Source: Saururus chinensis
Lineage: Eukaryota > Streptophyta > Magnoliopsida > Piperales > Saururaceae
Length of the DNA stretch: 64,000 nucleotides
Direction of reading: 5' to 3'
NCBI GenBank assembly: GCA_035235625.1
Contig: CP141148.1
Location: forward strand, 15,563,057-15,627,056
Made by a program: the position numbers and the translations under genes. Numbering within the stretch: the first letter of the stretch is position 1; each line of letters opens with the position of its first letter. The notes below the pieces were generated by a model. That model saw only the letters and a program-made list of their open reading frames with translations, was not told the DNA's origin and made no database searches. This document shows positions 1 to 64,000 of this stretch, piece after piece.

Positions 1-1911
1 TAGAGCAAACCAAGGCCAAGAAAATTATTCAGGGAAGCCCTGAACGAAATGACAGAAGTACCAATATGAGAAGGCTGACTTTGCATTAATGTGATTGGAA
101 TCAACAGGCCAACTTGAGATTGAAAACTTTTAAGAGGTCAAGAACTTACCCAAGAACAGAGAGGACTGTGTCCCATATGAAAAGATTACCCTACTCCCCT
201 TAGGGGCAATATAACCTATTTTAATGAAAATACAAGAGTATTGTTCTTTTTAGTGTCATAACTGAGTTTGACCCTTGGTATTATAATTTGTTTATACCTG
301 TGTAGATCTGCATTATGTATGCTTTCATTTGCTTTAATGTTTGCTATTGTTGTTGTGATACTAATTTATCACTACCTTAAGATTAATGAAAAATTAATCA
401 ATGCGGTTAGATAGCTTTGGATTAGGCAAAAATACTTAATTAAGATAAAGACTAAAATACCCTCAAAGGGGTATGAGACTAGTTCATAGAGTGAACAAGG
501 CCTTTGACCTAATGATTTACTTTGATTAATTAACCGATGGCAGTTTTGAATCTCAACCCTAGTTTAAAAGAGATTGATAGGGTTTGGGATAGTCATTCTG
601 AATGCTTGCTTGTTTGTTGTGCACGGGTAGGGTTCAGGATAGTTTTTTTTAGTCCTAGCTCTATTGAGGAGCTGTTGATTTGGTTGTGTAGTTGCACCTC
701 CCCATTAGAGGGAGCTTTGCATGAGTCAAGCTCACTACCAATTTATTTAGGATCATTTAGTGTACACAAATTTAGATAAGTTAACATCCTGCTTGGTTGG
801 CTTCTCCTTCTACTTCTATTCAGGTACAATTGTGGGCTATGCCTTTCCACTCTAGTTAGGTCCTTAGGGGCTAGGTTGGGTTATGATACTTCCTAGTAGT
901 TCCTAGGGCCGCACTTATGGATTATTCCCTTTCTAGGATGCTCCATGATAGTTGTATCATTTGTTACTTAGGTTGACATTTGATGAGTTTGTCTATCTTT
1001 GGGATTGGAAAGGGGTATTAATTATCGAACAATGGTTCAAGGGAAAATAAATAAACTTGTTTGATATTGTTTGTTTAATTAGAAAGAGTGGAATACCTAA
1101 AGGACTTGTATCAAATGTAGGCTAGTTTAAAATACTTAAGCATTGCATGTTTAATGCTATGCTTCTTGAGATACTATAATTTTTAGGTAGAACTATGTTT
1201 GAATTCAATCTTGTTGGAATTAACATTGAAGATGTTGTCTAATGAGTACGTAGCCAACTAACATCTTGGTGATGTTGGCCATATCCAAAACATATTAAAT
1301 AATACCATTGTTCTTTTGGAAACTTTCCTCCAAAGGGAGGAAATGTTCCGTTGTTATTTGATCTTGTTCATTGCAGGTTCTTTAGGTGAGGACTAGCGAG
1401 ATTAGGATGTCAATGGGAGATTGAGGATGACGTTGCACTTGTGGGATTTAGTTTCTTACTTCTACAAGTTTCCAAGTAATTGTAACTACTAGCATGAGAG
1501 ACACCTTTTGTCACAACACTGGATTTTTAAAACACATAATACAGTTAAAATTATAATCAAAGTTTGCCCGAGCCAAGACCTAGAGACATTTTGCCAAAAA
1601 TATAACATAGTATAGTTCATTTCTCAGGAAATACACAGTCTGTGTATAAACACATAAGTAAAAATATACTCCAGCCCATAAAAGTAACAAAAGACTTAGG
1701 ACCTATTGGTGCAGTTGTAGATCTTTAGTCACCTCTTGAGCTTCTTCCTATGTATCAAAGATGCTACTAGTGTTTATAAGCTCTCAAGGCTTACTATTAA
1801 TGCCCCAAACACCTACTCCATATTATGGACTTTGTTGTAGGTACAAAGTAGCCTCCTCTTACTCCACAATTCATCGTAAAATACCTTGTGCTTGTAAAGA
1901 GAAGTGATACA
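1..1911. other. Region without supported gene
   Basis: AT-rich sequence. The longest open frame here (537-779, + strand) shows no domain, no codon pattern and no splice context that I recognise. The first 240 bases have a broken frame with charged residues and could be an old transposon remnant, but I cannot name it. A TGTCACAACACTGG stretch near 1509 resembles the terminus of a Tekay-type LTR read on the minus strand; nothing else supports a second element here. Confidence 0.5.
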
Positions 1912-4900
1912 TGTGCTCATAGGCCGCCCCACCACACCCCCCTTACTTAACCCGAACCCGGTCTAAGAAGGTGGGATGCAGTGTGAAATAGTAGAAGGCT
2001 AACCCATGTTGGTTCTCATTGAAGTACACAACACATACCCTTTGTGCAAAAGCAAATAATGGAAGGTAAAAGAGATTAATTAACCATATTAATCCAATAC
2101 AACACCCACAAAATCTATAATGAATATAGTCTCAAACCCTAAGACTACAACATGTCTAAAACCATCATAGGCTATCCAAAGTATGAAATAAAGTCAAGTT
2201 TAAGATCATCATATTACATGACAAGTCTTAAACAAGAAAAGATATAGCCCCCTCTTTGCGCATGCCCATCCTCAAGCTCCACATAAAGACCATCCAGAGC
2301 ACCAGCATGATATAACATACAACCCCAAAATAAAACCACAAATAAAATAGGGGTGAGCTTAGCTCAGTAAGGGTTTAAAAATAAAACATAAGCTCATGAA
2401 ACACCACATGCATTCTACCCATAAAAGTCAATTTAAACATACACCATATATCCATTCTCTACACCTGTGCATTATGAGATAAATCATATTCTATATACAC
2501 ATTCACATCACATGTGCATCATAGGTTCATTCTTAATCCATAACACACATACATAGCCTATGCAATCATTTAAGTTTTATGATTTATTCACATCTTGCAT
2601 GAAGCAAGTATCAATATTCACATCCTGCATAATCAAGTTTACCAAACCACATTCTATTTTGCATGTTTAAGTGTAATCATTTCATACGCATCATGTGTAA
2701 TATAAGCAACATTGTCCCTACACAAACTGTGTCAATGAGCATTATAATCCGTATACATACATAAATAATCCAGTGAAAGTATCACAATAGAGAGAACAAC
2801 TTTGCTTATCCTAGCCGAAGCACAAGTAGACCTACTCACCCTAGAAATCCTAACAAGGAAGTCTGAATTCCCAAAAAGGAAAACTACAGCAGGTTGGGTA
2901 AATCCCTAATGGGGAAAGTACCCCTTGGTAAGTTGGAGCAAACGAACAAACTAGCCTAGATTCTCATGTCCACAAAGACTCATCAATTTAACTCATTATA
3001 GCATTTCACTCTTCTAACCCGTGGAGGAAGCCCATCCTCAGAGGATGTAAAACCCGGTACAATGGACGTAAAACCCCATCCTTTTGGACATAAAACCAAT
3101 TCGGTAAATCTCCGATACGGCTAATCCAGGAAACTACTGCATCCAATCGATTAATCATGGTTAAACACAAGTAATCTTTGCTTACAAGTCATTCTCATGA
3201 TGAATGTGACATGATACATACATGAGAAATGTTTAATGAATGTAAACATAGGTAAACAAACTCTAACTAGTTCTAATGTGCATAAACATGTTCCATTTGT
3301 GACAAATAAAATCATATGAGCATGAGTAAATATATATATACATGGTCGTGTTCATATTTGAGCTAAAACATGTTGAACATGGTTCACATCTAATTAATGT
3401 GACATGTACATGTATTCATAATTCATCATAGTCATAATCTACTTGGATCATGGAGTAAATATGAAGAACTCATCCAAATCCCAATTAAAATTATGCATAT
3501 ACTCATTTATACTATACTCGCTTAAGTAGATGTTTTAACATAATCACAATATATAAAATGCATATTTTAGGAAAAATAGCAAATAAACTCCAATTAACGT
3601 AAAAATTTACAAAAACATACATCATAGTCTTAAATAACATATAAATAAATATGTCATTAAAATAAGTACAAAAAAATAATTTTTCCATTTAATTAATGAA
3701 AGTTTTGCTAGAATCGTTGACCTTTAAATTTATGAATATGCCATTGACTTATGGTACTCCAAACAACTTAAAATTTTTCTAGCATGCTCATAATACATAT
3801 ATCAATCCATCTTACAAATAAGGAAACAAAAAGCATATGTTTTCATCCCTAAACTTTCTTCTAAACATGAAAACAAAGAGTTGTTTTACTATAACACATA
3901 TTCCAAAAAATATAATAAATACATATTATTTTGGAAAAATATGAAAACTTAGGAATATAATCTAGACATGATAATCTATTCTTGGAAAACATTTGAGAGA
4001 AAAACACAAAGTAAAAGTATCCAAAACGTAGTTGTGAATCCAAAATAGAGAGCTATTTGGTCATTTGAATGACATGGTAACCCGTTTGAACGACTGATCA
4101 TTCGATTGACCCACAGGGTGATCGAACGGTCAAAATAGAACTGTCAAAATAGCCACCTTTTGCCTTACAAAACATAATAGGAATTCTTCAAAAAATTAAT
4201 AAAAATTTCCAAAACTTCATGAAACTTCATATAATCATTACCCAAGCCTAAAACATGATAGATCTTACATTTTTCATGCTTAAACATACAAAAAATAACA
4301 ATGAAAGCACATAATTAATAAATCACCATTACACATCAAGATGAATCAAAAGCTCAAAGAAACTTGCAATAATGACATTTTAAGGAAGAAAACCATTTAT
4401 AAAGAAAACCCTTTACTTCTATCATGCATGTGAATCCTTTAAATGAGCTTCAACCTCAAGAAATCATATCCAAAAATTAGGGATTTTGATTAATTTTAAT
4501 GAAAACTAGCTAATAGATTCAAATCAACCTATGAAATGATAAATTCAAAACCACCTTATGTTAAAAATGTAAATAACTTCATTGGGGTTCTAAATTGGAA
4601 TTAAAAACATAATTTTGATGGAAGAAAATGAACAATCCAAATAGGAGAAGTGAAGATTAAGATCATTAAGACAAAAAATCGGAGGATTATGGGGAAAACC
4701 TTACCTTAAGGAAAATGAGGGTAGAGCTTAGCATCCCTCATATTCTCAGCCCTTCCCCATTTAGCAAATGGCTAGGGTTTTTTCTATAGTAATGTTTATG
4801 CGATAAGAATTGAATTATTGGGTTGGAAAATAGGTGAAAAGGCCCTAAGTTACTATTAAAGTAAACTCTTGACTAAAAAATAAATTTAATCACACTCAAT

Positions 4901-5184
4901 CCCACTTAGATAAATTAAAAGAAGGTTGGCGGCCAAAATGGGTAGCAATACATCCCACACAAACGTGGGTCCCGCTTCTTTGACCAAGGAAAAATATAAA
5001 GAAAATGCCTTGAAATATGGAGAAATTAGGTGAATCAAGCTTTACACTTATATTGTAAATTAAAATAAAATTAAACCTTAAGAAATTTAGAAATAACCTA
5101 ACTCATTACCTCAAGAAAATCAAAACAAACTAGTAAACAAATAAATTCACACAATTAAAAAGGAAATAAATTAGAGATCTTATG
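1912..5184 (-). repeat. 3' LTR of element A
   Basis: Homologous to 12922-15224 along its left 2.3 kb and more distantly to 5228-8437 along its whole length. The left edge begins with TG on the + strand (TGTGCTCATAGGCC, equivalent to TGTCATGCCCCG in the solo LTR). The right edge is next to a purine-rich tract; the expected terminal TG of the minus strand has become CA (CATAAGATC versus TGTAAGATATC). A transcription-start-like region lies near 4730-4800, where the minus strand carries AAACCCTAGCCATTTGC. Motifs of the type CATTCGA/CGAACG cluster near 4080-4130. Confidence 0.8.
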
Positions 5185-5227
5185 TCCTACCCACCTTATA
5201 GGAATTTTATTCTCAAAATTCGTTATA
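5185..5227 (-). other. Polypurine tract and 3' end of the internal region, element A
   Basis: On the minus strand the segment reads CGAATTTTGAGAATAAAATT followed by CCTATAAGGTGGGTAGGA, ending at the 3' LTR. A stretch resembling AATTT-GAGGA-AAATT followed by a G-rich tract is typical of the region before the 3' LTR in Tekay-like elements; the tract AAGGTGGGTAGGA is the likely plus-strand primer. The solo LTR cuts it off from the integrase end at 8438, so the two halves of the internal region are separated by 3.2 kb. Confidence 0.7.
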
Positions 5228-7258
5228 TGTCATGCCCCGACATAGGCCACCCCCAAACCAAACCTTGTCCAAGGAGTGAGCAGCATGCGATGCGACAAAG
5301 TAGAGTTGAATCACGGAAGACTTAACCCATCCTTAGGTGAACACACAACGAAGTAAGCACACAAACACTTTGTACAAAAGCAAATATAGCCAAGAAAGGA
5401 TTACTAATTAATGTATTAGTCTACTCATGCCCGCATCAACTAGTCATAAATTAAAATAAGCCCACAATGGCTAAACAAGTCTAAGCCAATAATGGCTAAA
5501 CAATGTGTAAACTAGAGTCAAATGTGTAATATTAACATAACATGGATCAACATAACATAAAATCGCTTAGCACCTATAACCCCTCTCAATGACCGTGGCC
5601 ATCCTCATGCTCAATGTAGAGCCCATCCAAAGTACATGCATGGCATGACATGCTGCCCCAAGACAAAACTACAAAACAAAGAGGCATGAGCTATTGCTCA
5701 ACAAGGGTTTTCATACAGAAAGTAAACTCATAATGATATCACGTGCATTATCAACATAGCATTCATCACATATTCATTCACCACACCCATCATCATGAGA
5801 CAAATCACATATATACGCATGCCACATGTGCATCATGTTGTAATTCACATTCTATAAGCACATAATCATGCCACCTGCATATCATGAGTTCATTTATGTC
5901 CATAACACGTGTACACATCATGTATATTCCTATGAATCTCATTATAACAATCGCATCCTACATGAATCAATTATCAATATTCATATCATGCCTAATCATG
6001 TCTCAATATACATGTTCACCCTGCATAATCAATTATATCCATCACATGCCATCCTGAAAATTCAAGCATAACTATTCCATATCACCGTGTATAACATAAG
6101 CATCATTGTTCCTACACAACATGTGTCAATGAGACTTATCACCCATACTCATGTATCAACCACTAAGTGAATGCCTCGCAATTGAGAAAATAATTCCTAT
6201 TCACCCTGGCCAAAGCCTCGAGCAGACCTGCTCCCCAAGAAATCTTAAAAAGGAAATCCTCAGCAATTTGGGTAAGTTCCCTGACTGGGAAAATGCTCCC
6301 TAGTAAGCTGGTACACATGAACAAACCAGCCTAGATTCTCAAGGTCCAGATAACTTATCAAATTAACTCACATAGCAAATCAGCTCTTCTCAACCCAAGG
6401 AGGCAACACGTTCTCGAAGGAATACAAAACAAAATTATGTCCTTTCAGGCACCCAAACTGATTCAATAAGCCTCCGAACGATTAATCTGACAACCAATGA
6501 CATCCAATTACATCTAATCGATCAATCACAACTAATCATGATTAACCTCATTTATAAATTATTTTGATTATGCATGCAACATAATATATACATGAGCAAA
6601 TGATAAATGAGTCTAAGTATAAGTAAACATGCTCAAATAAGTCTATATGTGCATGAAACATGGTCCATTTGTGTCAAATAAAATTATAAATGTCTATGCA
6701 AAAGTGTACATAAATGGAGTGTTCAAACATATGCTAAAACATGTGAAGCATGAACAAACTATAATCAATGTTATATATGCAAACATCTATAATTTTATCA
6801 TAGTCCTAACCTACTAGAATCATAGTGTAAATGTGAAGAAAACATCAAAATACAGTTTCAAGATAAGTATAACATCATGCTAGACCTAGAAAAGTATAAA
6901 CATATAAACATATTCATACTTAAGCTAAAACATGTGAAACAAAAATCACCTAAAATTAATATAACATGTGCAAACATAATAAATTATCATGGTTAAGGCC
7001 TACTGGAATCATCAAGTAATTTTGTAGAAATCATCAAACATAGATTTAAAACAAGTAGAATATCACACTGAAACTAAACAAGTATAATCCTATTCATTCT
7101 TAAGCTAAATCATAATTCAAATATGGTTCTTATGTAATCACAGTAGCGTTTATAGGTAATCATAACTTATTAAAATCATAAAGAATTAAAATTATGAGAA
7201 GAAAACAAGAAATGGCCAAAAATACACAAAAATAGCCAAAAACCACCAAATTGCCATT

Positions 7259-7345
7259 TGACCATTCGAATGCCTTGTCCGTTCGAATGGTTGTTTATCC
7301 TATTTGGACACTTCGAATGGTTGTTCATCCCATTCGATTGGCCAA
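7259..7345. repeat. ATTCGAATG palindrome cluster in solo LTR
   Basis: CCATTCGAATG, CGTTCGAATGG, CTTCGAATGG and CCATTCGATTGG occur within about 80 bases. The same place in the other two LTRs of the family (about 4080-4130 and 15080-15130) carries diverged versions such as CATTCGATTG, ATTTGAATGG and CATTCGAACG. Confidence 0.6.
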
Positions 7346-8014
7346 AACAATTCACTTTTTCTTGGTTCAACTTCAACCTTTTGAAATTCAAACAAAAAAC
7401 ATTTCAAAATTCAAGATAATTTCTAAAATCACCATAGAACATCATATAATAAAAATCTAACCTTAGAACATGATAGATCTAATCATTTTGATGCTTACTC
7501 ATAACAAAATAACCATAATAACATGCTTTTAATGAATCTCTATTAAACCTCAAAATAAAGCAAGAACCCACAAGATAAAATTATGCATTCAAATAGATAA
7601 AACCACACAAGATAGAACTCCCTTCCCTCTATGAAGCCTTTGATCCACGAAAAAACTTCAATCCTCAAGAAATCCTACCTAAAAATTTGGGTTTTTCTTA
7701 TGACTTAATTAAAATTAACTAATAGACTAAAATTAATTTAAACATAGGTAGATCTAGAATATCTTTTGGTTAAAAACAAAAATCTCCCATTTAGAATTTT
7801 AAATCGAAAGTAAAAATAAGATTTTTAATGGAAGAAATTAAGAATCAAAATGGGGGAAATGAAGATAAGAAGGATTAAGACCAAAATCGAAAAATTAGGG
7901 GTGATTAGTGTAAGAAAATACACCATAATACGATTTTCTTCTTTGGGAAATGGGGGTAGAGCACTTCCTTTCTACTATCACAGCTCTTCTCATTTGGGCA
8001 AATGGGCTAGGGTT

Positions 8015-8026
8015 TCTTTAAATAGT
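8015..8026 (-). promoter_or_regulatory. TATA-like box in nested solo LTR
   Basis: The minus strand reads TACTATTTAAAG followed at once by AAACCCTAGCCC. A TATA-like TATTTAAA with AAACCCTAG just downstream is a common plant promoter arrangement, and the equivalent place in the 3' LTR (near 4790) keeps the AAACCCTAGCC part. It lies about 0.4 kb from the U3 end of a 3.2 kb LTR, implying a very long R-U5. Confidence 0.35.
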
Positions 8027-8437
8027 AAAAGTTTTGGGTTGGGTAAACAAACTATTGGGCTATAAATTAGGTTTAAAAGCTCTAACTGGCTAATTAGGGT
8101 TATTTTTTGTCTAAAAATGAATTTAATCACACACAAACCCACTGAAATGAAATAATATAAGGTTAGGGGGTCAAATAGGTTGCACGTCGTCCAACATGGA
8201 TGTGGGGCCACAGCGAGTCTACACCCTTAATTAAGGAAAATAAATGATAAAATCCGTACAAATTGGATAAATCAAGTTTGACACTAAAACTTATAAAAAC
8301 TGAAATTGAACCTTATTAGACTCATAATTACCAACCCATAACCCCAAAATCAAATCAAACTAGCAATTAAGCAAAACCACACAAATTCACATAATTAAAA
8401 ATAGAAATTAAATCGAGTTAAAATTAGATATCTTACA

Positions 8438-9840
8438 CTATTGGCCGGCTGTGAATAGGCAACGATACTTCTCGTGCTTGCATGTTGCCTCCCTCACTTT
8501 GTGGTTCTGTCGAAAGACTTTCACCAATGGAATCACCTTGCTTATGAGAGTCTTCTCCTTCTTGTCTAAGATTTGCACTCACATCTCAACGTATAAAATA
8601 TCACTCTTTAGCTCCAAATGCTTGATAAAAGAGAATCATTTAACACATCGTGAATGAAGCAAGTTGTGGAGGTTGGGCCACTAGATGCGCCATTGCTCTA
8701 ATCCCTTCAAGGACTTCAAAAGGTCCAATGAGCCTAGGAGATCACTTCTCTCTTTCCGAATTGCACGATGTCTCGAGATGGTGAGATCTTCAAGAAAACA
8801 TGGTCGCCAACTAGGAATTCTATATCACTCTGCCGCTTATCCACATAACTTTTTTTTCAATTTTGAGTTGTCTGCAACTATTCCCGAATAAGTCGAATAT
8901 CCTCCTTTGACTGTTGCACAATCTCTTGCTCGATTAGGAGATGCTCTCCGACTTCACTCCAACAAAAAAGAGATCAGCAAGGATGCCCATACAATGCCTC
9001 GAAAGGAGCCATTTTGATACTAGCTTGGTAATTGTTGTTGTAGGCAAACTCCACTAATGACAAGTGTTGCTCCAATGACCCTTCTACTCAAGATGTATGC
9101 TCGAAGCATATCCTCTAAGGTCTAGATAGTCCCTCGGATTGCCCATCGGTCTGTGGGTGGTAAGCTGAGCTTAGGTAAGTTGCTATCCCCAAAGCCTTCT
9201 AAAAACTTTGCCAAAATCTGGATGTAAATCGATGATCTCTATTGGAAACTATGAATACGGGAACTACATGTAACCGAACAATTTCCTTCACATAAAGTGC
9301 TGCCAACACATCCAAAGAAGTGGTCATCCTCATAGCAATGAAGTGTGCTTACTTTTTGAGTAGATCAATGATAACACACACTGGATCATTACTACTTGAC
9401 AATCTAGGATGCCCTATAACAAAGTCCATAGCCATATTCTCCCACTTTCACTCCGAAATAGGTAAAGGTACAGCATGTCTCCTAGGTGACGATGCTCCAC
9501 TTTCACTTATTGACACACTAAGCACTTGGATACAAATGAGGCAATGTCCCTCTTCATTCCGCTCTACCAAAAAGTCCGCTTCACATCATAATACATCTTG
9601 GTTATCTTAGATGAATGGAGAACCTAGAGTGTTGTACCTCCAAAAGAATGCGCTCTTTCAACTCCAAGGAGTTTGAAACACACAACTACCCTTAAAAAGT
9701 TAAGCTTCCGTTGGCCCTTTCTTCAAAATCAATCGCCGCTTTCCTTTGCAACTTAGCCTCCATGGCTTAAATTTCCTAATCCAAAATTTGTGCTTCAACC
9801 ACCTTTTTAACCAAATTAGAGCTTATAAAAAGATTAGAAA
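8438..9840 (-). pseudogene. Integrase pseudogene of element A
   Basis: Catalyses insertion of retroelement cDNA in intact relatives. Piecewise translation of the minus strand gives, in order, a zinc-finger remnant (KCLVCQ then a stop), the core motif AMDFVIGHPRLS, IIDLLKK then a stop then [35 protein letters not shown], then KSYVDKRQSDIEFLVGD and a tail IPLVKVFRQNHKVREATC ending at a TAG beside the solo LTR. The second catalytic Asp (usual SDR motif) is Asn here, a GAT to AAT change. With several stops and frameshifts the enzyme cannot be made. The tail matches the chromovirus C-terminal region by recognition; I see no clear chromodomain. Confidence 0.8.
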
Positions 9841-9841
9841 A

Positions 9842-10348
9842 TTACTTGTTTGTATCTAGCAAAGCTAACTCCGGTTTGAGCTCAATGACCTCTTCATACA
9901 AAAGCCATTTTTCTACACAAACACAAGCTACTGAAGTGGCTGGTTTTCTGCACAAGGCATATGCCACCACATTAGCATTTTTGGGATTATAGGAAATAGT
10001 GAAGTCATAATCATTAAAGAATTCCAATCATCTTCATTGCCTCTTGTTCAAGTTTCTTTGAGTGAAGAGATACTTCAAACTCTTGTGGTCCATGAACACT
10101 TCAAACTTCTCACCATAGAGATAGTGCCTACAAATCTTTAATACAAAAACCACTGTTGCTAGCTCTAAGTCACGTGTAGGATAGTTCCTCTCATTCACTC
10201 TAAGCTTATGAGAAGCATAAGTTACCACTTTCCCATGCTGCATCAATACACAACTCAAGCCTCTTAGTGAAGCATCACTATAAACCACAAATCCTCTACT
10301 CCCTGAAGGTAAGGCTAAGACCAGTGCCAAAGTTAGTCTCTTCTTCAA
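9842..10348 (-). pseudogene. RNase H pseudogene of element A
   Basis: The minus strand encodes an RNase H segment (10348-10034) with [39 protein letters not shown] and [10 protein letters not shown], so the Asp-Glu-Asp catalytic set is visible. It continues after a break at about 10030 with FNDYDFTISYNPKNANVVAY (10027-9842), the usual connection between RNase H and integrase in Ty3/gypsy polyproteins. In an active element it would degrade the RNA strand of the RNA-DNA hybrid. It is better preserved than the flanking RT and integrase but has no intact polyprotein around it. Confidence 0.85.
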
Positions 10349-10413
10349 ATCTTGAAAATATTCCTCACATGCTTGAATTCATTCAAACTTCTCACATTTC
10401 CTTGTCAATTTGG

Positions 10414-11150
10414 TCATAGGCGTAGCAATGTGAGAAAAGCCTTTGAAATACCTAGGAAACTTTGGACTTTAGAAGTATTCTCAAGTTGCTCCCACTTCAA
10501 GGCTATCTCCACCTTAGATGGATCTACTGCTACACCATCATTGGAAATGACATGGCCTAGAAATTGCACTTCTTTCAACCAATATTCACACTTGTCAAAC
10601 TTTGCATAGAGCTTGTGATCACTTAAAGTTTGCAAGACAATCTTTAAGTACTTCTCATGATCCTCCTTACTAGCTAAATAGACCACAGAAAAATAATGAC
10701 AAACCAATCTAAATAAGGCATGAAAACCCTATTCATTAAATTCATAAAAGATGTCAGTGCATTGGTGAGACCAAAAGGCATAATCAAGTACTCATAATGC
10801 CCATAACATATTTGGAAAGCAGTCTTAGAGACATCATCGGGTCGAATATGGAGTTGATGGTAGCTCGACCTCAAGTCAATCTTAGAGAACACTTAAGCCT
10901 ACTGCAATTGATTAAACAAATCATCAATATGTGGCAAAGGACACTTGTTCTTGATTGTTACTTGATTCAACATTCGGTAATCAATGCAAAGCCTAAGGGA
11001 ACCATCTTTCTTCCTGATGAAGAGAACTAGTACGCCCCAAGGAAATGCACTAAGCCTTATGTATCCTTTATCCATCAAGTCTTGTAGCTGAGCCTTAAGC
11101 TCTTTTCATTACGCTAGAGCCACGTGGTAAGGACCTTTAGAAATAGGGAT
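10414..11150 (-). pseudogene. Reverse transcriptase pseudogene of element A
   Basis: From 11100 downward the minus strand reads [53 protein letters not shown], two stops, [39 protein letters not shown], then FVIIF, and after a gap ASKEDHEKYLKIVLQTLSDH, FDKCEYWLKEVQFLGHVIS and VQSFLGI. The order and spacing are those of Ty3/gypsy RT. The catalytic F/Y-x-D-D box expected after FVIIF is missing: about a dozen bases appear deleted around 10686-10692, which also shifts the frame. The enzyme is therefore inactive whatever the other stops do. Confidence 0.9.
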
Positions 11151-11423
11151 TGTGCCCAAAAGAAGATCAATTATGGAACTCAATCTCCCTCTCAGTAGGC
11201 AATCCCATCAAGTTATCTGGAAAGACATCCGCATATTTCAACACCACATGAACGGACTCAATAGAAAGTAGAGTCATACCCTTCACCGAGATGCTTCCAA
11301 GAAAAGCCACACATACACTATTGATCCACTTCCTTGCCACTAGCTGATCTTATATCCTAAAAAACAAAAGGCTTGACATCTAGCAAAGCAAACACAACCA
11401 TCTTCCCATGACAATCAACATGT

Positions 11424-11867
11424 CTATTGATAAATTGACATCATTTCCATGCCAAAAATTACATCAAAATCAATCATAGGCAAAACAATAAAATCAACAA
11501 ACAACTCATGCCCTTCAACCAATATGGAAACCTTCTCAAGATACTCCTCCGCCCAAAGAGAAGACGAAGGGGTAGACACATATAAAAGAACCGACAACAT
11601 CTTAGGCTCAACACCAAGCTCACGAGTAAAAAGAGGTAAATTGAAAGAATGCAAAGATCCGATATCAAACAACACTCTAGCATAGTGGGAGGTGATTTCA
11701 AGCATATCTTCCACAACTATCGAAGCATTGTCCACCTCATGAGCTGAAATAGCAAAGACCTTCCCTTGGTTGACTCTTTTGTTGACCACCTTGTTGCCTT
11801 CCTTTTTGCCCTCCTTGTTACCTTTTGTCTTGGTTTTGTGGAGTTGGCTGATGCCTAGGAGCATCAC
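11424..11867 (-). pseudogene. Aspartic protease region of element A
   Basis: This open frame of 147 codons covers the end of gag and the retropepsin-like domain. The active-site box reads VLFDIGSLHSF (Asp at residue 68), where Ty3/gypsy proteases usually have D-S-G-A/S; Ile replaces the usual Ser. The second family block is VEGHELFVDFIVLPMIDFDV followed by IFGM. In an active element it would cut the polyprotein. A Lys-rich stretch at residues 11-36 precedes it. The open frame starts after a stop that separates it from the zinc-knuckle region, so no full gag-pol exists. Confidence 0.8.
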
Positions 11868-11877
11868 CCTAAGTGTT

Positions 11878-12640
11878 TAGAAGACACTCCCACTTGTAAT
11901 GTCATTTCTGTCCACACAAGAAGCGAGAGATGTTGGCATAGTGGTTGTGGCAATCAGGCTACACGTGGTTGTTGTTGTTCTTCCCAAAGTTGTTACCACG
12001 AGACTTCTAATTATGCTATCACTAAGAGTCCTGCCAAGCTCACTTGGGCTGCCCCTTCCTCTTGTGGTTCTCCTCCGAGTCCTTTTCCACCACAAGGGCG
12101 GTCTCAAGGACTTCCACCATAGTCTTATGCCTAAAGGGAACCATCTGGCCTCTTATGTAAGGCTTCAACCCATCCCCAAATTTCTTTGCTTACTTATATT
12201 CATCACAAAAGAAATAATGAACAAAGTGCTCTAGCTCCATGAACTTAGTTTTGTAGGCAAGCACCGTCATGGAACCCTGCTAAAGATTGAAGAACTCCTT
12301 ATCCTCTTGTACATGAAGAGGAAAGTACTTGTCATTGAAGGCCAACAAGAACTCCTCCCATGGGATATCCACTCGGCCCTAAAATCTCTGCTGCTCCTTG
12401 AAAAGCCACCGCCTTTGCGCCTCTCCCTCAAAGGTGGGTCTTCTTCACCTCTGAGCACTGCCTCACACTAAAAATCTTCTCCATGTTAAGCTTCCAATTA
12501 TTGGCTTCTGAGGTATCCATCTTACCCTAAAAACTAGGAGGATTGAGCTTCTAAAAGTCCTTCAAAGTTAGATGCTCCTACCCACTGCCACTGGCCTGAC
12601 TATGTTTGCATGACCTGAGTTAACCCCTCAATAGCGGTCA
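11878..12640 (-). pseudogene. Gag pseudogene of element A
   Basis: Translating the minus strand in pieces gives NNWKLNMEKIFSVRQCSEVK, a WLFKEQQRF segment, EEFLLAFNDKYFPLHVQEDK, EFFNL, GSMTVLAYKTKFMELEHF and GQMVPFRHKTMVEVLETALV. These match the Retrotrans_gag family (capsid-like region). Near 11900-11935 lies a CCHC zinc-knuckle remnant, LCGQK-stop-HYKWEC, in which the first Cys is Arg and the Gly codon before His is now TGA. Several frameshifts and stops interrupt it. In an active element it would form the virus-like particle. Confidence 0.75.
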
Positions 12641-12894
12641 ACACATCATCCACCCAGGGATCTCTAGGACCTGTGTGATTCTATCCAGTCATCTACGCAA
12701 AAGGTAGATATTAAATCACACGGTCCAACACCACAATTAACACCAATATCAAACAATACATCACACATGCAATCAACAAGACAAAAACTAATGGAATTCA
12801 ATGTCGCTAGCATTGTTTAAATCTTTTATTACATCACTCCCCATTATCATTAAGAAATTATCCCTTAAACTCATTTCCTTTTGGACAAAGTTGT

Positions 12895-12907
12895 GCTCCG
12901 ATACTAA
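12895..12907 (-). other. Primer binding site of element A
   Basis: The minus strand reads TTAGTATCGGAGC, one mismatch from TTGGTATCGGAGC and close to the complement of the 3' end of initiator tRNA-Met. It lies about 14 bases inside the 5' LTR edge, a little further than the usual 0-5 bases, so either the LTR edge is slightly off or a few bases were inserted. It fixes the orientation of the element. Confidence 0.7.
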
Positions 12908-12921
12908 AAACTTACTTACCA

Positions 12922-15224
12922 TGCCCTGCCATACCACCCCTTGACCCAAACTAGGTCTGAGAAGGGGGGATGCAGTGAAATGTATCCAAAGACTAACCCA
13001 TCCTTGGTTCTCATTGAAGTACATAGTATGTTCCCATTGTGCAAAAGCAAATAATAGAAGATTAAAGAACCAACTTAGTCCAAAACAACACCTATAAAAT
13101 CTATAATGAACATAGGCTCAAGCCCTAAGGCTGCAACATGTCTAAAGCCATCATAGGCTATCCGAAGTATGAAATAAAGTCAAGTCTAAGATCATCTTAT
13201 CACATTACAAGTCTAAAACAAGCCAAACATCTAGCCCCCTCTCATGGCACATGTCCATCCTCAAGCTCTACATAAAGACCATTCAAAGCACCTACATGAC
13301 ACAACATACAACCTAAAAACAAATGCACAAACAAAAGAGGGGTGAGCTTAGCTCAATAAGAGTTTTAAAATGAAACATAAGCTCATGATAACACCACATG
13401 CATTCTTCCCATTAAAGTCAATTTAAACATCCATCATATATCCATTCTGTACACATGTGCATCATGAGATAAATCACATTCTATACACACATTCACACCA
13501 CTTGTGCATCATAGGTTCATTCTTAATCCATAACACATATCCACACCCTATGTAATCGTTTAAGTTTCATAGTTCATTCACATCCTACATGAAACAAATA
13601 TCAATATTAACATTCATCCTGCACAGTCAAGTGTATCAAACCATATTCCATCTTGCATGTTCAAGTATAATTATTTCATATGCATCATGTGTAATATAAG
13701 CATCATTGTCCCTAGACAAGATGTATTAATGAGCATTATAATCCATACACATCCATAAACAATCCGGTGAATGTCTCACAATAGATAAAACAACTCTGCT
13801 TATCCTGGGCAAAACACAAGTAAACCTGCTCACCCTAGAAATCCTAACAAGGAAGTCTGAATTCCCAAAATGGAAAACTAGAGTAGGTTGGGTAAATCCC
13901 TAATGGGGAAAGTACCCCTTGGTAAGCTGGTGCAAATGAACAAACTAGCCTAGATTCTCAAGTCCAAAAGGACTTATCAATTTAACTCTTTATAACATTC
14001 CACTCTTCTAACCCAGGGAGGAAACCCATCCCTAAGGCATGTAAAACCACATAAAATTGACATAAAACCCCATTCTTTTGGACATAAAACCGATTCAATA
14101 AACCTCCGATGAGGCTAATCTAGAAAACTATTGTATCCAATCGATTAGTCACAGTTAAACATGAGTAATCTTCGCTTACAAGTCATTCTCATGATGAATG
14201 CGACATGATACATACATAAGAAATGTTTAATGAATGTAAACATAGGTAAACACACTCTAATCAATCCCAATGTGCATGAAACATGGTCCATTTGTGACAA
14301 ATTAAATCATATAAGCATGACTGCATGAGTAAAGATATATATACTTGGTCTTGTTCATATTTGAGCTAAAACATGTGAAACATGGTTCACATATAATTAA
14401 TGCAACATGTGCAAGTATTTATAATTCATCATAGTTATAATCTATTGGAATCATTGAGTAAATATGAAAAAATCATCAAAATTCTACTTAAAATTACACA
14501 TATACTCATTTATCCCATATTAGCTTAAGTAGATGTTTTAGTATAATCCCAACATGTAACTTGTATATTTTAGGAAAAGTAGCAAATAAACTTTGGTTAA
14601 CGTAAAAATTTACATAGACCTACATCATAATCTTAATTAACATACAAATAATTATCATAAGAAAATAAGTAGAAAAGGTAATTTTCATGATTTAATTAAT
14701 GAGATTGTGTAGTTATATTAGAATCATCGACCTTTAAATTTACGACTATGCCATTGACTTATTGTGCTCTAAAAACTTGAAATTCTTAAATCATGCTCAT
14801 AATACTTATATCATTATATCTTAAAAGGAAGGAACCAAAAATCATATGTTTTCATCCCTAAACATGCTTCTAAACACGAAAACATAGAGCAATTTTACTG
14901 TAAATCACATATTCCAAAAAAAATACATATTATTTTTTAAAAATAAAAAAATTAGGAATATAATCTCGACATGATAATCTATGTCTAGAAAAATGTTGAG
15001 AGCAGAACTCAAAGTAAAAGTGTCTGAAACATAGTTGTGAATCCAAAACATTAAGCTTTTTGGCTATTTTGACGGTTTGGTGGCCCATTTGAATGGTTGG
15101 CTATTTGAATAGCCTTTCATCCCATTCGAACGCTTAGAATAGAACTATCAAAAAAGTTGTCTTCTACCTCACGAAACCAAACTGGAATTCTTATAAAACT
15201 CAAAAAAATTTTCCAAAACTTCAT
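12922..15224 (-). repeat. 5' LTR of element A, outer end missing
   Basis: Aligns with 1912-4215 at roughly 85-88% by eye (for example the ATAGGCTATCC-GAAGTATGAAAT block at 13150 and 2170). Homology stops at about 15224, just after TTCCAAAACTTCAT, and the outermost ~1 kb that is present in the 3' LTR (4216-5184) is absent. The U3 end with the promoter is therefore lost, by deletion or by replacement with the unrelated sequence that follows. Confidence 0.8.
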
Positions 15225-15700
15225 AAGGGATATTGGAGACTTTATTTCGAGTTTTCATGCCTTATTTAATTGTTTTGTACCTTTAGAATGTAATTGTTAT
15301 GCCTAGTGATTTTTTTCAGTGTGATTATTTATTTGTACACCAAATTAGGTACTTAATTTTGGTATTTTTGGTATGTTTTAGGAATCACCTAGAGATGGAT
15401 TGTCCACAGATGCTTGCTTCTGTTGAGTGAATGCCCTTTGATTGCGCTTTAAAAAAGTTTGTCTTGGAGAAGAAGATACATGAACATGAAAGTGTCAAAC
15501 TACTAATAACCAATTGTGAGGAATCACTTATTTCTCCTGCGCCATGATGAACGGCTTCTTGGCCACCATATAGTGTAGATAACATCACGAGGTCATAAAG
15601 GAACCAGTCATGGAGCCCAGTTGGGCTAGACATGTCCTATAATTTGCATGTGTATCATATAGTTGTTCTTATTTGGTTCTCAAAATAATCTTCTTTTAAC
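15225..15700 (+). pseudogene. Exon-like fragment, gene not identified
   Basis: A pyrimidine-poor but AG-ended stretch (GGTATGTTTTAG at 15371-15382) is followed by a frame reading MDCPQMLASVE, a stop, MPFDCALKKFVLEKKIHEHE, SVKLLITNCEESLISPAP and two stops. The charged, heptad-like middle looks like former coding sequence rather than noise. I do not recognise the protein. It stands directly before the repeated fragments at 15701-19745 and may come from the same parent gene. Confidence 0.35.
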
Positions 15701-16613
15701 AGCTTTAACCTTTTGGTACACTCGTAGGTGGAGTTCTCAATTGGTACGTCTGATATCTTGTGTTGGTTTATATTATGACCTTTATAACATATCATATATC
15801 TTGTGGTTTTAGCAGGTCTTTCTTGTCTCCATATGATGTTATGCGGACATATCCACATTTGGTGATTGTGGGAACTGGATTTGATTTTGGATTTCTTGTG
15901 ATTAAATTACTGCTATTTAAGTATTCTTTTTTTGGATTGGTACTATTTTATTTTCTTCATCGGAACATTTTAATATGATGCATATATAAATCTTGGACTT
16001 AATTTGTACTAGATAATAACAGTTTGTTTATAAATAATTTTTAGGATTTTTTGTGGTTTGGGAAAAATTTTGGTTGTTAATTTTTTTTTAAATTGTCTTG
16101 ATTTGCGTAATAATAAATTAATATATCTTTATGTTGGCTTCACTTTATGATTTTTTTGGGTAAATTTATTCAGGGTAGGAGATTCTCAATTTGGCAAATG
16201 ATAAAAAAGTTGTCAATTCATCTTGAGAGTTGGTGAAGACGAAAATGAAATGCCAGAAATGCCATGTCCATTCCCTTTCTCCTGCATGTGGCAATAGTTT
16301 CTTTATCCCGACTAAGATATTTTTACTTTTGCATCTATTTTTGCTTTCTATAGTGTAATCTTCAAATAACATGTGCCAATGTTTTGGTATTTTGTGTAGA
16401 AATAGACAACGAAGGCACTGAGACAACTCTTCTATACACACGTTTCATTTATATATGCAATAATTGTCATTGGAGGTAGACTTTCACATATGGAAGCTTT
16501 TAGAGCATATTTCCATCTTCCCAATTTTACTATTATATTTATAATCTAAGTTTGAATTTGTTTAGAGTATTTTAGTGGAAAAGATAGATTTTGCTTAGGA
16601 CTAAGAAAAACCC
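15701..16613 (+). repeat. Repeat unit A, copy 1 (gene fragment)
   Basis: First of three copies of a ~0.9 kb unit. It holds exon-like pieces: after TTTTAGCAG a frame reads SPYDVMRTYPHLVIVGTG, and after TTATTCAG near 16174 a frame reads QFILRVGEDENEMPEMP. These peptides recur with mostly conservative changes in the later copies, which suggests they were coding. Intervening T-rich stretches behave like introns. Gene identity unknown. Confidence 0.6.
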
Positions 16614-16633
16614 TAAATAATATTTTTTTAACT

Positions 16634-17550
16634 GCTTTAACCTTTTGGTGCACTCTTAGGCGGAGTTCTCAACTGGTAGGTGTGATATCTTATGTCAGTT
16701 TATGTTATGACCTTTATAGCATGTTATATATCTAATGACTTTTACAGGTCTTCCTTGTCTCCATCTAATGTCATGCAGACATATCCACATTTGGTGATTG
16801 TGGGAACTGGATTTGATTTTATATTTCTTGTGACTAGAGTACTCTTATTTAATTATTCTTTTTTTCGATTGCTGCTATTTTATTTTCTTCATTGGAATAT
16901 TATAATATGTAATGCATATATAAATACAGGACTTAATTTGTATTGGATAATAACTATTTGTTTATAAATAATTTATAGATTTTTTTGAGGTTTGAGAAAT
17001 ATTTTTGTAATTAAACCTTTTTTAAAATTGTCTTGATTTGCGTAATAATAAATTAAAATATGTTTGTATTAGATTCACTTTACAATTTGTTTGGCTAAAT
17101 TTATTCCGGGTAGGAGACTCTCGATTCAGTGAATGATAAAAAAAGTTGACAATTCCTCCTGAGAATTGGTGAAGAGGAAAATGAAATGTCAGATATGCCT
17201 GTCCACTCCCTTTCTCCTGCATGTGGCAATGGTTTCTTTATCCCGGCTAAGATATTTTTATTTTTACATCTATTTTTGCTCTCTATAGTGTAATCTTCAA
17301 ATTACATGTGCCAATGTTTTGGTCTTTTGTGTACAAATAGATAATGAAGATATTGAGATAACTCTTCTGTACACACATTTCATTTATATCTGTGATAATT
17401 ATCTTTGGAGGCTTACTTGCACATATGTATGTTTTTAGACCATATTTCCATCTTCCTAATTTTACTATTGTGATTTATTATCTAAATTTTAATTTTTTTA
17501 GAGTTTATTTTAGTACAAAAGATGGATTTTGCTTAGGACTAATAAAAACC
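16634..17550 (+). repeat. Repeat unit A, copy 2
   Basis: Starts at GCTTTAACCTTTTGGTGCAC, 933 bases after the same point in copy 1, and is clearly homologous throughout. The exon-like pieces read SPSNVMQTYPHLVIVGTG and, near 17155, RIGEEENEMSDMPVHSL then SPACGNGFFIPA. The second piece is more open here than in copy 1. It ends at CCTAATTTATGGGTAGGG, where unit B begins. Confidence 0.6.
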
Positions 17551-18280
17551 CTAATTTATGGGTAGGGATCATTAGTTATGGTAAGGTTGTGACAACATTT
17601 ATTTAGACACCCAATTTGAAGTGTTTCCAGGAGGAAATTATGGTTGAAAAGCTACAAGTGGAATTGTCAAATAAATTTAAAGAAATGGTTGCTCAACTCA
17701 CTTTGTATATAGAAATTGAAATTCTTAAATTTTAGTTCGGGTCTTGATTTATAGAATTGTTGCACAAGAATGTTTTCATTTGAATTTTTTTTTATCTGCT
17801 TTAATAGTTTCTCAATTTACTGTTGGCATTTTTATACTAAAAATAGCCAATGTTTACTATACAATTGCAAACCATAAGAGTACGGTCATTCACATTTCAT
17901 TGTTTTTTTCTTTGTATTATTGCAGCTATTGTTGAGGGAGCTCATTATCCAAAACAAAGATGTGAGCAATGGTTTTATATTTTTACTTTTGCTTCTATTT
18001 TTGCTTTATATAGTGTAATCTTCCAATTACTTGTGCCAATGTTTTGGTGTTTTGTGTGCAAATAGACAACAAACACATTGAGGCAGCTCTTCTGTACACA
18101 TGTTTCATTTATATCTGCGATAATTGTCTTTGGAGGTGGACTTGCACGTATGTAAGTTTTTAGAGCATATTTCAATCTTCCTAATTTTACTATTATGATG
18201 TATAATCTCAGTTTGAACTTTTTTAGAGTCTATTTTAGTGGAAAAGATAGATTTTGCTTAGGACCCTAAATAATCTTTTT
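17551..18280 (+). repeat. Repeat unit B, copy 1, plus a partial unit A
   Basis: Unit B runs from CTAATTTATGGGTAGGG to about 17975 and contains an exon-like frame EEIMVEKLQVELSNKFKEMV (17632-17700) and a GGAGCTCATTATCC segment. From about 17976 it passes without a break into the 3' half of unit A (CTATTTTTGCTTTATATAGT onward). This extra half-unit suggests unequal exchange between misaligned copies. Confidence 0.55.
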
Positions 18281-18286
18281 TGAATT

Positions 18287-19159
18287 GCTTTAACCTTTTG
18301 GTGCACTCTTAGGCAGAGTTTTCAACTGGTATCTCTGACATCTTGTGTCAGTTTATGTTAAGACCATTATAGCATGTCATATATCTTATGGCTTTTGCAG
18401 TTCTTCCTTGTCTCCACCTGATGTCATGCGTACGTATCCACATTTGGTGATTGTGGAAACTGGATTTGATTTTGGATTTCTTGTGATTAGATTATTGCTA
18501 TTTAATTATTCTATTTTTGAATTGGTGCTATTTTATTTTCTTCATCGGAACATTTTAATATGTGATTCATAGGTAAAACTTGGACTTAATTTGTACTAGA
18601 TAATAACAGTTTGTTTATAAATAATTTTAAGAATTTTTTGAGGTTTAGGGAATTTTTTGTAGTTAAACCTTTTTTAAAATTGTATTGATAATAAATTAAT
18701 ATATCTTTGTAGTGGCTTCACTTTACAATTTGTTTGGCTAAATTTATTCAAGGTAGGACACTCTCGATTCAGTGAATGATAAAAAAGTTGTCAATTCAGC
18801 CTAAGAACTGGTGAAGAGGAAAATGAAAAGCCAGATATGTGATGTCTAATCCCTTTCTCCTGCATGTGGCAATGGTTTCTTTATCCCGGCTAAGATATTC
18901 TTACTTTTGCTCGTAATTTTGCTTTCTATAGTGCAATCTTCAAATTACAAGTGCCAATATTTTGGTCTTTTGTGTACCAATAGATAATGAAGACATTGAG
19001 ACTTTCATTTATATTTGTGATAATCATTTACACATGTAAGTTTTTAGTACATATTTCCATCTTCCTAATGTTACTGTTATGATTTATAATCTAAGTTTGA
19101 ATTTTTTTAGAGTCTATTTTTGCAGAAAAGATGGATTTTGCTTAGGACTAATAAAAACC
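18287..19159 (+). repeat. Repeat unit A, copy 3
   Basis: Starts again at GCTTTAACCTTTTGGTGCAC, 1653 bases after copy 2. The exon-like pieces read SPPDVMRTYPHLVIVETG and, near 18800, a shorter version of the GEEENE segment. It leads directly into unit B copy 2, so A2-B1 and A3-B2 are two copies of a composite A+B unit. Confidence 0.6.
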
Positions 19160-19745
19160 CTAATTTATGGGTAGGGATCATTAGTTATGGCAAGGTTGTG
19201 ACAACATTTATTTAGGCACCTAATTTGGAGTATTTCAAGGAGGAAATTATGGTTGAAAAGCTACGAGGAGTGGAATTGTCAAATAAATTTAAAGAAATGG
19301 TTGCTCAACTAACTTTGTATATGGAAGTTCAAATTCTTAAATTTTAGTTCAGGTCTTAATTTATAGAATTATTGTACAAGAATGTTTTCATTTTAAATTT
19401 TTTTTATTTGCTTTAATAGTCGCACTATGTACTGTTGGCACTTTTATAGTAAAAATAGTCATTGTTTACTATACAAATTCAAAACATAAGCCCATGGTCA
19501 TTCACATTTGATTGTTTTTGTTTTCATATTATTGTTGCTATTGTCAAGGGAGCTCATTATCCGGAACAAAGGTGTGAGCAAAGGTTTTATTTTACCGCCA
19601 TATGAAGAGATCCATAAAGAGGAAGTTGGCAAAGAACATTGTCAAGAAAGTAGATGGATTCTAATTGTTCATAGACAAGGAAGATATAGATATTATGATC
19701 CCTTTTGTGATCCCTTCAGCTATGGTAGGAAAAGAGACTTGTGAC
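19160..19745 (+). repeat. Repeat unit B, copy 2 (gene fragment)
   Basis: Homologous to 17551-17975 but extends further right. The frame EEIMVEKLRGVELSNKFKEM recurs near 19247. From 19580 two overlapping frames are open; the one reading MKRSIKRKLAKNIVKKVDGF, a stop, then LFIDKEDIDIMIPFVIPSAM looks most like former coding sequence. I do not recognise the protein. Confidence 0.5.
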
Positions 19746-20399
19746 ATTACTGTATCTTATATTTAATTCAAATTGTCAATTTTTCTAATATTCTGCTTTA
19801 CATAGTTTATGTGTTGAAGGATATTGTAAAGGTTTAAAAAATAGATTGGAATGATCAGTTTCTTTTTAGGTTGTACGAACTATGTGTTGTATTGTTACAA
19901 TTGAATATTGATTTTTCCCTTTTTATAGGAACTGTGTTTTGTGGTGGTTGTGTGGGAAGAAAGTCTACTTGTATGATAGTTTTTTAAATATGTTTGTCAC
20001 ATGTATATATTTTCAATTCAGTCACTTAAGAAACACTTATCTTGGAAAGTATGTTTGTAGAAGTTGAAGTAAGTATCATCTTATTGGAAGTAAGGATCAT
20101 AATATATATAGATTCATATTGTAATAATTAATCATTGGGCAACTAATCACCTAAAATATAAAGTCAAGTAACAAGTGGAATTTCAAAGATAAAAAGTGGC
20201 AACTTGTTTACATTTCTTCAAGCATGAACATAATAAATTTGTGAATAAGCTATAATGAAGATATTTTCTTTTCGGTAATACCTTAATGTGTACAAAATTG
20301 AGATAGCAGGTGGACTCTTGAAATCTCATCTTTTGGCCTGTACTTCTCATGGAGCATCTTGCATTTATATGAATATTTATAAAAATTATTGTTGATGGA
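19746..20399. other. AT-rich spacer
   Basis: No open frame, repeat or regulatory motif that I can support. It lies between the last gene-fragment repeat and the LTR of the truncated Athila element. Confidence 0.5.
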
Positions 20400-21823
20400 T
20401 GTTGATCGTTTATAATTAAACCCTTTACAAGTGTATAAGGTAATTGTACTAGGATAAGTATTTAAGGGTTGTCGAACCTCAGGGACGGATGGATTATCAC
20501 TAAATCTAAAAAGGAATTTGCTGATTAAAAACTAAAACAAACTTAAACTTAAATTAAGCAAAAGAAAGGAATCAACTAGTTTAAAAGCAAGAGATTAATA
20601 TGATGGAATTTACTTAGGAAATTGAATCCACTATAGAACCATAACAATTCCTTAACTTTTAATCTAAATCTAGTGTGAATATGAACAAGTATTCTCAGCT
20701 ACAAGCTAGAATTACTTCAAAAAGAATAATTATTTAACTTCCATGGCATGAACTATCTTCGACAATAGCACGAATCATCTACACTAAACTAGTTATAGGC
20801 ATGACCCGTCTAATCTTAGTATAACTCATCCAAGTCATTAATTATCTGAACATTAAAACTATTGTATGACCATCTCATCTAAATCACAGAAATTAGAATC
20901 GATGCAAATATCAAAACCATATCAATCTATCATCTACAAGACAATAAATCAACATAGACTTGAATAAACATTAAAAGCTCTTCCATTAAAAAGGAAATCC
21001 ATATCATACAATTGTCATCATTCACAACTGAGATCTAAATTAAAAAGAAAAGAAACTGAAACTTATCTATAGCTTCATCAACTCCTAAGTAAAAGAAAAG
21101 TTTAGCCTTCCATTGTAGAAGAAAGCACTTGAATCTCCATTTAAAGCTTTGAGTTCTCTTCCATCTTCTTCTTCCTTTTTCTCTTCCTAAAATCTACTGG
21201 AATGCTCTCAATTTTAAGCCAAATATGTCTTTTTATAGGCATAAGTTCCGTAGGAAGAAGTCCAATATGAAAAGGATTGAAATTTGGGTCAAACTAGGAA
21301 ACTACACGTTATGCCGATCGATCGTCGTACATGCCCGATCGATCGGCTACACTGTATTTTCATCTGAATTCACGTTATCCCGATCGATCGGTAAGTGACT
21401 CCGATCGATCGGCTACAGTGTTTCTGTTTTCCTGGACAGTTCATATTCTGTTCATTAAGCTTTCCTTCGTGTCCATATTAATTTCTAACTTGTTTATAAC
21501 TCCGAAAAGTTGTCCAAATCACTTTAAAGCATGTGAAGACTATTTTTAAGCATTTCAAACATCGTCCAAGTATTTCGATAAGCGCACTTTACCTACAAAA
21601 CATAAAATACCATATTTTAGACATGTAGAATATAATTAAAATTCCAACTTTGTTTAAATACACATCTAAACTACTAATAACTACAAAATCATTAATAATT
21701 AAACTAAAATACTAATATCTATCTTAATCTAAATAAACCATAATTAACTCTAAATTAACCTAATCTGTACTAGCAAATAAGGTAAAAAGGCATATAAAAT
21801 AGATATAGATTTCATACTTATCA
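20400..21823 (-). repeat. 3' LTR of Athila derivative
   Basis: Begins TGTTGATCG and ends CTTATCA on +, about 1.42 kb, nearly the same size as the Athila LTR at 51079-52510 (1.43 kb). The two share landmarks such as a CGAACC-CAGGGA block near the left end. A polypurine tract follows at 21824. It contains an unusual cluster of CCGATCGATCGG palindromes at 21314-21412. Confidence 0.75.
21314..21412. repeat. CCGATCGATCGG palindrome cluster
   Basis: Four sites in 99 bases: CCGATCGATCG at 21314-21324, and perfect 12-base palindromes CCGATCGATCGG at 21335, 21380 and 21401. They are embedded in a duplicated block (CACGTTAT...GGCTACA-TGT occurs twice). The cluster lies in the U3/R part of an LTR. Confidence 0.85.
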
Positions 21824-21842
21824 AATACTCCCAAACCTATAT
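21824..21842 (-). other. Polypurine tract of Athila derivative
   Basis: The minus strand reads ATAGGTTTGGGAGTATT directly before the LTR start TGATAAGTATG. It corresponds to GTAGGCTTGGGGGTATT of the fuller Athila copy at 52511. Confidence 0.7.
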
Positions 21843-23607
21843 TTTGCTAGTCCTCGAGCAAAACAAAAACAAAGTAAAACAACTAATCTAAAAAATAAAT
21901 AAATGCCACTTTCGTAGGGAATCACGATTGCATTTAGCGTATGCAACAAGCCTTTAAACCCCCAGGTGTCCTTAGTTGGACGAGTTGTGTCTCGTGAGGG
22001 TTTGCAGTAATGATACCCACAAACATTAAAACCTAAGAAAAATAAAACAAACAAACAAGAAAACAAAAATTTTAAAAAAAAACAATCTTCTCTTAAAAAC
22101 ACATAACTATTTTTAAAAAGAACCAACCACAAATACTTGAAACAAGTAAACAATTAAGATCTGATCACTTTCAAGTAAAGAATAATCCATTCTATAACCC
22201 CATCTTAGAAATAATTGTGCAACTACATATATACATTTTAAAAACATAAAGTGTAGAAACTTTGTAGTCATACAATTTCATTCTTTATTAACAAACATAT
22301 CTTATGTGACCCATTAACCAAGCTCATTAACTCAAAAATATAACAATGACAATCTTTCATCTTTAACATCTCATAATAAACCTTCGTGTAATAGCCTTCA
22401 AATTAAATTCAGGGAATAAGAGCATAATATACCTTAAAATATGACTTGTGCAATACTTAGTTCTATTAAGCTTTCTAAATAGTCCATGTAACAAGCGTTA
22501 GGCCAATGTCCCTAATGCAGTTGGCTCAAGGCACTAGGTGTTGAAACACCCCTCAGGCTTAATAACTCGAACTATAAAGGCTACAGAACCAAGCAAGTCA
22601 TAAAAGAATTTATCTCAACTTTTCACCTTTTGACGCGATCCCTTATACTTGCCTAGGCACAAGGTCCGGTTACTCAGTAAAAAGAGAAACAAACCTTTTT
22701 TTTTCTTTTTTCATCATCAATTTTTTTTTTTCATTCAATCTATTTTTTTTTCAACTTCTTTTTTTTCACTTTTTTTTCTATTTTTTTTTTATTCTTTTTT
22801 TTTATACACACTTATCCCATTTTTTTCAAATAAAAGCTAAGCATAAAAATCTATCATAAAATATTAAAAATTACTCAATTGCCAAGTTTTCAAAAATATA
22901 TGCTTAGTTAAAGATATCCCACTAAGATTACAAGTAATAAATCATAAAATTATATTCCTACAAGTTTCATGTGTGTGAAATGTGATTTAAAAATATAAGC
23001 ACAATTATCCAAGATAATGAAAATAAAATAGAAATTACTCACTTAATCATTTTCATCACTTAATTAATTACTTGAACTTTCTTCATGAAATTGATCTCTT
23101 TAAAAACAGACATATACTTTTAAAAGAAAATAAGCGATAAAACCCACTTAAAAGAAAATAACAAAAGAAAAAAAAATACTCTAAAACATCCTAAAAGAAA
23201 AATAATAAAGAAAAATTATCTTTCTACACCCCCAAACCTAAACTGAACATTGTCCTCAATGTTAAAGAAAATATATACTACAATGACAAGAATAAGTAAG
23301 AGAGGGAAAGAAAGATATCACCTGAAAGCATAACTAATTCACTAATCTTAAAATGAAGTACATAGGATTGGAGAAAAGAAATAAATATAAGTGATGAGCA
23401 TTCCCCCAAACCTAAAGTATTAGATCTCATAAAAGAAGAAAAACTATAATGAAAAAAAAAACTGAGAAAATAAGTAAATAAAGCCTAAATGAAGCAAAGA
23501 AAATAAACAAAAGGAAGGTAAAGAAATATATCAAAAACATGGGTTGCCTCCCAAGAAGCGCTAAGTTTATTGTCTTTAGCCAGACATTGCCAACATTCTC
23601 AAATATA
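21843..23607 (-). other. Non-coding 3' region of Athila derivative
   Basis: Between protease and PPT there is no supported reading frame. In Athila elements an env-like frame may lie here, but only short frames rich in Phe and Leu are seen. Landmarks shared with the fuller Athila are the GGTTTGCAGT block (22000), GCACTAGGTGTTGAAACACC (22532) and a second purine tract, GGTTTGGGGGTGTAG (minus strand, about 23225-23240), preceded by CATTGAGGACAATGTT. A pyrimidine stretch dominated by T runs from 22688 to 22812. Confidence 0.6.
22688..22812. repeat. Low-complexity T-rich tract
   Basis: A string of T8-T11 runs broken by C and A, in the 3' non-coding part of the Athila derivative. The open frame through it (FFFFF repeats) is a composition artefact. 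Confidence 0.8.
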
Positions 23608-25058
23608 TCAGGGCGGCTGGTAGATATTAGCATTAGCTTTTCTCTTAAGTCTCCAAAAAGATAATGCAGAAAAATTAGAAGATGTGACTTGATTATGGGC
23701 TGATGCTACAAAAGATGGACCTCTATCATAAGCATCAAATCTAAAATTGTCTACCATAAAACATTCAACATTAGAAGTTGCAGGCAAATGGTTAGACACA
23801 TCAAAAATATTTAGTTGCACTTTCATGTTCCCAAAAGTCATCTCCATTACCCCCGTCCTACAATTTATGCATGCATTAGTTGTGGCAAGAAAAGGACGAC
23901 CTAGAATGATAGGAATCTGATACGTGGGGTTGGCACTGGTTTCCATATCTAAGACAATAAAATCAACAGGGAAAAAGAACTGGTCAACCTTCACTAAGAC
24001 ATCCTCAATAACTCCCCGAGGCTTACGCACAGAACGGTCGGCTAGCTGCAATGTAACTGATGTAGGCTGCAATTCACCTAACCCTAGTTTCTCATACACC
24101 GAGTAAGGGAGTAGATTAACACTCGCACCAAGGTCAAGGAGGGCTCTATGGATGGAGTGATCACCTATGACACAAGAAATAGTGGGTACTCCAGGGTCCT
24201 TATACTTAGGTGGGGTGTCAAACTTCAAAAGAGAGCTAACTTGCTCGGTGAGAAAGACCTTCTTAGACACATGAGTCTTAGATTTACGCTTTTGAGTGCA
24301 TAGGTCTTTGAGGAACTTAGTATAAGCAGGGACTTGCTTAATGGCTTCTAAGAGGGGGAGATTAATTTTGACTTGTTTGAAAGTCTCAAGAATCTCATCA
24401 GTCCTAGCTGTGCTCTTTCTAAATGGTGGGGCCATGTCAAGACATTGAGGAAAAGGTGCCTTAGGGATATAAGGTCCCTCGGAATTGGTCTTAGACTGTG
24501 GCTCTGAGGAAGGGGAAGGAGATACAAAATCCTTCTCATGTGGTGCACTAACTTCTACTTGAGGTTCATTAGGGGCTACCCTCTCTAACTCCTCACTCCT
24601 ATAATCTGTCAATGGTGTCCCCCCAACACTCTTGTCAACAATCCTCCCACTCCTAAGGGTCATTATGGAATTAACTTGTGCATTAGAGCGAGGAGCTCCC
24701 TCTACCTGAAATTGACCTTTAGGGTTTGGTAGGGGTTGACTAGGCAACGTCCCCATCTCTCTCTTGTTAATAACATTAGCTAGTTGTCCAATTTGGGCTT
24801 CTAACTTTGCTATAGATTGTGTGTAAGAGTGGAGGAGTTGGGATTGAGATTGAAGGCCTTGCAAGGCACTCAAGACCTTTTCTTCAAAACTTGGACTCCT
24901 ATTGGGTTGGACATACGGAGGTTGCACTTGAGGTTGGTGGATATGGGCTGGTGGGACTTGGAATGGGTACCTAGGGGGTTGGTTACCCATAACCCCTTGG
25001 TTTTGTGTCTGCCAAGAAAAGTTAGGATGATTCCAAGTTAGGAAAGATTGGTAAGGTG
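23608..25058 (-). CDS. Athila gag-protease frame, 5'-truncated
   Basis: An open frame with no internal stop from about 25058 (upstream of the first Met at 24990) to 23608, at least 460 codons. The N-terminal part (LQAPYQSFLTWNHPNFSW, then Pro/Gln-rich to residue 30) is the end of gag. Residues 36-75 are a Leu-rich helix (LSALQGLQSQ). Block 200-250 reads ETFKQVKINLPLLEAIKQV and FLKDLCTQKRK. The retropepsin-like domain has RALLDLGASVNLLPYSVYEK at 282-301, with Asp-Leu-Gly as in Athila, then VDFIVLDME and ILGRPFLATTNACINC. The absence of stops contrasts with the heavily decayed Athila at 51-59 kb. No RT follows. It could still be transcribed only if an upstream promoter exists, because the 5' LTR is lost. 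Confidence 0.8.
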
Positions 25059-27420
25059 CTTGTAAAAAACTAACCCCATAAAGATTAGAGAATGTTATGA
25101 AACACCATACTCAAAACATGGTCTTATTTCAAGGTAAGAAAATTATGCATTCTCCTCATGTCTTTTATTTTTTATTATTTTATGTCTTATGTTGAATTTT
25201 GTGGGATTTTACATAATTCAGGGTAAAAGTAGAGTCTCTGTGACATATATTAGCAAAAATGTTGCCTGCTTGTTCATCCTCTAAGGTGAATAATTGCTTT
25301 AGCTTTTAGTCCTAATGGAAAAGCCCTTACATCCTTGAATAATCTCATGTTCATGCTTTGGGAGTTTTGCCTTTCTATTTATTTTCTTGTACTTGTTCAC
25401 ATTCGTAGAGAAGTCGGTGTTGTTGATATAACTTATTATGTGTTTATCACTTTTTCAAGTAGGAAGCATACTGCTAAAATTATTGACTGCCAAACCGGGT
25501 AGTGCTTGAAGGTGTTGAGTGGGGCATCGACGAACGCCTTGGGTGGTATGTTTGCCTTTTCTTGCATATATACATTATGCATGAGAAATGTCTCAATATC
25601 TATCAATTTTCATTGCACAGTTGTCTCATTGTTGTCCCATAGTTATTCCTTCCAATATGATTCTCTACATTTGTGGAGCATGTTTAATTTATTTCATATT
25701 AATGGCGTGTACAAATAAGTTAGCATTTATTATTCTTAATTCAATTGTTACAAGTAAAGCAAGACACCTCTTTTAGTACGAGCTAATTGATTATTTTATA
25801 TAGTGGGATTACAAGCGTGGATTCATTAAGTCACGCAATGTCCTTTCGTTTAACCTTTCATGTTTGGATATATATTTTATGTAGTGAGATTAAAGCATGG
25901 ATTCGTTAAGACATACAATGTCCTTTCATTTAACATTCCATATTCAAATATCTATAAATATTGACCTTAACCATTTAGAAATTCCTCATTTTGCTTACTC
26001 CCTTTTACAAATATAGAGTGCTCCCACACGTCGATAGTTATGTATTGCTTTCTTTAAATAAATTCATATTTTTTCTCTTTTACATATATGTCAAGAATTA
26101 GTTTCCTGGTTATGAATTAAGTTGAATTTTGTTTATATTTATTAAAAGTTGTACCTTTGTTTTTTGTAAAAGATCCATTATGAATATGCCTTTTATAGTT
26201 ATTTTGTATTTCTACAATATGCTCTTATTATCTTTACATATAGTTCGTTTAACTAATTGACCAAGATTTTTCTATAAGCAGTAGTATGAACTTTCAGGAG
26301 GGCTTGTAAGAAAACAAGATCATCTGTTCGTCTTGATTTGCCGCCTTTATCCAATGGGAGCGAAGTTTCTATTGAAGTTCAAATTGGTTCTGATGATGAG
26401 TCAAGTGAACCAACTAAAAGTAGTTCTGATCAATGGAATTTCAATAAATATATTATTTGAGTTGAAATTGATACAAGCTATAGCTGGTTCACAATAATCA
26501 TCAAATATATTATGATTAGTGATTCAAATGACGAAATGATCGGTAACAAAGGCAAGGATCATCTCCCGACCAACAATGTTTGAAATAATTGTATGGAAGA
26601 AATCAAGAACTACTTCATCTTTCTTGCTGAAAGCATCTATGAATAAACCTTGATCAAAGTGAAAATTGTTAAAATTTACAAGAAAAGGATGCACTATATT
26701 CATGAAATGAACAATATAGACACAAAACTATTGAGATTGAATCAACTTAGAGAACACTCAAAGGGGAAAATACACAATGTGCTAATCGAGAAAGTCACTT
26801 GCATGAGACGACCTTTTTTTGGGGTACAATTTTACCCAAATAATCTTTTTGATGAAATAAGATAGTATTCTAATAGTGTTATTATTGCATATATAATTTC
26901 TATATTCCAGTTAGTATTTTTTTAATTTGTTGTAGTCATGTAGTGGTTGTAATTCTAAGGTTATAAATAAATTTCTTATAGTTCTTCTGTATTCCAATCA
27001 GATTTTTACAATTTTGTGTAGCCATCTAATAGCCTTAATGCTCTCATTATAAATTAAAAAATATTGTAAACATACCCTTACAGGTGCTTCCAAACAAGAT
27101 TAAAACTTCTTCTTCTTTTCTCCCTATGAATTTGTTTTCATTTTTTAGGTTAAACGTGTCCCTTGCCTATCTATCTTCACCTATGTAATCCACAAAAAAC
27201 AAACAAAAAGGAAGAAAGAATGCAATGGGTGTTACGTAAGTATTTTATTAATCTAATTATTTAAAATTTATATACAAATTAGACATTCGTATTTGGTAAA
27301 TTAATTCGTTTGCAAATTTTAAAACAAATTACCATTGTTTTATTTTATCTCTTTTTTTTTGCATGATTTATTTTTCATACAACCCTATTATTTTTACAAG
27401 TTAATTGACATACTAAGTTT
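25059..27420 (+). pseudogene. Exon-like gene fragments, identity unknown
   Basis: Several short stretches bounded by plausible AG and GT sites have coding character on the + strand. Near 25470 one reads RKHTAKIIDCQTG, a stop, then LKVLSGASTNALGG before GTATGTTTGCC. After TTTCAG at 26292-26297 another reads KKTRSSVRLDLPPLSNGSEV then SIEVQIGSDDESSEPTKSSS. T-rich intervening sequence resembles introns. I do not recognise a protein family. The stretch ends in a Helitron-like 3' terminus, and Helitrons commonly carry such multi-exon host fragments, so it may be captured sequence. Confidence 0.35.
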
Positions 27421-27423
27421 TCA

Positions 27424-27452
27424 CGTGCTTTTGCACGATGCTCTATTCCTAG
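27424..27452 (+). mobile_element. Helitron-like 3' terminus
   Basis: CGTGC-TTTT-GCACG (27424-27437) can form a 5-bp stem, followed 11 bases later by CTAG at 27449-27452 and then T. A short GC-rich hairpin 10-12 bases before CTRR with a T on the host side is the Helitron 3' end signature. No matching 5' TC...CTA end was found on the + strand to the left; the LTR elements there may have replaced it. Confidence 0.5.
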
Positions 27453-28028
27453 TAAGTGGAAAAGAAAAACTATCTTGACACATAAAGAGGGAAAGGATCG
27501 AATGAATCTATTCACTATCCCCTGAAAATTTGATAGCCATAATTTCGAAACATGCAGCAAGTGAGGTGTCGCTACAATTCCAGTTAAATCGAAGCTTGGT
27601 TATAGAGCCAGGCACAACGAATTAGTTACTACACATGAACTGGACATTTTGAATGTGCTGAATTACAGGTTATTATTCCCTATTAATATGAGACTTGGCT
27701 AACAAAATAGATTTTTTTACAATTTGAGCTAAGTCTGAAAGGGAGAGGCAAGAAAGGCATCTGTCAAATGATCTTGGCGAATGTGTAGTGAAATCCACTT
27801 TAACTAATGCATTGGAAAGGATGCCAGATTTGAAGTACACGTCGTCATAAGTCCTTCCAATAAGCTCGAAATTGGTAGGTAGACCCTCGGGGCAGGAAGT
27901 TTCGGAGGTGCTGTTAAGCGATGAACAGCAACCCCGTTTATTGACAAAGATCCCAAATCAGCTGAATTGAAGAAGTAGCCGGGGTGCTGTGCTTCTCTGA
28001 GTTGTGCTTTTGTTGTCGAAGCTCCACT

Positions 28029-29012
28029 CAGTGGCGGATTCAGGATTTTTATTAAGGGGTGGTAAAAAATAATTTGGTCTAAAATTAGCTTTTTTACATA
28101 ACTGAACATAGAAATAACATCATACTTCAATTTTATTTTAATTTAGTAAAAATAAAGTAAAATTGGTTCACATAAAAGACATGAAGGTACCTAAGGTAGA
28201 CATTTTAGAAGAGAAATAGCAAAAAATGGGGCGTGATTATGCAAATATTAGAAAATTTGGAGAGGGAAAATGAGCTAAGGCCCAGTTGAGAGTCCAAAAG
28301 ATGTTGACATGATGGTCTATTGTGCCTTGTTTGAAATAGGTTTAAAGTGTTTGGGTTCAATATTTAACCTATGCAATTGGGTCATGGGTAAGTTAAGTTT
28401 ACCAACTTATATAAGTCAGATTGGGACTCTAAAACTTGTTTTATCTTTATTTTAGCAAGAAAGAAATAGGTGGTTCAGTCGGTGATCAAGGGTTTTTTTG
28501 TAGTGGTAATAAATTTTGGATTTTTTTCCAACCCAAGCCATAGGCTAATTAATAATGATGGTACACATAAAAGACATGAAGGTACCTAAGGTAGACATTT
28601 TAGAAGAGAAATAGCAAAAAATGGGGCATGATTATGCAAATATTAGAAAATTTGGAGAGGGAAAATGAGCTAAGGCCTAGTTGAGAGTTCAAAAGATGTT
28701 GACATGATGATCTATTGTGCCTTGTTTGAAATAGGTTTAAAGTGTTTGGGTTCAATATTTAACCTATGCAATTGGGTCTTGGGTAAGTTAAGTTTACCAA
28801 CTTATATAAGTCAGATTGGGACTCTAAAACTTGTTTTAGCTTTATTTTAGCAAGAAAGGAATAGGTGGTTCAGTCGGTGATCAAGGGGTTTTTTGTAGTG
28901 GTAATAAATTTTGGATTTTTTTCCAACCCAAGCCATAGGCTAAGTAATAATGATGGTACAGAGAATTTCAAAACCTGGTTTTAGACCACCCTACAATATA
29001 GATCCGCCACTG
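28029..29012. mobile_element. Non-autonomous hAT element with internal duplication
   Basis: Perfect 11-bp terminal inverted repeats CAGTGGCGGAT / ATCCGCCACTG, flanked by an 8-bp target duplication (GCTCCACT at 28021-28028, GCTCCAAT at 29013-29020, one mismatch). Eight-base duplications and CAGTGGCGG-type ends are hAT features. The element is 984 bases, has no transposase frame, and most of it is a head-to-tail duplication of a 395-base unit. Confidence 0.85.
28166..28957 (+). repeat. 395-bp tandem duplication inside the hAT element
   Basis: The block starting CACATAAAAGACATGAAGGT at 28169 recurs at 28564, and both copies run on to AATAATGATGGTACA. They differ at only a handful of positions (for example GGGGCGTGATT versus GGGGCATGATT), so the duplication is much younger than most elements in this window. 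Confidence 0.9.
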
Positions 29013-29366
29013 GCTCCAATATTTACCTGAATATTTGCATGGCATTATTTTTGTATGTCCTTGAAATCAAGTCTGGCAACGAAAGTGGTATTCCACCTTA
29101 ACTCCTCTCCCAGTTTTTAAAAATGCTCTCAGAAGATAGAGGCATTGCTTCAGACGGCCCATAAGAACCGTTCAATACCACGGCTACGACGCGGAACCGA
29201 ACCGATGCCTCACGTGTCTGATGTTGCTTGGAGAAGCAGTTGGTGTTGGTCAGTTAAGTGATACAAATGCAGTAATTTACGCTGATGTTTGTAAGTGAGA
29301 TTGAACTCAACCAAAATGTTCATTCAAATGTTCTAACTTGGAACTTTGAGATGAGTGGTACGAATA

Positions 29367-29448
29367 TCCTCCCTCCCATCAACATTAATAGGACCATTTA
29401 CTTTTTCAAAATAAATTAAAATTAATTTATTTTAAAAAACAGAGGGAG
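29367..29448. mobile_element. Stowaway-like MITE, short
   Basis: TA-flanked segment of 82 bases with ends TCCTCCCTCCC and ACAGAGGGAG, i.e. CCTCCCTC/GAGGGAG inverted ends. TA duplication and CTCCCTCC termini are those of Stowaway (Tc1/mariner) MITEs. The interior is an AT-rich hairpin (AAATTAAAATTAATTT). Confidence 0.65.
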
Positions 29449-29479
29449 TATAACTTTTAGCTTGACAATAATAAATATA

Positions 29480-29571
29480 CTTCCTCCATCTCCTATTAAG
29501 TGTTATATAATTTTTCAAAACTGAAACATTTAAAAAAACCAAATAAAATACTTACTATAGGACGAAAGGAG
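29480..29571. mobile_element. Stowaway-like MITE, decayed
   Basis: Left end CTTCCTCCATCTCC followed by ATTAAGTG and right end GACGAAAGGAG, with TA on both sides. This fits a degenerate Stowaway terminus (consensus CTCCCTCCGTCCC). It lies 30 bases from the previous MITE. Confidence 0.55.
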
Positions 29572-31163
29572 TAGTGTATATAAAAGTTCAATTAGTAGAC
29601 AACTGTTGAACATATTACAATATTTCAGAGTACCAATTTCAAAAATATACTTATTCTCTATAGTAGAACCATTTAAATAATAATGATAATTGTCTACAAA
29701 AACAAAACCCTCAAATGCTGACATGATAGGTTTTGATTGGATGAGTGAAGTGGACATGTGAGACCCATTGCCCAGCCAAAACCTGTTGATTGGTTTTGTT
29801 GGACAAAATTGCTGGACGTGTGAGGTGGGGCACAGAAAATCGGCATATAACTCACAAAGAAGATTACTCACCGAAAAGGCTCCACTTACACAAGTTTTGA
29901 TTGGACCCAGAAGAATGGGTCTTTCTATTGTCAACATCACTACCCAAATTGAAAGGGTTAATAAGATATATTTTTTTCCTGGTACAAAACACAAAAGGAT
30001 ATCACACTCCTGCATTTTGTTTGATAACAGAAATGACCGGGTTCGGAACTTCAAATTCACGTGGAGGAAATGAGAAAAGTACAGACATTTAGTATTCGGC
30101 ATTTGGGTGAAAATTCTAGTTACTTGGAAAACAAAAATGTATGTGTAACTACTCAAAGCAAGCAACTTGTCAGCAGCATGTCTCTGTGAGACATCCGGGG
30201 AGATAAATTTGCCAACAGCATGAGGACATTCAATGAATAATTTCCCTGTGCTTTAGAACAAATATTGACGAAAAATCAAATTACTTTCTGTGAGAAAGTC
30301 CTGTAATAAACAGAAAGACAGCTTCCACGGTGATGTGATACCTTCTGATTTTCTTTCTTTCTTCTTTTTTTTTCAACTGAATGAGCAATGCATTTCTCAA
30401 CAAGCCAAACTTTTATAATCCAAAACCACAAAAAAAAAACGTCTTGACACAGCTTAACAGACCTTCAATGATATATTATAATTTATAAGTTGTCCTAATT
30501 TCTCTCACATAACTTACATCTAGCAACTGTCAACAACAAATGAAGTGTCTACAGGTAAAAAATTCATTGTATTCTGTCCAGGATAATGCTCCATTTCTAT
30601 TCTTTTACTTTTCAAAAAACGGAAGAACATCCCATAAATTTGCTTCATACAGCTCAATCCCTCAACACAAACATTTGGAGAGAAGCATTAATAAAGTTGA
30701 GTATTCCAAAGGTTTTACTCAAAACACAATACATGTAAAAGATCTGGGATTTTTAGTCTCAACCTGAACAAATTTGTAACCATGAACAGTGGCGTTCCAA
30801 AATCTCTAACATTGCTCTGTTTTTGCATTATCAGACAATAAATAACCAACTACAAATTTGTAGACCAATATTTGCAAAACAGTCTGCATATAAATATACA
30901 AATGCATGACAGCTAAAGCAGCGTAACTTCATAACAGATTGACCAAACATCTGTGACTGTATCTTCTTAATAATGCAAATTAAAAACGACTAGCAACTTT
31001 TACTCATCTCATGTTAAGGAAAAAATACCAAGTAACATCTTGTTAAAGGCAGTACAAAGCAGTGACATTACAATAATTACAAGGACCACTTAGAATAAAT
31101 TTCCATAATTCAATCAAAATTCACAATGTTGGAGGCAGCTAATTCTGGCATCACCTCAATCAA
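29572..31163. other. Intergenic and 3' flank of TRAPPC1
   Basis: No gene supported. A 211-codon minus-strand frame (30165-29530) crosses a MITE and has no recognisable domain or codon pattern, so I treat it as chance. The part nearest 31163 must include the TRAPPC1 3' UTR; AT-rich sequence offers several poly(A)-signal candidates and I cannot choose one. Confidence 0.5.
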
Positions 31164-31215
31164 CTAAATCAATGTTCTCACGTACTGATCAAGACTTGTA
31201 TTGAATAGCTCAGAC
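31164..31215 (-). CDS. TRAPPC1 (BET5): TRAPPC1 coding exon 4 (last)
   Basis: 52 bases, acceptor TTGTATCAG|GTC, encoding SELFNTSLDQYVRTLI and TAG at 31166-31164. It lies 7078 bases from exon 3 yet keeps the frame and matches the C-terminus of plant TRAPPC1, so it is the genuine last exon. Confidence 0.9.
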
Positions 31216-34200
31216 CTGATACAACCAAGAAAGCAAAAATCAACACGTTGAAAATATATCTCTTTAGTAGAGAACTGCTAAAATAAAGCTGTACAAGGAA
31301 CTTACAATGCCTCTCTTGCTGAAATTAATAATGATTGATCTCTAATAAGTTTTCAACAGATAGGAGAAAGGCATACAACAAAAGATGGCAAGAAAGGGGT
31401 TATTGCTGGAATTAATTTTGATGTTTTTATGCTACTGAATCAATCGTGGATTCGATTCCTTACACAATTCTAAGATTGTTTTTTGATCTTTAGGCTTTTG
31501 CTCTAGGGTTTTTTTGTCTCCCACAAATGTGGGTCTGGTTTTGAGGGTGGGCACTTTTTAACATATTCACCTTTTATACCCTTCTTTTTTTAGTTTAATA
31601 TAACTTGTGACTGTCACTTCACATATAACCCAATGCACTTCAGAACTTATATCTAAGGTTTATGTGCAAAAGATGTTGAATGGCTTGTAATGGTTTCTAA
31701 ATTATATCTCTTGGGAAGCCCAGCAGCTTAAAAGTTTATACCACCTAATTTACAATGTACTTGTGGCAGAATACAAGTATTTGAATATTGCTTTAGTCAT
31801 GGTCTCTTTGGATCAAAGCCTACTTTGGGAAAAGGTAAAGTGGTTGGCAAACAAAGTCAGCTTGTACTCCATTGTTTCCCTCTACATTGAAAGGCAATGA
31901 TTTGATAAGGTCATGGGAAGCTAACTTTTTTAGCATTGGAGTCTACTCCAATCACAGTGGATGTCATAGCTTCAAAGTCTAACTCCCTCCATACAAAGTG
32001 ATAGCCTTTGCTTTAATCAGGTTTGAGTAGTTACATCTTCCCAAATCTGTTTGTAGTGAAACCCGCTACATCTGACTCTATTACTCGTGAGCTTATGATT
32101 CACTTTTTTCTGGCCAACTAATTTTTACGTACTTTAAGAAGAATATCTTTAGGGAGATCCTTAAGAAAATCCTAAACATAGAGACATTTGCTTAAGTTGA
32201 ACTTTCCATATGATAAGAATGGAATGAATATGCCCACAACATACAACCCATTGAGGGGGAGGTAACATACAAATTCTAATGGCACACATATATAATAGAA
32301 TCATTGAAGACTAGGGATTTTGGAGAGAAGAAAGAGCTTCTCTTGAATTGAATTAATTAAGAAGAAGACTATTCCTAGACTCGACCAGCCTCTAAGTAGG
32401 CTTAGGGTCGCCAATAAAAAAAAAGACACTACTACCCTCACTAAAGTGAAGGGTTGACCAATCATGTAATAAGAATAACAATGAAAGACTAAACTACTCT
32501 TTATACATAGAATTATGCTACTAAAGATAACCAAAACTTCAAAGATACGAGCAAATATACTCCACTAACAATATAGAGAGAACATCCCGTGTAAAGAGCA
32601 ATTACCAATTGACTTTTATACCACAAGATCTTTTTTTACTATTGTACTCCGATTGATAACATAAGCCAATGGAAGATTGTTGTGGACGGTTGTCCACAAC
32701 GGCGTGGTAGCCGGCGTAGGTGACAGAAGCGGCGCAGGGAGGCCGGGAAAGGGGAGAGTGGATGGCATCGCCATCAGACAGAAAAGGGAGAGGCACAGAA
32801 GAAAGGGGAGAAGACAAGACAATAATTAATAAATCACTTCATCCATAATCAGATCAGGGCATAGCCCTTCCACTTAAATAGACTAGCTAAGTGGGCTCAC
32901 TAACAAGCACCTAGGGCCCATTAGCATAATTAAAAGAAAACACTAATTACCTAATTAACCTAATTACCTAAATGCCCCTTATTACATAATTACCTAATAA
33001 TAGGCCCTTAGGACGTTCACAACATTCCACCCCGCTTCCGCATCACCTTGTCCTTGAGGTGACCTAAAACTCCAAGCATTGGGCCCACCAAAGCTCCACT
33101 ACGAACAGCCGGTCTGGAACCGTGGATGAGACACGCAGAATGATAGAGATAGTGAGTCACTACTCATAAGCAAACATGCAGAAGCCAAAGCGAACTTGAT
33201 GGATGTGCAATTAACTGAATCCAAGGGCAAGACATAGCTGTGGGCGGCAAAGATGGAAGATGGAGAAGGCGGCAGAGCACAGGAGCGGGCCCGATGTGTT
33301 GGGTGTACAACAACATGGGGTGCCTACACAGGTCTCCAACAAGCGGGGTCACCATAGAGGCTACAGGGCGCCCCAAGACTGTCCACAAAGTGCAACAGAC
33401 AGCAGTAAAGTCGGCCCACAGAGGGCATCAGACAGCAGCAAAGTCAGCCCACAGAGGGCATCAAATGGCATCATGGTCGGCCCACAGAAAGCAGCAATCA
33501 GCAGAGACATAAGCGGCGTAACAGCCTTGGACACAAGTGACGTACTGGACCCATGTGGCCACCCAGATTCTAGAGCCCACAGATGGCCCAGCCCATGCAT
33601 GAAGCCGCTTATAGACCTGAGTAGGTAAGCAATTGTAGGGTGATGAAAAACAGCTTCCTTATAGTATGCTAGGGCTCTATTAAGGTCCCCAGCCTCCAAG
33701 AAGAACCCAACCAGATCGGACCAAGCAATTACAAAAGTTGGCTGTATACGCAATGCCACCACATAATCTTGAGTAACTCTTCCTGGTGGAAACCAAAACC
33801 CGGTGAAAACAGGGATGCAAGTGGACCCGTTGGAGGAGGCCCCAATAGGTCCTATAAAGTGGGTGGCCCAATAACAAATTCCATAATCGTCTCATATCCG
33901 TTCTCGGAAGAAACCGGAGTGATACTATTCCAAAGAGAGGCCCGAACAGAGGAAATATCACGAGAAATCCGGAAAGATGGCTGGCCAAGGCAAAGATGGA
34001 GCCAGTACCGAATTTCCCAATGCTAACGATCCAGAGAAATTCGTTGCAAACAAGCCGCAGCAGTGATAGAAAGTCCCTTCGACGGACCATGGGATTCCGG
34101 ATGACCAGGAGCACAACGCTAAGGAAAAAATTCATAATCCAAAGATTTCGGTCCTTCCCAGATTGAGCGACATCTCCAAACCGGGAAAACCAATCCAAAA

Positions 34201-37200
34201 AATCCCGTGTGAGCAGGGAAGCTTCATCACCAGCTTGGAAAAATCTCCAAATTGGCCAAAGATCTCCCAAGCAAAATCGCTTCCGCCGGCTGGTGAAGGA
34301 AAAGATTTTCCAGAGCCGAAGATTGCGGCGGTTCTACGGGAGGAGATGCTGACGGACCAACTGGAGGCATAGCACCTTGGAAGGTGGTCGAGACGGTGGG
34401 ATGGGATGGCTGAGAGCATGGAGATGGTGGCCGTTTTCTGGACCTCTGATGGATGCGCAGCCCCAGAGGTGTCTCCGATGGAGGCACAGCCCACCCCGAC
34501 GATTGGGCGTCCCATCTTGCAGAGCGGATAGGTCCAGAGCGGGGAAGGGTTGCCTCCCCTATTCGCGCCGACGAAACAGGGGCTGTGCTCCGGCTGCACG
34601 AGCAGAGGCCGGAGGTGACGAAGGATGGACGCAAAGGCTAGGATGGAAATGATCAGGCGACTACAGAGGAGGCTGGAGTTCAAGCGGTGGGGCGGCTGCT
34701 GGAAAGGCCCAAACTTTGGAAGCTTGGTCACTGGTCCCCTATTTTCAACAGAGAAACAGGGTGCTGATCCGGCGGAGGAGAAGAAGGCAATCAGGTTGCT
34801 GGCGGCTGAGGCTTTGGCGGAGGGCGGAGCATAGAAGGAGGTGGCCATTTTCTGGGTCTCAAGTCTCTGACGGTTCAAAGAATTCGCAAGGGAGATGGTC
34901 ATGAAATCAGCACTGACGGACTCGGCCTTGCTCGCTGAGGACTAGGCGGCTCCCGTTTGGCGCAAGCGGAGCTTGTCCTAGAATGACTTCCAGACGTTCT
35001 TCTGGCTCTCTGCGATGACGACGGCGCAAGCATCTCCACCCCTCACTCTGCTGGACTCTTCGTCCCGAATGATGTCAAGGAAGGTCCTGCTCGGGGTGGT
35101 CGGCGGCATATGCACAGGAGCGGCATTCTCACGGCCAATGACAAAGCCAAGGGTGAGGCCGTGGCCACCGGGCTGGAGCCGAGGGTGATGAAGGCGACCC
35201 TTTTTTTGTCTTTTCTGTTGCCGGAATTGGTTCTCTCTGCAACGCAAGGCCACTCGCTTGAATTGATGCATCTCCTTCCTCCATGCAAACGATGGTGGAA
35301 TAGCCGCTTTTGGTGGAGGAGGTGGGGCAACCTGGGGCGGCACCTTGGCTATCTAGGATGCCGCCATGGACATTACCATCCTCATCAAATCCTCACTCTT
35401 CAACCTTCGTGAGCAAAGCAATAATCTCTGCCTGTGGATCCGGCGGCTCTGGCACGTGTGGTGGCCAAGGATTGGTGGCTCCGATACCAATGTTGTGGAC
35501 GGTTATCCACAACGGCGTGGTAGCCGGCGTAGGTGACGGAAGCGGCACAGGGAGGCCGGGAAAGGAGAGAGTGGATGGCATGGCCATCGGACAGAAAGGG
35601 GAGAGGCACAGAAGAAGGGGGAGAAGACAAGACAATAATTAATAATTTACTTCATTCATAATCAAATCAGGGCATAGCCCTTACACTTAAATAGACTGGC
35701 TAAGTAGGCTCACTAACAAGCACCTAAGGCCCATTAGCATAATTAAAGGAAAATACTAATTACCTAATTACTTAAATGCCCCTTTATTACATAATTACCT
35801 AATAATAGGCCCTTAGGACGTTCACAACAAAGATCAAAATTTTTCCTATTGAGAGTCATCATGTAGGAAATTGAACTTTAATATCACATGATCTTCTTTT
35901 AAACCAAGCAATCTAAACTCCTAAACGCAATCTAAACTTAGCGGCAATTTTGGATATTTGGCAAAAATCTCCACCCTCCTTTTCACTTTAATAATAGTAT
36001 AGATATAGATTCTTGCTTACCAAGCAAATAAATGAAAGGTAAGGATAAAATAAAAGGTTACAAATATTGCTTAATCAAATTTATACTTCTTGTTAAATTA
36101 AATGTCTAACAGCATTGTCTGTAACATTTTTGGCTTCTGCATCATATATACTTGGACTTAGAAGTCCTGTAGAAACAAGATAAAAGTGATACGTTTTGCT
36201 TGAAGTGACAAAGGATGAAAATCTAAAATAAATAAAAAAGTTATGATTTGAATAGTTGAAAACAAATCAATAAATAGTCAACAGAAGTTTAAATAATTCA
36301 AAGCTACAGTAGTCATTTAGCAATAAACCATGTTGATCAATCACAATGGAAATGTCTTAGTGACAAAATAAAATGAGTAACCAAATGCACAATATATGCA
36401 CCCTCCAAAATAAATTCACTACACAATATCTGCTAACTCAGAAGATGCAAATGTTTGAAAGAAAACACAAAAAAGAAAAGAAAATGAATAGGACATAGAT
36501 GTTATAGACCACTTTATAATTCATAAATCTGTATTTTTTTCACAATTGGTAGAATTCTCATCAAACTTTGAGTACATCTCGCTCAAACAAAAAGCCCTTT
36601 TAAAATTCTAATTACTACTTTATCAACGTATATTGCATTTCCACCTTTTACATACCTTCCTTTAGAATCTAAGAACAAATCTTCAATTTTAAGTAATTAT
36701 AGCAATAAGTTACTAACCTTTCCAGCTATAAATAAAAAGGTCGGAAAAAACAAAACATTTTCAGACTTTTCTTTTTAAACTGTAATATGATTTCATTTCT
36801 TACCAGCTATATGATTTCACTTCTCATAACCAGCTAGATGGCAGGTATTTATACCAACCAAACTAATCACCCTGAAATCTTCTCAATACTGTGCAACTTT
36901 AAAAAAATTATAATAAACATTTCTTTGATAAAACTTTTAACAAGGATAAGACTTTTCAGCACCCAAATTTAACTAAGTATCACCCCTTACTCGGTGCATC
37001 CCAAAAAATTTTAAAATGTTCAGTGTAACCCGCCTTCATAAGTCCTTTTTTCCTCACTCTCCACAACACCTCTCATGCCCTACTCCTTGTGACTTCATGC
37101 TCTCCCTCCCCCACCTGCCTCAACCTCCTTGCAATAATCTTGGCCGCAACCCCCCTCGGATGTTGTGGTCTTGTCTCCTCTGACGTCCTCACTGTCAACC

Positions 37201-40200
37201 CCTCTTGCAGGGAGCAACTACAACATATTTCTAGTAGTGATGCTGACGGGGAATAACTATTGTCTGCTACAAAGGAATATGAAAATGGAATTCCACTATG
37301 CACATTCCTTTTAAACAGACGGTGGTTAACCACCATTTGAATCACAGTGCTACAAGGACATGGTGATGTGGGGATGCCCACAGTCAGATTCCTTTGAAAC
37401 TGACCATGGTAATCCACCAATGTTCTCTCAGTGCCGTAGGTTTTTCAGGATGGGTATCCACCATATGGAACTCATGGAGAGTGGATATCTACCAGCCATT
37501 GCACAGTTCCAAGTGACAGGTTGTTTTCAATTTATGTTGATTCAACAAAGATGAGGAGCATCTCTTTCCAAGTTCTCTAAATAGGATGATTCCAATAAAT
37601 CCATTGTCTTTAGAAGAGGAGGAAAAGGAATGGGTGTGCTAGAAGAGGAAGGTTCGTGGCGGAGGAGGGGCGGGGCATGGTGTATGAGGGTGCATGGTGG
37701 AGAAAGAGGTGTGGAACAGAAAAGGAGGAAATGGCGCAAATAGTGGAGGAGGAAGGCAGAAGGAGGGGCATGGTGGGGGAGGAGGAAGAAGGGTCATGGT
37801 GGAGGAGAGAGGAAGGTGTCAATGAGAATGCACGCAGGTGCTACTGAATATGCAAATTGGAAAAAATGAAAGCTGAAATTTTACAAGGAAAAGGAGTGGG
37901 AGGGGGTGTTACCAAGTAAAACATTTAACACAGGATGTGTTCTTTGCCACCCCCCTTTTTGGGCAGCCCCGCCCTTACCACAGATGGTGGATATCCACCA
38001 TCTGTGTATATGGAGGCGGGCTGCCCAAATGCGTGGGGTGTGGCACAATATGCATCCTTTAACAAATCACAGATTAAAGTACAACCAAACAGGAATTCAA
38101 TCGATGATATGCAGAGTTTTTAACTAATATTTACTTTCACAATACTGAAAAGAACTTTTGTTAGATATTGAAATAAACCTAGAGCATGTTCAACCAATGT
38201 CAAAAAACATATCCCAAATAAGTGTATAATAGACAGACTGACAGACAGATAGACAGCCAGATAGATAGATACATAGATTTCACAAAGAATAACCTGATAG
38301 GAGCTCCAGGTGTGTACAGGGGATTCTTAACAACATACTCCACAAAAATGTTGTAAATGTGCCTCAAGGATTCCCGAAGGTCTCCAATTTTAGGATGTGT
38401 AACCAAGATAATCTGCTTTAAAGCAAGAGGAATATGCTTAATATACAGAACACAAATATATGGAAACATAAAATTAACCAATTAATAGGAACATAAAAAA
38501 CTCTTGACATCTACAGAAGCAGAAACATCCAAGTAACAAAAAGGCCTTAGGCTATGAGAAATATTCTTTATTCAATCCATGTAATTTGAAGGCCTTACAT
38601 AGTAAAGCTTAAACATAAATCTAATGACTAAAATGCCCAATAATAAGTAAAGACAATATTAACCTAATGATTATAATTAAAAGACTTAAATAACCCTAAG
38701 TTGTTCTTTACTCTGCATCACTTGGATACTTGTTAATGATGTACATCCATTAGAAAATCTCAATAGACATCAACAACAATCATTAAGAACCAACGAAAAA
38801 TAAGACGTTATTTTCTTTTATTATGTTATCATTCCAAAATGAACCTCTTAATCTACGATTAAACTGGGTCATCTTATTGGACCCAAAGCTCAAAGAACAA
38901 ACTCCTTATAACTGAGAAGCCCCATCACATATTAAAAAGAAACTTCAAAAATTAGTCACGTCTTTCAGTTATTCTTCATGTTCTTAATTTCTCTGAGAGT
39001 CTTTGTTATTTTATATTCTGTATTCAATACAATTACCCATAAAAAAATTGAAAATAATCTAACGTGTAACTACCAGCCAACTTGTCCAGTTTCATATCAG
39101 ATAAGATATTTAGTGCGTGATGCTATCACTAAAACTATTTTTCAGGAACAAGTAAATCAAGTTAAATAGATCCTGTCCACTTGGATAATATAATCTGTAC
39201 CATAAAGATTAATCAATCTTTGCCAAATGTCATCTCACAAAACCAAACCCCAAACAGCTGGGACAAAATGCCTATTATATCACAAAAAAAACTGTTTTAC
39301 AAGAGGGTTCACATTAACTCGGAGTCATACACTCAAATCTATCTCGTACCTTTATTCCTGAAGGGCTTTCCATGAAACTCAGCTTGTACGTGTTGGTGCG
39401 AAAGCTATGAAAAGAACAGCCTTGGCCTGGCAGTTGGGGTACACCAAGGTTACCTTTGTCACCACTGTTTGATAGAAAAAATTGGGAAGAAAACAAATGT
39501 TACTCAAACAAGCTCTGATGCACATTAATCAAATGCAGTACTTGCATACAAAGAAATGTGTTGACTATGATATAACATTAAAATCTTTGTCAACACAACG
39601 TTAAAATCTTCTTCTCTTAAATCTTATAGTAATTCAATAATATTGAAACACCAACAATGGACATCATCATTTATTATTTGTTAAGAGGATCCTTACAAAA
39701 ATTAAACCTAAACAGTTGTGAAGGCTAGTGATCTGCTCGGCTGAAATAGCGTGAGCCTTGCTTCAGCTTAAGCAAGCCACTAGAGCGGGAGCATTAAAGC
39801 ATTTATACGCAGAGTGATACCCAGATCCTCAATGATGCAATAGCACTATATGCCATCTCCTGTTTGGTTTGCTTGAAAAGTGCCTTGTTTGAGCTAAAAC
39901 AATTAAGCGCTCATGTTTATCAGGTTCCTTCCATCAATGAGATTTACTAGTGTGGCTGGCCCAAATTAAAGATTAACGAAAGCCACTAACTTCATAAAAT
40001 TCACAAAAAAATTAATTCTTCGATATCATCAAATGAGTTCCAAGAAGAAATACGTACACTGATCAACTTAAAGAAAAGCATGTCATCATTAACCATACAG
40101 TTATTGTTTGATACCGAGTTGTAGCTATCAGCATTGTTTTAGTCAGAGTTAGTTTCTACTTTCAGACTGGTTTTTACCTTCAAACTATGTTTTCAATTTT

Positions 40201-40479
40201 TCAGAGTATTTACAATATGAAAGGCAGGGTTCATACAATGGAAATAACAAAATACCTGGTGGGATCCATCTTGGCCGTGAGAGATTTGAGAGAGAATAGG
40301 AGACCAAACATGAGCTTGTGATCCTGCTGAGCATTAAGGGTTTTGAGGGGACGATTCCACTCCCGGTAGAGAAGGCAGACGCCATTTCTGTTGAATATAT
40401 ATATCATGTTTGCCTTGCTACCACCAGTGGAGGGTACTGGCGGAGATGGACTAATTTCTGCCCCTCCAAAAAACTGCAT
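31164..40479 (-). CDS. TRAPPC1 (BET5): TRAPP complex subunit 1 (BET5 homologue), 4 coding exons
   Basis: A small longin-fold core subunit of the TRAPP complexes, which tether vesicles and activate Rab/Ypt1-type GTPases at ER-Golgi and Golgi membranes. Joining 40479-40256, 39464-39350, 38412-38294 and 31215-31164 gives 510 bases, 169 codons plus TAG, the usual plant length. Recognisable blocks are MQFFGGAEISPSPP at the N-terminus, FNRNGVCLLYREWNRPLKTL, DHKLMFGLLFSLKSLTAKMD, GQGCSFHSFRTNTYKLSFME, ILVTHPKIGDLRESLRHIY and the end SELFNTSLDQYVRTLI. All junctions have GT/AG and keep the frame. Start chosen at the family ATG. An acceptor GCAG before 40517 points to a 5' UTR intron; the first exon is not located. 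Intron 3 is about 7.1 kb because of transposon insertions. It appears functional. Confidence 0.93.
31216..32310 (-). other. TRAPPC1 intron 3, 3' part
   Basis: Intronic sequence without supported features. A C-poor, T-rich stretch leads to the acceptor. No open frame of note. Confidence 0.6.
32678..33024 (-). repeat. 3' LTR of element D1
   Basis: 347 bases, TG...CA with 7-bp inverted ends TGTTGTG/CACAACA. A TATA-like CTATTTAA lies on the minus strand near 32876. Preceded on the minus strand by the PPT at 33039-33025. Confidence 0.92.
33025..33039 (-). other. Polypurine tract of element D1
   Basis: The minus strand reads GGAAGCGGGGTGGAA right before the 3' LTR. Largely purine, in the expected place. 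Confidence 0.75.
33395..33515. repeat. 30-bp minisatellite in element D1
   Basis: Three to four diverged units of the type GTCGGCCCACAGAGGGCATC followed by AGACAGCAGCAAA. They lie directly downstream (minus strand) of the captured TPR segment, inside the same open frame (CGLTLLLSDAL / CGPTLLLSVAL repeats). Confidence 0.75.
33640..33790 (-). pseudogene. Captured SECRET AGENT (O-GlcNAc transferase) TPR fragment
   Basis: The minus strand encodes ALRIQPTFVIAWSDLVGFFL then EAGDLNRALAYYKEAV, which I recognise as one TPR unit of the plant nuclear-cytosolic O-GlcNAc transferase SECRET AGENT (family form ALRIQPTFAIAWSNLAGLFM then E(A/S)GDLNRALQYYKEAV). Weaker similarity extends upstream to about 33790. 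The match ends after YYKEAV. The frame stays open through FHHPTIAYLLRS and the minisatellite to 33361, giving 133 codons from a Met at 33762. A one-TPR piece has no transferase domain, so no enzyme function is expected. Confidence 0.75.
34132..35343 (-). pseudogene. Gag-like and family-specific internal region of element D1
   Basis: The minus strand from the PBS onward encodes an acidic start, PEPPDPQAEIIALLTKVEE, then stop-interrupted frames. Two frames are open for 121 and 256 codons (35343-34978 and 34902-34132), but they overlap other frames equally open in this GC-rich stretch. Blocks such as NRGPVTKLPKFGPF and SFPSPAGGSDFAWEIFGQFG recur in the related copy (NRGPAAKSSKLVPF, FFPSPADGEDFLWEIFGQSG near 49620-49690), so the region is a family feature. 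Whether it was ever translated is unclear; no zinc knuckle or known gag fold is visible. Confidence 0.5.
35477..35490 (-). other. Primer binding site of element D1
   Basis: The minus strand reads TTGGTATCGGAGCC immediately after the 5' LTR, complementary to the 3' end of initiator tRNA-Met. It sets the orientation. Confidence 0.9.
35491..35829 (-). repeat. 5' LTR of element D1
   Basis: 339 bases, differing from 32678-33024 at about 20 positions plus one 8-base gap (CTAATTAACCTAATTACC versus CTAATTACTTA). This amount of divergence puts the insertion well after that of element A. Confidence 0.92.
37321..37334. repeat. Short palindrome GGTGGTTAACCACC
   Basis: Perfect 14-base palindrome about 650 bases from the larger one at 37979, sharing its GGTGG...CCACC arms but with a different centre (TTAA rather than ATAT). 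CCACCATATGG, ATCCACCAATG and similar half-sites lie between the two. Confidence 0.7.
37947..38050. repeat. Long hairpin with 28-bp perfect palindrome
   Basis: The core 37979-38006 is a perfect palindrome: CACAGATGGTGGAT and its reverse complement. Arms continue with GGGCAGCCCCGCC on the left and GGCGGGCTGCCC on the right, then imperfectly with GCCACCCCCC and GGGGTGTGGC. The total fold is about 100 nt. Inside an intron it would be transcribed; it could be the remains of a foldback or MITE-type element. Confidence 0.8.
38231..38277. repeat. GACA/GATA microsatellite
   Basis: Imperfect tetranucleotide run (AGACAGACTGACAGACAGAT, AGACAGCC, AGATAGATAGATACATAGAT) in intron 3, 17 bases from exon 3. 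Confidence 0.9.
38294..38412 (-). CDS. TRAPPC1 (BET5): TRAPPC1 coding exon 3
   Basis: 119 bases, acceptor AAGCAG|ATT and donor ATCAG|GTTATT. Encodes IILVTHPKIGDLRESLRHIY to VVKNPLYTPGAPI plus two bases that pair with exon 4 to give Arg. Confidence 0.93.
38413..40255 (-). other. TRAPPC1 introns 1 and 2
   Basis: Intron 2 (38413-39349, 937 bases) and intron 1 (39465-40255, 791 bases), separated by exon 2. Both have GT/AG ends and AT-rich interiors with no supported transposon or gene. Confidence 0.8.
39350..39464 (-). CDS. TRAPPC1 (BET5): TRAPPC1 coding exon 2
   Basis: 115 bases, acceptor AAACAG|TGG and donor AAAG|GTACGA. Encodes SGDKGNLGVPQLPGQGCSFH to ESPSGIK. The junction with exon 1 (AG|T) gives Ser, restoring DPTSGDKG. 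Confidence 0.93.
40256..40479 (-). CDS. TRAPPC1 (BET5): TRAPPC1 coding exon 1
   Basis: Encodes MQFFGGAEISPSPPVPSTGG to KMDPT plus two bases of the next codon (224 bases). Donor ACCAG|GTATTT. The ATG at 40479 is the family start; a TTG nine bases further upstream in frame is not needed. Confidence 0.93.
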
Positions 40480-40517
40480 CTTGTTCAATATAAAGCTCCC
40501 ACCAGTTCAACAGAAGA
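40480..40517 (-). other. TRAPPC1 5' UTR and splice acceptor
   Basis: On the minus strand TTTGCAG ends at 40518 and 38 bases lead to the ATG. This good acceptor suggests that the leader is spliced and that a non-coding first exon lies further right, possibly in the GC-rich block near 45.0-45.5 kb. Confidence 0.5.
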
Positions 40518-41764
40518 CTGCAAATACATTGAAATTAATCATTTATGCCTGATAAACTGAAAATCATACATAAATTCTACACAAACTGTATCCACAAGAC
40601 TCCAGTTTCAGAACCCATTTAGCTGGGGGGTAAGAGTGAATGGGGTGGCATCTAACAAACCATCACAGTAATACAACGAACATAAACATGTTTTTTTGGG
40701 TAAAAGAAAATAAATATATCATATAAAAGCAGGATGCACAATCACATAACCAACATACAAACATAACTAGCAAATAACCCCTCTCTAAAATTTACACCTC
40801 CTACACTGTGGCCCACATAAACATTTACGTAGAATCAATATGCTTACATCTCATCAGATGCCATACCTCAACAAACAACCCCATGTGATCGCCGAGAAAG
40901 AACCCGCCCACTCCTCACCATGTTGCAGCAGCACATGTTTCAACTACAACTATCCAATCATCCCACCACACGATCATTCCAGCTCTAATTTACTAAGAAA
41001 TCCAAGTCAACTGATCAAATAGGTCGCAGAAGCCACAATCACGTCCCAATCACCATCAAGCAAAGTGCAACAAAGCAAAAAAAAAAACAAGTTAAAGAAT
41101 TCCTGAAGGCCAAATCAAGTCAAAATTCAAAACACATGCTTCAATGATCTTCAAAAACAATTGTAGAAAAGCCAAAGAAAGGAGGAACAACAAGACTGAC
41201 AAGGAAAATCAAAGGTGGAGGATTTGCCAAGGTGAGTGGGAAGAAGAGGGCTATTGGTCACAAGCAATCGAGGTCACAACTTCTCCACTTGTCCTCGGAT
41301 AGGGGTGGGGCTAATGATGGAAATGGTGTATATGTTACAAATGTCGAGCATAGGATGTGGGTCCCACAGGGTGACCCACACTTGACTCAAATGAAGTATG
41401 CTTCTCTTAGTCAACGTTTGCAATATCAGTCTCGGTCTAAATCACGATCGGACAAAATAAGAGATCGAGAAAATGATCTCGATGATGAGAAAATTTTAAT
41501 CTTATACACAAAATTGATGTGTATGCAATATTTATACTTATAAAAACTAATACTACCATAAAAAATCAACAAATATGCTAAACTTCTTTCAAATATGTTA
41601 TATTAAAAGGGGATACAAAATAGTTTACAGATGAATAATAATACAACCCAAACATCAACAATATCACATTTATTAAGTTACATTACACTATCGGAAAAGC
41701 TGCTTCGGTGAGCTGCAGCTCCCTGACCGTCAAATCATAGCCTGGCCATGATCTGATGACCAAG
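40518..41764. other. Upstream region of TRAPPC1
   Basis: No gene supported. A + strand frame at 41232-41543 (103 codons, MSGKKRAIGHKQSRS start, basic with SRSKSRSDK) is more Lys/Arg-rich than chance frames nearby, but has no known domain, no homologue I recognise and no splice context. It may be an old transposon or gene remnant. Confidence 0.4.
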
Positions 41765-41995
41765 GATAAAGGTGGAAAAGGGCCAGGCTGTGCCGGGCCC
41801 AAGATTTATGGCCCGGAACCTAAATCAACCCGGCCCTGATCAAGGCCCGCAGGTCCTGCTGATCGATCAGCCCTGCCCGTGAGCCTTATGGGCATGGTCC
41901 ATAAGCATGCCTATAAGACCTTATGGGCCAATTTAAAAAAAAATAATATAAAATATTTGCCAGCCCAAGGGCCGGGCCAGCCAGGCCATCATGTG
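41765..41995. mobile_element. GGCC-rich hAT-type MITE remnant
   Basis: Starts AAAGGTGGAAAAGGGCCAGG and is full of GGCCCGG/CCGGGCC blocks, ending near GGGCCGGGCCAGCCAGGCC. Plant hAT MITEs with ends of the type AAGGTGNNAAACGGGCCGGGC have this composition. The target duplication is not visible, so the assignment is tentative. Confidence 0.35.
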
Positions 41996-43950
41996 AACCT
42001 CCAAAGGGCTCGGACCTTTGCAACCTCTTGCCAATGAGCTGCAGTTCTGGCTGGATATCCTTTACACTAATAGGCCAAGATTTATCGAGAAAATTTGTAG
42101 ATGAATATAATAATATAAATAGTTCAGGACAATTTGCAAGTGAAAAATTGTTCATAGGGAATAACATTTCAAAAGAGAGGTAATGTGTACTATGAAGAAT
42201 ATATTCTTGAGGAATATATTCTCAAAGCAATATATTCATGTGAAAAGCTTGGTGTAAGCACAAATATTCTAACAATCTATTTTTTATTAAATAGAAACGA
42301 GAGAGTGCAATATTTATCAAGGTCTCTCCGAGACCCAGAAATTCAACACATTCGCAGACAATGACCTTTTGTCGAGATCTTGCCGAGATCTCACCTACAT
42401 ACGGAAATTGTCTCAACCCGAGACTACTTCCATGCGATATTTCTCATAGCCTCATCAAGAAGAGATTGACAACCATGCTCCTCTTTTCAATATTCTAAAA
42501 TTAAAACTCATTGTACTTACATGGCATTGAGGTGGGAACAATGGCAGACAACATTTTTAGTAAGTGGGGTCAAAAATAACTAAGCTTGAAGAACCTTTTC
42601 TCCGCCATAGATTATCTAGGATTTACAGCTAAAGATGCAATGGAGTAGAACATCTAGGATAATTGTAAAAATGTAAGTGATTGTGAGCACTAATAAGTAG
42701 TTGATGTGCGTTCAACGCTTGCCTGTTATGTAACCCATCTTTGACTGAACAATAAATAGATATTTTGTCTACTTCATCTGCAACTAAACCCCTGTATCTG
42801 AATGCTAAAAATTTCAAAGTTGATCTGAATTCCAATTAACATCCAGACTTAGAAACCTTAAATTAAAGGACATATCACCTCATACTGACATCATAGAAAA
42901 GATAGCATACAAACAATGCTCTCACAAATTCAAAATGAAATTCGCACAGTACAAATGCCACAAATGGCATGTAGAAGCAAGTGAGCATCTTAACATAAAA
43001 AAAGACAGAACAACCCAAGACAAGGATCACAGACAACCATATATTATTTGCATTTTTGAACACAAGAGGAAGCTTAAAATTATGCTTAGTAAGTGATTTA
43101 TTTACTAATCTCAAAACCACGCTCAAAATATCCAGAACAACCATTTTAAGAAGAGTTGAGAACTAAACAACCAACTTAATAGATAACAATAGTCATAACA
43201 AATACAACTCCAAAAAACTAGAGAACAAATCAAGTCTTTTTGTCTCTGTTAAGACCTAATTATGCATCCCACCACTGGCCACCAGCAAGCTACTTTTTGA
43301 ACTTCATTAAAGGACTGGCTCACAAATTTTCTGCCTCAACAATTTATAATGTACCATGCCCCGATTTCGTCAACAGAGCATTAGTCATTCTGTATTTTAG
43401 ATTCGTGCATTTCAGACGTTCAATTTCAAAAGGCACACTAAAAACCTGCATTTCAAAACCCTAGGTTTTCATAATGCATGATAGAATACACGACAAAATT
43501 CAATTTTCATCTGAATACACCCATCATCATATGGATTGCATCACTCCACATTTAGCCAGCCATTTCATCTCGCTAGCTATTTCAATCCAAAGGCAGCTTT
43601 CCTAAAAAAAGGAAGCTACTTATAATGAGAGCAATCAAGGTAACAAATCAACAACTTATTAAAATAGAATGATTCAACTTTTGTGTAGTTTAATGATCAC
43701 AAAGTTCATTTACAATAGCAGATGACTCTGCAAGCATGCATAGTCAATGAATAAAGTTTAAAACGACATATGCATTAAAAAGACCAAAACTTCAAGGTCC
43801 AAAAAACCTCCCCAATGAGATCAGACATTTTTCAGCATTCAATGGCTCAAACAATAAGAAATAAATCTGGCACCAATAAACCACAGTTACAATATGCCAA
43901 ATCAAATGCATCACAAAGCAGCTAAACATCATCACAGAAGAAATATATTC
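41996..43950. other. Region without supported gene
   Basis: AT-rich. Short open frames on both strands (for example 42629-42835, 43240-43464) show no domain. If the TRAPPC1 leader starts near 45 kb this would be its 5' UTR intron. Confidence 0.45.
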
Positions 43951-43957
43951 ACGAGAG

Positions 43958-44735
43958 ATAAATAGAAGAAATAAAGTCAAGGTGTACCACAGTTCTTCCC
44001 ATTTTAAACAAACAAAAGAAATAAAGTCAGGGTGCAATCATAGTTCTTCCCATTTTAAACAAACCGAAGAAATAAAATCAAATAGAAGAAATAAAGACAG
44101 AAATGAAGTCAGGGTGCGGATGCACCATAGTAGAATAAAGTCATAAATAAAGTGAATGTGCACCACGGAAGAAATATATTGTCAGGGTGCAACACGGAAG
44201 AAATAAAGTCAGAAGAAATATAAAGTCACGGTGCATCACAGTTCTTCCCATTTTAAACAATCAGAAGAAATAAAGTCAGCGTGCACCACAGAGGAAATAA
44301 ATATAAAATCAGGTGCATCACAGTTCTTCCCATTTTAAGCAAACTGAAGAAATAAAGTCAAATAGAAGAAATAAATTCAGAAATGAAGTCAGGGTGCACC
44401 ACGGACGAAATAAAGTCAGGGCACAGCTCTTCCCATTTTAAACAAACTAAAGAAATAAAATCAAACAGAACAAATAAAGTCAGAAATGAACTCAGGGTGC
44501 GCACCACAGAAGAAATGAAGTCATAGTTCTTCCCATTTTACACAAATAAAAGAAATAAAATCAAACAGAAGAAATAAAGTTAGAAATATAGTCAGGGTGC
44601 AAGTCAGCGTCACCACAGTTCTTCCCATTTTAAACAAACAGAAGAAATAAAATCAGAAATAAAAATTTTATAAGAAATCCATAAGAAACATAACAAGGCA
44701 CACCACAGTGCTTCCCATGTTTCCAGCCAGAACAA
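43958..44735. repeat. Irregular minisatellite
   Basis: Eight copies of GTTCTTCCCATTTTAAACAA (near 43991, 44042, 44242, 44322, 44426, 44526, 44618, and diverged at 44709), interspersed with many GAAGAAATAAAGTCAGGGTG units. Spacing between the first motif varies from about 50 to 200 bases because the second motif is present in different numbers. Confidence 0.85.
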
Positions 44736-44990
44736 CCAAAACCAAACTAACAAGCCAGAACAACCCACAAGCCATCCCATTTTTCTACCTAGAATAACCA
44801 AATTTCAACTAACAAGCCAGAACAACCAAATCCACCAGAGGACTTCCCATTTTTCTACTCAGAACAACCAAATTTCAACTAACAAGCCAGAACAGCTAAC
44901 ATGCCAAAACAATCAAATCCACCACAGATGACTTCCAATTTTTCCAGCCAATCTGAGAACAACCAAATCCACAACAGAGGAAACTTTTTG
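44736..44990. repeat. 70-bp tandem repeat
   Basis: About three units containing CCATTTTTCTAC-T-AGAA, then TAACCAAATTTCAACTAACA, then AGCCAGAACA. The best two start near 44777 and 44847. It grows out of the previous minisatellite, sharing CTTCCCAT. Confidence 0.75.
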
Positions 44991-45480
44991 ACCAATTTAG
45001 AAAGAAGCAGGGGGCATTGAGCCAGAGGCGCAGTCAAGCGGCCAAGGGCCCGGCTACAGCCACCGGCGACCGTCCGCGGCCAGGAAGCGGCGGATCTGAT
45101 TGCTGGAGGCTGCAGGTAACCAGCCACGGATATGCAAGGGTGCTGGCCAGAAAGCCACCGCTTTCATGGCCGCCGTTGCTGGCCAGAAAGCTGCTGCTTT
45201 CATCGCCGGTGCTGGCTACTTGAGGCGAGATCTGCTGGAGAGAAGACATCCGGCAGCGGAGAGGAGGAAGGAGGGAAGAAATGGGAGCATGGACGCGCCA
45301 GAGGGGAGGAAGGAGAGGAAAAATTGGAGAGAGATAGAGAGAGAACCTGTTGGAGAGAAGACGCGGTCGGTGGAGAAGCTTGGAGCGCCGCCGGTGGACA
45401 TGCACCGGCGAGATATAGGAGGCACTGGCTAGGGAATCTTCCAATTGGGCGTGCTTGAGGAGAAATTTTCGAGTGGGAAT
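44991..45480 (-). other. GC-rich block, possible first exon or CpG-rich promoter
   Basis: About 490 bases of GC-rich sequence between AT-rich flanks. Frames are open in several phases on both strands (up to 136 codons on minus, 45444-45034), none with a recognised domain; an internal duplication (GGCCAGAAAGC-GC-GCTTTCAT twice near 45148 and 45181) explains the FLAS-GG repeats in that frame. It is in the right place and composition for a promoter or leader exon of TRAPPC1, since the TRAPPC1 leader is spliced, but no donor can be assigned. Confidence 0.35.
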
Positions 45481-46149
45481 CTACACGAGTGTTGGTGTAG
45501 ATAAGGGAGGTTACGTGAGCTTTATGTCGAGCTGTTTGGGTGTTAAAATAATTCTATTACAATGGGAATTTTTAAAAATTAATTTATCTAATTTAATAAA
45601 GAATAGGAATTAGGTTTGAGTAATAAATTTTTTAAATTGAATTATATTTGGGTAGTAAATTATGATATTTTAGAATTTTTAGAGAAAATTATTTAAATAA
45701 TAAAAAAAAATTATTTAAATAATAATTAAAAAAATAATTATCAAATTAATCTATTTTAAAAAATATTTTCTAAAGTGGTGTTGGTTTTTTCATGTTGGTT
45801 TTTGCCACATAGCGTCAATGCTTGATGGTTTTTTTTAAAAAAAAAATTAACTTATTTCATCCTTTGAAACAACAAAATTAAGTTTAAGTTGATTTCATTG
45901 TTCTAAAGAATGAAATTATTTTAAAAAAAATTAAGTAATTTCGTCCTTTAAATGACAAATTCATGTTAAGTTGATTTCATTATTTTAAAGGACAAAATCA
46001 CCACACATAACGACTTCAATAACTAGACGTCGCAAGCCTAAACAGATTTTGTCATTTGAAATGCCAAAATTAAGCTTTTATACCACCATTATTATTATAT
46101 CCGTCACATAAAAATAAATTTTAAGGAGTTTAAAAATAATATACTGACA
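45481..46149. other. AT-rich spacer
   Basis: No gene. Long A/T runs and several short inverted repeats around TTTCATCCTTTGAAA-type words at 45850-46000. Confidence 0.5.
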
Positions 46150-46985
46150 GACTTGATTTGGGCAGTAGCTTGTGCATTTACACTAGAAAAGTTTGATGTT
46201 AAAATAAACTTGATTAGTCATGAGAGTCCTAGGGTAAAACATCTCCTCTTAAGAGGAGAATTATATCTTGCACAGTGGTCTCTTGCTCACGATAGTATTA
46301 GGAGATTTGGCATAACGATTACAAATATGGCTAAAAGTTTAAATAGTATCTTGAAGGGGGCACAAGGATTACCAATGCAGACTTTAGTGTCATCTACTTT
46401 TTATTGGGTAGTAAATTTTTTTGTGAAACGATCTTCTGCCTCAGATGTCATGGTCACCCCATATGCACCCAGAGTGGATGGGATAACTAGAGAATAAACA
46501 AGAAAAATTGAGTATATAATTAACAGGATTAACCACAACGAGTACGAAGTGATGTCAATTCGTGGGCAGAAGGTTGTGGTGAATGCGGCAGTTCATACTT
46601 ATACATGCAATCTCCCTCAGGTCTATTTGTGTCCTTTCTTGCACCTTATTGCCGTGTGGGGAAAGCCGTGGGAATAATTCTTATTCTCAACCGCTTATAA
46701 AAATGCGTACTTGGCACAATTCTATTCTCCCCATGGTCGGGAGTATTGGGAGAGGGATATGCCTTATGTGTTATTCCCTCCGATAGCAACAAGACAACCT
46801 GGTCACCCATGGTCTATTCGCACTAAAAATACAATAGACCGTATGACTATGGAGAAATATAGTAGAGGAGGGTATAAATGTGGGAGGTATAAACAAAGTG
46901 GACATAATAGTAAATCATGTATAAACCCTCTCATGTTGATTGGTAAACATATAATTAATCTTTTTATTTATTCTCTATTTTAGGT
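46150..46985 (+). pseudogene. MULE (Mutator-like) transposase C-terminal pseudogene
   Basis: In one + frame: LIWAVACAFTLEKFDVKINL, WSLAHDSIRRFGITITNMAK, SLNSILKGAQGLPMQTLVSS and TFYWVVNFFVKR. This is the conserved end of the MURA core (form: W-A-x-x-x-GxRYG..T.N..ES.N..LK.AR.LP). After a TAA the same frame continues through a degenerate SWIM-like segment (YTCNLPQVYLCPFLHLIAVW), another TAA, AYLAQFYSPHGREYWERDMP, and a zinc knuckle KCGRYKQSGHNSKSC in which the second Cys is Tyr. The N-terminal catalytic half is absent. Two stops and the damaged knuckle make it a pseudogene. Confidence 0.8.
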
Positions 46986-47236
46986 ATGATTATATGTTCC
47001 TAACAATTTTAATTCTCCGCAAATCATATAGATTATGTGGAGCCTTTTTACGAGTGAGGCCCGATTGATGAGATAGTACTTGTACAGCAGGAGTCACATA
47101 GGTCGGCTTCTATTTGGCGAGGAGAGGTAGTATAACTCTTTATAAAATTTGTTTCATTTTTTTAGATTATAAATTATGTTGGGTTGATGCCTTGAGTACA
47201 TCGAACATTTTAAATATCTCCACCATTGGTCCATAG

Positions 47237-47812
47237 ACAAGCATATTTTACCCTATATTGAGCGAGCAGGACTTAGACATTTCATTCATCTACAGTACAT
47301 CCGTCTTGATTAGCCTTATTGATAGCTCTCGTCGAGAGATGGAGGAGGGAGACACAGACGTTTCACCTACCATATAGAGAGATGTTCATCACTCTTATAG
47401 ATATGGCAGTTCTTTTAGAACTTTTCATCGATGGACAAGCTATGATAGACATGACAGGAGGAGGTCATTTAGACTTATTAGTCAGACTCCTTAGTAGAGC
47501 TCTTTTTGCTACAGTGATGTGTGGTAGCTGAGTGAGCCTTAGATGACTTTTAGGTGACTTTCGTGAGCTCCCAGTGGATGCTATGGAGATAGTTATTGAG
47601 CAGCATGCACGGGCGTATTTATTATATTTACTTGGGGCCACGATATTCGCAGATACCACGAGTAGTTATGTACATGTTGCATATCTCTCCCTCCATGTGA
47701 ACTTCGACATGGTGGGTGATTATTCATGGGGCAGTGCTACTCTTGCATTTTTATACCAAGAGTTAGGGAAAACATGGCAAGCCATGACCTCGGGGATTGT
47801 AGGCTGTCTATA
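47237..47812 (+). pseudogene. Plant mobile domain (PMD) pseudogene linked to MULE
   Basis: Frames read AGLRHFIHLQYIRLD, then after a one-base shift LALLIALVERWRRETQTFHL, YREMFITLIDMAVLLELFID, and after a stop near 47530 LPVDAMEIVIEQHARAYLLY then LLGATIFADTTSSYVHVAYL and YSWGSATLAFLYQELGKTWQ. These match the aminotransferase-like plant mobile domain (form IRLDHALITALVERWRPETH, TFHLP-GEMTITLQDVAVLLG). PMDs occur in MAIN/MAIL1 proteins and in MULE-type transposons; adjacency to the transposase fragment suggests the transposon form. An exon-like piece at 47025-47130 (VLVQQESHRSASIWRGE) lies between. Broken by a frameshift and a stop. Confidence 0.75.
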
Positions 47813-48449
47813 GGGGTGTAAACGGATAGACACAGGCAAAGGCTATCCGCATCTGTCCGTTTTCATATTATTATATTGTCTGTCTGTCCATTGTCCGTGA
47901 CAGACAAACAAATTGTTTGTCTGTTTCTTAATCTAACTTAATCTAATACAATATAGAACCAAAAAAGAAAAGAAAAACTCAATCACCCACCCAAAAAACC
48001 AAAACAATAAAACAAATCACATAAAAAAGGGCCAAATAATTGAAACCGAATACAAATTAGAAAATAAAAAATTAGAAACCCTTTTTCTATTAAAAAAATC
48101 CAAATAAAAACGAGAGAAGTGTGCAAAAATTTACCTTTTTATTAGAAAATAAATCAAAAAACAAGCCTCCACTTCAAAAATAAAGAGGGAAATGCTAGAA
48201 AACTAGAAAAAAAATCAAAATCAATTCCAAATAGAAACAAAGACAAAAAAAACTCATTGTAGCCAACACAAAAACCAGAACACACCTCCTAATTCACAAA
48301 CAATCACCAAAAAAACAAAGAATCAACCTCTTCTTACTGGGAATCCCAACCAGGTGCAGGAAAGAGGGGCCAAGACAGTAGCAGGAGGGAGTGGAGGAGC
48401 GTTGAACCAGGATTTTGTTTGCTATGTTGTTGTGCCCATTCTAGGGCTC
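47813..48449. mobile_element. hAT-type MITE end and AT-rich spacer
   Basis: TAGGGGTGTAAACGGATAGA at 47814 is the kind of terminus found in plant hAT MITEs. It is followed by GTCCG/CTGTC-rich sequence and a near-perfect hairpin CAGACAAACA-AAT-TGTTTGTCTG at 47901-47923. No right-hand terminus is found before the LTR at 48450, so the element is probably truncated. The rest is A-rich. Confidence 0.4.
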
Positions 48450-48791
48450 TGTTGTACACGTTCTAAGGCTGCCACTGGAGCCACATGCTAGGGTAATTAG
48501 TGCTTTAATTAGTATTATGAAATAAGGGTATTTAAGTAATTTGGTTAATTAGGTAATTAGTTATTTATGTTAATTATGCTAATGGGCCTTAGGAACTTGT
48601 TAGTGGGCCTATTAGTTAGCCTATTTAAATGTAAGGGTTATGCCCTAAGTTGATTAGTGAATGATTAATTGTCTGATCTTCTTCCCTTTCTTCTGTGCTT
48701 CTCCCCTTTCTGTCTGATGGCCATGTCATCCACTCTCCCCTTTCCTGGTCTCCCTGTGCCGCTCCATGCTTATGGACAATCGTCCACATCA
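48450..48791 (+). repeat. 5' LTR of element D2
   Basis: TGTTGTACACGTTCTAAGG at the start and CGTCCACATCA at the end align with TGTTGTGAACGTCCTAAGG and CGTCCACAACA of D1. A TATA-like CTATTTAAAT lies at 48621-48630, followed by GTAAGGGTTATGCCC, conserved in D1. Confidence 0.85.
48621..48630 (+). promoter_or_regulatory. TATA-like box in D2 LTR
   Basis: CTATTTAAAT about 170 bases into the LTR, conserved in both D1 LTRs as CTATTTAAGT. It would start transcripts just upstream of GGGTTATGCCC. Confidence 0.45.
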
Positions 48792-48804
48792 TTGGTATCG
48801 AAGC
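48792..48804 (+). other. Primer binding site of element D2
   Basis: TTGGTATCGAAGC directly after the LTR; one change from the D1 site TTGGTATCGGAGC. Confidence 0.85.
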
Positions 48805-48842
48805 AGTTACGATTCCCAGCCATTGTTCTCACTTCAGCTTCA

Positions 48843-50339
48843 ACGGACAGCCCGAAGGCCAATCCGGCGGCATTTGATGCCAAGTTGTCAGAGCTCATAG
48901 TAGCGGTGCAGGCTCTCACTACAGACATGGCCAACATAAAAGCTAAGCAGGCAGCCCACGCGCAACTCCTGACAGTGCTCGTAGAACCTATCCAGGGCGG
49001 TCTGTCACGGTCTCCCGAATAGCACCACCTCCTACTATGGCGTGCAGACCCAACTTCCCATCTAGGCCAGGGGCATGATGGCGTCTGGCCTTGCACCGGT
49101 GGGGGCAGCAACGGCCTAGCCGTAGGGCCTCGTGTCGATGTGGGTCAACGGTGTGGAAAGCGGCACACAGGTGATTTTGCTGAGCACTCTCTAGGTAGGG
49201 GCAATCTTCATGATTCCACACGCGCAAGCCTGAACTTCCACCAGTTCACTGGTTCCCCTTCACCAATTCTGCAAACAGAGAAGAAACAGGCACGGGAAGT
49301 ATTCAACTCCTCCAGCCCGACGACCACCAATCAACGCTACCTGCTACCGTTGGTCCAGGTGCAGGTCATCCTGGCCGGACTTCTGTCCTTGCCAGTCGCC
49401 AGTGCCCCAACCATCGGCCCCCTGGTCGCCGTCATCAGAACAACCCGATCAGCTCCTTGGTTCACCAACAAAAACAGGGGACCAGCGGCCAAATCTTCGA
49501 AGTTGGTGCCTTTCTAGCAGTACCACCAGCCTCCTCCTTCGCCCGCCGCCGCCGCCGTCTCCATCATCTACTCCAGCTGAGCCGTCAAAATTTCCTTCAG
49601 CAGACCAGCTGCGATCCTCAAGTCTGGGAATTTTTTCCTTCTCCAGCCGATGGGGAAGATTTTCTTTGGGAGATTTTCGGCCAATCGGGATGATTGCGTC
49701 CTCGCTGGCGATCTACTCACACAGGATTTCTCTGGCCGGGTTCGGATTTTCCTGATTGAAAAGCCCGTGTGATCTGGTGTGGGTCTGCTTTCGGGAGATG
49801 ACCCATTGCTGTGGGATTTTCATTCCTTGTGGCTTGCTGAATGTAGGTCTATGCCGCAGCTTAATTGCATCAATTTTCATGGGATTATTCGCATTGGAAA
49901 TTTTGGCAATGACTGCTTGGCCAGTGATATATTCTGATATTTCATGCGATGTTATCTGTCGGTGCTGACCTTTGGGACATTGTTAATCTATGAAGATTAT
50001 GCCTCCCTAATCCCACGGGATTTCCGTGGAAATTTGATTTTGATATAGATCTTGCTGGATGGGGGCCGTGCGCTCCTAGTCATTCCTAGCCTAGCAGGTT
50101 CATTACCTTCCAACTAGCCCAACGATTGCTACACCTTGCTGTACTCAGCCATCGCCTAGCCGGGATTCAACCCCCAATTGACTGGCACCACCATCCAGCA
50201 GCTGCCATTGTTGCAAGCTCAGACCGCCGAAATTTTGCTGCCTTTCGGAGAACCCACCTGCTGCCGGGGAATCTCCGGTGGATGCCATGAACGGAGAATA
50301 GAGGAGTATCGCAAGTTGCTGGTACTGCTTTGAACTGGA
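48843..50339 (+). pseudogene. Gag-like start and family interior of element D2
   Basis: An open stretch (48843-49021) encodes STDSPKANPAAFDAKLSELI, VAVQALTTDMANIKAKQAAH and AQLLTVLVEPIQGG, a helical, gag-N-terminus-like segment, ending at TAG. Later blocks HQFTGSPSPI, NRGPAAKSSKLVPF, FFPSPADGEDFLWEIFGQSG and a less conserved tail to about 50140 align with D1. Frames shift repeatedly, so no complete gag exists. No protease, RT or integrase is present. Confidence 0.55.
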
Positions 50340-50417
50340 ATGAACATGGTGCAAGAAGGGGCGTTGACTACTCTGGCATCTGTTGCATATTCTTCCCGGG
50401 TCCACTTCCAAAAGTAT
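50340..50417 (+). pseudogene. Importin beta-1-like fragment in D2
   Basis: MVQEGALTTLASVA-YSS followed by HFQKY matches the importin-beta form MVQEGALTALASVADSSQEH then FQKYYD. The similarity may begin slightly upstream in another frame (AGTALNWNE before the Met), which would imply a one-base shift at the start of the open frame. Only about 25 residues long. Confidence 0.55.
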
Positions 50418-51053
50418 TGTGAATGGCCAATTGAAGGAGCTGTTGTCATAATGAAATTAACTGGACGGCTGGGGGATGACATTGTGTTTGTGAAGAAAGG
50501 CCAGGAAGCGGATGATGAGCAAGTTATAGAAGGTCGTGACCGAACCGTATTAACCATGAAGAAGGGTGAGCTTGCATTGGTGATAATAGCGTCGGAATAT
50601 GCTTTTGGTTCAACCGAAACCAAGCAAGAGTTGGCCGTGGTGCCTTCCAGGGCATCTGTATGCTACGAGGGTGAGCTAGTTTCCGGGATGGAGGAGAAAT
50701 ATGGACCATTTGAGAAGGTTATCCATGCATTTCATTGTGCTACATATTTTAGTGGGTGTCCACAACTTTTCAGGGAAAAGGTTGCATATCTTATTCTTGC
50801 TCATGCAATAAGAGGTGGTGGCAGTAGATCAACAGAGGCTGCTGCAGAGATTGCACATGCGACAGCACGGTCATGGCTTTCTCCTCTCTTAGAAACTGCT
50901 TGTGATCGACTTGCATTTGTCTTGATGAATCTCTTTGACCTTGCTATTGAGGGCAATCGCTCTCATGCTACAATTTACACGGATCCATACAGAAGGACTG
51001 GAGATATTAACAACTATTTTGGATTCCATGATGCTTTTAAGGCACTCTTTTAA
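50340..51053 (+). CDS. Chimeric ORF of three captured host-gene fragments
   Basis: A 237-codon open frame in the D2 retroelement. Residues 3-26 (MVQEGALTTLASVAYSSRVH, FQKY) resemble a HEAT-repeat segment of plant importin beta-1. Residues 27-115 resemble an FKBP62/ROF1-type FKBP domain: EGAVVIMKLTGRLGDDIVFV, EQVIEGRDRTVLTMKKGELA, EYAFGSTETKQELAVVP. The usual EPFEFKTDE-like segment before EQV is missing, so the domain is unlikely to fold as a working peptidyl-prolyl isomerase. Residues 117-237 (EEKYGPFEKVIHAF, GCPQLFREKVAYLILAHAIR, SWLSPLLETACDRLAFVLMN, GFHDAFKALF) resemble part of the plastid-division dynamin ARC5/DRP5B outside its GTPase domain. No introns interrupt any piece, so the fragments look cDNA-derived. 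Names rest on recognition: FKBP is the surest, ARC5 and importin less so. Function unknown. Confidence 0.65.
   Translation: MNMVQEGALTTLASVAYSSRVHFQKYCEWPIEGAVVIMKLTGRLGDDIVFVKKGQEADDEQVIEGRDRTVLTMKKGELALVIIASEYAFGSTETKQELAVVPSRASVCYEGELVSGMEEKYGPFEKVIHAFHCATYFSGCPQLFREKVAYLILAHAIRGGGSRSTEAAAEIAHATARSWLSPLLETACDRLAFVLMNLFDLAIEGNRSHATIYTDPYRRTGDINNYFGFHDAFKALF
50418..50684 (+). pseudogene. FKBP62/ROF1-like FKBP domain fragment in D2
   Basis: About 89 residues matching a C-terminal FKBP domain of the multi-domain, TPR-containing plant FKBPs. Diagnostic blocks are EQVIEG-DR-VLTMKKGE and EYAFGSTE-KQ-LAVVP. An internal deletion removes the strand before EQV, and several conserved residues are altered (for example IIASEYAF where the family has a Pro or Asp before EYA). 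Confidence 0.75.
50688..51053 (+). pseudogene. ARC5/DRP5B-like dynamin fragment in D2
   Basis: About 121 residues. REKVAYLILAHAIRGG, ARSWLSPLLETACDRLAFVL and NLFDLA-E-NR-H are the blocks I associate with the middle to C-terminal region of ARC5, the cytosolic dynamin-related protein of chloroplast division. No GTPase motifs are included. The frame ends at TAA, 25 bases before the Athila insertion. Confidence 0.6.
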
Positions 51054-51078
51054 TGGCTTCACTCTCAATCTTTCCGAG

Positions 51079-52510
51079 TGTTGTTATATCTGAAATAAGA
51101 CTATGAAGGAGTCAAATTCAGATTTATTATACTTGCCAATTGTAGTAGATAAGGTCGATCCACAGGGAAAGCCTTGTGCAACAAAGAAAATTGTTACGTA
51201 AAAGTAGAGGAAAGAAAAATTAAGATAGAAAAAGTAGAAGAGTATTGAGGCAATAAGGAGTCAAAAAATTAAGATGAGAAAACACTAAGGCATTAAGGAT
51301 CATTGTAACATCTAACGATGTTCTTCATGTATCATGTTATCTCAGTTAGAATCGAATGAGAATTCTATCTAACCAGAAGATATGAACATTAAAATTGAAA
51401 TGAAATATAGAAAATATTTTGGATAGATGAAGGATAAAAATAATTGTCTCTTAAAGATTTCTATATATCCAAATCACAAAAGATCAAAAAGGATAGCCTT
51501 CAAGCATCTTATGTATCCAAATCACAAAGAAACAAGAAGAAGAACAATATTAAATAAACATCACTTCAAATAAGCAATACTTACTTGAAACAATTGATGA
51601 AACATGAATAGAACTCCATTAGATTGTTACAAATCACCTCTAGCCTTAGCTTGAGAGCTTAGAAAGCCATTATAATAAAACTAAAAACAAAAATACAAAA
51701 GAAGAGAAGAAAAATAGGAGAATAGGGCTCCAAAGAGGAGGGGATGATCCATCTATCACGTCCACCCCTCTATTTATAGGAATAGAAGAGGTTGTTTCAA
51801 AGGAGAAAGTCAAATTATATCTCTAGATTGCATCCTGATTGGTTACTTCTTTGGCACTGATTAGATTCTAAATAAATCACATAAATTAATAATTTATTTA
51901 GCAAATAAGTATCTTTGAATCTTCCTTTAGATATCCAATCAGCCTCATTATCTTTCCTTATGTGTATCAATCATAATCAATGAAAATATTCTCCATATGC
52001 TGGCCTCGGGTTAGTTTACTATCTATCCATTTGCATGCCAAATTCTACCCATATATCTTCGGAATTTGGAATTTCTTCCTGAAATAACAAATGTAGCCAC
52101 AAAAGTCTTATTTCCAATGCCACCCAAATAGTATCAATCCGAATTATACAGAGAAAGATATGGTCAAAATACTATGGTTGTGTCAATTTATCCGAATCAG
52201 CTTCTTTCATAATTTAGTTCTCTTGATGCAAATCTCAAATCTAATGGGTCCACAAGGTTGTGTTCGACCATTCCATGCATGTTTAGACCATTAGGAGCTT
52301 ATTCTTGACTTTTAAATAGCATTGGGTAGTTGGGCTTAACTTCCTCTTCCAGTTGGATCCTGTTGAAGCCTGTTTAGACATGTAAACTCAATTAAGGTCC
52401 AACTAACCTATTCAAAACATAAATTGCCCAAATAAGTAATGACTTAACACAAAATAGGATTACAATTTAAAATTTAAAAATATTTTATTGAACATTATTT
52501 CAATGCATCA
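51079..52510 (-). repeat. 3' LTR of Athila element C
   Basis: 1432 bases, TGTTGTTATATC at the left and AATGCATCA at the right on +, so TG...CA on the minus strand. The first 61 bases align with 59651-59711. A PPT lies at 52511. Confidence 0.88.
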
Positions 52511-52530
52511 AATACCCCCAAGCCTACTTT
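52511..52530 (-). other. Polypurine tract of Athila element C
   Basis: The minus strand reads AGTAGGCTTGGGGGTATT directly before the LTR start TGATGCATT. This G-run tract is the typical Athila plus-strand primer. Confidence 0.88.
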
Positions 52531-53941
52531 TTGTTAGTCCTCGAGCAAAACAAAAATTAAAATAATAAAAAACAAAACTAACTACTCCACTTCCGCAGGA
52601 AATCTCGATTGCATTTAGCATATGCAATAAGCCTTTAAACCCCTAGCTTACACTAGTGGATGAGTTGTGTCTCGTGAGGGTTTGCAGTGAATATACCCAC
52701 AAAATTTAAAATTTAAATGATAGAAGAAAATTAAAATTAAAACCACGTCAAATTTACAAATCAACTCCTAAACATGTGACCTCATTTAGTAAAATCAATA
52801 ATACAAAATACAACTTGTCTTCTTAAACAATAATTCATTCTGACAACTTCATATTGGTGGCAAGTACTTATTATACATACATAATAGTTTTACAAAAATT
52901 GACATTGTTAAGTAATTATACAATCCCAATCTCATGAATTGAACAACTCAATGTCTCTCATGTCCACTTAGTAATTTCAATTTTAACACTAAAAAAAAAA
53001 GGCATTGGCATCCATTCATCTTCAAGAGATCATAATAGAGAATCATGCAAAACCTTCTTTGAAAAGTAAAACACCCTAGATCACATGTCAACTCATTCAA
53101 GATATAATTGCATAGTGTCCTATTAGAATTTTGTGCTCATCTCACAATACATGTGTAAGGCTTAGCCTTTTAAACTTTCTATAAGGTCCATGTAACAAGT
53201 GTTAGGCCGGTGACTCCCAATCCAGTTGGCTCAGGGCACTAGGTGTTAAAGCACCCCTCAGGCTTAATAACTTGAACCAAATAGGCTTCAAGGTTATGCA
53301 TGTCATAAATTAGTCAACTCTACCTTTTGACTTGAACACCCTATGCTTAGTGAGGCACGCCGAGTCCTAGACTACTCAATAGAGTGACTTTAATTTATTA
53401 CAATTTTTCATTATTTTTTTCCACATTTTTTTCTTGAGCACATTATACATTTAACTTGAATTGTGTTGACAAAAAGTCCTTGACTATTCTACAAACCAAG
53501 AATAGTGAAGCTCAAAACTCTATCATGATAACATGGATACTACTAGATCATGCCAAAGTTTTACTCTCATAAGAAAATAATTACTTAGATTCAATGATAT
53601 CCACCAAGATGTAAGACCATAATCAAGGGCTCGAATTCTCACTTAGGTAAATGTCTTGCTTTGATTTTTTTCAAATTAGGAGCACAAGAAACCAATATGA
53701 AGTAATCAGAACACAAAATCATTAAATCTGTCAAGTCATATTCTAAGTAGTCTAATGTCATTAAATAAAGTCACATGTATAGAATAAGAATCAATGTAAA
53801 TAAGCAATAACAAATCTAATTAATTTTTTTCAATTTTTCATTTTTTTAAGTAATATCTTTCTACACCCCCAAACCTAAACTAAACATTGTCCTCAATGTA
53901 AAATTTTTTTTTTGTTTTTGGGAAAAATTATAAAAAGAAAA
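52531..53941 (-). other. Non-coding 3' region of Athila element C
   Basis: Holds the same landmarks as the derivative at 20.4-25 kb: the GGTTTGCAGT block (52680), GCACTAGGTGTTAAAGCACC (53239) and a second purine tract GGTTTGGGGGTGTAG preceded by CATTGAGGACAATGTT at 53858-53898. No env-like frame is visible. Conservation of the tracts between two diverged copies suggests a cis function, not decay. Confidence 0.6.
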
Positions 53942-55449
53942 TCAACCCTCATAATTTGGATTTTCAAGAGATGTAGACTCAACTTCAGGGACAAAAGGGT
54001 CTAAAAATAGTTTCAAACATTGGCTATTAACTTTGAAAATATCACCATTTTTTGGGTTTTCAATTTCAACAGTTTCATAAGGAAAAATAGTTTTTACAAT
54101 GAAAGGACCTATCCAACGTGATCTTAATTTTCCTGGAAAGAGATGAAGTCTAGAGTTGTACAATAAAACTTTTTGAAATGGCTCAAAAGTTTGTCGTAAA
54201 ATGTTTTTATCATGAAAAGCCTTCGTTCTCTCTTTGTAAAGTTTTGAACTCTCATAAGTATCACGTCGAATTTCCTCTAACTCATTGATTTACAATTATC
54301 TATTTAAGCTAGCCTTATCAAAGTTAAAATTCAAAGCTTTGATTGCCCAATATGCTCTATGTTCCAACTCCACAGGCAAGTGACAAGCTTTTCCAAAAAT
54401 CAAGCGGTAAGGAGACATGCAAATTGGGGTCTTAAAAGTAGTACGGTAAGCCAAAAGAGCATCGGTTAGCCGTAAAGACCAATCTTTACCATTTGGATTT
54501 ACCATTTTTTGCAAAGTTTATTTAATTTCCTTATTAGAAATCTCAACTTGTCCACTTGTTTGTGGGTAATAGGGGGTAGCTACTCTATGGGTAATCTCAT
54601 ACTTCCTCATCAAAGCCTCAAAAGGTTTATTGCAAAAATGTGACCCCTCGTCACTTATAATGGCTCGAGGTGTTCCAAACCGTGAAAATATATTTTCTTT
54701 TAAAAAGTGCACAATGACTTTGTGGTCATTGGTTTTGCTTAGAACAGCCTCAATCCACTTGGAAACATAATCGACGACAACTAAAATGTAAACATAGCCA
54801 AAAGAAGGAGGAAAAGGTCCCATGAAATCAATGCCCCAACAATAAAAAATCTCAATAACTAATATGGGGTTAAGGGGCATCATATTTCGACGAGATATGG
54901 CTCCTAACTTTTGACACCTTTCACAAGTTTTGCAAAATTCATGAACATCTTTGAAAAGCGTCAGCCAGTAAAACCACATTACAAAATTTTAGCGGTGGTC
55001 TTTTTAGAGGAGAAGTAACCACCGCATGTTTCAGAATGACGGAAAGAGATGATACTTACTTGTTCAGAATCAGGCACACATCTCCTTATTATTTGATCCG
55101 GACAGTACTTAAAGAGATAGGGGTCATCCCAAAAGAAATGTTTTACCTCGATGAAGAATCTCTTCTTATCTTGAGGAGACCAATGGTGGGGAACTTTACT
55201 TGTCACCAAGTAGTTGGCAATGTCGGCATACCATGGAGGATGTAAGACGGCAAAAAGTTGTTCATCGGGGAATGTGTCTTGGATTGGAATATTTTTCGAA
55301 GAATCAGAAAATTTCAATCTGGAAAGATGATCCGCCACCACATTCTCTACTCCCTTCTTGTCTTTGATTGTGAGATCAAACTCTTGGAGTAGGAATATCC
55401 ATCGGAGCAATCTGGGCTTTGTATCTTGTTTGCTCAAAAGGTACTTCAA
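53942..55449 (-). pseudogene. Integrase pseudogene of Athila element C
   Basis: Inserts cDNA into the genome in active relatives. Open pieces: RNase H end to zinc finger (55449-54979, with ADHLSRL and RHSETCGGYF), core (54979-54518) and C-terminal part (54514-53942, with [40 protein letters not shown]). In the core the zinc Cys are at residues 16-22 (CKTCERC) and the D,D,E set is GIDFMG (D51), IISDEG (D110) and GQVEISN (E146), spaced as in Ty3/gypsy. One zinc His (CGGHF in relatives) is Tyr. The stop at 54515 and two stops near 54280-54293 are TAA at positions where relatives have Gln (CAA). Confidence 0.88.
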
Positions 55450-56823
55450 AGCTGCATGGTCAGTAAAAATGATAATCTAAGAGCCAATCAAATAAGATCT
55501 AAATTTGTCAAGTGCAAATACTACAGCAAGAAGTTCTTTTTCAGTGGTGGAGTAGTTCATTTGGGCACTATTTAAAGTTCTACTTACATAATGAATTACG
55601 GAAGGTTTCTTATCTTTCCTTTGCCCTACAACAGCCACAACGGCATAATCACTTGCATCACACATAATGTCAAAAGGAAGGTTCCAATCTGGGGGTTGCA
55701 TGATGGGTGCGGACACTAACATGTTCTTAAGCTTTGTGAAAGCTTCTTCACATGCATTTGACAACTCAAAAGAATGCTCTTTAGATAGAAGATTACACAA
55801 TGGTCTAGATATCACACTAAAATTCTTGATAAATCTTCTATAAAAACCGGCATGCCCTAGAAAGGATCTAACATCTTTTATGGACTTTGGACTAGGCAAA
55901 TTAGCAATCAATTCAATTTTTGCCTTGTCCACTTGAATTCCCTGCACAGAAACAATGTGCCCAAATACTATTCCAGTAGTAACCATAAAATGACACTTTT
56001 CCCAATTTAAAACTAGATTTTTCTCTTCATATCTCACTAAAACTTTTTCTAAGTTATCAAAAGAATCACCAAAAACAGAAAAGTCATCCATAAAAACTTC
56101 CAAAAATCGCTCCACCATGTCACTAAAGATGCTCATCATGCACCTTTGGAATGTGGCAGGAGCATTACATAATCCAAACAGCATCCTTTGATATGCAAAG
56201 GTACGAAATGGACATGTAAAGGTTATTTTTTCTTGATCTTCAAGTGCAATCTCAATTTCGTTGTATCCTGAATAACCATCTAGAAAACAATAAAATTGAT
56301 GACCGGCTACCCTCTCTAGGATTTGATCCATGAATGGCAAGGGGAAGTGGTCTTTCCTAGTGACAGAATTCAATTTCCTATAATCTATGCACATCCGCCA
56401 ACCGGTGGTGACTCTAGTGGGAATTAACTCATCATTGACATTTTTTACCACTGTCACTCCAGACTTTTTGGAAACAACCTGGGTGGGACTCACCCATGGA
56501 CTGTCAGAAATGGGGTAAATGATACCCACATCCAATAATTTTAGGACCTCTGCTCTTACTACCTCTTTCATGTTGGGGTTTAACCTCCGTTGCATTTGTC
56601 TCACAAGTTTTGCATTTTCTTCCATGAAGATCCTATGTGTACAAATCAGGGAACTAATCCCCTTGATATCAACAATGGTCCACCCAATGACATTCTTGTG
56701 ATTTCTAAGGACTTCGAGCAACCTATGCTCTTGCTCCCTATCCAACATTGAAGAGACAACCACAGGAAATGTCTCTCCCTCACCAAGATAAGCGTATTTA
56801 AGTTCAGTAGGGAGGGGTTTCAA
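55447..56823 (-). pseudogene. Reverse transcriptase-RNase H of Athila element C
   Basis: 448 codons open. RT blocks in order: DSPWVSPTQVVSKKSG (107-122), GWRMCIDYRKLNSVTRKDHF (141-160), FCFLDGYSGYNEI, FGLCNAPATFQRCM (216-229), FMDDFSVFG (244-252, catalytic Asp pair kept) and FGHIVSVQGI. RNase H has CDASDYAV (D389) and STTEKELLAVV; its last Asp (FTDHAALKYL) lies just beyond an in-frame TAA at about 55474. It would copy genomic RNA to cDNA. A stop at 56826 separates it from the protease. RT alone would read as intact, but with no gag-pol continuity it is not expected to be expressed. Confidence 0.9.
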
Positions 56824-56825
56824 GT

Positions 56826-57535
56826 CTAGCTTGGGTGGTTGGACACTTGAGGAGCACTATTAGAAGGAGGTAACTCCTCAAAGCAGGCCTTCCACCTATC
56901 AGTATCCAATAATGGAGTTGACTCCAACAAGGAATTTACATCATTAATCATAACATCATCATCAAAGTTAAAATAAGAAAGACATGCTTCAAGAGGGTTA
57001 GAAAATGAAGAAATAGTAGTCATGTCATCAACAAGACTTTCTAAAAGATTCACTCCATGCACATCATCATCATCATCATCTCCTGGTTGCCTGCAAATAT
57101 TAAAAATGTTCAGTTCCAAAGTCATATTTCCAAAAGAAAGCTTCATAACACCATTTCTACAATTAATAAGAGCATTAGAAGTAGCAAGAAATGGGCAGCC
57201 TAATATGACAGGAATTTGAGTACAAGCATTCAAAACTGGTTGTGTGTCTAAAACAATAAAATCAACAGGAAAGTAAAACTTTTCTACTTGTACTAGCACA
57301 TCCTCTACAATTCCTCTTGGTGTTTTAACTAAGCGATCTGCAAGTTGAAGTGTAATGCTTGTAGGCTTCAATTCACTAAGTCCCAATTGTTCATAAACAG
57401 AATAAGGTAAGAGATTAACACTTGCCCCAAGATCAAGCAAAGCTTTTTCAATTCTATAATTCCCAATTATACAAGATATGGTTGGACAACCAGGATCTTT
57501 ATATTTGGGTGGGGTGTTTTGTTACAAAATTGCAC
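56826..57535 (-). pseudogene. Protease region of Athila element C
   Basis: The frame from QNTPPKYKDPGCPTISC through ALLDLGASVNLLPYSVYEQL, ADRLVKTPRGIVEDVLVQVE, FPVDFIVLDTQPVL and ILGCPFLATSNALINCR is the Athila retropepsin-like domain, with the Asp-Leu-Gly active site. An acidic run GDDDDDDVHG follows and the domain ends in an in-frame stop at 56826. Upstream, a TAA at about 57520 cuts it from gag. Confidence 0.85.
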
Positions 57536-59202
57536 TTACTTGTTCTGTCAAAAATGTCTTCTTTTGTACATGTAACTTACGCTTAATTGTACAAAGATCT
57601 TTCAAAAATTTAGCATAAGATGAAATTTGTTTAATGACATCTAAGAGAGGAATGTTAATCTTCACTTGTTTAAAAATTTCAAGAATGTCACCATTTGACA
57701 CCAATTTAGAGGAAGAATGTAACCTTTGAGGAAAAGGAGGAGGAATTGGAGCAACACAATTAAAGTTGTCAAGTTTATCACTATGTTTAGAATTCAAAGA
57801 CTCCTTAGGTTCAACAACCTTCATTGGAATGTTTTTGTTAATGACTTTTCCACTTCTCAAAGTGGTGATGGACTTAACATGCTCTTCTTGTGAACTTGAA
57901 GAATTTAAAATTTCAATTACAAATTGACCTTTAGGATTTGGTTGAGGTTGAGAAGGAAACTTCCCTTTTTCTTTAGTGCTCAAAGTTGTGGTCAATTGTG
58001 TGATAGAAGTCTTCAAATCATTGATGGCTTGCATTGTTTGGTTATTGATTGTTGCTTGACTTTAAATGAATGTTTGCAATGTGTCTTCAAGAATCTTCTT
58101 ATGTGGTGGAACATAATTTGAGGAAGAAGGGGGTACCTGCATATTAGACTCATTTCTCCAACTAAAGTTAGGATGATTTCTCCAATTAGGAGTATAAGTT
58201 TCAGAATAAGGAGAAGAAAATGGCCTTTTGTAGGTATTCATAACATTTGCTTGAGTATGCAACACTTCTTGAAAAGCAGGGATTGTTGGACAATCCTGTG
58301 TTTGGTGTTCATCACTCTCACATATACTACAAATATCTTGTGCTTTTTGAGAAGCTTTAGAGATGTTTTCCCTATTAATTTCCATAGCCTCAACCTTTCT
58401 AGTTAAACCTGTAATTTTTGCTTTTACATCGTCCTCTTCTTTAAGAAGGTACAAGCCTCCCTTAGTTACCCCATTAGATTTGGTTTTATTACTACTTTCA
58501 AATTTATTAGAATTTTCCCATGATTGAGCATTTTCAGCTAACACATTAAAATAGTCCCATGCTTCCTCATATTCTTTACTTAAAAACTCTCCATTACACA
58601 TCATTTCAACAAATTGCCTCATTTGAGAAGATAAGTCATTATAAAAGAAACTAATTGTACGCCATGTTTCATATCCATGATGTGGGCACAACAACAAAAG
58701 TTCTTTAAATATCCCCCAACATTGAAAGAAAGTCTCATTTTCTTTTTGTGAAAACATGATGTTCTTTTGAAGTGTATTAGTTTTATAGGTGGGGAATTTT
58801 TTTTTCAAAAATTCTCTTTGCATTTCTTGCCATGATCCAATGGATCTTGACTTCAAAGAATTCAACCAATTTTTTGCCTTTTCCTTTAAAGAAAAAGGAA
58901 AGAGTTTCAATATAATAGCATCATTTGAAACATTTTGGTTTGGCAAAGTTGCACAAACCTCTTCAAACTCTTTTAAAATGTAAATATGGGCTTTCTGAAT
59001 CTAAGCCATAAAATTTGGGTAGTAATTGAATTACACCCGGCTTGAGTTCAAAACCACCCACATTAGTTGGAAAAATCATGTAAGAAGGAGAACTTAATCT
59101 AGTTGGTTGCAAATAATCACGCAAGGTTTTAACTTGAATATTTTGTGCATTATTATCCCCATTATCACTTCTTAGTTCCTCATTAGTTCTTAGATCCTCC
59201 AT
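57522..59202 (-). pseudogene. Gag of Athila element C
   Basis: Starts at MEDLRTNEELRSDNGDNNAQ (Met near 59202) and runs FELKPGVIQLLPKFYGLDSE, LFPFSLKEKAKNWLNSLKSR, WQEMQREFLKKKFPTYKTN, a Retrotrans_gag core, then CSICESDEHQTQDC, a zinc-knuckle-like CX2CX4HX4C motif, and PNWRNHPNFSWRNESN. An extra A in an A-run near 58970 shifts the frame (HFKRV-stop instead of HFKEFEEVC). TAA at about 58063 and at about 57520 replace Gln-like positions. In an active element it forms the particle. Confidence 0.85.
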
Positions 59203-59629
59203 TGTTTCAAAATAAAGATAATTTTCAAAAGATCTGTTCACTCTGTTTAATCGTCCAGAATTATCACACACTCATGTGAACATGAACAACATTTTTTTTT
59301 AATAACAAACGAAAGTAAAAGTACAAAAATTAAATGACAAAATATAAAAAGTTAGAGGGTTAGAAGTTAATAGAAAAAAATTAAAATTGAAAAATAAGGC
59401 TGAAGGCACTATCGAGGTACACGTTTGATCCCGAAAAATTTTCGGTAGTAACGTGGGTAGTGCTTCCGGTCTAAAAAAAAAGAAAAATTACAGAATTTAA
59501 GTACTAAAAGTAAATGGCATAAAGTAAATGACTTAATTTAAAGAGTTAGTGTGCAAAAATAAAAGTTAGAGAATTAGTAAAGTTAGAGTGAGTTTTTTTC
59601 CATAATTGATTCTTGTCACACGTTGCAAT
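59203..59629 (-). other. 5' leader of Athila element C
   Basis: About 430 bases between PBS and gag. It includes the A-rich stretch near 59290-59330 and ACTACCGAAAATTTTTCGGG (minus strand, about 59440), a short hairpin. No upstream frame of note. Confidence 0.6.
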
Positions 59630-59647
59630 CCCCGGCAATGACGCCAA
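59630..59647 (-). other. Primer binding site of Athila element C
   Basis: The minus strand reads TGGCGTCATTGCCGGGGA. It is two transitions from TGGCGCCGTTGCCGGGGA, the complement of the 3' end of tRNA-Asp used by Athila elements. It lies three bases from the LTR. Confidence 0.88.
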
Positions 59648-59650
59648 TTT

Positions 59651-59711
59651 GTTGTTACGTTTGAAACAAGACTATGAAGGAGTCAAATTCAGATTCATTT
59701 TACTTGCCAAT
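59651..59711 (-). repeat. 5' LTR of Athila element C, first 61 bases only
   Basis: Matches 51079-51139 at 55 of 61 positions. Then the sequence changes to TGTAAGGTCCCTG, the start of another LTR. Because 51140 onward also reads TGTAGTAG the join is slightly ambiguous, but an insertion with CCAAT (59707-59711) as the left target copy fits. Confidence 0.8.
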
Positions 59712-59824
59712 TGTAAGGTCCCTGATTTTTCTACGATTTTCTGGGATTTTTTTGCTATTTTTCTGGTTATTTTCGGCAGGAAAATGTGACGTTTCAGCGT
59801 ATGTGTATTTGTGTCTTTTCCCCA

Positions 59825-59833
59825 TATTTATAC
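59825..59833 (+). promoter_or_regulatory. TATA-like box in element E LTR
   Basis: ATATTTATACCC about 110 bases after the LTR start, followed by GTAGAGTCGGG. Reasonable for a promoter in U3, but no transcript evidence. Confidence 0.35.
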
Positions 59834-59912
59834 CCGTAGAGTCGGGTGTGGGGCTTAGTCGCGGGCCACGGGCCTCGCTGCGCGCTTACAGCGCGAGTTT
59901 TGGACTGATAAC

Positions 59913-59946
59913 GCGTAAAGATGGGGTACGCGTAAAGATGGGGTAC
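59913..59946 (+). repeat. 17-bp direct repeat
   Basis: GCGTAAAGATGGGGTAC occurs twice without a gap and a third partial unit (GCGT) follows. It lies just downstream of the TATA-like box. Confidence 0.95.
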
Positions 59947-59999
59947 GCGTGCATTGGGGACGTAAGTGGAAAAAAAAAGGTGCATAGAATAAAAGATCG

Positions 60000-61750
60000 A
60001 GCTCGGCCCGATCCGGATTTGGGTGAACAGTGCAACCGCCGCCCCCCCTTACTGCTTCTCTGTCCCCGCCGGCCACCGGCCGCCGGTGGGCCAGTGGGCC
60101 GCCGCAACGGCTCCGCCCCGGCCGTGCGACGGCAGGGGAGCCGCCGTCCCGGCCCCATGGCTGCTCCGCCCCGACTTTTCCCGGTTAGCCGCCCTTTTTG
60201 TTTTGATTTGATTCCGCCGCCGCCATGAGCCGGTGAGGGCCGGCCGGCCGCCCACTGCTCCGCCATGGGCCGGCGACGGCGGGAGGACACCCCTCCCGGC
60301 CAGGTGGGCCTCCGTTTCGCCGCCTTGCCTTCTTTCCTCCTCTCTGCCCTGTTGTGGCCGAAGCTCTGTTTGGACGATTTCGTGGTCGCCGGCGGCGAGC
60401 CACGGCCGGCTGTGCTCCGTCCGGCCCGGCCTTGGTCCGGCGAAGTGATTGCGCCGCCCCTCCCTGGCCAATTTTGCCTCCGTCCAGCCCGCACAGCTCC
60501 GGCCTCTCCTCCTTTTTTCACTGTTCCGAGCTCCATTCTACTGGTTCCCTATGTCAGTCACCATCGTGGGCTGACAACGGCCAGCCATACCCCAATTCGG
60601 CACCGCCTTGCTCCGGCAATGGCGAGGAGCCACTCCTCCCGGCCGTAGGGGGCCTCTGCACCGCTGCCCAGTGGATGTTTCCCGTGCACTATTTTTCGTC
60701 GGCAATCTGTTTCGTGAAACGGAGGCCGCCGGCAGTGATCTGTGGCCAACATGACCCCCATCCAGCCTCGCCTTGGTCCGGCGAAGGGTATGGACCACCC
60801 TACCCAGCCCGGTTTCATCCCCTCTGTTGTCCCCTACTCCGGCTAGTACGCTTTGTTGTACGATTTTCCAGTGGGCTGGCACCGTCATCGTTGGCGGGTG
60901 AGGGTGACTTGACCACCGTGGGCTCCGCCCCGGCCCGGTGATGCCAATGGGCCACCCCTCTGGGCCTTGTTTAGCCTTGCGGTCCGTAGCCGCAGCTAGT
61001 TCCGCCTTACCGGCATGTGTGTCGTTGACCCCTCTTGCCCATTTTATGCCGTCGGTACCGGATGGCCTCGGGCAAGAATTTGTATGACTTACTTTGACAG
61101 AAGGTGGATGAGTTCACCTGCACAAGCCTTCGCTAGTGACAGCCTCGTGGCCTTTGCTCGACCCTGAACCCTCCCCCTGCTCTCTGTCGTGCGAGATGCA
61201 CAGCTGCCCGCACCATGGGTATTGGTTGTGGGTGGCGATTGGCGATGTCGCCGCTTAGATTGGCCACAGCTAGGGCCTTAGCCCTGTTGGCTTTTGTGGG
61301 CCTTGGGTCATCTCCGTTCAGCCCTCTCCCCCGCCCTTTTGGGCCACGTGCGCATGTAGCCACGCGTGTACTTCTGGGTTTAGGCGCCGTTTTTGCGTCG
61401 CCCGATCATCGGATGGCTTTGCCACCGATTGGAGTTGATACAGAGCCGTCCTCCACCTCTCCTTTGATTCTCGAGCGTTGCCCCATGCTCTCCGCCCATA
61501 TGTGGGCCTCTATTGACCAAAATCATCGCCGTTGGGTGCTGTCCACAGCCGATTTCGACGTTTTGTGGTCGGCTGAGCACGTTTTAGCCACCGGCCGATC
61601 TTTAGAGTGTACACCCTTGACATCTGATCGCACCGCCACTTATGTTGGCACGATTTTTCTCCCGGCCGCCCTAGTGTGCCACCGTGGATCGCGGGTTTTA
61701 CCCCATTGATTTCTGACACCCTGTTTGGCCATGACTAGTTCCGGGGCATC
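60000..61750. other. GC-rich block in element E LTR
   Basis: Strongly GC-rich with many CCGGCC, GCCGCC and CGGCGA words, between AT-rich or balanced flanks. Open frames up to 216 codons exist on both strands and in several phases (for example 60354-60941 on +, 60536-59886 on -), the pattern expected when stop codons are rare by composition. I recognise no domain in any of them. TTGGTCCGGCGAAG recurs at 60434 and 60775 and CCGCCCCGGCC recurs several times, so it is itself built from degenerate repeats. Confidence 0.6.
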
Positions 61751-62049
61751 CTAAAAGCCTCGGGACAACAGCTCTCTCATCCATGCAACGGTTTTGACCA
61801 CCAACTCCGCCACCGATGCCGCCACCGTCGTGTGCTCGCCATCGAACGTCATGATTACGAGGTAGGGGAGCTTTGAACTCGTAAATTCATGAAGCATGCT
61901 TTGAATGAGTAGCAGCATGCTAGGATTGTATGATTCCATGCTTGGATGTTAAGTAACGATCCGATTGCATGATGTGCGTGTAAGCATGATTGTATGGTAT
62001 GATTGATATGTATGAGACGTATGCACGTTTTATGGATGTGGATTATGTA

Positions 62050-62240
62050 TGCGCTAGCGATGGCTAGGAAATATGTCAGTATGCTACATATGTGTTATGC
62101 ATGTGCTAGTGATGGCTAGCGTGCATTTTTGAAGTATGTTTGATGTATGCATGAGCTAGTGATGGCTAGCGTGCATGTTTGGAGTATGTATGAATGTGTA
62201 TGCATGTGCTAGTGATGGCTAGCGTGCATGTTTGTAAGTT
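62050..62240 (+). repeat. 52-bp tandem repeat in element E LTR
   Basis: Four units containing GTGCTAGTGATGGCTAGCGT (first unit diverged: GCGCTAGCGATGGCTAGG) near 62050, 62103, 62153 and 62206, joined by TGTATGCATG-rich spacers. Confidence 0.85.
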
Positions 62241-62974
62241 ATGTATGTATGACCGTCTGTGTATGTTATACGTATGTGTGAGACATACGTATGTATGATG
62301 GCTTTTTGCCTATGATTTGGATATGTGTAAGTGTATGTGGGCAGAGGTATGGGCGATGGACAGTAAGAGGTGACTGAGACTTTGTCTGGATTTGGATACG
62401 GTTGTGTAAGCGTATGACAGAGGATATGAGTATGACGGGCAAGGATTAGAATGGATCAGTTTGGGGTGGATTGTATGTTGGGCGATTGTCAGATAGTAAG
62501 AGTGTTCATAATTGTACAAGCATAACGTACAGATTATGAAGTGAAAATAAGTATAATAAGTGAGATATAAGTAAGAGGGCGACAACTGGGTTGGCTCTGA
62601 GGAGCGTTATTTGAGGATGTCAGTGTAAGATGTTTTGGCCATAAGATGGATGGCGAAGTATGTAAGACTATAAGGGTTGGTTGTATGATGAGTTTTGTCT
62701 GTGATGTGGACGGGTAAGTGAAGTCTGCTGCCTTGACGAACTAGGGTTTCGATCGGGCTCAGCTTCAGTTTGACCAGTCGAGGACTGCGAGTTTGTGTGG
62801 CATAATTGTACCGCATAATATACTTAATTCAAACTTGAATTATAAGCACAGCTAATGATAGCGTTGTGAGTTTGAGACCTGAGGGTTCGACAGATTAAGT
62901 TCCATGTTTGAGCTAGCCGCTAGTGAGTCGGCCGAGCATTTATCATGTCTTGCCATGGTGTTTATTCTGCGGGA

Positions 62975-63165
62975 TGTTGTCTGTGTGCTGTATAGAGCAC
63001 TGGACGTCTGATGCTCTGCTGAGAGCGACGTTTCTGATTTGGTCTGTGTGCTGTATGAAGCCCAGACGTTTGATGCTTTGTTGAGAGTGAAGTATGTTTT
63101 CGATTTGGTCTGTGTGCTGTGTAAGCCTAGACGTTTGATGCTCTGTTGAGAGCTTTGTATGTTTC
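62975..63165 (+). repeat. About 65-bp tandem repeat in element E LTR
   Basis: Three units of GTCTGTGTGCTGTAT followed by GACGT-TGATGCTCTG-TGAGAG, starting near 62978, 63040 and 63107. Confidence 0.85.
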
Positions 63166-63180
63166 CGCCCAAGAGTGGAA

Positions 63181-63290
63181 ATGGCACTATAAGACCCATT
63201 ATGGTGGGCAATTCTATGGCACTATAAGACCCATTATGGTGGGCGATTCTCTGGCACTATAAGACCCATTATGGTGGGCAACTGTATGAC
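63181..63290 (+). repeat. 35-bp tandem repeat in element E LTR
   Basis: ATGGCACTATAAGACCCATT followed by ATGGTGGGCAATTCT, at 63181, 63216 and 63251, almost identical. Words of the form GACCCATTATG-TGGG are frequent in Tekay/Del LTRs. Confidence 0.92.
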
Positions 63291-63509
63291 CCCTTATGTG
63301 TGGGTGTATATGTTTGCGCGCTCAGGTAAGTAGTATCATGGATCTACTCTTACCTATTTGATCCAGTGCCCCATGAGCATTGGTGTGCCTTACCTTCGGA
63401 AAAGTCCATGGCGTCTAGTCACTCCCCGGAGGTTAAGGTGTTGCCCCAGTGGCATTCTTTTCCCTTTTCGACGCTGGAGCCTATTAGTTGTAATGAGCTT
63501 CAGTGGTCG

Positions 63510-63905
63510 TTGATATGTGTACGATTATGTGTATGAGTACGACTATATGAGTGTGAGTACGACTGTATGTGTATGAGTAGGACTGTAAGAGTATGTATGA
63601 GCAGGACTATAAGAGTATGTATGAGCAGGACTGTAAGAGTGTGTATGAGAAGGACTGTAAGTGTATGAGTATGAGCACGACTGTAAGAGTATGAGTACGA
63701 TTGTGAGAATATGTTTTTGAGTAAGACAGTAAGTATGATTTTGTGCAGACTGTACGAGTAAGGTCGTACGAGTCTGATTGTACGAGTAAGGTCGTACATG
63801 TATGTGTAAGCTGTATGAGTGAGCATACGATTGTATGAATAAGGTCGTACAAGTATGCGTATGTTGTATGAGTATGCGTACGGTGGTACGAGTAAGTTGT
63901 ATGAC
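63510..63905 (+). repeat. GTATGAGTACGACTGTA-type minisatellite
   Basis: Many diverged units of 20-35 bases such as GTATGAGTACGACTGTA, GTATGAGCAGGACTGTAAGA and GTACGAGTAAGGTCGTAC. Because the period is often close to a multiple of three, the minus strand shows long repetitive Ser/Thr/Tyr/His-rich open frames (for example 63983-63543) that I regard as artefacts. Confidence 0.85.
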
Positions 63906-64000
63906 CCTGGACAAGGGTGTTTGTGTAAGTTGATTTGATATTATGATTTTGGCACGATGGTGCCTTCGGTATGTCTGTGGCACGATGGTGCCTTTGATAT

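Follow-up and report, generated by a model that had tools for sequence, protein, structure and literature searches.

Pieces of three host genes within a decayed, probably non-autonomous LTR retrotransposon of Saururus chinensis

The window analyzed here, a stretch of 64,000 nucleotides from contig CP141148.1 of Saururus chinensis, contains an open frame of 237 codons that reads, from N to C terminus, through pieces of importin-5, the third FKBP domain of an FKBP62-type protein, and dynamin-related protein 5A (DRP5A), three unrelated proteins in one frame. Very probably, the region belongs to a non-autonomous LTR retrotransposon that captured host mRNAs by template switching, decayed largely without constraint, and was split by a Ty3/gypsy element, the frame itself being unmaintained. 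The features of this element, numbered from the first letter of the window, are as follows.

48450..48791, plus strand: 5' LTR of 342 bp, TGTTGTACACG...TCGTCCACATCA, placed by LTR comparison with a complete relative
48793..48804, plus strand: PBS-like site TGGTATCGAAGC, 3' of the LTR, differing at 2 of 12 positions from the complementary sequence of the tRNA-Met 3' end
49380..49988, plus strand: leader/gag-like backbone with broken frames, common to the relative (60%/63% identity)
50313..50423, plus strand: captured importin-5 piece, KLLVLL*TGMNMVQEGALTTLASVAYSSRVHFQKYCE, from importin-5 protein alignments and tblastn
50331..50333, plus strand: in-frame TGA within the importin-5 homology, after which the open frame starts, from tblastn with fetched proteins
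50340..51053, plus strand: 237-codon open frame, from the ATG at 50340 to the TAA at 51053
50427..50699, plus strand: captured FKBP62-type third FKBP domain with 8-9 residues missing, from Pfam, 3jym, and protein alignment
50700..51036, plus strand: captured DRP5A piece, in frame with the importin-5 and FKBP pieces, protein alignment from 50709
51037..51078, plus strand: DRP5A continuation in another frame, LRHSFNGFTLNLSE, reaching as far as the gypsy insertion, from a separate tblastn HSP
51079..59715, minus strand: inserted Ty3/gypsy element, from its LTR edges (51079 and 59650) and Pfam

A search of the 237-codon ORF against 5.8 billion proteins gave 318 matches, and among the best 120 of these, which were listed, 69 align best with the dynamin piece and 51 with the FKBP piece. 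The best matches, with E values of about 5e-32 for the FKBP piece and 2.2e-36 for the DRP5A piece, exclude chance for both. The latter value belongs to the DRP5A of Aristolochia californica, which heads the listed matches, followed by A. fimbriata, Papaver, and Magnolia, and which is identical to the captured piece at 74 of 114 residues. ARC5 was considered as a parent of this third piece and was provisionally set aside by the names of the listed matches; no ARC5 or DRP5B name occurs among the 120 listed of the 318, and the named ones are mostly DRP5A. A tree puts the ORF next to Aristolochia, but the branch is very long (1.39) and the placement unsure. Together with the nearest DRP5A and O-GlcNAc transferase matches, this tree would point to a magnoliid host close to Aristolochia. 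The FKBP piece is recognized by Pfam as FKBP_C (E 7.1e-9) and matches domain 3 of wheat 3jym with 83 bits, placing it with the FKBP62/FKBP73 type. Its identity to plant FKBP62 is about 60%, and against protein P0021, 61 of 100 aligned columns are identical and 9 are gapped. Absent from the piece are 8-9 residues around DLFEF (LFEFR/LFEFK); in FKBP12, the strand around this motif contributes residues to the pocket.

The piece from importin is short, at about 42 bits, and was identified by fetching proteins with an importin-5 stretch, which yielded 926 matches. All of the best 120 of these, as listed, are importin-5-type proteins that align at the N terminus of the ORF, the best with 21 of 27 residues identical, and an importin-5 alignment over 25 residues has 20 identities. 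The homology begins 5' of the ORF as KLLVLL*TGMNMVQEGALT, where importin-5 has Q at the position of the TGA, and KLLVLLQN is present in 102 of the 120 fetched proteins. The putative identity as importin-5 rests partly on the neighboring pieces and on this upstream KLLVLL. The 30-amino-acid piece gave no match in PDB at E<=10 and no domain in a Pfam scan. KPNB1 was provisionally set aside as its parent on the empty PDB result and the 20/25 identity to importin-5. Further importin HSPs 5' of 50313, obtained by tblastn from 50205 onward, look like chance and were left uncounted. The best listed importin and FKBP matches are to Musa, to Populus, and to transcripts without names, and neither list points to Aristolochia.

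From stop to stop, the frame spans positions 50334-51053 (239 amino acids), and both of its ends are lesions in captured sequence, the TGA in the importin-5 homology and, at about 51030-51037, a change of frame inside the DRP5A homology. Thus, a nonsense codon on one side and a frame change on the other delimit the 237 codons. Past the frame change, four proteins gave a tblastn HSP at 51037-51084, the best with 10 of 16 residues identical and the final two codons lying within the gypsy LTR. Compared with 58 DRP5A proteins, the 13 residues of the LRHSFNGFTLNLSE tail reach 9 identities at best and 6 at the median. None of 2,000 shuffled tails equaled 9/13, a lenient control, since the motif by which the tail was located contained its first two residues, LR, so that 7 identities over 11 residues are independent.

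Within the captured pieces, 16-24% of the conserved columns, defined as those kept in at least 95% of homologues, are changed in the ORF: 6 of 25 for importin-5, 8 of 51 for FKBP62, and 13 of 63 for DRP5A. Real genes treated alike showed mean changes of 0.003, 0.013, and 0.011, with maxima of 0.04, 0.11, and 0.08, respectively. A neutral simulation with substitutions only, tuned to the observed number of changed conserved residues, required 70-76 substitutions over 236 codons (708 nt) and produced a mean of 2.1-2.7 stops versus the 1 seen, with P(<=1) of 0.25-0.38 (3,000 runs for each of three transition biases). Because the simulated stop counts fit, the open frame needs no selection. For the ORF alone, zero stops arose in 8-14% of runs (4,000 each), and the 766 nt of captured sequence contain a single frame change; in view of these two results, weak past constraint may have acted on the captured frame. 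An apparent selection signal in the open frame was dropped once the flanking TGA and frame change were found.

The alternative, in which an LTR-driven mRNA is translated through the 237-codon frame and selection keeps that frame open as a domesticated or still-coding chimeric gene, draws on the one frame that runs through three pieces and both junctions and on a neutral zero-stop probability of just 0.08-0.14 for the ORF alone. We regard it as very unlikely, given that the frame is bounded by a stop in the importin-5 piece and by a frame change in the DRP5A piece, that 16-24% of conserved residues are changed, that the FKBP piece is without its LFEFR/LFEFK stretch, and that the element is split by the gypsy insertion. 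The frame is most likely a chance interval between a stop and a frame change, and no maintained gene. It had been proposed in the preliminary description as a join of three host proteins, and the 237 codons, the one frame, the three pieces, and FKBP62 all stand, whereas the names KPNB1 and ARC5 do not. The same description had offered the frame as possibly young and as possibly encoding a chimeric protein, and both suggestions run against the stop and frame change within the captured pieces, the loss of 8-9 FKBP residues, and the extent of change at conserved positions. Taken together, the lesions, the neutral stop count, and the changed conserved residues indicate that the frame is not young and do not establish it as a gene.

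Another possible role, in which small RNAs arising from the sense-oriented pieces repress the parents, is highly improbable. About 70-76 simulated substitutions over 708 nt would lower complementarity to the parents, and no inverted repeat of at least 30 bases was found in 45000-55000.

The reading of a non-autonomous LTR retrotransposon is supported by what lies around the frame. The LTR at 48450-48791 has 83.0% identity (305 ungapped columns) to one LTR and 82.4% identity (313 ungapped columns) to the other LTR of a complete relative at 32678-35829. The adjoining PBS-like site was compared with what we take to be the complement of the 3' end of the plant initiator tRNA-Met. The backbone at 49380-49988 matches 34366-33917 and 34837-34636 of the relative (minus strand) at 60% and 63% identity, with 94 and 72.5 bits, respectively, versus 32.6 bits for the best of 200 Markov surrogates; Pfam found no retroelement domain in this gag-like backbone. 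The common part ends near 49988 in the frame-bearing element and near 33917 in the relative, and separate cargo lies beyond each. Downstream, the gypsy insertion at 51078/51079 interrupts the DRP5A homology and hides the 3' half of the element. Its LTR edges, 51079-51144 and 59650-59715, are 90.9% identical over 66 bp, and between them Pfam detects Retrotrans_gag, protease, RVT_1, RNase H, and rve in several broken minus-strand frames of what is presumably an Athila-like element. Self-comparison of the 64-kb window found no second LTR of the frame-bearing element, whose 3' half would lie past the right end of the window. The complete relative, with O-GlcNAc transferase cargo, is newly described here and has the following features.

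32678..35829, minus strand: complete relative of 3,152 bp with both LTRs, delimited by LTRs, TSD, and flanks
35491..35829, minus strand: its 5' LTR, from LTR comparison
32678..33024, minus strand: its 3' LTR, from LTR comparison
35830..35834 (5' copy) and 32673-32677 (3' copy), minus strand: 5-bp TSD ATCTT, from the flanks
33586..33765, minus strand: captured O-GlcNAc transferase piece, sense to the relative, from protein alignment

The LTRs of the relative, 339 and 347 bp long and of the form TGTTGT...ACAACA, show 94.4% identity across 338 ungapped columns (K2P 0.059). The marks of an LTR retrotransposon, a TG...CA LTR pair and a TSD of 4-6 bp, are both found in the relative; the frame-bearing copy shows the 5' LTR. 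The PBS of the relative, TGGTATCGGAGC, has 1 of 12 mismatches to the same tRNA-Met reference, and a purine tract, AGCGGGGTGGAA, lies 5' of its 3' LTR. Pfam detected no pol domain in its five scanned ORFs. The captured piece, which we assume to be of the SEC type, is identical to Aristolochia fimbriata P0122 at 38 of 60 residues; P0122 carries the name "protein O-GlcNAc transferase" from one source. A 30-amino-acid part of it gave an E value of 5.3e-14 in a protein search, and in PDB the piece matched human OGT (1.4e-17) and SPINDLY (5.9e-4). The top PDB match of the ORF containing it is an engineered TPR protein with many repeats (1.2e-23), and its Pfam TPR matches are below the cut-off. A joint protein search with the importin and SEC pieces returned 3 matches among 11 candidates, all of the SEC type and none to importin.

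The cargo of the relative sits behind the backbone common to the frame-bearing element, about 13 kb away, and the same backbone with a different host piece implies that host sequences were taken up by this element family on more than one occasion. The preliminary description had seen here a Bs1-like capture by an LTR element lacking its own pol. The first part is supported and gains strength from the complete sister with a different captured gene; the second agrees with the finding of no RT or integrase, none of the nine ORFs scanned (five from the relative and four from the frame-bearing element, whose 3' half is beyond the window) having a retroelement Pfam domain at E<=1.

Under the favored reading, the region of the frame would form the 5' portion of a non-autonomous LTR retrotransposon. 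In earlier rounds, reverse transcription would have switched template onto co-packaged host mRNAs, and pieces of the importin-5, FKBP62, and DRP5A mRNAs would have been gained end to end in sense orientation. Largely unconstrained decay would have come next, with one nonsense codon, one frame change, and the FKBP loss, and the Ty3/gypsy insertion at 51078/51079 would then have split the element. We infer the template switching on mRNA, the order of these events, and the neutrality of the decay; the LTR with its PBS-like site, the pieces of three genes, their lesions, and the sister element with other cargo are seen in the sequence itself. The sense orientation, the LTR setting, and the apparent lack of introns agree with a template switch to mRNAs packaged alongside the element. 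At the importin/FKBP join, both proteins have YE (YYE in the importin of Musa P0211 and Y-E in the FKBP consensus), which may have given the switch a short stretch of homology. In the available parts of the sources, template switching has been modeled between unrelated RNAs (PMC13317346) and between two retroelements (PMC1950507).

Introns were considered for FKBP62. The accessible text of PMC6156878 gives typically 12 introns for FKBP62 genes and 19 for FKBP72, and assigns FKBP62 two FKBP domains; that of PMC9739119 gives 10-15 exons for the wheat FKBP62 genes. By 12 introns per 564-codon protein, about two introns would be expected in 100 FKBP62 codons, and the captured stretch of about 100 codons has none, which would support intron loss from the captured pieces only indirectly, and for FKBP62 only. 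The absence of an intron from these codons also bears on the idea that a DNA element of the Pack-MULE or Helitron type captured genomic DNA near an unrelated LTR. Pack-MULE and Helitron elements in plants do often hold several gene pieces. Here, though, both elements have LTR, PBS, backbone, and cargo in the same linear order, with the cargo in sense orientation, and the region 45000-55000 yielded no inverted repeats of 30 or more bases, so we consider a capture of this kind scarcely credible.

Capture of host mRNAs by an LTR element has its closest likeness in maize Bs1, which, in the available text of PMC13317346, is an LTR element that holds segments of three host genes, encoding an H+-ATPase, a xylan endohydrolase, and a beta-1,3-glucanase; the captured segments are exons only, according to the available part of PMC4717578. 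Multiple transduction as in Bs1, several host genes in one element, is seen here with importin-5, FKBP62, and DRP5A. The genes and the host differ, and the Bs1 chimera is reported to be transcribed and translated, whereas the Saururus pieces are interrupted. The soybean TRIM GmaRetroS15 is likewise a non-autonomous LTR element with a 5-bp TSD, and its fragments, exon-only and from three host genes in the figure legend (PMC4717578, as available), provide with Bs1 (PMC13317346) a second precedent for three-gene capture in one LTR element. The Saururus relative, at 3,152 bp with LTRs of 339-347 bp, differs from the gene-carrying TRIMs (1,172-1,449 bp) and exceeds the TRIM size limit of under 1,000-1,500 bp in the same partly available source (PMC4717578). 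Whole or partial host genes lying within LTR elements, as found here, were counted in rice (672), sorghum (1,343), and maize (424) in the portion of PMC3726574 at hand. In contrast to our element with three host genes, none of 425 maize LTR elements with gene fragments held more than one nuclear gene under the conditions of that survey, as given in the accessible part of PMC2774510. We found no report in the literature joining these gene names with a chimeric retrotransposon, and the top titles on captured genes of Aristolochia contained nothing on the element. Three-gene capture is a known process, of which this is a new, decayed example.

The presence, within a single 64-kb window, of two related elements whose cargo differs suggests that this family captures often; if it does, capture rate, junctions, and the fate of chimeric frames could be measured genome-wide. 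More specifically, and tentatively, this could be a capture-prone family in an early-branching angiosperm, with a fixed backbone and one "slot" before the 3' end that is repeatedly filled by pieces of host mRNA. If so, its copies across the genome would together make up a library of chimeric frames derived from host genes.

The remainder of the window holds several other structures. The stretch at 59716-61900, adjoining the broken gypsy LTR, is GC-rich (up to 71% G+C, versus 37% for the window) and has long overlapping frames; the gypsy LTR match ends at 59715, where this stretch starts, and it is probably a further insertion. Self-comparison revealed large direct repeats (1926-4220 and 12923-15224; 15683-19593) that are about 82-86% identical and a tandem duplication of 402 bp at 28164-28960 that is 97.5% identical. 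A satellite-like region at 62000-64000 has short units that are related to one another, such as the stretches resembling GAGTATGAGTACGACTGTA around 63520-63760.
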